This document shows, piece after piece, positions 1-39,053 of a DNA stretch of 39,053 bases. A program made the translations under genes and the position numbers. The notes below the pieces were generated by a model. The model ran no database searches. It was not told the origin of the DNA and was given only the letters and a program-made list of their open reading frames with translations. The number at the start of each line of letters is the position of its first letter. The stretch's first letter is position 1. The stretch is from a virus. The stretch covers positions 1 through 39,053 of the IMG/VR virus record IMGVR_UViG_3300020182_000079, one strand, 5' to 3'.

Positions 1-2
1 GA

Positions 3-3000
3 ATGGAAAAGGTTTTGAATGTTTTTAAGGGATTGGCTGAAGGAGCAAATGAAATGCTCGGCGGTGGAGAATCCACTGGTAGCGATTTCGCTCAAGGTTT
101 TTTAAAGGGCTTGGGTAATATCATAACCGGTCCAGGCTTGGTTGTTATTTCTGCCGTATTTATAAAGTTATTTGCTAAAGCTTTGGTTTATGCGAATCAA
201 AGTTTAAGGTCTTTGATTGGGGTGACAAGTGAAGCTCACAAGCAAAAGGCAATACAAACTTCTCTTGTTACTTTGTTTGGGCAAAACGCAGCAATCAGCA
301 AGGAAATGTTGCGAACCGATATTTCCAGAACAGAAAAAGAAAGAATAATTCTTGGGCTTTTAAAGGCGCAAGTTATAGAAGCTAATATGTTAAATTCTGT
401 ATCAAAAAGCGTTGCCGGCGGTTTGTATACAAGAGGGTATAATGCAAACCTCACTCCTCGAAAAAGAGGCGCAGAGGGATACATTCCAAACTTTGCAGAT
501 CCAGAACGCGCACAAGCTGCGCGAGGAGGATATGCGGCCGGAACAATCCGTTCAATGAATATGCCTGGCGAAGGCTCGGTTATATACAACAGCGCAGAAA
601 AAGTAAAGAATTTCAAAGGCATGAGCCAACCTGCAATTATGCCTCCTCATTCAAGCAAAGCTGGAAAAAACTATCAACAAGCATTTGGGGATGTTCATGG
701 GTTTGATCCGTATGCGGCGGGAGGATATATACCGAATTTTGCGCAAACATATAATGCAGATAGTAAAATGGTATTATTTTCTGGATCTGCTCGAGATGGC
801 GGTGGATATACTGGTTCAGATAGAAAGAAAAATATAATTTATATAAACCCCAGTGCAAAAAGCGGAGATAAAAAATTTAGCGCTACAAAAAAAACCGGGA
901 TGAAGGCTGTGAATGTTCCATATTTTACTATTGGTAAAGATGATAAAGAGCGAGAAGCTAATGATCCTAAAATTAAAAATAAAATACAGGGAGACCTAAT
1001 TAAGCAAGCGCAAAAAACTTCGAATCAACTTGTTAATTCGCTGTTTAAGATGCCTAGTATTCCCAGCGTAATAACATCTTCAGATGTAGCAGTTGCTTCT
1101 GGTAAAATTTTTGAAAAAATTATCATGTCCGTTCAGAAAGGTGTTGCCAAGGAAGCTTACGGCGCAGAACCTCCAGGAAATGCATTGTTAGATATTCCTA
1201 GGCCTGGTAGAGACGCATTGTGGGATTTATTTGGGGCTGGACCGCTTGGAAGTCTTGGGGCCGAGGCTAAAATAGCATTAGGAAGTGGTGGTGACGCAGC
1301 TCATCTTAAATCTGCCGCAGAAAAATTTTATAAAATTGATAGCTTGGGCAAACCTGAAGATATGGCTCTTAAAAGAGCAAAGGCTTTTGCTCCTGCAGGT
1401 AAGTTAAATTTATCGCTGACCAGTGATTTAGCAGGAAGTACAAAAGTGCAAAATGAGTTGGGCGCACCAACTGTAAGAAAAGCTTATTCCAAATTCGGCA
1501 AGCTATCAGATGCTGGGAAATTTGATTTATTGTCTAGATATAAATCTTACGGACACATTCCCAACTTCGCCGATCCATTATCTGATGCGATAGGTCGCGA
1601 AAAAGCTGCTGGCGTTCCAGTTTCTCAAATTCGTGTTGGCTCTCACCCAGCCCTTATGGGTAAAAGTAATCCAATTGGTTTAGGCGTAACTAATACGCAC
1701 GACGAACCAAATGGTCTGCGCGATGTAATTGGTGCTGCTAATGGATTTGTGCCGAATTATTTTAATCCAATAGAGAAAGCAAAAACTGCTATCGGCGAAA
1801 GTGGTTTTGGAAAAAACTGGAAAAAGGCTACGACAGAACGCACTAAGGCAATAAAAATAGAGACCGATAGAATCAAATCAAGAACAAAAGCGATTGAGGC
1901 ACACAGGCAAGAGCTAACCACGCTCACTCAAGGAACTAGAGAGCACGCTGATGTTGAGAGAAAAATAAGAACTACCACCCAAAATTTAGATAAAGCTACG
2001 CAAAAAAAGACTGCCCTCCTAAACTCTCCTGCACCTGGCGTCGGGGGTAAGATGGGTAGATTTAGTCAAGGTCTCGGGGGCGCTTTCTCTGGCAATAAAG
2101 GCATGATGATGATGATGGGCGCGCCGATGGCCGCAGGATTCTTGCAGAGTGATGGGCCAGGAGGAGCTGCGTATAACGCCGGAGGGGCATTAACTGGAGC
2201 AGCTTCCGGAGCTATAATGGCAAGTATGGCCGCCCCAATGTTTGGGCCCGGAGCTCCATTGGTGATTGCTATGGGGGGTTTACTTGGAGGGCTTAAAGGC
2301 TATTCCGATGCGCAAGAAGAAAATACAAAAGCATTAAAAGAAGCCGAGAGAGAAAGAAAGCGGCTCGTTATATCTTCTTTTGCAGGTGCAGACCCTAAGT
2401 TCATGCAAAAATTTTCCAAGAACATATTTAAAGACCTGAGCCCAGAAGGTAAATCAGTCATGAAAATGGCAGCGCCTAAGTTTACAGCTACTAAACCTGC
2501 CGAGGTTAGTGCAAAAGACATATTCACAAGAGGCGCGAATAACCCAATAGCTAAGATGGGTATACCTTTCTTTAGTCCAATGTTTTCTCCAAACGAAGAG
2601 GAAAGATCGCAAGCTACGAAATATAGGGAACAGATGGGTCAACAATCAAAATTCCAAAAAGTTCAAGAATTTCAGACTAGCTCTATGAAAAAAGCTTTAA
2701 GATCTATGGGTGATCAAGAATTTTTGTTGCCAAATTATGAAAAAGATAAGAGCGGTAAGATACAAACAAAAGGGGGCCCTGAGTTAAAGAAGGCTTCTGA
2801 GTATCTCGACAATTTAGAAAAAATAGGGTTTTTTGAGGCAAAAAAAGTTGGCGACTCCGAAAGGATTGAAGGGCTTCGATCAAGGCTGTACGAAATCTAC
2901 CAAGCCGATCTGGTTAAGGAGAAAGATCGATCCGAAGGTATTATTGTTCAACTCGATTTTCAAAAAGCTCAAATGGTCGCCCAACAAGCCGCAGCCGTGA

Positions 3001-5279
3001 AGCAGTTAGAGATTAAAGACCGCTACTCAGAAATTTCTGAAAATTTAAAATTTGAAGTTATGTTAATGGGGGGTTTGATGACAGATAAGCAAAAAGCTGA
3101 AAACAAATACCTTCAAGCAATAAACAAATCCGCAGAAGCTTATGAAAAATCCGCAGCTTCTGCAGATGCTCAATTGAGGACGGGGTTGCTAAATCAAATA
3201 AAAGGCGACCAGGGCGTTCAAGGTTTGGTAAAAACATCATTAGGTCTCAAAGAAGGCAGTAGCTTTCAGGATATTAGTGAACAAGTCGGCTCTCTCTCTG
3301 GAAAAGGTTTAGAGAATAAACTTAGAGAAATAGCGGATGAAGAAACTACAGAGCAGCCTATGCGTCAAGCCATACTTGAGTTACTCAGCTTTGAAGTCGA
3401 AAAAAGACAAAATATTTTAGATATCGCGGAAAAAACTAAAACGAACTCCACAGGTCAAGCAACTAGAGAGCGAGAGATTAATAATATACTCGCAGGTCGA
3501 TCTCAAATTATAAAAGATTTAGAAAGGAAAAATCGCATGTCTTCAGAGGCCCTTCAGTCTTCCCAGAAAATCCGAGGATTTACCGAACAAGTTGCCGCAG
3601 CAAAAAGGTTAAACGCTGTAGGTCCAGGATACCAGACCAACAGAGAAAGAGAGAATTTCGTAATTAACGAGAAAAGATTTGGCTTAGAATCTCAAATCAC
3701 AACCCTTAAAGAAAATCAGAAAAAATCTATAGGGGAGCAAGAGTTGGCTAAAACAAAAGTGGAAGATGTTGATCTTAAAAGGTTGAATCAATTAACTAGA
3801 ATTAAGGACGAAGGTTTTATCTCTAAGGAAGAATTTCGAGAGCTAGAAACCCTAGTCGCGGCAACCAAAGAAAGAGCTAAAAAACTAGAAGAAATCGAAC
3901 AAAAAATAAAAAACATAAACTCCGAAACGGACAGTGAAATAAATAAAGCAAAAACACTTTTAGAAAAAGAAAAAGAAAGATTAGAGATAAAAAGAAAACA
4001 CGAAACTGGACCTGGAGCATTTGGTAGGGGATTTAGGGACACCGCGAAAGAAATGGGGGACACTGTTGAAACCTTTAATCATAAGCTTGGTAATACTGTA
4101 GCTGTTAATTTTCGAGACGGAATAGCTGAAGCTATGAAAGTCGGACTAAATGGCGCTGATGATTTGGGTGATGCTTTGATGAATATTGCTGGCAATTTTT
4201 TAAGCGCTATTCAAGATGCATTTTTACAAAACGCCGCAAACGCAATAGTGTCAAAAATTCCGATGCCGAGTGGAAATTACACAGGTGGAGCTATACGTAA
4301 TTACAGTCGAGGAGGAGGAGTTCCTGCGATGGTTTCTGATGGCGAATACGTAATGAACAGCAAGGCTGTTAATAAGTATGGCGGATCTTTTATGCACGGA
4401 TTAAACGCAGGAGGAAATATTCCTGGGTTTAGTGAAGGAGGGGCCGCTCCAGGATCTGCACTTGCGGCAAATTTTGGCGGAGGAAGAGGCGTTGCATCTG
4501 GAAGGTCTTACCAATCGAAAGCGATGAGTGGATTCTTTTATTCTCAATCAGGAAACGTTGGCATTGGTGAAGATAAGGATTTATTACTCGGCGAACTTGC
4601 CGCAGAAGAAGAAGCGAGACGAGCTGCGGCCGCAAAGAAAGCAAAAAAGAAAGCTCTTTGGAGGCAATTGATAGGCACTGTCTTGAGCGCCGGCATAAGC
4701 TACGGGGTGAGCGGTGGTTTTAGTGGGGGCGGAGCGAGAATGGGCATGGGGAACGAGACTTTAAATAGAATGCCCGAGTCAGCTTTTAATTTCGATGGGA
4801 ACCCAGTGCTCGATGGAATGGCTACCCAACTCGGGAACCCTTATGGAAGGTATAATGGCGGCCCAATCCGCAAATACGCAAGTGGCGGTCACATAGCTGG
4901 AAAATCTGGCATCGACCAAATCCCAGCAATGCTCAGCGAGGGAGAATATGTGATTCGGTCGAGTAGCGCTCGTCAAATCGGAAAGCCAATGCTCGATCGA
5001 ATAAACGCAGGAAAATTTAATGACGGCGGTTCAGTTTCTCCTATAAACTCATCATCTGAATCAGCAACTTCCGGGGGAAGCACTAATAATATAAATATAT
5101 CCATCAACATGGGGGGCGAGAAGTTTAAAGGGGGATCTAACTCTGAAGACTCGAATCAAAACTCTGCCGATAAATCAAGCGAACATCAGAAATCTTTAAA
5201 ATTGGGAGAGAAGGTTAAGCAGCAGGTTATCTCCGTCATTGTTGAAGAGAAGCGCCCTGGTGGCCTTTTGGCTGGTTAG
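3..5279 (+). CDS. Phage tail tape measure protein (C-terminal part; 5' end cut by window)
   Basis: Sets tail length and lines the tail tube; counterpart of lambda gpH. The ATG at 3 is probably internal, because residues 30-75 already look like mid-protein tape-measure sequence (hydrophobic GPGLVVISAVFIKLF), so the gene likely starts left of the window. Order: residues 1-150 helical; 159-589 a region punctuated by GYIPNFA-type motifs (159, 241, 517, degenerate 581); 600-680 charged coiled coil; 700-770 Gly/Ala/Met-rich hydrophobic segment, typical of the membrane-inserting part of tape measures; 770-1400 long charged helices; 1430-1475 and 1625-1675 two copies of a Gly-rich module with VPAMVSDGEYVM and IPAMLSEGEYVIR. 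These paired GEYV modules are common at tape-measure C-termini. It is followed 2 nt later by minor tail genes. Residues 360-440 have a possible nuclease-like pattern (see findings). Confidence 0.9.
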   Translation: MEKVLNVFKGLAEGANEMLGGGESTGSDFAQGFLKGLGNIITGPGLVVISAVFIKLFAKALVYANQSLRSLIGVTSEAHKQKAIQTSLVTLFGQNAAISKEMLRTDISRTEKERIILGLLKAQVIEANMLNSVSKSVAGGLYTRGYNANLTPRKRGAEGYIPNFADPERAQAARGGYAAGTIRSMNMPGEGSVIYNSAEKVKNFKGMSQPAIMPPHSSKAGKNYQQAFGDVHGFDPYAAGGYIPNFAQTYNADSKMVLFSGSARDGGGYTGSDRKKNIIYINPSAKSGDKKFSATKKTGMKAVNVPYFTIGKDDKEREANDPKIKNKIQGDLIKQAQKTSNQLVNSLFKMPSIPSVITSSDVAVASGKIFEKIIMSVQKGVAKEAYGAEPPGNALLDIPRPGRDALWDLFGAGPLGSLGAEAKIALGSGGDAAHLKSAAEKFYKIDSLGKPEDMALKRAKAFAPAGKLNLSLTSDLAGSTKVQNELGAPTVRKAYSKFGKLSDAGKFDLLSRYKSYGHIPNFADPLSDAIGREKAAGVPVSQIRVGSHPALMGKSNPIGLGVTNTHDEPNGLRDVIGAANGFVPNYFNPIEKAKTAIGESGFGKNWKKATTERTKAIKIETDRIKSRTKAIEAHRQELTTLTQGTREHADVERKIRTTTQNLDKATQKKTALLNSPAPGVGGKMGRFSQGLGGAFSGNKGMMMMMGAPMAAGFLQSDGPGGAAYNAGGALTGAASGAIMASMAAPMFGPGAPLVIAMGGLLGGLKGYSDAQEENTKALKEAERERKRLVISSFAGADPKFMQKFSKNIFKDLSPEGKSVMKMAAPKFTATKPAEVSAKDIFTRGANNPIAKMGIPFFSPMFSPNEEERSQATKYREQMGQQSKFQKVQEFQTSSMKKALRSMGDQEFLLPNYEKDKSGKIQTKGGPELKKASEYLDNLEKIGFFEAKKVGDSERIEGLRSRLYEIYQADLVKEKDRSEGIIVQLDFQKAQMVAQQAAAVKQLEIKDRYSEISENLKFEVMLMGGLMTDKQKAENKYLQAINKSAEAYEKSAASADAQLRTGLLNQIKGDQGVQGLVKTSLGLKEGSSFQDISEQVGSLSGKGLENKLREIADEETTEQPMRQAILELLSFEVEKRQNILDIAEKTKTNSTGQATREREINNILAGRSQIIKDLERKNRMSSEALQSSQKIRGFTEQVAAAKRLNAVGPGYQTNRERENFVINEKRFGLESQITTLKENQKKSIGEQELAKTKVEDVDLKRLNQLTRIKDEGFISKEEFRELETLVAATKERAKKLEEIEQKIKNINSETDSEINKAKTLLEKEKERLEIKRKHETGPGAFGRGFRDTAKEMGDTVETFNHKLGNTVAVNFRDGIAEAMKVGLNGADDLGDALMNIAGNFLSAIQDAFLQNAANAIVSKIPMPSGNYTGGAIRNYSRGGGVPAMVSDGEYVMNSKAVNKYGGSFMHGLNAGGNIPGFSEGGAAPGSALAANFGGGRGVASGRSYQSKAMSGFFYSQSGNVGIGEDKDLLLGELAAEEEARRAAAAKKAKKKALWRQLIGTVLSAGISYGVSGGFSGGGARMGMGNETLNRMPESAFNFDGNPVLDGMATQLGNPYGRYNGGPIRKYASGGHIAGKSGIDQIPAMLSEGEYVIRSSSARQIGKPMLDRINAGKFNDGGSVSPINSSSESATSGGSTNNINISINMGGEKFKGGSNSEDSNQNSADKSSEHQKSLKLGEKVKQQVISVIVEEKRPGGLLAG
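477..1769 (+). repeat. GYIPNFA-type repeat motifs bounding cassettes in the tape measure
   Basis: Four short protein motifs occur in the tape-measure frame: GYIPNFADP (477-503), GYIPNFAQ (723-746), GHIPNFADP (1551-1577) and degenerate GFVPNYFNP (1743-1769). The stretch between the third and fourth has its own recognisable pattern (AAGVPVSQIRVGS... GLGVTNT..EP.GL). The motifs flank segments of very different length, which suggests modular cassettes. Seen directly in the sequence; function unknown. Confidence 0.7.
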
Positions 5280-5281
5280 TT

Positions 5282-6163
5282 ATGAGCTTTTCGAATTACG
5301 AGCAGAGTGTAATTATAAATGGTTATGCGCTATCTGGAGTACAGCAAGTAGCTGGCAATTATGGAATAAGCGAAAAACCTATTAAGGTGGCTGGTGTTGG
5401 TTTTATTGATGCATTAATAAATTCTCCCTTAGAGGGTAGTTTTTCTTTATCTAGGTCTATGGTTAGCAGTGACCCTCTGCTGGAATTAAATTCTCAAGGC
5501 AAGTATAAATACGACGAAGAGGAATTTGAGGGGGCTATACTCTACGAAAACCAAACAAAAGGCTTTGGCTTTACTCAAGGAAGGGTAACTAAATACTCTG
5601 TTGTTTGCTCTATTGGCGGTATACCAGAAATAGAAACGGAGTTTACTGTTTATGGAAATCTAGGTAGCGGGGTGTCTGTACAGGCTCCAACTAAAACTCA
5701 CCCCCCCATAAAGTATCCAGATCAGTCGAGTATGAGGGTTATTGTTAGTGATTTTTCGATAGACGCTATCACGGACTTTTCTTACAGCAGAAGCTTGAAC
5801 CTTCAATCTTTATATGCAATACCTAAAGGAACCTCTGAAGATTGGAATAATGGAACGCTATCTAGCCCCAACTTAAGTCCGGTACAAATAGACACTCAGT
5901 ACCCTATACAGACTGATATTAATTTTACGATGATAGCTGACGAATATGAAATTAGAGAAATTAAGGATAGAATTCAGTCGGCTCCAAAAAGTAGTGTAAT
6001 TATCGAAATTAGGGACGCTTTGAATCCCGATGATATAATAAATTCTTTTACAGGTCAAAGTATGAGGCTTATAAGTGAAAATATAACTTCCTCTACGGAG
6101 CAGGAAATGAGTATATCTTTGACGTATAAAGGGTATGAAACTCTACATAATCCAGTGTCATGA
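5282..6163 (+). CDS. Putative minor tail protein (tail tube-like / distal tail)
   Basis: A 293-aa beta-rich protein without signal peptide or membrane segment. Residues 10-60 have the pattern NGYALSGVQ..., KVAGVGFIDA, SPLEGSFSLSR, which reads like a tube or distal-tail beta-barrel repeat. It lies 2 nt after the tape measure and overlaps the next gene by the ATGA at 6160-6163, so the two are translationally coupled. Position between H-like and M-like genes supports a role at the tail tube/tip junction. It resembles its downstream neighbour in size and general beta pattern; the two may be diverged paralogues. Exact family not recognised. Confidence 0.6.
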   Translation: MSFSNYEQSVIINGYALSGVQQVAGNYGISEKPIKVAGVGFIDALINSPLEGSFSLSRSMVSSDPLLELNSQGKYKYDEEEFEGAILYENQTKGFGFTQGRVTKYSVVCSIGGIPEIETEFTVYGNLGSGVSVQAPTKTHPPIKYPDQSSMRVIVSDFSIDAITDFSYSRSLNLQSLYAIPKGTSEDWNNGTLSSPNLSPVQIDTQYPIQTDINFTMIADEYEIREIKDRIQSAPKSSVIIEIRDALNPDDIINSFTGQSMRLISENITSSTEQEMSISLTYKGYETLHNPVS

Positions 6164-7065
6164 GTAAGCCGTTTTTAAGGTTTGAGGACGGAAAGATATC
6201 TCTCGGAGGTAAGGATTTAATGGTTAGGTCTGCAAGCTTATCAATTTCTCCGCAGCTTAATCCAGAAAGGGTTTATGGAGATTTTGACGTTTCTATAGTC
6301 GGAGCGAAAACGGAGTTTATAAATTTCTCACCAAGCTCAAACCTCAAGGGGGAGTTGCAAATAAAGTTCTTTATTTCTGCCAGTACTTTCGCTGAAGAGG
6401 GCTCTTTAAACACTATAGATAGACTGTTTGAAATTAAGGAAGGTATGAGCGAAAATCCTGTAAATAGAAATATTGTGGGTAGATATTCTTTTGATAATAT
6501 GTTTCTTAAATCTTTTAGTTTTTCCCTCTCTCCATTTAGCGTTATTGAGGCTTCAGCAACTTATGATATTTATGGCACAATTTACAAAATAGCTGGAACC
6601 AGGTTTCAAAAATTAGATATGGATTTTGCTCACTCTTTGAAATCTTTTGGATCTATGAAGGCGAGCGGTTCGTCTGCGCCTTCTCAATTTGAAATAGCAT
6701 CCTTAAAGTATAATATAACTGTAAAGAGAGAAATGCATAATTCAATTAGATCCTCAGAGCACTCTTCCGTAGGTACTCACTCTAGTGGGGTCGTTCCTGC
6801 TAGAGTTTCTGTGCGGGAGATCGAGTCAGAAATGAATATAGAGTGTAATGAAATGATCTCTCATTTGAATCCATATGGGGATCAGCAATTAATTTCATCT
6901 CCTGAGGGTATTGAGAATTCGACTATTGAGGCCTTTTTATATGACATCCATGGGGTTAAAATTGCAAGATTTAAGACCTCAGGGAAAATTCATCAACAGT
7001 CTTATTCTATTGAGGAGTCTAAACAAGCTTCGGGCTCCATAACTATTAGGGAGGTTGTCAAGTAA
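6160..7065 (+). CDS. Putative minor tail protein, second of pair
   Basis: A 301-aa beta-rich protein that starts on the ATGA overlapping the previous stop and ends on a TAATG shared with the next gene. Features include FEDGKISLGGKDLMVRSASLSISP near the N-terminus, FSFSLSPFSVIEASATYDIYG around residues 125-150, and a C-terminal half containing IKRE-type beta strands. No catalytic motif or transmembrane segment is visible. The tight coupling and shared size with the upstream gene suggest the two proteins assemble together near the distal end of the tube. I do not recognise a precise family. Confidence 0.55.
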   Translation: MSKPFLRFEDGKISLGGKDLMVRSASLSISPQLNPERVYGDFDVSIVGAKTEFINFSPSSNLKGELQIKFFISASTFAEEGSLNTIDRLFEIKEGMSENPVNRNIVGRYSFDNMFLKSFSFSLSPFSVIEASATYDIYGTIYKIAGTRFQKLDMDFAHSLKSFGSMKASGSSAPSQFEIASLKYNITVKREMHNSIRSSEHSSVGTHSSGVVPARVSVREIESEMNIECNEMISHLNPYGDQQLISSPEGIENSTIEAFLYDIHGVKIARFKTSGKIHQQSYSIEESKQASGSITIREVVK

Positions 7066-9266
7066 TGCCTGGGGTTAAAAGCGTTTTTGATTCTGAGCAG
7101 TTATCTCACGTATCTAGTTATAGCGGCGTTTTTCAATCAGGGCAGAGTTATCAGAAGTTTGATTTTGCTTATAATAAAGGGGATGGTCTTTTTTATTATG
7201 CTAAAGAAAACATGTCCTTCGGCGGGGGCGCAACAATAGAAGAAAGTAATCGAATATCTTTGGTTCCTGACGGCCCTTTATCTAGTGATGGGGAGACTTA
7301 TTATATACTTGACACCTTTAATGACCCTTCTTCTATCGGAGCCTCTTTTGAGGATGGGCAGATAGTTTCTTTAAATGGAGCAAGCGACATTAATAGCAAT
7401 GGCTTGTATAGGATAGTAGAGATACAGAAAAATTTAACATCTTTAAACAATGACCCAAGTTTAACTGGGGCGGCAATTAATGTTGTGGGTATCGAGGGAT
7501 CTAGGATAACAAGTTTAGAGATCGCTGGCCCCAATCCAATAACCCTGTCTGAAGTAAATATAGCGCCCGAAGAAAGTGACGCTTTGTGGACCGCTGATAA
7601 TTTTTTCTTTGATGCTGATTATGGATCTTCTGTAAAATTTTCGTGCTCTAATCATAAGTTTGAATATGGTAATGGCTATTACATAAATCAAGCTAAAAAT
7701 ATTAATCCCATTTCTTTCGAGGTGGATCTTTCTTTTAAGAATAGAAGCAATAGGGAGTCTAATGCAATAATTCATTTCTTGGAAAATCACCAAGGACAGA
7801 GGGAAAAAGATTATTCGTCTCCCAACTTAACTTATAGTCAAGGAATTGCTGGGTTTTCGTGGGACGGCAGTTCTACATTTCACCCATACGACTCTCTTGA
7901 TAATCAAACTAAGTCATTTTATTGTAATGAATTTAGTCATTCCTTGAACTTTGAGAATAATAATGATATAAATGTTAAGTTGAGGAATTTTACAACCTCC
8001 ATACTTAATAAGTCTGAGGGCTTGTTCACTAGTAAGGCTGACACTTATAGTTCTTTAGATAGTTACGAGGAGAACGATGTGGTTTTTAATTTAAGTAATC
8101 AAAGATATTATTATTGTAAAAAAGAAAATGTAAACGTTCCCCCTGTCCAGGAGAATCTTGATTGGTCCAGAGCTGACGGCCTGTTTACTGATATTAATTT
8201 AGATTACTGGTCTAGGGAGTTTTTTTGGAAGCCTTCAATTGGGTTATCTGTAAGTCAACAACCCAGAGTATTGAAGCTCGGTCTTGGCGGGGGGTACACT
8301 CAGGTATACAAGGACGGGATCAACGAAAGCTTGTTGAGCTTTGACGTCAAGTTCGATAATCGGAGTGACGATGAGGTTTATGCTATACTTCACTTTTTGG
8401 AGCAGCATTACGGGTGTATACCTTTTATGTTTTCCCCTCCGGCTCCATATGAAACTCCTCAAAACTTTGTTTGTCAAGAATGGACTCATACTTATAACTT
8501 CAAGAATAATCATAGTATAACCGCGCGTTTTGAGCAGTTTCCTTTTGATTTTTCTGCGCAACAGTACGACAACCAATCCGCTCCCCCTCCGCCTCAATCT
8601 GCAGAATTGTATTTTAGTAATCCATTTGTAATGTCCGAGGAGAATGTCGGAGCTACTGTTTTTGAGGAAGACAAACTTAAAAAAAGGTTAAATTTAAAAA
8701 ATATTGGAGACTCGGATTTATTGATTAATTCAATAAAACTTGTATCTCTTGGTGATAGAATCTTCTCTAAGCTTGGTGGTGCTGGGGTTGTGGTTGCTTC
8801 TGGTTTAGATAGAAGTAGTTATACTTACTCGCTTCCTGTGGATAAAAATTTACCTTTTGATCTTGATGGTAGGACTATAAAAATTTCAAAGCATTGCTCC
8901 GATGGTCCAGGAGGAGGGCAGTCTTTTGTTTTAATGAAGCGGGAGGGTGGCCAGCTTGTTCCTGATGGGTTTGGGTTGGGTAATTATTATTTTCAAAACA
9001 ATAAGGGGCAGATCAAAACCGCTTCGTCGAGGTATGTGGACTGCGATTATTTCGTGGTCGAACAGTTCATTACAAACAATAGTCAATCTACGATTCCCGG
9101 CAAGGGGGAAGCGTATATCGATATAGAATCGTCTCCAAATGCATCTCCACTTGGCGATGTAGGTTTGAATTTCGGCAAGTACGGAGAGCATTTCGCTCAA
9201 ATAGAAATCAATAATAACGGAGCATTTCCCGTTTCTTTGGGAACAATTAAAATCTTCGTGGAATAA
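7065..9266 (+). CDS. Minor tail protein with two lambda gpM-like domains
   Basis: A 733-aa tail-tip protein. Two segments share one pattern: residues about 215-315 (FEVDLSFKNRSNRES.AIIHFLE...FYCNEFSHSLNFENNNDINVKLRNF) and about 420-490 (FDVKFDNRSDDEV.AILHFLE...FVCQEWTHTYNFKNNHSITARFEQF). This pattern (NRS, FLE..G, hydrophobic, C..(W/F)xHxxNF) fits phage minor tail protein M, which lies between H and L in lambda, as here. Lambda M is about 109 aa, so this is a duplicated and expanded version. Segments near residues 1-50 and 325-370 have the Y..ND.V.....YY pattern of small carbohydrate-binding-like modules. The C-terminal 200 residues look like an ASH/Ig sandwich (LNLKNIGDSDLLINSI). The start follows a clear GGGAGG at 7049-7054. 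Confidence 0.75.
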   Translation: MPGVKSVFDSEQLSHVSSYSGVFQSGQSYQKFDFAYNKGDGLFYYAKENMSFGGGATIEESNRISLVPDGPLSSDGETYYILDTFNDPSSIGASFEDGQIVSLNGASDINSNGLYRIVEIQKNLTSLNNDPSLTGAAINVVGIEGSRITSLEIAGPNPITLSEVNIAPEESDALWTADNFFFDADYGSSVKFSCSNHKFEYGNGYYINQAKNINPISFEVDLSFKNRSNRESNAIIHFLENHQGQREKDYSSPNLTYSQGIAGFSWDGSSTFHPYDSLDNQTKSFYCNEFSHSLNFENNNDINVKLRNFTTSILNKSEGLFTSKADTYSSLDSYEENDVVFNLSNQRYYYCKKENVNVPPVQENLDWSRADGLFTDINLDYWSREFFWKPSIGLSVSQQPRVLKLGLGGGYTQVYKDGINESLLSFDVKFDNRSDDEVYAILHFLEQHYGCIPFMFSPPAPYETPQNFVCQEWTHTYNFKNNHSITARFEQFPFDFSAQQYDNQSAPPPPQSAELYFSNPFVMSEENVGATVFEEDKLKKRLNLKNIGDSDLLINSIKLVSLGDRIFSKLGGAGVVVASGLDRSSYTYSLPVDKNLPFDLDGRTIKISKHCSDGPGGGQSFVLMKREGGQLVPDGFGLGNYYFQNNKGQIKTASSRYVDCDYFVVEQFITNNSQSTIPGKGEAYIDIESSPNASPLGDVGLNFGKYGEHFAQIEINNNGAFPVSLGTIKIFVE

Positions 9267-9272
9267 AATAAC

Positions 9273-10331
9273 ATGGGAACTTCAAGGGCAAAATTAAACA
9301 AGGAGTTATCATCTTTAACTCCCGACACTTTAGTAGATTTATATGAAATAGATTTTAGCAATCTTCAAGTAGATTTTGAGATGTTGGAGGATTTATATGG
9401 AGCTAATATAGGGGCCGAACCTGTTTATAGGTTTTGTCCCATGATAAACGGAACGAATCCGATAATCTGGCAAGGAAAGTCTTACCAACCTTTACCTGTT
9501 AGAATGGATGAGTTTGACCAAAAGGCTGACGGCACACTACCTAGACCTAAGATGGTTATAGCTAATCCTGATGGATTATTCTCTAAAATTGTGCATTCCA
9601 ACAAGGACTTTTCTAATTGTAAGGTTACGCGCAAACGGACGTATGCAAAATTTCTCGATGAAGATAATTTTCAAAACAGAAACTTAAATGATTCTGGATC
9701 TAACCCGTTTGGAACTTCTGATAGCGGTTCCCATTTGGCTGATGACGTATTTTTTATCAACAAAAAGAGTCTCGAGGGTAAGAATTTTATAGAGTTTGAG
9801 TTAGTTTCCTCTTTAGAGCTTGAAAATTCTCCGGTTCCTGCTAGAGTAGTCCTTTCTAGTAGTTGTGGGTGGACTTATAGGTGTAGTATAGGGTGCAGGT
9901 ATACAGGGTTACCTATTGAGACTTCTAGCAGCGAAGACTTAACTGACACGATTGACCCTTTAGCTTATCCAGATAAAACAAGTGATATTCCTGAGTGGAA
10001 TAGATATGGGAAGGGCGGAGAGAAGCTTGATCGAAAACTTTATAATTCTGGAGACTTAGTTAAAATAATTGCAAAGTCCTCGTCGGATCCCTATAGGAAG
10101 GTTCCTCAGGTTTTTGTGTGTGTGCGAAGCCATGCAGACGCCTCAAATCATCACCCGTTCTTTGATAAAGAGCATTGGTTGAGGGATGAATGCCCAAAGA
10201 CCCTATCGTCGTGCAGGAAAAGATTTAGCGGTAACAAGCTAACGCACCTTCACCCTTTCAACGGAGCGCAGAACTCCCCAGGCTTACCTTTTGGAGGGTT
10301 CCCGGGAACAGAAAGATACCCAGTTGAATAA
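9273..10331 (+). CDS. Minor tail protein L-like (tail tip, Fe-S type)
   Basis: A 352-aa counterpart of lambda gpL, which connects the tail tip hub and binds an iron-sulfur cluster in lambda. The C-terminal signature is clear: DECPKTLSSCRKRF (C307, C314) followed by PFGGFPG. A second cysteine group sits at C198, C204 and C208 (CGWTYRC.IGC), and C283 precedes the last pair, so the ligands needed for a cluster are present. The N-terminal part has YEIDFSNL and a TNPIIWQGKSYQPLPV segment usual for the family. The C-terminal insert between 215 and 270 is longer than in lambda (232 aa). The order M-L-K-I/J matches lambda. Confidence 0.88.
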   Translation: MGTSRAKLNKELSSLTPDTLVDLYEIDFSNLQVDFEMLEDLYGANIGAEPVYRFCPMINGTNPIIWQGKSYQPLPVRMDEFDQKADGTLPRPKMVIANPDGLFSKIVHSNKDFSNCKVTRKRTYAKFLDEDNFQNRNLNDSGSNPFGTSDSGSHLADDVFFINKKSLEGKNFIEFELVSSLELENSPVPARVVLSSSCGWTYRCSIGCRYTGLPIETSSSEDLTDTIDPLAYPDKTSDIPEWNRYGKGGEKLDRKLYNSGDLVKIIAKSSSDPYRKVPQVFVCVRSHADASNHHPFFDKEHWLRDECPKTLSSCRKRFSGNKLTHLHPFNGAQNSPGLPFGGFPGTERYPVE

Positions 10332-10656
10332 CATTCCAAGAGAGGTACTTTCGCACTGCAAGGAATATTCAAAAAAAAACAAAACAGAAGAATGTTGCGG
10401 TGTTATAATAAATAATAATAATAAATTAATTTTTAAACCTTGTGATAATATAAGTAGCGATAAAAAAAGTTTTTTTATGATTGATCCTTGTGAAATAATT
10501 AATAATAATGTTGAGTATATTTTTCATTCTCACTGCCTCGCCGGACCTAGACCTTCCTCTTCTGATATAAAGAGTTCTATTGAATTATGTATTCCTTTTT
10601 TAATATATAGTGTGCTTAGTGATAGCTTTTACTTATATGATAATATAGGTGTATAA
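10324..10656 (+). CDS. gpK-like JAB/MPN metalloprotease domain protein
   Basis: A 110-aa JAMM/MPN-domain protein related to the N-terminal half of lambda gpK. All active-site residues are present: E23 in EECCGV, then H68-S-H70 with a serine and aspartate in S78-x-x-D81 (HSHC..GPRPSSSD), the canonical zinc-binding HxHx7Sx2D arrangement. The NlpC/P60 domain that follows in lambda gpK is missing. The frame is open back to a TTG at 10291, but I prefer the TTG at 10324, which overlaps the gpL stop as TTGAATAA, the same junction used by the SSB gene at 33202. There is no ATG and no good Shine-Dalgarno. Likely role: cleavage or assembly at the tail tip. Confidence 0.8.
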   Translation: MNNIPREVLSHCKEYSKKNKTEECCGVIINNNNKLIFKPCDNISSDKKSFFMIDPCEIINNNVEYIFHSHCLAGPRPSSSDIKSSIELCIPFLIYSVLSDSFYLYDNIGV

Positions 10657-10678
10657 TAGATATAGGATTTAAGGAGAA

Positions 10679-13600
10679 ATGAAAACGGTATATTTACATG
10701 GAGGTTTAGGGAAGCGCTTTGGAAGCAAGTGGGAGTTGGCCGTGGAAACTCCTGCGGACGTTATTAAAGCTATTGATGCTAACTCCGAAGGTTTTTGTGA
10801 TTATATTCAACTGAGAGGTATACAGGGTGAATTTTTCTCGTTTTTAAAAAAGCATCCCAAACGCATAAAAAGCCAGGACGAGCTTGAGGGGAATTTAATA
10901 CCTAGTAATCTTGTTGATATTAAATATGAAGAGACTGAGGTTCATATTATATCTAATGCTTATGGCGGGGTTGTGACTACCTTTTTTGGAGGCGCTCTTC
11001 TGGGTAAGATTGCTTCCGCCGTCGTTTGGTCAGCTGTAACTCAACTGGCGATGAGTGTACTATTTAAACCTCCGAAGCCTCCGGCAAGGGGAACTCCGAC
11101 TACCACAAAATCTTATTTAATGAACGGAGCGAGCACAAGGCAAGCTCAGGGCATCGCGGTTCCCTTAGGCTACGGTAGATTGAGGGTTGGAGGAGCAAAC
11201 ATTTCCAATAATTTAGAAAATATAAGACTTTCAAGGTCTACCAATGCTCAATCCTTAGAGTCTTACTCTATCGTAGAGAATATAGACCTTGTTTGCGAGG
11301 GCCCTATAGAGGGATTTGTTAATAAATACGGGGGAGCTATATCTGGCGGAGATATAAGAGAGGGGATATACTTAAATGACGTGCAGGTTAAAAACACTCC
11401 CTCTTCTTCTTCTGAGAATGGAACTTTTAATTATATATTAAATGAACTTGGCGACTCCACAGAAGGAGCTCCTCAATTTACAAGCGGGAGCTCTCAAGAA
11501 AAAAAACCTCTTTCATCTAAAGTCTTTTCTAAAATTACTTTGGACACAACTCTTTACGGACCTGGGCCGTATGCTAATCCTGTTCCAATAGTTAAAACGG
11601 ATCCGTGGGATTTTAGTCCACCCGGCACGACATTTGCGGGGGCCGCTTCAACTCCAGAGCTAGCCGTAGAGGGCGGCGCTAAAATAGTGTCTCACTCAGT
11701 ATTAAATACCGATGTTGATTCTGTATCTTTTTCTTTTGAGACTCAGTTGCAAATCTCTAATGATAATGGATCTACATCCCCAAATCATGTTGATTTTGCT
11801 ATCTTAATGGTTAGATCTGATGGGGAGTATAATGTCCTTGGCTCTGATTCTGAATGTTTAGTGTTTCAAGGCAAAAGCGATCAAGTTTCAGAAAATCCTA
11901 GCGAAAAAAATAAGAAAATAAGAGAAGAGGCTGTGCGCGAAATTAGAGCCAATATGAATCCGCGAGGTCTCCTTTCCGGCCTTTGGCTTCAGGTGTTATC
12001 TGATGACCAATTACTTGACATGTTTGGGGTTGGCGTTCCCCCGGAAGATGGGGACGTATCCGGGTTGACCTATGTTGATAATGGCTTAGCAAAAATTTTT
12101 CGAATATCGGGAATTGCCACTTCGGCATATAGCTTTGATATTAAAGTTGTTTATCAACCCAAGGAAGGAACAAGCGAAATGTCTAGCGGCGTTACATTCA
12201 AGGTGATAAAGCTTAGTAGCGAATATGACCCGAGTGTTAAGGACGGACCTACTGGAGGCTTGCACAAAATGAGGTCATTGAAAATTTCTACTGTGGTGGA
12301 ATCTATTAGTGAGAGTTTGTTGTACCCTAATAGCGCAATGATTAAAACAATAATAGACTCCAAAAACTTTTCCCAGTCCCCAAATAGGACATACCACTTA
12401 AAATTAAAGAAGGTGTTGATTCCTTCTAATTATGACCCCGAATCTAGAAAGTACAATGGCCCGTGGACGGGCTTGTTTAAAGGACAAAGTGATCCGGCTC
12501 AATCCGTGAACGAAATATCTGAAGCTAATAAATTTTGGACAGATAATCCCGCTTGGATTTTCTTTGACCTTTTGTATAATCCAAGATATGGAATTGGTAA
12601 GTACGGTTTAGAGGAGAGTAGGATTGATAAGTGGCAGTTGTATAAAATAGGGAAATATTGCGACGAACTGGTTGAAACCGACTTTCCCGTGGAAACGGCG
12701 ACCTCAAAACCTAGATCTTTCAGTTACGTTGCCGGCACCGCGGTAACGAATAGCAAAAACTTTACCATAACTGTTGACGATCCGGATTTGTCTACAGAAG
12801 ATTTTACAAAAGAATTTGGATCTGGCGGATCCTTTTTGGGGAAGAAGTTGGCTATGTTTTTATATCAACATAATTTTGGGCAAGACAATGTTCTTTCTGT
12901 CTCGCAGCAGGATAGTATTCGAGTTAAGTCTATAAATAGAGACGGTGAGATTAATATACAGGAAAGGACTATTCTGCAATCAAATCCAGATTTGAAGACA
13001 TTGACTCTTGTCGGGTCGGATCTTGATGGAGATCCTGCTTTTTTTAATGGAGGTAGTCAAGCCGCGAGAAAGGTAATAGGTTCTTGCTCGACCCAAATAA
13101 ATCACGCTGTGGTTGAACCTAGGTTTACTGCAAATTTATTTTTAACAGAAAGATCGGAGGCTCTTGAAATTATAAATTCCTTGGCCTCTATATTTAGAGG
13201 TATGGTTGGGTATTCTGGGGGGAAAGTTAGCTCTACGTTTGATCGAAAACAAAACCCCGTGCAGCTATTTAATAATTCGAATGTTATGAGCGAGGGATTT
13301 AGGTATATAGGCGTGCATAAAAATAAAAAAATAACCGCATCACTCGTAAGGTTTAATAATAAGGGTAAGAATTTTAAGCCTGATGTTGTTTATGAGGAGG
13401 ATTCTAATTCTATGCAATCATTAGGTTATGTTGAGGATGAGACTATGGGCTTTGGTATAACTTCTGAGGGGCAAGCTAGAAGACTTGCGAGGTGGGTACT
13501 TCTTACGTCTCAGCTAGAAACTGAGACAGTGAGGTTTAAGACGGGTCAGGAGGGAGCTTATCTTTTGCCCGGATCTATCTTCGAGGTCTCAGACGAATCT

Positions 13601-15418
13601 AGAACCTCTTCAGATAAAAGTGGTAGGGTTTTAGATGTTCAAATTAATAGAGAAAAAGTTTTATTGGACCGGGACGGAGAATTGTTTGTTTCGCAAACCG
13701 CAGAGTACTTCGATCCATATATATTGATCGACAAAAGCAACCTTTCTTCTCCGGGATCTAATGTGGTAGAATTGTCTGTTTATTGCGCGAGAAGTAATGA
13801 ATCTTTGGGGGATATAGAAAAAAGATCCTCTTTTGAATCTAGCGAAGAGGATCAGATGCAAGAGATAAACTCCTTAACATCTCCCCAACTTATTCGATTT
13901 GAAGGGTTTATGGGGACAGATCCATCTATTAATAAACTAGGTCCACAAGGCCAAAAAAGTATTGTTCAGGATTTGAAATTGAAGGTTGACTTTGAGATTT
14001 CCACTTCTGATAATTTAATTAAATCCTATGATCATGGGTTGGGCGACGGCGATACTTTGACGTTTTCTTCCGACGGCACCCTTCCGTCGGGATTAAGGAA
14101 TGACCTTTCTTATTACGTAGTTAACTCCACAAAACATACTTTTCAGGTTTCCGAGGTTTTCGGTGGTGGGGTTGTTAATATATTTTCTTTAGGAAGAGAT
14201 ATGTTTGGTAATGCTGGTGGGCATCATTATTTCATTATTTCGGATCGAGGAATGATTGTTGCGTCCTTAAATCAAATTGGAATTGGTTCGGTTTATTCAA
14301 TAAAAGGATTAATCGGATCAAGAAACGAGAGCTCTGTAATGACTGAGGGAGATAATGAGTTTATTGGCGTATTGAGAGAGTTGACTTTTCCTAATTGGTA
14401 TTTTTCTAATATATTTGGGTACATTTATTATAACCCAAGCGCTTCGTCGGATTGGATTTATGAATCTTTTTTAGGTTGGGTATACGTTGGAGAAATGAGG
14501 GGAAGGGTGATTGGTGACGGTGATGGTTTTTGGATGTATATAGGGGGAACAGAAGATTCAATCAAAGCAAGCGGTACTGTGGGTTGGGTATACACTCAAG
14601 AGCTTTTAAAAAATACTTTTTGGTATATTTATGATTTAAATAAGTGGGTATATTTATTGTATCAGGACGAAAGTTTACAAAATATAGCAGGGTTTTTTGT
14701 TTATGATTCCTTGACAGTATTGAATCGTGGGGATCGTTACAAGTTGGGATCTAATAGAGAAATGTTTATATCTATGGTTGTTGATGGGTTGGGTTATTAT
14801 TTGCTCGACAGGGTATCTACTAATTTGGGAGTATATACTGTCCCTTTAAACACTCCGCCTCCAGTATTCGGGCAAGGAAATAACCCTTTATATAGAGAAT
14901 TTGAGATAGATTTTATATATTCCGTGGGGTTTGAGGATAGCTTGCAGGGGGAAAGTTGTGTAAGGATTGATTTAATAGAGGGGCATGGACTCGACCTGAA
15001 TGGTTATTATAGCTTGTCTATCTATGGAGTGACCTCTAATATTAACGATTTTGACCAGTCGATTAATGCGGAGTGGCGCTTTACTAGGGTTGACGTTAAT
15101 ACTATTGAGTTGAACCGTAGTTCCGAATTGGCTGACACGCTTGGAAATATAATTTCAAATGGCAAAATATCTTTAACCTTGAATAATTCTTCGGTCACGG
15201 ATAGATTTTTGCAAGGACAGCTATTCAGGACCATATCAGTGAAAGAGGTCGCTAGTAACGAATATGAAGTTGTGGGGCTGGAATACAATTCTTCTAAATT
15301 TTTTGCGGCCGATCAGAAGGGTGTAGTTAGGACTCCCGCTCTTCCGATTCCTCCTCAAGCCGATATGTCTATACCGGAAGCTCCAGATGGCTTGTTATTA
15401 TTTGATTTAACTTTATAA
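10679..15418 (+). CDS. Tail tip hub: gpI-gpJ fusion (host-specificity protein J, N-terminal part)
   Basis: A 1579-aa protein. Residues 1-95 form a gpI-like beta-grasp domain (TVYLHGGLGKRFG..WELAVETPADVIKAI), followed by a hydrophobic segment at 97-130. From about 135 it reads as J: STRQAQGIAVPLGYGRLRVGG, IDLVCEGPIEGF, IYLNDVQV, then NPAWIFFDLLYNPRYGIGKYG (about 625-645) and the hub segment around 860-1000. Lambda encodes I and J separately, so this is a fusion. Residues 1110-1180 carry a GDGDTLTFS/LPSGL/YYVVN module seen in phage tips. Residues 1238-1335 are Trp/Tyr-rich repeats. The protein ends just as a new fibronectin-like strand begins (PEAPDGLLLFDLTL), and the next gene appears to continue it in another frame. 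AAGGAG at 10671 lies unusually close to the ATG. Confidence 0.88.
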   Translation: MKTVYLHGGLGKRFGSKWELAVETPADVIKAIDANSEGFCDYIQLRGIQGEFFSFLKKHPKRIKSQDELEGNLIPSNLVDIKYEETEVHIISNAYGGVVTTFFGGALLGKIASAVVWSAVTQLAMSVLFKPPKPPARGTPTTTKSYLMNGASTRQAQGIAVPLGYGRLRVGGANISNNLENIRLSRSTNAQSLESYSIVENIDLVCEGPIEGFVNKYGGAISGGDIREGIYLNDVQVKNTPSSSSENGTFNYILNELGDSTEGAPQFTSGSSQEKKPLSSKVFSKITLDTTLYGPGPYANPVPIVKTDPWDFSPPGTTFAGAASTPELAVEGGAKIVSHSVLNTDVDSVSFSFETQLQISNDNGSTSPNHVDFAILMVRSDGEYNVLGSDSECLVFQGKSDQVSENPSEKNKKIREEAVREIRANMNPRGLLSGLWLQVLSDDQLLDMFGVGVPPEDGDVSGLTYVDNGLAKIFRISGIATSAYSFDIKVVYQPKEGTSEMSSGVTFKVIKLSSEYDPSVKDGPTGGLHKMRSLKISTVVESISESLLYPNSAMIKTIIDSKNFSQSPNRTYHLKLKKVLIPSNYDPESRKYNGPWTGLFKGQSDPAQSVNEISEANKFWTDNPAWIFFDLLYNPRYGIGKYGLEESRIDKWQLYKIGKYCDELVETDFPVETATSKPRSFSYVAGTAVTNSKNFTITVDDPDLSTEDFTKEFGSGGSFLGKKLAMFLYQHNFGQDNVLSVSQQDSIRVKSINRDGEINIQERTILQSNPDLKTLTLVGSDLDGDPAFFNGGSQAARKVIGSCSTQINHAVVEPRFTANLFLTERSEALEIINSLASIFRGMVGYSGGKVSSTFDRKQNPVQLFNNSNVMSEGFRYIGVHKNKKITASLVRFNNKGKNFKPDVVYEEDSNSMQSLGYVEDETMGFGITSEGQARRLARWVLLTSQLETETVRFKTGQEGAYLLPGSIFEVSDESRTSSDKSGRVLDVQINREKVLLDRDGELFVSQTAEYFDPYILIDKSNLSSPGSNVVELSVYCARSNESLGDIEKRSSFESSEEDQMQEINSLTSPQLIRFEGFMGTDPSINKLGPQGQKSIVQDLKLKVDFEISTSDNLIKSYDHGLGDGDTLTFSSDGTLPSGLRNDLSYYVVNSTKHTFQVSEVFGGGVVNIFSLGRDMFGNAGGHHYFIISDRGMIVASLNQIGIGSVYSIKGLIGSRNESSVMTEGDNEFIGVLRELTFPNWYFSNIFGYIYYNPSASSDWIYESFLGWVYVGEMRGRVIGDGDGFWMYIGGTEDSIKASGTVGWVYTQELLKNTFWYIYDLNKWVYLLYQDESLQNIAGFFVYDSLTVLNRGDRYKLGSNREMFISMVVDGLGYYLLDRVSTNLGVYTVPLNTPPPVFGQGNNPLYREFEIDFIYSVGFEDSLQGESCVRIDLIEGHGLDLNGYYSLSIYGVTSNINDFDQSINAEWRFTRVDVNTIELNRSSELADTLGNIISNGKISLTLNNSSVTDRFLQGQLFRTISVKEVASNEYEVVGLEYNSSKFFAADQKGVVRTPALPIPPQADMSIPEAPDGLLLFDLTL
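14392..14680 (+). other. Trp/Tyr-rich repeat segment inside the J-like hub
   Basis: Within the J-like protein, residues about 1238-1335 carry repeated aromatic motifs: NWYFSNIFGYIYY, DWIYESFLGWVYVG, FWMYIGG, GTVGWVYT, FWYIYD and KWVYLL. This arrangement (W.F..FGY.Y, WIY..LGWVYV, FW.Y, GWVYT, W.YL) resembles aromatic C-terminal repeats I know from surface proteins of marine Verrucomicrobia and Lentisphaerae. The resemblance is from memory and untested. A shorter relative occurs in the gene at 21321. Confidence 0.55.
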
Positions 15419-15425
15419 TAATATT

Positions 15426-18400
15426 ATGCTATCTACCTCACTCGGAATACAATTCAATGTTAATGACCTCGAATCTAGTTATGAGGTCGTAGGATCTTCG
15501 GATAATTACTCTTTTCAATACGAACTTGGGAGAGGTTATAACCTAGTAGATTTTGAGGGAGAGGCGTTTCAAAGGTCAATATCTCTAGAAGGAAATTACG
15601 GAGAATTTGATGTTCGAGTGTTCGCTGTTAATGATGTTGGGGTTAGGTCTGCTTTTATAGAAACCGGTATCGATATTAGCGCTCCAGAGTTTAAGGGGAC
15701 TTTTACTCTTAATAATTTAAGAGTAAATAACCTACCTATAGATTCTAATATTGGGTCAGTTAACACTGTTGAGCCTCAGTTTCAGGGCGACTCTTTAAGT
15801 GTCGAGTCCGAGTATATAAATAAAAATGCAGAGATATCCTGGGAGTTAATTCCTCCGTCTGGGCATTTTAAGGAGGGCCAGTCCCTCAGGGAAGAACTGC
15901 TTTCTGATAGATTTTTTGATAAATTTGAAATAACTCTGAGGAACGGAACAGGGAGTCAGCTTATAGATAATTCCATTTTAAGCTCAAGCCCAAGCCTTGC
16001 TGAGGCCTTATCTTCAAGCGACATTAATGAGACCCTTTCTAATTACAGAGCTTTTTCAATCAACTTGACCGACGGAGTTTTTCAAGACTTGAGCTTGGAT
16101 CGAACTTTCGATCTTCAGGTCGTATCTTACGACTCTTTTGGTAGGACCTGCACCGGAACAATTACTGCAGTTAACTACAAGCCTGTCGTCGAGTCTTTTT
16201 CTTATAACCTTAGGGGCTCAGATGTTTCGTTTTCTTGGCAGCCTGGCGACACTGATCATAGGTTAACTAAAGTCACCAAGCTTTCTGTGCCCTCAACCGC
16301 AAGTTTGGTAAGCGAAACTAATCTTCAGGAAAATATAGAATATTTTTTGTCGGTCTCTTCGGCTCGGTCTTGGAACTTGGGTTTTGGCAGTTATCAGTCT
16401 GGCGACATGGTCACTTACTCTGTTGGTAACTCGTCTGAAGTTTATAAGTCAATAAGCGATCACGCTAGCGACTCCAATAGGACTCCAACAAACAGCGATT
16501 TCTGGGAAAATATTGGAGAAAAAATAAAGTCTAGCGTTAGTGAGGTATACGTTTCTGACGGCACATACTCAAGCTCTCAGGTGTGGGGACTCTCTCATTA
16601 CTACTCTCTTCAGCCTAGCGATGGATACGGAGAGGGGGCCGTCTTTAATTTGAGTAACGCGGGTTTGGTCGAAGGCGGAAAGTTAAAGTCATTAAGCTCT
16701 AATGTTAAAATTGGCGCTTTGCGGTTTCGAGAGCGCGAGGACGATTTGATTTTTAACTGGGAAGTTGTTGATCAAGACGGAAATTTTGTTGATTTGACTC
16801 AGTATAGGTTCTCAATGTCGGCCTCGGACTCTCCTTCTTTATTGGGCATTAGCGGTTCTCTCTTTGATTCTCATTCCAGTGAGTTTTTGACTGGAATAAC
16901 TGAGGGGCGAACGTCCATGATATCATCTGTGGATTCCGAAGGCGATAGAAGTGTTGTTTTTGACCTTCCTACTACTAAGTTTTTTGACACATACGAGTTT
17001 ACTAGGGAGATAAATAATAATTTATACGGCACAGGTAATTTCGTGTCTGATTTTGTGCCTTTTGATGTTTATTCTGAATATTTATTAAATGACACCACTT
17101 CTGATCAAGACAGGAATATGTATAGGGTTTTAAGTAATTCAAACAAGCCCCCGCTTAGCTTTGGTCAGTCGATTGCTCCTACCTATGAGGTGTGGGACGC
17201 CTCTAAGACTTACGTTAGTTATCCCCCACTTTATTCCGTAGTTGATTATTCTGGAAGCTTGTACCAATCAAACACAAGCTCTTTTGGGCCAAGAATGCCT
17301 TTGGTTAAGGGTGTTTTTGACCCACTTGCACAATACTATCCCGGGGATTTAGTTGTAAGCTCGGAGGCTCAAATATTTTCTTACTTTCCTGGTCAAGAAT
17401 ATCTCGCTGGGGATGTAGTCCTTCATGATCTATCTTTCTATTTATGCTTAAGCAATCAATCTCCACAGTCGCCTTTTGAGCCAGGAACCAATAGAAAAAA
17501 GTGGAGGGTTTTATCTATGTTTGACGAAATTTCTTGTTATATATTTCGCGCAAACACTGATGTTACTGGAGCTGTAGGCTCTTCGTTTGATTTCTCTAAT
17601 TGGGACCGGCAGACTCCGGATAACTCGCCCTTTTTTGATTTGTTTATTAGTGGTTATGCTTTTGATGCTCTTGATTGGTCTGAATTTCAACAGTATGATG
17701 CTGGGAGTGTAGTGTTTCACTCTAACGATATTTGGAGCGGATTATTATCGAGCCAAGGAATACTTCCTGTTCAAGGAGAAGGTTTTTGGAGCAATGTTGG
17801 TTCAGATGGTTTGGATATTGTCCCTAATTATAGCCAAAACGACCTAGTGTATAATGGGGGCGCTGTGTATGAGGCGTTAAATGATAATCCAGTAGGCGGG
17901 CCGATAGCTGCAGCTTTGGGGTCTGGAGCTTTAATAAGTTCTGACTATGTAAGCTCTCAGTGGAGACCTATTTGGGAAAGGGATGATTCTTATAATGGGT
18001 TGGTTTATGGTCATGTGGGCATACCCGAGAGCGGAAAAAGAAGTATTGGCCTGGAGCTTGGAATCATTGATAGCGAAGGGGAGGTCCTCAATACTCAAAG
18101 ACTGGTCGGGATAAATCAGGAACCTAGCATTCGTGTGGAAGGTTTTAGCGGAGACTCTCTTTCTGAAGCCTCTAAGGTTAAGTTTCATTTTAACTACGCA
18201 TTTGGATCTCAAGAGAAAACCACCAAAGTTCACCTCTATAGGATTGGGGCTGGAGAGGTTGACATCATTAATTCAAATGGAGATGTAATAGGTCATGATT
18301 TTAGCAAATTTCAGATTACTGGGGAGGATGGTTTTCCGTACGACTCATTTAGTGGGAATTCTACGTTAGCGAAGATTACTTTTGGAGCTTCCGACGCTTC

Positions 18401-21314
18401 TTTTGGTGACAATATAAATATGGTTGTCGATGAGCCTCCCATTCCCAAAATTGACGGAGTAGATCAGCCGACAGGTTATTACTACAAACTGTTACCGTTT
18501 GACCATTTTGGCAGTGGTGATATATTTGGCGCAAAATATAACCAATACCCGCTTGATAAAATCATGGTTTGGCCTAAGAATTTCAGTAATCAAAACGGAG
18601 TTCCTGGACCAGTGTTTAGGACTTCTTTTGATGATATTCCTGGACCTGTGCTTGGATTAACTGGAGATTCAGCTTTTGAGAATTATTTCTTAGAGTGGTT
18701 TCATCCCCAAGGAGAAATTGTAACAAACGGATACCTAGAAAATATAGGTTTAAATAGCAACGTTCCGGGCGACATTAGTCATTACGAAGTGTGGCAATCT
18801 AAGGAGGACAGGCTCTCTTTAGGTAGTTTGGGGGATGTGTGGTTGAAGGATGAAGCTGTAGATAATCCCAATTATCTTGTAAGTATAGATTTTTCCAATA
18901 ATAGCGGGTATCGCCGTATAGAGGGCAATATCACTAGCGATTTGGCGTGGAACTATCCGATACCTATACCAATGCAAGACCCCGCCTTAGGCATAACTAA
19001 CGCATCTAAGATATTTGACATAGACGCAAATTCCCCAAAGGTGTCAACTTCGTACCTCGGGAAAACCAATGAAACTTCTTACTTTTGGGTAAGAGCTGTT
19101 GATCAAGCTGGAAATAAAAGCCCATTCACTGGCGCAGCTAATTTAGAAGACTCGTACATAAAAGGGCTAAGTTTAACCTTGGGTCAGGCTTCGGCTACTG
19201 ATATTTCTGATTTTGAAGTCAACATGACCGAAAAATTTGGCAACACGATAGCTCTCGTTCCCAACAACCCTTTTGATGAAGATGCAGGAGCAGTTGGGGA
19301 CATTTTTTGGCCTGAGCATTTACTTTATTATCAAGGGGTTGGTTATGTTATTAGTGGTGCTGAATTTGGCCCTTCTTATGATAATGGAGACAACGCAGAT
19401 ACCTCTTATGTATGGTGGAAGAACGACAAGACAGAGTACACTGTCATACCAAGTAATTTATACGAAGATAAAGATGGGGCAATTAATGTTATATATAGTG
19501 GTGGAGCTTATAGATTGTCAGACGCTCACCCAGCTGGATCTGATGGTAAGGATCCAGACCCAGTCTTTGAAGATGGTGATTTTATAGTTGCTAAAATTAC
19601 CAATGGAGACGTTACTCCTGTTTATCATGCTTTCGCTAATGCGTTGATAGGTACAGCTAGCATAGCTAATGCAGCAATTGAGAATGCAAAAATAAAAGAT
19701 TTATCTGCGGACAAAATCACGGCCGGGGAGATTAAAACAGCCGACATACAAATAAGTTATGACGGTGATGATGCTGGGGGCATTAGGTCTGTCGGTTTCG
19801 ATGGGTCTAGCGAAGGCTTTTTCTTGAGCGGCGATGGCACATTTGGATTTAGGGACTCTAGCGGAGGAGGCCTCAGCCTTGATAACGGACAATTAAGCTT
19901 AAGGGGGAGATTAAGGCAGACGGATGGGGGTGATTATGATTTTGGTGCACTAGAGGCTATTCCTTCTTATGTGAATTATGCAGAAGCAGCAGGCGGGGGT
20001 TTTGAGATAATAAATAATAATCCCATCAAAATTAAAGCTTCATTAATTAATAGCTCTGCCACTAAAGACGATATTAGATTTAGGATGGACGTTATTAGCG
20101 AAGGGGTGACTTTGCCGGTTTTTAGCTATACTGAATTTTCTGATAATTACGCTGGCGGCACATTTAATCTTTCAGGATTTTCCTATAATTCGATGAATTT
20201 TGTATCAGCAAACAATAGCTCTCGCACTTTTGAAGCCGAGCTAAAAGCTGGTTTTGGGGGCGACTTTGGGTTTCACGACATTATCGTATCTAACGGTATA
20301 ACTGGAGAAGCTGTAATGATCTACGCTTCGACGAGCGACACTTCAATAGAGTACTCTACTACTATTTCAAGAGTAATAGACGGAAAGATAGGGGTGGACG
20401 GAACAATTGGGGTGGATGGTAACCCTGGGCCAGCAACTCATTTTCGAGGAGAGTGGAGCCCTACAGAAAATTATTATGCAATATATGATGGCGATGAATT
20501 CTTGAGGGGGGACATTGTTCATAGATCGCATGGTGGCGATAATTATTGGATTGCAACAGGAAATTCGGTAGGACAATCACCGTCTTTAACCTCTGATTAT
20601 TGGAGGGCTTTTGGCGCTGAATTTACTAGCGTTGCTACCGACTTATTGCTAACCAAGGAAGCTACCATAACTCAAACATTAACCATGGGGTCAAGTCAGG
20701 GAGGCATAGGTGCTGGCGAGGGTGAAATTCGTTCTGCCGGTTTTATTGGAGGTTTTGGTTATAACGGAGCGAGATTAACAAGTGAAGTTTATACACCCCC
20801 CGGATTTAGATTATCCACTATAGATTCTTTGCAGAACGGTGTGGTTGATGGAGTTGTTTTTGATGTCGGAACAGAAAACTCTTATTTAAGGTTTAGTTCT
20901 CTTCTTTCAAAAATAGAAATTAAAGGAGCTTTTGCAAATAACTCTATATCGGAAACAGTTTCTAATATCGCCCAATCAAGTAACGACCCTACCGATACAC
21001 TTGCTACTTTTGTTGGAGGTGGATACAACAATACAATTGAGACGGTGGCCAGCACTGTTTATAAATCTCTAGCTTCTTCAATTGTCGCTGGGGCTTACAA
21101 TACAATTCAGGGAAGGTTTTCTTTTATTGGTAATGGTTATAGGAATGATTGTCGAGATAATTTTTCGTCTATTGTCGGGGGGTATTTTAATACAATGCCG
21201 TCGTACTCTCTTGATAATGACGGGGCTAATTTTATAGGCTGTGGAAGGTTTAATAAAATTGAAAGCGGGTCGGACAATTCTATACTTGGCGGTAGTTATA
21301 ATAGAATACTTTGA
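15426..21314 (+). CDS. Giant tail fibre: C-terminal part of J-like protein with FN3, sugar-binding-like, collagen-like and GGxxN repeats
   Basis: A 1962-aa protein. The start continues a fibronectin-like fold apparently begun at the end of the previous gene. The first 600 residues are FN3/Ig-like. Several modules have the pattern Y..GD.V...G..Y.S....P.....FW (about 325-370, 630-690, 755-800, 805-830, 1667-1735), like chitin/CBM5-12-type modules. SYFWVRAVDQAGNKSPF and IGTASIANAAIENAKIKDLSADKITAGEI (about 1408-1440) are hallmarks of J C-terminal regions. A short collagen-like stretch (GVDGTIGVDGNPGP) lies near 1653. Residues 1862-1962 are GGxxN repeats. It lacks a Peptidase_S74 domain and stops at a TGA at 21312, with the same frame open beyond. 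No Shine-Dalgarno precedes 15426. Probably the trimeric receptor-contacting central fibre. Confidence 0.8.
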   Translation: MLSTSLGIQFNVNDLESSYEVVGSSDNYSFQYELGRGYNLVDFEGEAFQRSISLEGNYGEFDVRVFAVNDVGVRSAFIETGIDISAPEFKGTFTLNNLRVNNLPIDSNIGSVNTVEPQFQGDSLSVESEYINKNAEISWELIPPSGHFKEGQSLREELLSDRFFDKFEITLRNGTGSQLIDNSILSSSPSLAEALSSSDINETLSNYRAFSINLTDGVFQDLSLDRTFDLQVVSYDSFGRTCTGTITAVNYKPVVESFSYNLRGSDVSFSWQPGDTDHRLTKVTKLSVPSTASLVSETNLQENIEYFLSVSSARSWNLGFGSYQSGDMVTYSVGNSSEVYKSISDHASDSNRTPTNSDFWENIGEKIKSSVSEVYVSDGTYSSSQVWGLSHYYSLQPSDGYGEGAVFNLSNAGLVEGGKLKSLSSNVKIGALRFREREDDLIFNWEVVDQDGNFVDLTQYRFSMSASDSPSLLGISGSLFDSHSSEFLTGITEGRTSMISSVDSEGDRSVVFDLPTTKFFDTYEFTREINNNLYGTGNFVSDFVPFDVYSEYLLNDTTSDQDRNMYRVLSNSNKPPLSFGQSIAPTYEVWDASKTYVSYPPLYSVVDYSGSLYQSNTSSFGPRMPLVKGVFDPLAQYYPGDLVVSSEAQIFSYFPGQEYLAGDVVLHDLSFYLCLSNQSPQSPFEPGTNRKKWRVLSMFDEISCYIFRANTDVTGAVGSSFDFSNWDRQTPDNSPFFDLFISGYAFDALDWSEFQQYDAGSVVFHSNDIWSGLLSSQGILPVQGEGFWSNVGSDGLDIVPNYSQNDLVYNGGAVYEALNDNPVGGPIAAALGSGALISSDYVSSQWRPIWERDDSYNGLVYGHVGIPESGKRSIGLELGIIDSEGEVLNTQRLVGINQEPSIRVEGFSGDSLSEASKVKFHFNYAFGSQEKTTKVHLYRIGAGEVDIINSNGDVIGHDFSKFQITGEDGFPYDSFSGNSTLAKITFGASDASFGDNINMVVDEPPIPKIDGVDQPTGYYYKLLPFDHFGSGDIFGAKYNQYPLDKIMVWPKNFSNQNGVPGPVFRTSFDDIPGPVLGLTGDSAFENYFLEWFHPQGEIVTNGYLENIGLNSNVPGDISHYEVWQSKEDRLSLGSLGDVWLKDEAVDNPNYLVSIDFSNNSGYRRIEGNITSDLAWNYPIPIPMQDPALGITNASKIFDIDANSPKVSTSYLGKTNETSYFWVRAVDQAGNKSPFTGAANLEDSYIKGLSLTLGQASATDISDFEVNMTEKFGNTIALVPNNPFDEDAGAVGDIFWPEHLLYYQGVGYVISGAEFGPSYDNGDNADTSYVWWKNDKTEYTVIPSNLYEDKDGAINVIYSGGAYRLSDAHPAGSDGKDPDPVFEDGDFIVAKITNGDVTPVYHAFANALIGTASIANAAIENAKIKDLSADKITAGEIKTADIQISYDGDDAGGIRSVGFDGSSEGFFLSGDGTFGFRDSSGGGLSLDNGQLSLRGRLRQTDGGDYDFGALEAIPSYVNYAEAAGGGFEIINNNPIKIKASLINSSATKDDIRFRMDVISEGVTLPVFSYTEFSDNYAGGTFNLSGFSYNSMNFVSANNSSRTFEAELKAGFGGDFGFHDIIVSNGITGEAVMIYASTSDTSIEYSTTISRVIDGKIGVDGTIGVDGNPGPATHFRGEWSPTENYYAIYDGDEFLRGDIVHRSHGGDNYWIATGNSVGQSPSLTSDYWRAFGAEFTSVATDLLLTKEATITQTLTMGSSQGGIGAGEGEIRSAGFIGGFGYNGARLTSEVYTPPGFRLSTIDSLQNGVVDGVVFDVGTENSYLRFSSLLSKIEIKGAFANNSISETVSNIAQSSNDPTDTLATFVGGGYNNTIETVASTVYKSLASSIVAGAYNTIQGRFSFIGNGYRNDCRDNFSSIVGGYFNTMPSYSLDNDGANFIGCGRFNKIESGSDNSILGGSYNRIL
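21007..21314 (+). repeat. GGxxN protein repeats (trimeric fibre beta-helix)
   Basis: The end of the giant fibre is a series of units of the form S.I/V.GG..N.I: TFVGGGYNNTI, SIVAGAYNTI, SFIGNGYRND, SIVGGYFNTM, NFIGCGRFNKI and SILGGSYNRI. Such repeats build left-handed beta-rolls or prisms in trimeric adhesins and fibres. The periodicity appears to carry on past the TGA at 21312 (CLVATIINNTTSGD) and reappears at the start of the gene at 22877 (SILAGTQNEI, MIIQGSNNNI). Confidence 0.7.
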
Positions 21315-21320
21315 TGTCTT

Positions 21321-22262
21321 GTGGCTACAATTATTAATAACACTACGTCTGGAGACGCCCAATTCGTTCTAGATCCTGACTTCTCTATTTATTCTAAAAA
21401 TTTTTCAGGAATAAGCGGAAAATACGCTAAGGTCGATAGTAGTGGCTGGATGAGTGATACTTGGTTTTTTGGGTTTAGTGAGTCTGCGGATAGAATGTTG
21501 GTTAATTGGTCTAATTATTTTTGGATAGGTACCTTTAGTATAGGGCTTCCTTTGTTAGGGAGTCAAAAATCTTACCATTTATTAGCTGGGGCGGTAGAAG
21601 TTATTGAAGGCTCTGCGGTAGTTAACTCTTATGAGGGTGTGGATGCAAACTTTATCGGCAAGATTTATCCGGGCACTGCCATAAGGTTTGACAACGACTC
21701 AAGCAAGGACTTTGTGGTCAGTAGTATTTTGCACGGAGAAAGTTCCCCTACGGGTAGCACGCAAATAATCTTAACAGAACCAGCTTCGTTCTCTAGCGTT
21801 AATTTTTCTAATATTTTTAAAGAAAGTTCGCCAGGTTTTGTTTTTTCGTCGCAATTGGGGTGGTTTTATATTCCTGAAGCTGGGGGCTCAAAGGGGGCGT
21901 GGTTCTGGTTCTCTTCTTCTTGCCCTGGCCTGCAAAAATATAAAAATTTTGCTGATGGAGTAATAACGACCGAAAATAAAGACGGCGCGATCGGTTGGGT
22001 TTTCTGCTCCCCTAACCTTGTTGAGACTAACTATCCCGCTTCGAAAGAGGGAGGTTTTAATCAAGGTTATGACGATACGAAAATAGTGCAAAACGGAGCA
22101 ACGTATGTGCAAGGAGACTGCGTTATTATTGCCACATTAATAAATGGGATTACATCTTACTACTCTATGGTTGCAAATAGTCGGCAAGAAGTTTTTGTAG
22201 CATTGTTTTATATAGTAGGCGCTGGTCATGTGGAAATAGTGTATAACCCTTTAGTAGTATAA
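21321..22262 (+). CDS. Fibre-tip protein in frame behind the giant fibre's TGA
   Basis: The frame runs 313 aa from a GTG at 21321, but no Shine-Dalgarno precedes it and it is in exactly the same frame as the giant fibre, with only TGA, TGT and CTT codons between. The first residues (TIINNTTSGD) look like the next GGxxN-type unit, so it may be reached by TGA readthrough or be the detached end of the fibre. The middle has beta-rich sequence. Residues 185-235 hold aromatic motifs (LGWFYIPEAGG, GAWFWFSS, GAIGWVFCS) like those of the J-like hub. No catalytic motif is visible. Likely part of the receptor-binding tip. Confidence 0.55.
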   Translation: MATIINNTTSGDAQFVLDPDFSIYSKNFSGISGKYAKVDSSGWMSDTWFFGFSESADRMLVNWSNYFWIGTFSIGLPLLGSQKSYHLLAGAVEVIEGSAVVNSYEGVDANFIGKIYPGTAIRFDNDSSKDFVVSSILHGESSPTGSTQIILTEPASFSSVNFSNIFKESSPGFVFSSQLGWFYIPEAGGSKGAWFWFSSSCPGLQKYKNFADGVITTENKDGAIGWVFCSPNLVETNYPASKEGGFNQGYDDTKIVQNGATYVQGDCVIIATLINGITSYYSMVANSRQEVFVALFYIVGAGHVEIVYNPLVV

Positions 22263-22263
22263 T

Positions 22264-22884
22264 ATGAATGTCTCCAACCCTCCGCCGGATTTAGTTAATA
22301 TATCGCCTCCGTCATCTTCGAGTTTTGGTGATGCTTGTTTTTTCTTGGGGGTTGAAGCTGGAAACTTGATAGTCGGTTCGTACTCGGCTAAAATTTCTTC
22401 CTCAAGAAGGTGCTCGTTGCTGAATTGTGGGCCCGCTTCATGGGACCCAAATATTAATGATTCATATAACACTCACCAAATTGGTAGATGGGGGGGTGGG
22501 TCTGTGTTTGGTGCATCTCACCAGCTTTACGTTTTTTCGAACTTATTACTTAAGGACACTGATGTCCAGGCATTTAGCTCTTCGGATATTAGACTAAAGA
22601 ACGACACTTCAGTATTAAGCGGTTCGTTGGACCAAGTTTTAAAAATGACTCCAGTGCAGTTCAAGTGGAAGAAGGGGCATCGCTTGTTATTAAAAGGTAA
22701 GGATATTGGGTTTATAGCTCAACAAATAGAACCTATTAATCCATACCTGGTCAAAACTAGAGAAAGCGGATATAAAGCTGTTGATTATAAAAAAATATCC
22801 GTATTAATTGTGTCTGCAATTAAGGAAAGGAATAGGCACTTGCAAAGAATAAAACTTAAAATTAAACTATTAAAGGATGGCTGA
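22264..22884 (+). CDS. Fibre-tip protein with Peptidase_S74 intramolecular chaperone domain (copy 1)
   Basis: 206 aa. Residues 103-206 match the intramolecular chaperone auto-processing (Peptidase_S74) domain: FSSSDIRLKND with the Ser107/Lys112 dyad, FKWKKG, DIGFIAQQIE, Y.AVDYKKISVLIVSAIKE and a C-terminal helix. In this family the domain trimerises a beta-helical fibre and then cuts itself off just before the serine. The N-terminal 100 residues are a short Cys- and Ser-rich beta segment, presumably the fibre piece that stays. The start is 1 nt after the previous stop, and the end overlaps the next gene by 8 nt. A paralogue follows immediately. Confidence 0.85.
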   Translation: MNVSNPPPDLVNISPPSSSSFGDACFFLGVEAGNLIVGSYSAKISSSRRCSLLNCGPASWDPNINDSYNTHQIGRWGGGSVFGASHQLYVFSNLLLKDTDVQAFSSSDIRLKNDTSVLSGSLDQVLKMTPVQFKWKKGHRLLLKGKDIGFIAQQIEPINPYLVKTRESGYKAVDYKKISVLIVSAIKERNRHLQRIKLKIKLLKDG

Positions 22885-23407
22885 CTCCAAAAATAACTCT
22901 ATCCTTGCGGGCACCCAAAACGAAATCGGTTTGGGTAGTCAATACTGCATGATTATCCAAGGATCAAATAACAATATACCTGCAAACAGTAATAATATCA
23001 CCATACTGGGGGACGGAGTAACTAATCCGGAGGATAATACGTTTTACGTAGCATGTGCAAATGGCCTACATTGCGCTGGAGATGTTGTGGCATTTAGCTC
23101 TTCAGACGAAAGGCTTAAGGAGGACGTTTCTGAAATGACGAACTGTCTTGATAAGGTTTTATCTCTTGATGCTATAAATTTTAAATGGAATGACAAGCAA
23201 TCTACTTACGAAGGTCGCGATATTGGACTTATTGCACAGCAGGTCGAAAAAATTGCTCCAGAGATAGTTGAAACCAGAAAGAGTGGGTACAAGGCGATTA
23301 AATATGAAAAAATAATACCTTTACTGGTTGGAGCTGTTCAAGAGCAGCAATTGGAAATTGACGATATCAACAAAGAGTTGGATTTGTTGCTGTCTAGTCA
23401 GAGTTGA
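22877..23407 (+). CDS. Fibre-tip protein with GGxxN repeats and Peptidase_S74 domain (copy 2)
   Basis: 176 aa. The N-terminus has GGxxN-type units (SILAGTQNEI, MIIQGSNNNI, ITILGDG) and a short neck (FYVACANGLHCAGDVVAF), then the S74 domain: SSSDERLKED with Ser76/Lys81, FKWND, DIGLIAQQVEK, GYKAIKYEKIIPLLVGAVQEQQ and a terminal coiled-coil-like helix. It is clearly paralogous to the preceding gene over the chaperone domain. The start codon sits inside the 3' end of that gene (8-nt overlap, AAAGGATGG). The 3' end overlaps the convergent minus-strand gene by 14 nt, with no terminator between. Confidence 0.88.
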   Translation: MADSKNNSILAGTQNEIGLGSQYCMIIQGSNNNIPANSNNITILGDGVTNPEDNTFYVACANGLHCAGDVVAFSSSDERLKEDVSEMTNCLDKVLSLDAINFKWNDKQSTYEGRDIGLIAQQVEKIAPEIVETRKSGYKAIKYEKIIPLLVGAVQEQQLEIDDINKELDLLLSSQS

Positions 23408-24197
23408 TAAGCTTCATTAATATCCTTGCGTCTGTAGGTGAAATGTCTGAGTATCCATTCCAGCTCTTTATGCTATCATTTTGATATTTTCCGCTCTTCC
23501 ACCAATCCCTGAGTACCATTTTGAATTCATCGAAGTTAGAACAGTTTAGTTTATCTTCTATCAACGATTCAACCATCGAGTGAGGGGTGAGGGATGGAGG
23601 AGAAACTGCGGAGTTCGTAGCTCTTCCCCCGGGATTGTTAGATTTGTCAATTTCATCATCCCCAACGATGTGAACGTTTAGAAAGTTGCGAACATTTCTA
23701 ACAAAAGCTCTATTGCAGGCTATTGTTTCTAGGAATTTTGTAGCAAAGCTGCTTGTGTTATCGAGCGTTGCATTAGCCATATCCTGAAATTCGACAGGAA
23801 TGTTTCCGGTTTCATAGTTTGGTAAAAATTTTATTCTACAGATCACTGCTACATGGTCAGATTGACACTTTACTACTTCGTACGAAACATCAGAGAAGCC
23901 TCTAAGTTTTGCAAGCTCTTTTATTCCGCTTAATTTTATGAGTAGTTGGTGGTCTCCCAGGCCTTTTATGGATCTGGGCATGTCTTTTTTTCTTAAATCG
24001 AACCAAGAGCGGTTTGGAAAGAGATGCTCATCTTTTATCATGGACCTCCAATTGACCGAGCCATCTTCTGCAAATTCGTAGTCTACGTTATTAAGTAAAC
24101 CAAGCTCGTTCCTTACGAATTTCGAGGGGCCGTCTTCATAATTTTTTATATGAGTTGTGTTTTTTTCTTTTCTTTCTGACTCTTTACTTTTTTCCAT
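23394..24197 (-). CDS. Conserved phage protein, possible recombination/ssDNA-annealing type
   Basis: A 267-aa protein with no signal or membrane segment. Central features are VNWRSMIKDEHLFPNRSWF (49-67), LLIKLSGIKELAKLRGF (85-101), YEVVKCQSDHVAVICRIKF (106-124), and a helix with ETIACNRAFVRNVRNFLNVHIVG (157-179). The combination of a GF..v.YEVV beta segment and an Arg-rich ACNRAFVRNVR helix is loosely reminiscent of Rad52/Sak-type annealing proteins, but I cannot confirm this. The C-terminal 50 residues form a separate helical piece. It is last in the minus-strand operon whose first gene is a putative ssDNA-binding protein, which fits a DNA role. The start overlaps the upstream gene's end by 14 nt. 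Confidence 0.5.
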   Translation of the reverse strand: MEKSKESERKEKNTTHIKNYEDGPSKFVRNELGLLNNVDYEFAEDGSVNWRSMIKDEHLFPNRSWFDLRKKDMPRSIKGLGDHQLLIKLSGIKELAKLRGFSDVSYEVVKCQSDHVAVICRIKFLPNYETGNIPVEFQDMANATLDNTSSFATKFLETIACNRAFVRNVRNFLNVHIVGDDEIDKSNNPGGRATNSAVSPPSLTPHSMVESLIEDKLNCSNFDEFKMVLRDWWKSGKYQNDSIKSWNGYSDISPTDARILMKLINSD

Positions 24198-25356
24198 GAT
24201 TGTAGTTGTTATAAATTTTTAAATTATTTAAATCTTCCCAGAATTCATCAGAATCAATTATTTTGTCGTGAGCTCCAGATATTCCAGCTCGCCATGCAGC
24301 TTTACTTGCGTATAGTTTTTTGTTTGATATGATGATTTGAGAACTTTTATAACGACTATTATTGCATAGTTCTTTGTAGTTGTCAAGATCTTTTTTTGTT
24401 TTATCTTCTATTAAGTGAACATCCCAGTCGAAGAATTTTAATCTTAAATCATTTATTGTGTCTTTATCTTTTGATATTATTTTTAAGCTGACCCCTAGCT
24501 TGCTTACTTCTTTTAAGAATAGTTCATCTCCATCAAGTTTTGCGTAGTAATTGATTTGATTAATGTTATGCTTTACTGTTTGTAAGTAATTTATCTTCAT
24601 GGGTCTATCCAGGAAGATGTTTACTTTTCTTTGGTTCGCCCATCTGGTTATATTCTCTTCGTCAAAATGTTCTTCGCCTCTAATATTTGCTGGCTGGTTT
24701 TGAGCAAAGCTTTCTGGCATTACGTGGTTTGGTATAACCGCTAGTGACCCTATGTGGTAATTATCTCCTATGTGTATTGTTTTTATATTTGATAAATTAT
24801 GTTTTATGTTTAATAGATCTAATACTGCAGTCGCAACGCTTTCTGGCTTTATCATGTTTATTGTTTTTGGATGCTCAATGTCGGAGAATGAGGCCCTGTT
24901 TCCTTTTTTGTCTGATTCGAGCAATATATGATCCAGGGGGTCTCCCCAGTACGGCCCGCTGCATTCTTTATATATGGTGCTATATAAGCTTACTATTTTT
25001 TTTCCAAAGCCCGAGGCTACATGAGTGCTGAACGAATCTGTTCCGAGGTGCAGTAGTGAATTTTTAATTATGTAGGCCGCCTGCTTAATTGATGTCTGAC
25101 CTTGGTGTTGGATGCAGTTGGATATACCAGCTTCTTCTTTTGATCCTATTTGTATTATCTTAATGCCCTCTTTTTCTAGGAATGTTTTAAGTAGGTCGGT
25201 TACGTCATTATAGTAATCGTAAGTTTTTGATTGTATTCTCGATGGAGCGTGAAGCGTAATGTATTTATTGGCGACCACAGGAAAGTAAGACGTCTCTATG
25301 AACGGCTTGTCTATTTTTACTCCACACGATAGGGCGTATTGTTCTACTAAGTGCAT
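24184..25356 (-). CDS. C-terminal half of a GT9 (heptosyltransferase-like) glycosyltransferase plus unknown domain
   Basis: 390 aa. Residues 1-185 are the C-terminal Rossmann domain of a GT9/ADP-heptose:LPS heptosyltransferase-like enzyme: YITLHAPSR, IIQIGS, TSIKQAAYIIKNS (88-100), GTDSFSTHVASGFGKKIVSLYS (105-126). The N-terminal Rossmann domain is absent here but is found at the end of the upstream gene, so the enzyme is divided. Residues 195-390 form an additional domain of unknown identity, with lysine-rich alternating alpha/beta sequence. The ATG overlaps the upstream stop by 10 nt, and no Shine-Dalgarno is evident at the junction. The two products may associate, or a frameshift may join them. 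Confidence 0.7.
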   Translation of the reverse strand: MHLVEQYALSCGVKIDKPFIETSYFPVVANKYITLHAPSRIQSKTYDYYNDVTDLLKTFLEKEGIKIIQIGSKEEAGISNCIQHQGQTSIKQAAYIIKNSLLHLGTDSFSTHVASGFGKKIVSLYSTIYKECSGPYWGDPLDHILLESDKKGNRASFSDIEHPKTINMIKPESVATAVLDLLNIKHNLSNIKTIHIGDNYHIGSLAVIPNHVMPESFAQNQPANIRGEEHFDEENITRWANQRKVNIFLDRPMKINYLQTVKHNINQINYYAKLDGDELFLKEVSKLGVSLKIISKDKDTINDLRLKFFDWDVHLIEDKTKKDLDNYKELCNNSRYKSSQIIISNKKLYASKAAWRAGISGAHDKIIDSDEFWEDLNNLKIYNNYNHGKK

Positions 25357-27254
25357 AGTTCGAATTGTATTTTATCTTTGGCGTTATGAGTGAAGTTTAT
25401 TATTCTTTGTGTTCCCACGAAGGGTATGAAGGCTATCTCGAAATAACCTTTATGCTCTCCTTGCCCCTCCATCAAGGGGAGGTTGGCTAGTGAGTCGTGG
25501 TACGGTATGCATTTATGAACATAGGGATTTCCATCTAGTACTTCGAAATATTTTGGTTGAGTTGCGAAATATATGTTTAACTCTGGGTATTGTTTTTTAA
25601 TATTTATTAAAAGCGAGGTCGTTAAGTATATATCCCCTATTCTTTCGGGCATGACAATGAGCAGCCTTCGACCTTCGTCGTCTTTATCGAGAATGTCCGA
25701 AAGTTCGATTTTTTTATTTTCTTTGTTTTCTTTTTTTGCCACGCTTCTAAAATACTCTAGTACTCCTTCTCTGTTCATGTCGCTATTCAACCTGGAGATC
25801 CAATGCTTGAGCCCTTCTTCTGTTTTACTTGTTTCTACTTTTAGTATGTTTTTGTAGATATCTATAAGCCAATCTTCGTCGCTATCTGTTTCTTGTGGAA
25901 TGTAGTTGGGGTTCCTGTCTTCAATCTTGAAGTCAAAGTCCCAGCACACACTTGGCATTTCGTCGATTATTTGCTCGAGCTGCTTTCCTATTACTTCTAC
26001 GCTATAGTTTTCCAGCACAAAGCTTCTGGCCGACTTTCCCATGCTCTCCCTTTTTTTTTCACTCATTGAATGAGCTTTTCTTAGTTGGTTGCATATGCTC
26101 TCTGGGCTAGTGCTGGCTTTTATAAATTGAGTTCCAGGTTCCCTATACTCTGTCCAGCTCAATGGTAGGCTGGCAGCTTCCTCTACGCAGCAGTCCTCTC
26201 CGCAGCTATAATTGGTAACTAGGGTTATTAATTCGCATAGCTTAGCTTCCTGGATTGGTATCTCCTGTCCTCCGCTCGTAAATGGGTGGCAATATGCATC
26301 CATTAGGTTATATATTTCGTTTAATTGATTCTCGCTTACTCCGCCCTTGGTGCTGGTCGTTACTTGCGATTTTTTAGACCCGCAAAGTTTACAATCTAGA
26401 TTTTCTCCAAGAAAGCTCTTAACTTCATATTCTCTACATTTTGTGCAGAAGTATGTAGTTAATATTTTTTTTGGATCTATTCCTTTTTCCTTTATTAATC
26501 TGGGTATATCCCAGCCCTCTGCCCAGTGGGTGTGTAGTAGTAATTTAGCTTCGGTTTCTGGGTTTTTTTTGCAAAACAATTTAAATCCCTCGAGTAGGTT
26601 TGGGACGCTTTTTCTGAGCTGGTTCCTGAATACAAAGCCAATGATGAAATCTTCGGTTCCGATAGAGTTTTTTTGTCTTAGCTCAAGCCTCTTTCTTTCT
26701 TCTAGCTTGTTGAAGGTAGATGTATCCAGGCTGCCCCTTAGAGTCTTGACGTGACGCTGCCCCATCTCGTTTAGTGATTTTTGGGCGAAGGATGCCCATG
26801 TGTAATAATTCTTAATCTTTGGCGCAGATTTTACTGCGTCTGGCAGAATAGGCAAGCTGTCCAGTGTAGTCCATATCATGCAGTTTATCTTGTTCCACCA
26901 ACTTTTTTCGGTGTAGCCAGAAAAAGCCCATATATCCTCTATCCCTATGTATACATCTGGCCTTTCTTTTTCTATTATTTTGTCGACAGTCTCACTTCCA
27001 TATCCTGCGCTCCTTGCCAAGCTTGGGTCTTGGTTTAATTTTTTAAGTAAGTTGGGGTCGTTAGGTAGGGAGCCTTCGCACTTCCATGGTAAGTTTTTTA
27101 AAGATGGGTCCCCCCATTTTTTTCCGTTGCAAAACTCTACTAAGTCATATTTGCCTGTTTTTTGCAAATATATAAGAATATTTTTAGAGTGCTTTCCGAA
27201 GCCTGTCAGGGCTTTGCAGAAATTGCTGTGGATCAGTACTTTTTTCTTTTTCAT
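25347..27254 (-). CDS. GT4 glycosyltransferase fused to DUF4214-like and N-terminal half of GT9
   Basis: 635 aa. Residues 1-435 are a GT4-type glycosyltransferase: KVLIHSNFCKALTGFGKHSKNI at the N-terminus, IIGFVFRN (204-211), and the C-terminal nucleotide-sugar site HPFTSGGQEIPIQEAKLCE (323-341). A CxxC...CxxC zinc-ribbon insert (C270, C273, C288, C291) splits the catalytic region. Residues 460-508 resemble DUF4214 (DWLIDIYKNILKVE..KTEEGLKHWISRL). From 529 it reads as the GT9 N-terminal Rossmann domain (LLIVMPERIGDIYLTTSLL, then GNPYVHKCIPYH) and stops where the next gene takes over. Its start overlaps the previous stop as TAATG. Likely builds a surface or virion glycan. Confidence 0.78.
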   Translation of the reverse strand: MKKKKVLIHSNFCKALTGFGKHSKNILIYLQKTGKYDLVEFCNGKKWGDPSLKNLPWKCEGSLPNDPNLLKKLNQDPSLARSAGYGSETVDKIIEKERPDVYIGIEDIWAFSGYTEKSWWNKINCMIWTTLDSLPILPDAVKSAPKIKNYYTWASFAQKSLNEMGQRHVKTLRGSLDTSTFNKLEERKRLELRQKNSIGTEDFIIGFVFRNQLRKSVPNLLEGFKLFCKKNPETEAKLLLHTHWAEGWDIPRLIKEKGIDPKKILTTYFCTKCREYEVKSFLGENLDCKLCGSKKSQVTTSTKGGVSENQLNEIYNLMDAYCHPFTSGGQEIPIQEAKLCELITLVTNYSCGEDCCVEEAASLPLSWTEYREPGTQFIKASTSPESICNQLRKAHSMSEKKRESMGKSARSFVLENYSVEVIGKQLEQIIDEMPSVCWDFDFKIEDRNPNYIPQETDSDEDWLIDIYKNILKVETSKTEEGLKHWISRLNSDMNREGVLEYFRSVAKKENKENKKIELSDILDKDDEGRRLLIVMPERIGDIYLTTSLLINIKKQYPELNIYFATQPKYFEVLDGNPYVHKCIPYHDSLANLPLMEGQGEHKGYFEIAFIPFVGTQRIINFTHNAKDKIQFELCT

Positions 27255-27832
27255 TAAAACGGAACATCTTCACTTTTCGATGTGTCGTTGTAATTGCTTT
27301 GTCCGGAATTTTTTGATCGATACTCTTTTAATAAAATCTCTTCCTGTTCTTTTCTGTGGGAGTATAAGGTTCTAAGGAAGTACCTAAGAAACTCCGTCAG
27401 GTTTTCAACCTCTCCAGGTTCAAGCGGAATTCTGAAGGTTTGGTTTCCGTTTCTAGTGAAAGTTATTCCGAACGCTGGTAGGGTCACCCACTCTTCTTTG
27501 TCCGCTTTTTTTACTTTAGATTTTTTATCCCAAGGGGTAAACTTGATTGATGTCTTGTTATCGTCGAAAGAGTGAAACGATGAGTACTCGTTCCTGTGCC
27601 TAAAGGAACTTATCATTCCGCCCACTTCGAATTCAGTAAATTTTAAACTGATTTTTTTGTCGGGATTGCTTCCGTTTCCCGAGAAGCTTCCAATTTTCCT
27701 AGACTCGTTCCATTCAAACTGCTGTATCGCGCTAACATACAATACCGGTTCCTTTTTTTTGTTTTGTCCGATGGAAAATTTAAATGCGCATCCTGCATTT
27801 TTGCTGTTTGGTTTATATAGTGATATGCTCAT
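27254..27832 (-). CDS. Putative ssDNA-binding protein (PC4/whirly-like) with acidic tail
   Basis: A 192-aa protein. The N-terminal 100 residues are beta-rich and basic (GCAFKFSIGQN, VLYVSAIQQFEWNES, FTEFEVGGMISSFRH, TSIKFTPW), a pattern I associate with a phage family of whirly/PC4-type ssDNA-binding proteins. This is from memory and not certain. The C-terminus ends in the acidic tip SEDVPF, the SSB-type peptide that recruits replication partners. It is the first gene of a minus-strand operon with its own TTGACA promoter and an inverted repeat at the transcription start. The phage has a second, OB-fold SSB at 33202, which ends in the same kind of tip. Confidence 0.55.
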   Translation of the reverse strand: MSISLYKPNSKNAGCAFKFSIGQNKKKEPVLYVSAIQQFEWNESRKIGSFSGNGSNPDKKISLKFTEFEVGGMISSFRHRNEYSSFHSFDDNKTSIKFTPWDKKSKVKKADKEEWVTLPAFGITFTRNGNQTFRIPLEPGEVENLTEFLRYFLRTLYSHRKEQEEILLKEYRSKNSGQSNYNDTSKSEDVPF

Positions 27833-27854
27833 CTTTTGTAAGTTCGTTATTTAT

Positions 27855-27880
27855 TGTATGTAGGCTTATGCATACATACA
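27855..27880. promoter_or_regulatory. 8-bp inverted repeat, likely operator
   Basis: The arms TGTATGTA (27855-27862) and TACATACA (27873-27880) are exact reverse complements separated by 10 bp. The repeat overlaps the predicted transcription start (about 27875) of the minus-strand promoter at 27882-27909, the classic place for a repressor site. It could also form a 5' hairpin in the mRNA leader. The small DNA-binding protein encoded at 31254-31565 is a possible ligand, purely by inference. Confidence 0.55.
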
Positions 27881-27881
27881 G

Positions 27882-27909
27882 ATATTATGCAAAAATGGTT
27901 TTTTGTCAA
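27882..27909 (-). promoter_or_regulatory. Sigma70-type promoter for the ssDNA-binding/GT operon
   Basis: On the minus strand TTGACA (27904-27909) is followed after 16 bp by TAATAT (27882-27887). The -35 box contains the TGA stop of the upstream WavE-like gene. Predicted transcription starts about 40 nt before the ATG at 27832, leaving a short untranslated leader with the inverted repeat. No strong Shine-Dalgarno is visible before that ATG. Confidence 0.6.
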
Positions 27910-28754
27910 CTACCGATCTGATTTATGTCGTGGCACCAGTCCTCCTCTGATCGAAGGGCGTCGTAGTTTCTCAAGCTCGAAGTCCATGTCCTATTAGGGA
28001 GATCTTTTATTCTAATTATGTCAAAATGCTTCTTCATTAATTCTATTGAATTTTCTTTTTTTGCGACATCGTTTTTTTTATTGATTGGATCGAAATATGT
28101 TTCTATCGCACTTTCTCCTATTATTTGCTCCGGACTTTTGTATGTTGTGTCTTTTTTTGAGTAAGTTTCGATGCATCGCTCAAATACCTCTGTTAGTCTT
28201 TTAGTGTTGCCTGCAATTATATGGTCTGAGGGGTGAAATTTGAAATCTTTATCTTTTCTGAAATATATATTAGAGGTTGTTATTTTAAACCAGTTATATA
28301 TTCCTGTAAGACTGTCTTTTGATTGTTGGTTTTTTTTGATGCGGCTTACTATTGGACCTATCTCCGGGAAAGATTCGTCCGACCTTGTTTTGATGGATAG
28401 GTGTGATTGCGAGACTTTTAGTCCGTTTAGGGTGCTATGGAATTGTAGGACGGGGGGGTTTTTTTCTGACCGTTTCTTTTTTAACTTTGGCAGTTGATTT
28501 TCATCGTTAATGACTATTTTTACCTCTTCGTTAATGTCTTTAAGTTTCGAGAGGTCGTCGCCCTGCCAACAGCTCACTATTACCTGGCCATACTTTAAGT
28601 AATTAGGTATACATCTCAGGGACCTGTCGTTTAGTGGCCCTTGTATTATTGTTGAAACGCTGCTCTCTGCCTTTTGTATTTTTGGGAGCAAGTTTTTGTA
28701 CAACTTGTATAAAAGCCTGTCGGAAGAGCTAATATGAATGTCACCGCTTAACAT
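27906..28754 (-). CDS. WavE-like LPS glycosyltransferase
   Basis: A 282-aa protein that fits the WavE lipopolysaccharide synthesis family: STIIQGPLNDRSLRCIPNY (34-52), VIVSCWQGDDLSKL (58-71), a short acidic/Asn turn, LNGLK (109-113), and KTRSDE (122-127), where the Arg-Ser-Asp is the expected nucleotide-sugar/metal site. The C-terminal half includes SDHIIAGNTKRL and FERCIETYSK as in the family. Members transfer sugars during LPS core or capsule synthesis in Gram-negative bacteria. It is the last gene of the promoter-proximal minus-strand unit, 13 nt after the GDPD-like gene. No Shine-Dalgarno is visible. The acceptor is unknown; host LPS, capsule or virion protein are all possible. Confidence 0.75.
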   Translation of the reverse strand: MLSGDIHISSSDRLLYKLYKNLLPKIQKAESSVSTIIQGPLNDRSLRCIPNYLKYGQVIVSCWQGDDLSKLKDINEEVKIVINDENQLPKLKKKRSEKNPPVLQFHSTLNGLKVSQSHLSIKTRSDESFPEIGPIVSRIKKNQQSKDSLTGIYNWFKITTSNIYFRKDKDFKFHPSDHIIAGNTKRLTEVFERCIETYSKKDTTYKSPEQIIGESAIETYFDPINKKNDVAKKENSIELMKKHFDIIRIKDLPNRTWTSSLRNYDALRSEEDWCHDINQIGS

Positions 28755-28767
28755 TTATTAGAGTTTT

Positions 28768-29190
28768 TTACTTCAAATAGTCAGAGCATAGCCCAAAGCA
28801 CGGAGGGCCTCCATATTCTCTGGCGTCGTCTACTACCAGCACGCTCTTGTTTGACACTCTTTTCCCGGGATACGTCCAGACGAAGTTTTTTGAGGTTAAT
28901 GTGTAGTCGTCATTTTCGTGCCAAAAGAAGTTGAGGGTTTTAAAGTTGCCTACTATATCCAAAGCCTCTATATTCTTGCAGTGAATCCAGAGCTTATTGA
29001 AGTTCTTGGCGATGAATTTTAAGTCTACCTGGTACTGTGGCTCGTCGTGCCCTAGCCAGAGGTTTTTGTCTCCCCAGACGTCAATTTCTACATCATAACC
29101 TAGATTTAAAGCTTCTTGAATATAGCTTTGTTCATTTTCTCTTTCCTTATTGGGGCCCGATATATTACCTCTATGCGATACTAGAATCAT
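28768..29190 (-). CDS. Glycerophosphodiester phosphodiesterase-like protein (GDPD fold)
   Basis: The frame is open from 29274, but homology-type sequence begins at the ATG at 29190 (MILVSHRGNISGPN), giving 140 aa, and GGAGG lies 12 nt upstream. GDPD-like residues are visible: H6-R7, E35-x-D37 (GYDVEIDVW) and H48 (LGHDEP), followed by LWIHCKNIEAL. This is short for GDPD enzymes (about 240 aa or more), so the barrel is minimal or partial. Related short proteins occur in polysaccharide clusters beside nucleotidyltransferases, as here. It overlaps the 3' end of the HAD-nucleotidyltransferase gene by 20 nt. Likely role is handling a phosphodiester-linked sugar or polyol building block; substrate unknown. 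Confidence 0.7.
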   Translation of the reverse strand: MILVSHRGNISGPNKERENEQSYIQEALNLGYDVEIDVWGDKNLWLGHDEPQYQVDLKFIAKNFNKLWIHCKNIEALDIVGNFKTLNFFWHENDDYTLTSKNFVWTYPGKRVSNKSVLVVDDAREYGGPPCFGLCSDYLK

Positions 29191-30547
29191 GTTTGACAAA
29201 AGCCTCCAGGTCCTCTGGTGTGCCAAGGCCCCACATCTCCTCAACGTTGAATGTTTTAACTCTAGCTCCCTCAAGTAACGCTTCGTTGTATACCGGGCAT
29301 ACGTAAAACTCGTTGTTTACCCTGATGTTTTTTTTAATCATTCTTTCGGCGCACCTAACGTAGTCTGACCCTTTTTTCCAGAAATAAATGCCTACTGTGG
29401 CATTTGTGCTTATGGGTTTTTTTTCAGCAACCTCTACGACAAAACCGTCCTCATTGAGCCTAGCGAAACTCCATTTTGGATGTTTTGATTTGAATGTCAA
29501 TATTGATCCGTCTATTTCGTCAGATATACAGGAATACATAAATTGGTTACTCTCCCATTCTACATATTGGTCTGAGTTGGCTAATATTAGTGGCTCTTTG
29601 TTATTTATGAATTGCCGGGCCAATAGCGTGGTGCATGCCGCGCCCTCAGTTACTCCTTCTACTTGTATTATTTCGCAGTTTGGCGATATCAACCTCAGGG
29701 TGTGTTTTAAGGAGTACTTCTTGTAGTGGTCTTTTTGTACTATGAATATGTGCCTCGCGTCTATATTTAAATTCTCAACGACCCTTTGGATCATTGGCTT
29801 TCCGTTTATATCTATCAGCGGCTTTGGGAATGTGTATCCAGCCTGCTCGAATCTGGAGCCAGCTCCCGCCATCGGTATTAGTACGTTCATTTTATCTCCT
29901 TGCCATTTTGGTTTTATTTTTGATTTATTCTCTGCGCTTGCTATAGTACTTGCTATTTTAATATATGTCAAGTCTTTATTGTTTTTTACCGCGCATAAAT
30001 GCGCCCCGCTCCTTAAAGCCCCCTTTCTTCCTATGTGGGAATCCTCGATGATTAATGTTTCGTCGGGGTTTATTTTCGCCTTAATCATACACCTCATGTA
30101 TATCTCGGCATTAGGCTTTGGCAGGAAGACGTCTTCGTTTGAAAATACGAAATCTATGAATTCCATAAACCCTTTTCTTAGAAGCATGAGTTTTGAGGTT
30201 TTTCTTATCGAGTTCGTCGCGCAAGATATGATGTAGCCATCTCTCTTTAGTTTTTTAAGTATGGATCGCACTCTTTCGTCTTTAGTATAATTGCTTATTT
30301 CTATTAACGTTTTTTCTTGCTTCAGCTTCCATACTTTATCGTAATAGCTTTCAGGTAGCCCTTTTTCCTTTGATAGTTTTTTTAATTTTTGCGTGGTCGT
30401 TAATGCATCGTACTTGCATAAATGTTCCTCCTTGCTAATATAGTATTCTTTTCCCACCTCTAATAAGGCTTGGTTTAACGCTTTGAAGTGAAGCTCTTTT
30501 GAGTCCACAAGCACTCCGTCTAGGTCAAATATGATTTGTTTTATCAT
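29171..30547 (-). CDS. Fusion of HAD-family phosphatase/mutase and sugar nucleotidyltransferase
   Basis: 458 aa in two domains. Residues 1-210 are a HAD hydrolase of the beta-phosphoglucomutase type: motif I DLDGVLVDS (D8, D10), motif II around ATNS (T111), K144 in FLPKPN, motif IV IIEDS (E168, D169). Residues 220-458 are a nucleotidyltransferase: NVLIPMAGAGSRF, a GxGxRF-type loop, then FPKPLIDINGKPMIQ, ANSDQYVEW with the metal Asp, and NNEFYVCPVYNEAL. Together they could produce an NDP-activated sugar or polyol for the neighbouring glycosyltransferases. An AAGGAG plus ATG inside the gene marks a likely second start for the nucleotidyltransferase alone. It overlaps the upstream gene by 4 nt (ATGA). 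Confidence 0.85.
   Translation of the reverse strand: MIKQIIFDLDGVLVDSKELHFKALNQALLEVGKEYYISKEEHLCKYDALTTTQKLKKLSKEKGLPESYYDKVWKLKQEKTLIEISNYTKDERVRSILKKLKRDGYIISCATNSIRKTSKLMLLRKGFMEFIDFVFSNEDVFLPKPNAEIYMRCMIKAKINPDETLIIEDSHIGRKGALRSGAHLCAVKNNKDLTYIKIASTIASAENKSKIKPKWQGDKMNVLIPMAGAGSRFEQAGYTFPKPLIDINGKPMIQRVVENLNIDARHIFIVQKDHYKKYSLKHTLRLISPNCEIIQVEGVTEGAACTTLLARQFINNKEPLILANSDQYVEWESNQFMYSCISDEIDGSILTFKSKHPKWSFARLNEDGFVVEVAEKKPISTNATVGIYFWKKGSDYVRCAERMIKKNIRVNNEFYVCPVYNEALLEGARVKTFNVEEMWGLGTPEDLEAFVKHDSSIA
29888..29901 (-). promoter_or_regulatory. Internal Shine-Dalgarno and ATG for the nucleotidyltransferase domain
   Basis: On the minus strand AAGGAG (29896-29901) is followed after 5 nt by ATG (29888-29890), which encodes Met220 of the fusion. 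Met220 is exactly where free-standing nucleotidyltransferases of this family begin (MNVLIPMAGAGSRF). The site is one of the strongest Shine-Dalgarno matches in the window, where many genes have none. This suggests a separate 239-aa product is also made. Confidence 0.6.
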
Positions 30548-31257
30548 TTTATTAATTTCGTGTCTAGGTTTTTGAATAAGGATGTCCCTGAAAGTTTTGA
30601 GTATTTTACGTTGTTTATTCTTAACGCCATAGTTATTATACTTTCCGGAACTTCGCTCATGTATAAAGGGTACCCCTCTTTAGTGAGAAAGTTTATAGCT
30701 TGATCAATCTGCTTGAATATATTCATATACTTGCTCATTCCCTTGAAGTCTCCAATTGCTATCTGGTCGTTTATTTGCTTGGGTATTATTTGCTTCTCAA
30801 AGATAAAATTAAATGATCGCTCTTTTTTTAGTTCTTTCTCGTGGTTGTATACTGAGTAGCTTTCGTAAAGCGGCACTCTTATTGAGTTGCTGTTTAAAAG
30901 CTCTTGCTTTTTTATTTGTTCGCGCACGCTTAAGTCCGGCCTGAGTCTAATGATTGCGTCGTATTTTTTTTTAGATCTTTTTACTAATTCAAATGACTTC
31001 AGCATTCCAAAGCACATGGGTTTTATTCCTAGCGACTCATTATCTCCATTTCTGAAGATTAGTTTCTTGTGGGCGAAAAAGTCTAATTCGCACGTCTTGA
31101 TTGGTTTGTAGTATTCAGAAAAACTTGAAACGTCTTCTTTTGTCCAGGTGCTAAGGAATATGTCTGGCCTTAGGGGTTTTATTATGTTTTTTACTATTGA
31201 GTTTCGACTTTCCCTCCACTTCCCTAGTTTTCCGCTAAAACACAGGGCTACATTCAT
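30544..31257 (-). CDS. Putative glycosyltransferase-like / polysaccharide protein
   Basis: 237 aa. The N-terminal ALCFSGKLGKWRES (4-17), PDIFLSTWT (31-39) and YDAIIRLRPDLS (99-110) are the hallmarks of a family of LPS/capsule-associated GT-A-like proteins: F.STW near a strand end and R.RPD where nucleotide sugars bind. MYMSEVPESIITMAL-like sequence near residue 205 fits the C-terminal helix. No membrane segment. It starts on an ATGA overlap with the upstream small DNA-binding gene and has a strong Shine-Dalgarno-like GGGGGAGGAAGG just before its ATG. Donor and acceptor cannot be told from sequence. Confidence 0.6.
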   Translation of the reverse strand: MNVALCFSGKLGKWRESRNSIVKNIIKPLRPDIFLSTWTKEDVSSFSEYYKPIKTCELDFFAHKKLIFRNGDNESLGIKPMCFGMLKSFELVKRSKKKYDAIIRLRPDLSVREQIKKQELLNSNSIRVPLYESYSVYNHEKELKKERSFNFIFEKQIIPKQINDQIAIGDFKGMSKYMNIFKQIDQAINFLTKEGYPLYMSEVPESIITMALRINNVKYSKLSGTSLFKNLDTKLIK

Positions 31258-31565
31258 CCTTCCTCCCCCCTTATTAGTATATTTCTGCCATCCTTCACTA
31301 TGGTATTTAGTTGAGTTGCAGTTCTGTTCGGAGTTCTTTTTCTTTTTATGTGTTTAGCTCTTAGTAGTCTATTGAGGCTTCCCGATATCTTGCCGTAGGA
31401 CATGCCTCCTAGGTCGAGGCCCATTCTCTCGTTTGAAAAATATATAGGTTTTCCGTGTCCAGCCTTTATCACTAAATAATTATACAAGACCAAGTCATTC
31501 CCTATAAGTTTTCCATTGATGACGTCTTCCTGTATTACTGTCGGTATTTGTATAAATTTCTTCAT
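31254..31565 (-). CDS. Small winged-helix-like DNA-binding protein
   Basis: A 103-aa protein. It has the layout of a replication/regulator-type winged helix: IPTVIQEDVINGKLIGNDLVLYNYLVIKAG (helix 1), ISYFSNERMGLDLG-type turn (actual residues IYFSNERMGLDLGGMSYGKISGSLNRLLRAKHIKRKR form the helix-turn-helix and basic recognition helix), then a beta wing (TQLNTIVKDGRNILI). It is the first gene of the minus-strand glycan unit and is divergent from the right-arm operon. It could be a repressor of the divergent region or of the operator at 27855, which is inference only. Its promoter puts transcription start at the ATG itself. Confidence 0.55.
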   Translation of the reverse strand: MKKFIQIPTVIQEDVINGKLIGNDLVLYNYLVIKAGHGKPIYFSNERMGLDLGGMSYGKISGSLNRLLRAKHIKRKRTPNRTATQLNTIVKDGRNILIRGEEG

Positions 31566-31571
31566 TCACAA

Positions 31572-31600
31572 ATAATACATCAAAAAGCTTTTTTAGTCAA
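31572..31600 (-). promoter_or_regulatory. Leftward sigma70-type promoter, apparently leaderless
   Basis: On the minus strand TTGACT (31595-31600), 17-bp spacer, TATTAT (31572-31577), then 6 nt and the ATG at 31565. With a normal 6-7 nt discriminator, transcription would begin at the A of the ATG, giving an mRNA without a 5' leader or Shine-Dalgarno. It drives the glycan unit. Confidence 0.65.
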
Positions 31601-31629
31601 GGTAAATGCAAAAAAATGTACGACCGGCA

Positions 31630-31643
31630 TTCAAAAATTTGAA
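31630..31643. promoter_or_regulatory. Palindrome between divergent promoters, candidate operator
   Basis: TTCAAA (31630-31635) and TTTGAA (31638-31643) form a 6-bp inverted repeat with 2 bp between. It lies 30 bp behind the leftward -35 box and 60 bp behind the rightward -35 box, in an otherwise AT-rich, gene-free stretch (31566-31737). It could be a control site; six-base arms are weak evidence in AT-rich DNA. Confidence 0.3.
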
Positions 31644-31702
31644 CGATGTTAATAGTATAGGATTAATAATATATCTTTTTATTATTATATAAATATAAGA
31701 TA

Positions 31703-31731
31703 TTGACATTAAGGTAAAATTATGTTAAAGT
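31703..31731 (+). promoter_or_regulatory. Rightward sigma70-type promoter, apparently leaderless
   Basis: TTGACA (31703-31708), 17-bp spacer, TAAAGT (31726-31731, 4 of 6 to consensus), then 6 nt and ATG at 31738. As with the leftward promoter, transcription would start at the initiator ATG. No Shine-Dalgarno precedes the gene. It drives the right-arm operon beginning with the small conserved protein and dNMP kinase. Confidence 0.6.
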
Positions 31732-31737
31732 GTGAAT

Positions 31738-32034
31738 ATGAAATTTATAGATTTAGGAGAAGATAGGTACTTTATGATTAAGTGTTCCGATTGGTCGGTT
31801 GTTCTCGAGGCGTACGACGAAACGGAGGCTTGCACAGAGGCATTGAAGGAAATGCTCCTCAGAAAGGGGAAAGCTTTAAGCCTGTCTTCTGTAATAGTAT
31901 CGCAAGAATTAAAGCCTGACGCTACAGACGAGGAGATTGACGATTTAGTTTCTTACCACTCAGTGTCTAGGATGCTAGCCAACGCAGGAATGCACGAGCT
32001 ATCAACAAACGTCAAGTATATCTTCGGAGCTTAG
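31738..32034 (+). CDS. Small conserved phage protein of unknown function
   Basis: 98 aa from the ATG at 31738; an in-frame GTG two codons earlier (31732) is the alternative start. I prefer the ATG because the promoter at 31703-31731 would start transcription there. The protein is acidic alpha/beta: RYFMIKCSDWSVVLEAYDETEACTEALKEML, then LSLSSVIVSQEL and a final helix. I recall proteins of this type in marine T4-like and other large aquatic phages but know no function. It is first in the right-arm operon, 1 nt before the dNMP kinase. Confidence 0.7.
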   Translation: MKFIDLGEDRYFMIKCSDWSVVLEAYDETEACTEALKEMLLRKGKALSLSSVIVSQELKPDATDEEIDDLVSYHSVSRMLANAGMHELSTNVKYIFGA

Positions 32035-32035
32035 T

Positions 32036-32593
32036 ATGAAATTAATAGGAATATCAGGATTAGCTAGGAGCGGGAAGGACTCGTTTTATGAAATGGCGGC
32101 AGAGCTATTAGAAAACATGGATATAGCTTCAAAAAGATACGCTTTCGCGGACTCACTAAAAGAGGAGTGCGACCAGCTATTAACCAATAATATCAACATA
32201 TCTGCATTCACAAGCGACGATAATGAAAAAAGAATCATAAGACCTCTTCTTGTTACTTATGGGACAGAAATACGCAGAAAATTAAACCCAAATTGCTGGA
32301 TAGAAAAAATACAAAGCTCAGTAAAAAAAGATATATCTCTAAATAAGGTTGTCTTTATTACCGACGTAAGATTTCCCAATGAACAGCAATGGGTTCACCG
32401 ATTAAAAGGAGAGTCGGTGCACGTAACCAGGAAAGGAATAAGCCCTCCCAACAGAGACGAAGAAGTCAACAACCCTATCTTGCTTAGGGGGTCCTCGCAT
32501 AGCATAAACTGGGGAGACTTTGATAAACAAAACATAGAGAAATCAAAAAAAGCAATCTCAGGAATAATGAAATCAATATTAAAAAAACCATAA
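32036..32593 (+). CDS. Deoxynucleoside monophosphate kinase
   Basis: A 185-aa P-loop kinase. The Walker A loop is at residues 8-16 (GLARSGKDS), followed by AFADSLKEE (substrate-binding helix), LVTYGTEIRRKLNPNCWIEKI, and VVFITDVRFPNEQQW, the signature of T4 gp1-type phage dNMP kinases. These phosphorylate dNMPs to dNDPs to supply phage DNA synthesis in the cytoplasm. The length is slightly shorter than T4 gp1 (241 aa) but complete. It starts 1 nt after the previous stop and 4 nt before the next gene; no Shine-Dalgarno is evident. Confidence 0.88.
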   Translation: MKLIGISGLARSGKDSFYEMAAELLENMDIASKRYAFADSLKEECDQLLTNNINISAFTSDDNEKRIIRPLLVTYGTEIRRKLNPNCWIEKIQSSVKKDISLNKVVFITDVRFPNEQQWVHRLKGESVHVTRKGISPPNRDEEVNNPILLRGSSHSINWGDFDKQNIEKSKKAISGIMKSILKKP

Positions 32594-32597
32594 AAAA

Positions 32598-33209
32598 ATG
32601 AACCTAACAGACGAACAATTGATCGAGAACATACGATCCGACAATAACACAGAGAGTAACCTAAACGAATTAATAGATAGGCATAGCGGAATATATCTAG
32701 ATATGGTAAACAATTACTCAAGTCCAGATAGTCCCTTCGCAAACTACGACGACTTAATTAACGACAAGCAGTATAAAATTTACTGCGCAGCGCTAAAATA
32801 CGACAAGAACAAAGGGGCGAAATTTAGCACTTACCTTGGCAACGAAACAAAATGGATGTGCTTAAATAATTACAACAAAAACAAGCGAAAACCGTCCTTC
32901 CACTCAGACCATCTAGAGAATATACCTGAAGATAAAGAAATGACAGAAAACTCAATATCAAGAAGCGTAAAGGAAGACTTATTTACCAAGGTCCTATCAA
33001 TAATATCAAGGCACCCGGATAAAAGAGTTGAAAAAATATTTAATATGCGTTATATAGTTGGACAGAAAAATAAAGTAATGCCATGGAAGGATGTAGGATC
33101 AAAAATGAAATTAAGCATACAGGGATGTATAAATATCCACAACTCAGTAGTTAATTATGTACAAGAAGAATTAAAACAAGAACTTAAAGGAGAATTAAAC
33201 TTTGAATAA
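32598..33209 (+). CDS. RNA polymerase sigma-like factor
   Basis: 203 aa. Residues 63-97 look like sigma region 2 (AALKYDKNKGAKFSTYLGNETKWMCLNNY), with the aromatic core and FSTYL helix that binds -10 DNA. Residues 158-188 look like region 4 (VMPWKDVGSKMKLSIQGCINIHNSV), a helix-turn-helix. The size is close to T4 gp55, the late-promoter sigma, and to small ECF-type factors. It could direct host polymerase to late promoters such as the GTGTA(A/T)T-containing sites in the right arm. It follows the dNMP kinase by 4 nt and overlaps the SSB start by 8 nt. Confidence 0.75.
   Translation: MNLTDEQLIENIRSDNNTESNLNELIDRHSGIYLDMVNNYSSPDSPFANYDDLINDKQYKIYCAALKYDKNKGAKFSTYLGNETKWMCLNNYNKNKRKPSFHSDHLENIPEDKEMTENSISRSVKEDLFTKVLSIISRHPDKRVEKIFNMRYIVGQKNKVMPWKDVGSKMKLSIQGCINIHNSVVNYVQEELKQELKGELNFE
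33187..33204 (+). promoter_or_regulatory. Shine-Dalgarno that fixes a TTG start for SSB
   Basis: AAGGAG (33187-33192), 9 nt, then TTG (33202-33204), inside the end of the sigma-like gene. The TTG overlaps the upstream stop as TTGAATAA. The OB-fold begins at once (NKFIGLGYLTRDP), so the TTG is the true start. The same TTGAATAA junction occurs at the gpL/gpK boundary (10324). Confidence 0.7.
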
Positions 33210-33585
33210 ATTTATAGGACTAGGGTATCTAACTAGAGATCCCGTATCAAAAACCACAAACAGCGGAAAGAACATATGCGAATTCGGAATAGCAATAAGC
33301 AACAAAGCATCGAACTCGGTGTTATTCATGGAGATCGAAACATGGAATAAGGTTGCAGAAAACTGCGGCAGATTTCTATCTAAAGGAAGAAGAGTTCTCG
33401 TCGAGGGAAGGTTGCAATTATCCACATGGACCTCCAGCGCAGGAGAAAAGAGAAGCAAAGTTTACTGCGTTGGAGATCTAGTAACCTTCCTAGAAAAGAG
33501 TGACGAACAACAACAAAACAACAAAGCAGACCAAGTCGCCGCAAAAATAATAGAAGAGGACGAATTCGCAGACATACCATTTTAA
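33202..33585 (+). CDS. ssb: Single-stranded DNA-binding protein (OB-fold SSB)
   Basis: 127 aa. Typical bacterial-type SSB layout: NKFIGLGYLTRDP (beta 1), NICEFGIAIS, VLFMEIETWNKVAENCGRFLSKGRRVLVEGRL (core with conserved Trp and the VEGRL strand), STWTSSAGEKRSKVYCV, then a Gln/Asn linker and the acidic tip DEFADIPF, which recruits partner proteins. It coats ssDNA during phage replication and recombination. It starts with TTG behind a good Shine-Dalgarno and ends 1 nt before the next gene. A second, unrelated-looking ssDNA-binding candidate with a similar tip lies at 27254-27832. Confidence 0.92.
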   Translation: MNKFIGLGYLTRDPVSKTTNSGKNICEFGIAISNKASNSVLFMEIETWNKVAENCGRFLSKGRRVLVEGRLQLSTWTSSAGEKRSKVYCVGDLVTFLEKSDEQQQNNKADQVAAKIIEEDEFADIPF

Positions 33586-33586
33586 T

Positions 33587-34642
33587 ATGAAAGACATAAT
33601 ATACAAAGGACCAATAAACTCGCTATCTTTCGGTAACGTTTCGTACAACCTACTAAAAGAAATATTTCGCGCAGATATGAACGCATCAGTTTTTCCCACC
33701 GGAAAAGTAGATGTTAGCGCGTTCTCAGAATCAGATACAGAATTTAGGGAATGGCTTGAAGACTCAGTAAACAATAGGTACAAAAAACTAAGCAAAAACT
33801 CCACAACTCTTCAAATGTGGCACCTAAACGGGTCCGAGAACAGAATATCCCCAAGGCAAATATTGTACACGTTCTACGAACTCGACGAGCCTACGGAGGC
33901 TGAACTAAATCTAGCGAAAATGCAAGATAAAACAGTATTCAGTAGTTCGTACGCGAGCAGTAAATTCCCAGGTAGCCATTTCGCTCCTCTAGGTTTTGAC
34001 GCAAGCTTCGAGAGGACAGGAAAGGCTTACATGAAGGATAAAATTCATTTTGGACTAATGGGCAAATTCGAGAAAAGAAAGCATACAGAAAAAATACTAA
34101 AGTGCTGGATAGATAAGTACGGAAACAACTACAACTACCAATTAACCTGCTGCATAAATAATCCGTTCTTCAAAACAGAGCAGATGGAGGCCCTAATAGC
34201 CAACATACTGCAAGGCAAAAGATATGGAAATATAAACTTCCTACCATTTCTTCCCCAAAACTCCCAAGTAAACGATTTTATCAACTCCATAGATATAGAT
34301 CTGGGAGGAATGAGTGGAGCCGAAGGGTGGAACCTACCGTCGTTCAATGCTTCTTGCTTAGGCAAGTGGAGCATAGTCCTAAACGCATCAAGCCATAAGG
34401 ATTGGGCGCAAGAGAACAATTCCATACTGGTAGAGCCCTCAGGGAAAGAGGAAATTTACGATAATATATTTTTCCAGAAAGGTTCCAAGTTTAATCAAGG
34501 CAACATCTACACGTTCAATGAAGCAGACTTAATAGAGGCTATGGAAAAAGCTGAATCTTTATGTAAGATAGAAAACAAAGAAGGAATAAATATGCAAGAT
34601 GAATTCACATACAAAAACACACTAGAGAGGATACTTGAATAA
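33587..34642 (+). CDS. GT4-like glycosyltransferase
   Basis: A 351-aa protein. The C-terminal half fits a GT-B glycosyltransferase: IHFGLMGKFEKRKHTEKILKCW (153-174), YNYQLTCCINNPF, INFLPFLPQNSQVNDFINSIDIDLGGMSGAEGWNLPSFNASCLGKWSIV, with E246 in the donor-binding loop (GMSGAEGWNLP). The N-terminal 150 residues look like an acceptor domain (SYNLLKEIFRADMNASVFPTGKVD). It may glycosylate virion proteins, DNA or host glycans; target unknown. It overlaps the next gene by one nucleotide (TAATG) and follows SSB, so it is expressed with replication genes. Confidence 0.75.
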   Translation: MKDIIYKGPINSLSFGNVSYNLLKEIFRADMNASVFPTGKVDVSAFSESDTEFREWLEDSVNNRYKKLSKNSTTLQMWHLNGSENRISPRQILYTFYELDEPTEAELNLAKMQDKTVFSSSYASSKFPGSHFAPLGFDASFERTGKAYMKDKIHFGLMGKFEKRKHTEKILKCWIDKYGNNYNYQLTCCINNPFFKTEQMEALIANILQGKRYGNINFLPFLPQNSQVNDFINSIDIDLGGMSGAEGWNLPSFNASCLGKWSIVLNASSHKDWAQENNSILVEPSGKEEIYDNIFFQKGSKFNQGNIYTFNEADLIEAMEKAESLCKIENKEGINMQDEFTYKNTLERILE

Positions 34643-34986
34643 TGCCATTATATACCTACGAACACCCAGAAAACGGAAAAACTTTAGACCTAGTCCAGTC
34701 AATGAACGAAGATCACATCTTCATCGACGACGAAGGAGTGAAGTGGAACAGGGTTTTTTACGCCCCGCAGGCCTCAATAGACTCGAAAATCGATGCGTTT
34801 GATAGTAAAGCCTTCAAAGACAGTACTGCAAATAAAAAAGGTTCCTACGGAGACTTAATAGATCAAAGTAAGGAGTTAAGCCAAGTAAGGAAAGACAAGG
34901 CCGGATACGACCCCATACAAGAAAAATATTTCAAGAACTACAAAGATAAAAGAAGAGGTGTCAAGCATCCCTTGGATAAGGGATAA
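34642..34986 (+). CDS. FmdB-like small phage protein lacking the zinc cysteines
   Basis: 114 aa. The N-terminus MPLYTYEHPENGKTLDLVQSM...GVKWNRVFYAP resembles FmdB-family zinc-ribbon proteins, but the CxxC pairs are absent (no cysteine at all). The C-terminal part (KKGSYGDLIDQSKELSQVRKDKAGYDPIQEKYFKNY and the final RGVKHPLDKG) is a stretch I recall from marine phage homologues. No known activity; possibly a structural or regulatory accessory of the neighbouring virion genes. It overlaps the glycosyltransferase stop by one nucleotide. Confidence 0.65.
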   Translation: MPLYTYEHPENGKTLDLVQSMNEDHIFIDDEGVKWNRVFYAPQASIDSKIDAFDSKAFKDSTANKKGSYGDLIDQSKELSQVRKDKAGYDPIQEKYFKNYKDKRRGVKHPLDKG

Positions 34987-34990
34987 AAAA

Positions 34991-34999
34991 AAGTGTAAT
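34991..34999 (+). promoter_or_regulatory. Candidate late-promoter element before virion gene
   Basis: AAGTGTAAT lies 11 nt before the ATG at 35011. Similar sequences stand before 36389 (AAGTGTATT) and 39005 (CTGTGTAAT). The repeated occurrence just upstream of structural-type genes suggests a site for the phage sigma-like factor. The motif is short and AT-rich, so chance remains a serious alternative. Confidence 0.35.
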
Positions 35000-35010
35000 C
35001 TATTCCTGTA

Positions 35011-35958
35011 ATGTCTAACGCAGGAAACTTTAAAAACAATCCGTTATATACGGATATAACAAAACTAGACCACCTCTCCCCTCAGCCTACCTTCGCCTAC
35101 AACTGGAATCAGGTAAGTGGTAGATGGGAACCTGCAGGCGGAGGCGGAGGCGGAGATGTATCTATAGGTAGCGGCGTAGTAGATATAGGAAACATTAACG
35201 AACTTATATCTGGACTATCAGGATCCATGAACGTAGGTTTGGGCGGAGACGCCGTGTCCGGACTACTGTCAAGTATTTCCTCGGGAATAGCTAATCAAAG
35301 CGGTGCCGTAATAAACATAGATAGAATTGACGCTCAGCCATGGAAGTTGATAACCAAGACTGTAAATCAAAAAATAGAGGAAGACTTCATACTTCTGGAA
35401 AATATACCAGACGAATCTAGATACGGAACCTATTCTGGCAATACCTACGGAGTAGATAGATCAGTTATGGATGACATATACAACACCCACTTTTCTAACG
35501 CGAGAACCAACTCAAGCAATCCAGAAACAGGTCACCCGAACTATTTTATCCACGAAGAAACTTCAAACCCAAACAGAAACCTCGACTTCCAGGGGGTGTT
35601 TCACACAGATACAGCCTATGGACTTAGGCAGGAAAATGAGAGAGCCAGTCCTATTAATTCTTACGAACTGAAAGATTTCTCTGAATTGTACGACAAAGGG
35701 CTAGCTGAGAGCGTTTTAATCTTCAACGAATCTCCGTACCCAATACAGTTTCATACAATAGATGAAACTTACGACAGCTCGAGAACTAGTGACCCAGAAA
35801 ATAACAACATAATGTTCTTATATCCAGACACGTCAGTGCAAATTAACAGCGACGAAGCTAGAAGAGTTTTTGTTAAAAGACAACATACGATATCTGGCTA
35901 TACAGTGAAATACACAGTAACATATAAAGAAACAGGAATAAGCGACATCGTTATATAG
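35011..35958 (+). CDS. Putative virion structural protein with Gly-rich linker
   Basis: A 315-aa protein. Residues 1-40 form an N-terminal anchor-like piece (NPLYTDITKLDHL), followed by a poly-Gly linker (GGGGGGDVSIGSGVVDIG), a helical/Ser-Gly segment to 105, then a beta-rich C-terminal domain (AQPWKLITKTVNQKIEEDFILLENIP; ESVLIFNESPYPIQFHTIDETYD; TVKYTVTYKETG). Proteins of this architecture adjoin fibre-like proteins in large marine phages. It has no enzymatic motif. A GTGTAAT-type element precedes it, and the next gene follows after 2 nt. Confidence 0.55.
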   Translation: MSNAGNFKNNPLYTDITKLDHLSPQPTFAYNWNQVSGRWEPAGGGGGGDVSIGSGVVDIGNINELISGLSGSMNVGLGGDAVSGLLSSISSGIANQSGAVINIDRIDAQPWKLITKTVNQKIEEDFILLENIPDESRYGTYSGNTYGVDRSVMDDIYNTHFSNARTNSSNPETGHPNYFIHEETSNPNRNLDFQGVFHTDTAYGLRQENERASPINSYELKDFSELYDKGLAESVLIFNESPYPIQFHTIDETYDSSRTSDPENNNIMFLYPDTSVQINSDEARRVFVKRQHTISGYTVKYTVTYKETGISDIVI

Positions 35959-35960
35959 TC

Positions 35961-36365
35961 ATGCAGTTTTTTGAAATCCAGAAACCCCTAAAAAGGGTCG
36001 GCACAGATAAGTATATAATCGGACAGGACGCAACGGCGCCCCAATTAACGCTCGACGGGTCAAACCTTCAAGTAAAAAACGTAGAAGCCACAGACGGGCT
36101 ATTTATTAGTGGTTTAAACTTCATAGAGTACCTCACTGGAGACTTCTCGTTCTTACAGAATATAGAAAACAATTATACCAACTCAAGACACGGACTCGGG
36201 GAAGCATTCGAGAAAGACGAAAACGGAGACTTGACCCCATCAAATTCCCCCCACATATCGGACACTATGTGGATATTAAGAAACGAAAACGACCTAGAAT
36301 TAAGATCCAACCACTGGAGGTATAATTCAGGGCCAGAAGCTTTTACCGAGGATATATCAATTTAA
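35961..36365 (+). CDS. Small putative virion-associated protein
   Basis: A 134-aa protein of unrecognised family. N-terminal FFEIQKPLKRVGTDKYIIG, middle ATDGLFISGLNFIEYLTGDFSFLQNIENNYT, and C-terminal TMWILRNENDLELRSNHWRYNSG. The phrase LFISGLN echoes LYIRDIE and GNFISGLTLAGVDI in the next protein, which suggests the two share an assembly element. It lies between two structural-type genes with 2 nt and 23 nt spacing. No membrane or catalytic motifs. Confidence 0.5.
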   Translation: MQFFEIQKPLKRVGTDKYIIGQDATAPQLTLDGSNLQVKNVEATDGLFISGLNFIEYLTGDFSFLQNIENNYTNSRHGLGEAFEKDENGDLTPSNSPHISDTMWILRNENDLELRSNHWRYNSGPEAFTEDISI

Positions 36366-36372
36366 TAATATA

Positions 36373-36381
36373 AAGTGTATT
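36373..36381 (+). promoter_or_regulatory. Candidate late-promoter element before large virion gene
   Basis: AAGTGTATT lies 7 nt before the ATG at 36389, followed by ATACATA. Close to the motifs at 34991 and 38988. With so short a distance to the ATG, transcription could start within a few bases of, or at, the start codon. Confidence 0.35.
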
Positions 36382-36388
36382 ATACATA

Positions 36389-38974
36389 ATGGCGACAAGG
36401 AATTTAGTACCAAGAAATAGCGGAGAAGGTAGCGTAGGTAGAGTAGAAAAAGCCTGGGCTACAGGGGTCTTCGACAACCTATATATTAGGGACATTGAAT
36501 TATCGATGGACCAAAACGTAAGAACTTCAGATAATGTTGAATTTGTAAGTGGAAACTTTATCAGCGGACTAACCCTAGCAGGGGTCGATATCACAGGCCT
36601 ACAATCAACAATAGATCAAGCCGCAGAGGTAGCTGCAGAGTTTTGCTTTTTCTCCAACGTCGAAAACAACATAGGAGTGGCAAGCAAAGATTATCACGCC
36701 ACACCAACGCAAGACACGTTTCTCTCAGGTTTCTCTGTAGCTAGCGCAGAAGACCTTAAGGTTTATTTCCAATGGGACGGGCCGAACGATGACTATATAG
36801 GTTCCGGATTTATAAACGGTCAACAAATTCCAATATCAAACATACAACAAGTAGGAAGTGGAACTAGAAGATTTATTGGATACATCGACAACCTAAACGC
36901 TACCGGACTAAACTTTATCACAGGAGAGGCCAATGGAAGACAAATCAAATTATCTGTTACAGAGCTAGGGGGAGGACCAACACCCACAAATATATCAATA
37001 GATGAAATTGGGAACGCGACCCCAAAACCCGGAGAGCTGCTGGGATCAACACACCTAAAAGAAGGCGACCAAATTAATATCTTCGTAGACTTCAATACAA
37101 ACGATGTAGATTTAATAAAGGTACATAATTTCGGGCTAGCCAAAGAAATAGATTTTGCAAATTATCAAATTCAAGACATCAACGGAACATTTAGAGCCAC
37201 AATACCCGTTGAAGTTTCTCCTCGAAACGGAAATCTGTCAGTTGCAATACAAGCTATAAACTCCTTCGGAAGTACCGGAGAGTTAAAAGAGTCCTCAGAT
37301 TTCAATAATAATAGTGGAGCTAGAGACTTGGACCAGGCCTACCCAATCATATCCGCAATTAGCCCGACCGATTACAACGGAAGGCAAGACGGCCTAAGAG
37401 AATCGGAGAACGCCTCTATAACAAACTCTATACTGAACTGGTCGGATGGAATAGATTTTATAGAGTATCAAGCGCTGACTTCAGAAATTTCAATACAAAA
37501 CCCACAATCCTTCGAGGCAGATAAGGCTGTAAGTTATGAAAACGGAATATTTAACAACGAAGACAATGTTCAAATTTTCGCCTCCAGAACCGCAAACGGA
37601 AGTACAGACACAGAAACACTCAAGGTTAAAATCGCAAACGGCCCAGTTATCACAGGCGTAGAGTTAAGTTCTAGCGCTCTGTCCGCCACAAGCCCAAACA
37701 TTATAGGTTCATCAGAAGTTAAAGCCGGAGACGTAGTTGAATCTAAGGTTTTCATTAAAGGGAACGGGGTTTCGATGAGCGATATATCAATCTCAGTATT
37801 AAATAGTGGAGCCTCAAACGGGCAGCAACAATCGTACTCGTCATCGTACGCAAAAACTCAGCTACCAGACGGAAGTTTTGAGTTTAACGTCCCAATTAAG
37901 ATTTACGGAGTATTAGGAAATCCATCGAGAGATGGAGCTCAAGCAATAACAGTAAAATGCAGAAACAACTTTCAAACACAGAGCGACGATTTTACCTCGA
38001 GCGAGTCAGTAATCCTGAACAACGGGATAATCCCCATTCTGTCGATAAACTCAGTGACATATCCAGGGTCACAGCAAGCTATAAAAAACGGCGACTCAGT
38101 AACCGTATTTAACAACGCAAGCAACTTTGACACAATATCTTACAGCTCTCCACAAGGACAATTACTCATACCTAATAGCTCGACATTCGAGAGCGAAAAA
38201 AGCATTAACTACTCAACTGGAGGATATAACGTAGAAGGGGACGGCGGCGTTAATAATTTAAAAATCGGTGCGACAAAATCATCCAACGGAGCCACAACAG
38301 AATCTTTTAAAATAGTAAATATCGCAAACTCGCCCCTTACCTTATCCATAAACAACCTAGCGCCATCTTTATCTAGCTCGCCTAATGGAGCATCTGACCA
38401 GTTTTATATGTCAAGCTCTCAATTAATGTTGTCAAACCCAACGTTATCCACAGATACCAACCAAACAAACCCCTCGAGCCTAAATCAAAATTCATCGGGA
38501 ACAGGCAAAAGCGACAACTCCTATACGATAACAGTATCTGATTCAGATACAAAAGGCACCTTCGCTTGGCAAGTATCTGCAACAAACCTTGCTAATATAA
38601 CAACAACATCAATATCATCAAGCCCAAACTATAAATTAGCCGGTTTTTCTCCCAGAACAATCTCCGCTTCGCCAAATAGCCTTGGTGCCGGACTAGCAGA
38701 TATAGGAACAACAGTTTCAAACCCAAATAACCTTACATTTGAAAATATATCCGAAGGCGGATCCGCACCAAGCGGAGGCACCGCCTATACATACCAGCCC
38801 TACTCGGATGGGGTACAATTAAACAATACCTACGATTTAAATAATAAATTCGCAGTATGCAATTCAAGCGGGGTAACCGACTCGGACGGAAATTATGTTT
38901 TTAATTTAGATAAATTAAACAGATCTGCCAATACATCCACATTAAATCCCGCTAGTTTCGTAATTTCTGAATAA
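36389..38974 (+). CDS. Large virion surface/fibre-type protein with repeated Ig-like domains
   Basis: 861 aa. Residues 1-60 (TRNLVPRNSGEGSVGR...WATGVFDNLYI) are a virion attachment-type N-terminus I recall from fibre proteins of large marine phages. Two related domains are visible: residues about 311-424 and 549-651. Both contain the pattern Y.G.Q..(L/I)..G(E/D), an F/Y..I.Y segment, an I.NP.SFE..K.V.Y..G.(F/Y)N block and a terminal A.SANGSTDTE.(L/F)K(I/V).(N/I)AN run. Residues 240-310 and 430-545 look like further Ig-like sandwiches, and the C-terminal 200 residues are Ser/Asn-rich. No transmembrane segment. Probably a projecting virion fibre or decoration protein. Confidence 0.65.
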   Translation: MATRNLVPRNSGEGSVGRVEKAWATGVFDNLYIRDIELSMDQNVRTSDNVEFVSGNFISGLTLAGVDITGLQSTIDQAAEVAAEFCFFSNVENNIGVASKDYHATPTQDTFLSGFSVASAEDLKVYFQWDGPNDDYIGSGFINGQQIPISNIQQVGSGTRRFIGYIDNLNATGLNFITGEANGRQIKLSVTELGGGPTPTNISIDEIGNATPKPGELLGSTHLKEGDQINIFVDFNTNDVDLIKVHNFGLAKEIDFANYQIQDINGTFRATIPVEVSPRNGNLSVAIQAINSFGSTGELKESSDFNNNSGARDLDQAYPIISAISPTDYNGRQDGLRESENASITNSILNWSDGIDFIEYQALTSEISIQNPQSFEADKAVSYENGIFNNEDNVQIFASRTANGSTDTETLKVKIANGPVITGVELSSSALSATSPNIIGSSEVKAGDVVESKVFIKGNGVSMSDISISVLNSGASNGQQQSYSSSYAKTQLPDGSFEFNVPIKIYGVLGNPSRDGAQAITVKCRNNFQTQSDDFTSSESVILNNGIIPILSINSVTYPGSQQAIKNGDSVTVFNNASNFDTISYSSPQGQLLIPNSSTFESEKSINYSTGGYNVEGDGGVNNLKIGATKSSNGATTESFKIVNIANSPLTLSINNLAPSLSSSPNGASDQFYMSSSQLMLSNPTLSTDTNQTNPSSLNQNSSGTGKSDNSYTITVSDSDTKGTFAWQVSATNLANITTTSISSSPNYKLAGFSPRTISASPNSLGAGLADIGTTVSNPNNLTFENISEGGSAPSGGTAYTYQPYSDGVQLNNTYDLNNKFAVCNSSGVTDSDGNYVFNLDKLNRSANTSTLNPASFVISE
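37320..38341 (+). repeat. Tandem-like Ig domain pair within the large fibre-type protein
   Basis: Two copies of a roughly 100-residue domain (37320-37660 and 38035-38341) share N-terminal Y(N/P)G(R/S)Q, an F(E).(E)K(A/S)(V/I)(S/N)Y run, and a final S(R/K)(T/S)(A/S)NG(S/A)T block. They are separated by a different Ig-like domain of about 120 residues. Seen by eye; extent is approximate. Confidence 0.5.
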
Positions 38975-38987
38975 ATATTGAAAATTG

Positions 38988-38996
38988 CTGTGTAAT
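38988..38996 (+). promoter_or_regulatory. Candidate late-promoter element before the last gene
   Basis: CTGTGTAAT lies 8 nt before the ATG at 39005, resembling the elements at 34991 and 36373. Weak by itself; included because three similar sites each stand just before a gene. Confidence 0.3.
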
Positions 38997-39004
38997 AAAA
39001 TGCA

Positions 39005-39053
39005 ATGAATATATTGCTTACTGCTAATTATAAAAACGGGTTATTCAGCAACG
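39005..39053 (+). CDS. Start of a further gene, cut by window edge (possible glycosyltransferase)
   Basis: An ATG at 39005 opens a frame to the edge of the window (MNILLTANYKNGLFSN, 16 codons). Starts of this kind (NILLTANY.NGLFSNG) occur in GT4-type glycosyltransferases of marine phages, but 16 residues are too few to decide. An upstream GTGTAAT element precedes it. Confidence 0.4.
   Translation, partial: MNILLTANYKNGLFSN

Follow-up and report, generated by a model that had tools for sequence, protein, structure and literature searches.

A segment rich in tryptophan and tyrosine in the gpJ-like tail-tip hub protein (J) of a phage is, judged from profile comparison and predicted strands, homologous to a module that exported proteins of marine Opitutales carry mostly at the C-terminus, the two being members of the same domain family in different architectures. 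The stretch of DNA that was analyzed, a virus record of 39,053 nucleotides, is called the window here. With moderate confidence, we regard the whole as best explained by a homologous module that would serve surface retention in the bacterium and adsorption in the phage, via the same kind of ligand. The domain family common to the surface proteins of the host and the tail tip of the phage clade is apparently undescribed.

Tail cluster of the window and the module of its hub protein

A lambda-like tail cluster, with fibre genes after it, lies on the plus strand of the window (Table 1). The hub core and the order of the genes, i.e., tape measure, minor tail proteins, J, and fibres, are alike in this cluster and in phages with lambda gpJ-type proteins (PF13550, phrog_31). 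J matched PF13550 at E 6e-16, phrog_31 ("central tail fiber J") at E 9e-108, and NF049904 (lambda_TipJ) at E 2e-50, the last of these lying under the model's full-length cut-off. The best J records of isolate phages align to residues 1-1017 of the window J only, and the module has no convincing match there.

Table 1. Tail genes and module copies of the window (positions in the window)
Feature	Position	Strand	Evidence or remark
Tape measure	3-5279	+	
Two tail proteins	5282-7065	+	
phrog_14 minor tail protein	7065-9266	+	phrog_14, E 5e-29
phrog_18 protein	9273-10331	+	short ORF between it and J
gpJ-like tail-tip hub/host-specificity protein (J), 1579 aa	10679-15418	+	PF13550, phrog_31, NF049904
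W/Y hairpin module, J residues 1238-1344	14390-14710	+	bacterial-only HMM, hhalign, AF2
Loop extension (EDSIKASGT) in third hairpin of J module	14552-14578	+	alignment A5; AF2
Tail fibre protein after J, 1962 aa	15426-21314	+	CBM_5_12 (PF02839), E 3e-6, just above the curated cut-off
Distal tail protein with second, divergent module copy, 313 aa	21321-22262	+	profile match; module-bearing homolog in L159
Second W/Y module (FVFSSQLGWFYIPEAGG...AWFWF...AIGWVF)	21792-22022	+	HMM profiles

The initial annotation had described Trp/Tyr repeats at residues 1238-1335 of J, and the segment is present there in the ORF (PNWYFSNIFGYIYYNPSASSDWIYESFLGWVYVGEMRGRVIGDGDGFWMYIGGTEDSIKASGTVGWVYTQELLKNTFWYIYDLNKWVYLLYQDESLQN); the nucleotide bounds given with it, 14392-14680, are 2-3 bases off, the true ones being 14390-14683. 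The module extends somewhat farther, to about residue 1344 (IAGFFVYDS). Tryptophan, tyrosine, and phenylalanine together account for 24% of the 98-residue segment, vs. 10% of the whole J protein, and 7 of the 17 tryptophans of J fall inside it; 7 tryptophans in any 98-residue stretch of J were seen in 0.2% of 5,000 permutations. An AF2 model of the module (pLDDT 79.9, pTM 0.74) consists chiefly of beta hairpins, and residues 1238-1344 are thus predicted to form a compact folded module of four W/Y-rich beta-hairpins with a closing strand. According to the AF2 models and the alignment, each hairpin runs roughly aromatic-W-x-aromatic, turn, G-W-x-aromatic. The third hairpin contains the loop EDSIKASGT, at which AF2 puts a short helix and which, in alignment A5, is otherwise present only in the three J proteins nearest to that of the window (L158, L159, and L164).

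Only J and the distal tail protein passed the profile inclusion threshold among the ORFs of the window. The second copy was detected at an i-E of 3.9e-4 with the combined HMM and at E 4.9e-6 with profile A5, and it scored 14.3 bits with the bacterial HMM vs. a maximum of 10.9 for shuffled sequences. No module was detected in the phrog_14 protein of the window, and a homolog of the 1962-aa fibre protein in the related locus L168 gave a weak module match.

Several other genes of the window were recorded. Two consecutive ORFs (22264-22884 and 22877-23407) each contain a Peptidase_S74 chaperone of endosialidase domain. A glycan-related block on the minus strand (24184-31257) encodes glycosyltransferases of families 1 and 9 and HAD/nucleotidyltransferase-like proteins. 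An 861-aa ORF at 36389-38974 matches phrog_15433, named tail sheath, at E 1e-53; the cluster is otherwise lambda/siphovirus-like, and the family name may be wrong.

The J module gave nothing above the cut-off in Pfam or NCBIfam, its best E values being 0.07 in PHROGs and 0.093 by sequence against solved structures. Foldseek searches of PDB and BFVD returned no module match at E<=0.001, and a VIA-align fold search with the module reached Z values of at most 3.5, with no fold match indicating a ligand. Four module queries against 50,697 isolate phage records gave nothing but one match at E 0.9, to cyanophage S-TIM5/S-TIM61, which was judged to be due to chance, as the protein lacks the GW-aromatic motif. 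No description of such a module in Verrucomicrobia was found in the open-access literature.

Relation to exported proteins of marine Opitutales

The initial annotation had likened the repeats to the C-termini of surface or secreted proteins of marine Verrucomicrobia and Lentisphaerae. From the WIY...LGW of the window and the bacterial module, the motif W-I-Y-H-x-x-(L/H)-G-W was derived and used as a DNA pattern to scan 84,980 species genomes. On reading the translations of the 80 loci listed, true modules were recognized in at least 61; the other 19, mostly archaeal ATPase genes, were chance matches and were dropped. Of these 61 loci among the matches listed, 54 are labeled Verrucomicrobiota (mostly Opitutales/Opitutia) and 7 are Deltaproteobacteria/Syntrophobacteraceae MAGs. 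The suggested origin held for Verrucomicrobia, and none of the matches listed came from Lentisphaerae; nor were matches confined to unrelated phages or to another host group. In viral contigs, the same motif recovered true relatives among chance matches.

With a profile built from 23 copies (A3; 21 bacterial and two from viral contigs), 43 of the 132 genomes searched in one Opitutales order proved to carry the module, with up to 38 copies per genome. In a deltaproteobacterial phylum, only the centre genome of 118 was positive, and none of 299 genomes was positive in the phylum of a gammaproteobacterial MAG. Bacterial profiles were used here because a phage-only profile (A4) matches just one of 288 Verrucomicrobiota-phylum genomes at 1e-5.

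The bacterial copies are located mostly at the ends of proteins: no more than 95 aa separate the WIYH motif from the stop in 44 of the 61 copies whose C-terminus is complete, and a minority of copies are internal. The carriers include a phosphoesterase, a papain protease with an Ig domain, and a cyclophilin with FKBP and cadherin domains, as well as proteins with BspA-like DUF285, InlB-like repeats, or YHYH domains. A signal-like N-terminus was recognized in 23 of 63 carriers by a crude test, many of the ORFs being cut or uncertain in their start. The module is a domain, for the most part C-terminal, of proteins exported by marine Verrucomicrobia.

Profile searches showed homology between the phage and bacterial modules. 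An HMM built from 63 bacterial copies only gave the J segment 25.2 bits, whereas none of 2,000 shuffles exceeded 11.6 bits and the reversed sequence scored 0.5, and hhalign aligned the phage profile to the bacterial profile with a probability of 98.9. An AF2 model of a bacterial module (pLDDT 91.2, pTM 0.81) and that of the J module have nine predicted strands in the same order, which correspond one to one in the alignment. The Opitutales pattern (alignments A3/A6), W..S.WFG.(F/Y)...WIYH..LGW(L/V)Y...WFYD..GW.WT...YPYLY.....W.Y, can be followed in J, in which residues W1240, G1247, W1259, G1266-W1267, W1285, G1302-W1303, and W1323 align with conserved bacterial positions. The phage copy differs from the Opitutales module in being internal to a hub protein, in the loop extension of its third hairpin, and in having Glu (WIYE) in place of the His of WIYH; this His is fixed in the bacterial set by the search motif itself, and WIYH is kept in some phrog_14 copies of related phages.

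Phage and bacterial copies share a pairwise identity of only ~25-41%, a level at which convergence or a mere W/Y-rich compositional bias might be thought to account for the likeness. We consider this very improbable: the shuffled and reversed controls fail, the order, spacing, and strands of the modules agree over ~95 residues, and a bridging phage copy (L163) scores equally well against bacterial copies (58.5 bits, 41% identity) and other J copies (57.0 bits). Homology of the J module to the Opitutales surface module is therefore taken as shown.

Recurrence and evolution in related phages

A search of viral contigs with J yielded 39 related loci. About 17 metagenomic relatives with a long enough J carry the module at the same site, where the sequence is variable and which has the hub core on one side and a conserved C-terminal motif (LFRTISVKEVASNEYEVVGLEYNSSKF in the window) on the other. 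Because the J proteins of some relatives (L170, L174, L175, and L195) lack the module and have other sequence at that site, the module is dispensable for the hub. It also occurs in the N-terminal third of about ten phrog_14 homologs (L026, L162, L165, L166, L176, L180, L181, L183, L185, and L186). The record that contains L170, a 211-kb relative with a module-free J, encodes an 838-aa protein that has at least three copies joined by Gly/Ser-rich linkers (L213:91-2604, plus strand).

In a tree of 52 modules, the J copies form one clade (98/95) and the phrog_14 copies another (97/84), although the tree rests on few columns, and the use of a single motif to gather its bacterial rows makes these cluster more than they otherwise would. 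As the two kinds of copy form separate clades, the module was probably taken up once per tail position, early in the phage clade. The claim of the initial annotation that this phage had acquired the module is in this respect too narrow, the module looking ancestral to the clade.

Some phages also encode exported proteins with copies of the bacterial type. In the 211-kb relative, a 236-aa lipoprotein with a lipobox-like LLAGSC ends in such a module (L208:1486-2193, minus strand) and is possibly a host-surface or superinfection protein. A 122-kb relative has an exported HExxH-like protein (HEMAH) with a bacterial-type module (L220:9131-10489, plus strand), whose gene has a tail-fibre gene on one side and that of the large terminase on the other; the protein had no match in Pfam or PHROGs. 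A different phage (L022) encodes, next to an integrase gene, an exported PQQ/cadherin-like protein of 626 aa whose C-terminus is formed by a module of the bacterial type (4773-6653, minus strand). Scored against bacterial copies, those in these exported proteins reach 74-91 bits, as compared with 42-52 bits against J copies, and they fall among the bacterial rows of the tree at separate places.

The way in which the module varies bears on whether it has a receptor role at all. It could be a structural spacer or a tip decoration, the W/Y hairpins being just a stable small domain, and the existence of relatives without it would be in keeping with this. So would the pattern among the near-identical J genes of L158, L159, and L164, in which the module has a pN/pS of ~0.33 (0.03/0.09 per site), no sign of the positive selection expected of an arms race. 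We nevertheless regard this explanation as decidedly unlikely, since three or more distinct tail proteins contain the module, the bacterial members of its family are associated with exported proteins, and the module has changed more quickly than the hub core: identity to the window averages 0.18-0.24 across the module part but 0.5-0.58 across the best blocks of the hub core.

In two of the three pairs of these near-identical genes, differences at nonsynonymous sites are 7-18 times higher in the module than in residues 1-1195, and synonymous change in the module is raised too; the divergence may be such as recombination at the tip would give. A diversity-generating retroelement was weighed, given that L158, L159, and L164 are less alike in the module than in the core. 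Neither the window nor the L002-L004 records, which may be fragments, yielded an RVT_1 reverse transcriptase; the spread of the substitutions in the module over all codon positions and bases, together with the pN/pS of ~0.33, argues against such an element.

Proposed role of the module and probable host of the phage

Because the module recurs at the C-termini of exported proteins that have little else in common, it most probably serves in the bacterium to hold them on the cell surface by binding a glycan of the envelope or capsule. The phage module, placed at an insertion site of the tail-tip hub and with further copies in the phrog_14 protein of relatives and in the distal fibre, would most probably bind the same kind of surface ligand and thereby aid adsorption, so that the phage receptor would be the feature by which the host retains its own proteins. 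The J module is therefore proposed as a surface-ligand (probably glycan) binding unit of the tail tip, with an ancestry, and probably a ligand, in common with the host module. We infer ligand binding, the sharing of a ligand by host and phage, and a host in Verrucomicrobiota from homology and context.

Choline-binding or cell-wall-binding repeats (PF01473) are common to pneumococcal surface proteins and phage lysins; they are aromatic beta-hairpin units by which host proteins are fixed to the envelope, and phages have put them to use as well. By analogy with such aromatic hairpin repeats, which bind envelope glycopolymers, a glycan seems the likelier ligand of the module. The W/Y module differs in being part of a tail tip, whereas phages have those repeats in lysins, and searches of Pfam, PF01473 included, gave no match for the J segment at E<=5 or for 23 bacterial members at E<=1.

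The ligand might instead be a protein. The module would then dock exported proteins to a surface or secretion protein, in the manner of the C-terminal domain of type IX substrates, and the phage tip would bind the same partner. A C-terminal place on many unrelated exported proteins, like that of a sorting signal, and the high copy number per genome fit this idea. On the other hand, the module of J is internal, with ~235 aa following it, the phrog_14 copies lie in the N-terminal third of their proteins, and a minority even of the bacterial copies are internal, none of which resembles a processed C-terminal signal. We therefore rate protein docking as unlikely, and binding of a surface glycan remains the preferred reading.

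Regarding the host, we are fairly confident that the phage of the window infects a member of Verrucomicrobiota. The taxonomic bias of the module agrees with the suggestion of the initial annotation that it points to the host group; the assignment is nevertheless unproven, as tail genes of the phage clade, J included, were found in none of 288 Verrucomicrobiota-phylum genomes or 372 genomes of the Opitutales order. The J of one genome of the order (G1029), considered as a prophage link, turned out to be merely a distant J without the module. P8625 is an isolate phage of marine Verrucomicrobia (PMC4642752); in it, the only isolate verrucophage examined, neither the module nor related tail genes were found. 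The 211-kb relative encodes a tmRNA with the tag ANNIVRFEDFTACGEELALAA (L218:15017-15392, minus strand), and module-rich genomes of the Opitutales order have long tmRNA tags of similar start, e.g., GENNIVNFEPEFEALAA, a likeness that is no more than suggestive. The host could also be a deltaproteobacterium, because the module is found in a few Deltaproteobacteria as well.

Tentatively, these phages might be seen as an undescribed marine family that has built its tail tip (J, minor tail protein, and distal fibre) from a surface-attachment module of the host phylum and that encodes exported host-type copies as well. Marine Verrucomicrobia are important polysaccharide degraders, and if the proposal is right, the profile would give a handle on how many of their exported proteins are attached. 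It would also allow uncultured phages to be linked by sequence to a Verrucomicrobia host group, and it would provide a receptor-binding module that is testable as a purified protein. One abundant ligand would then be both the anchor for much of the surface proteome of the host and the receptor of the phage, and thus hard to lose. An anchor ligand of many host proteins would be costly to change, so that these phages may offer a clear-cut example of receptor choice that is open to testing.
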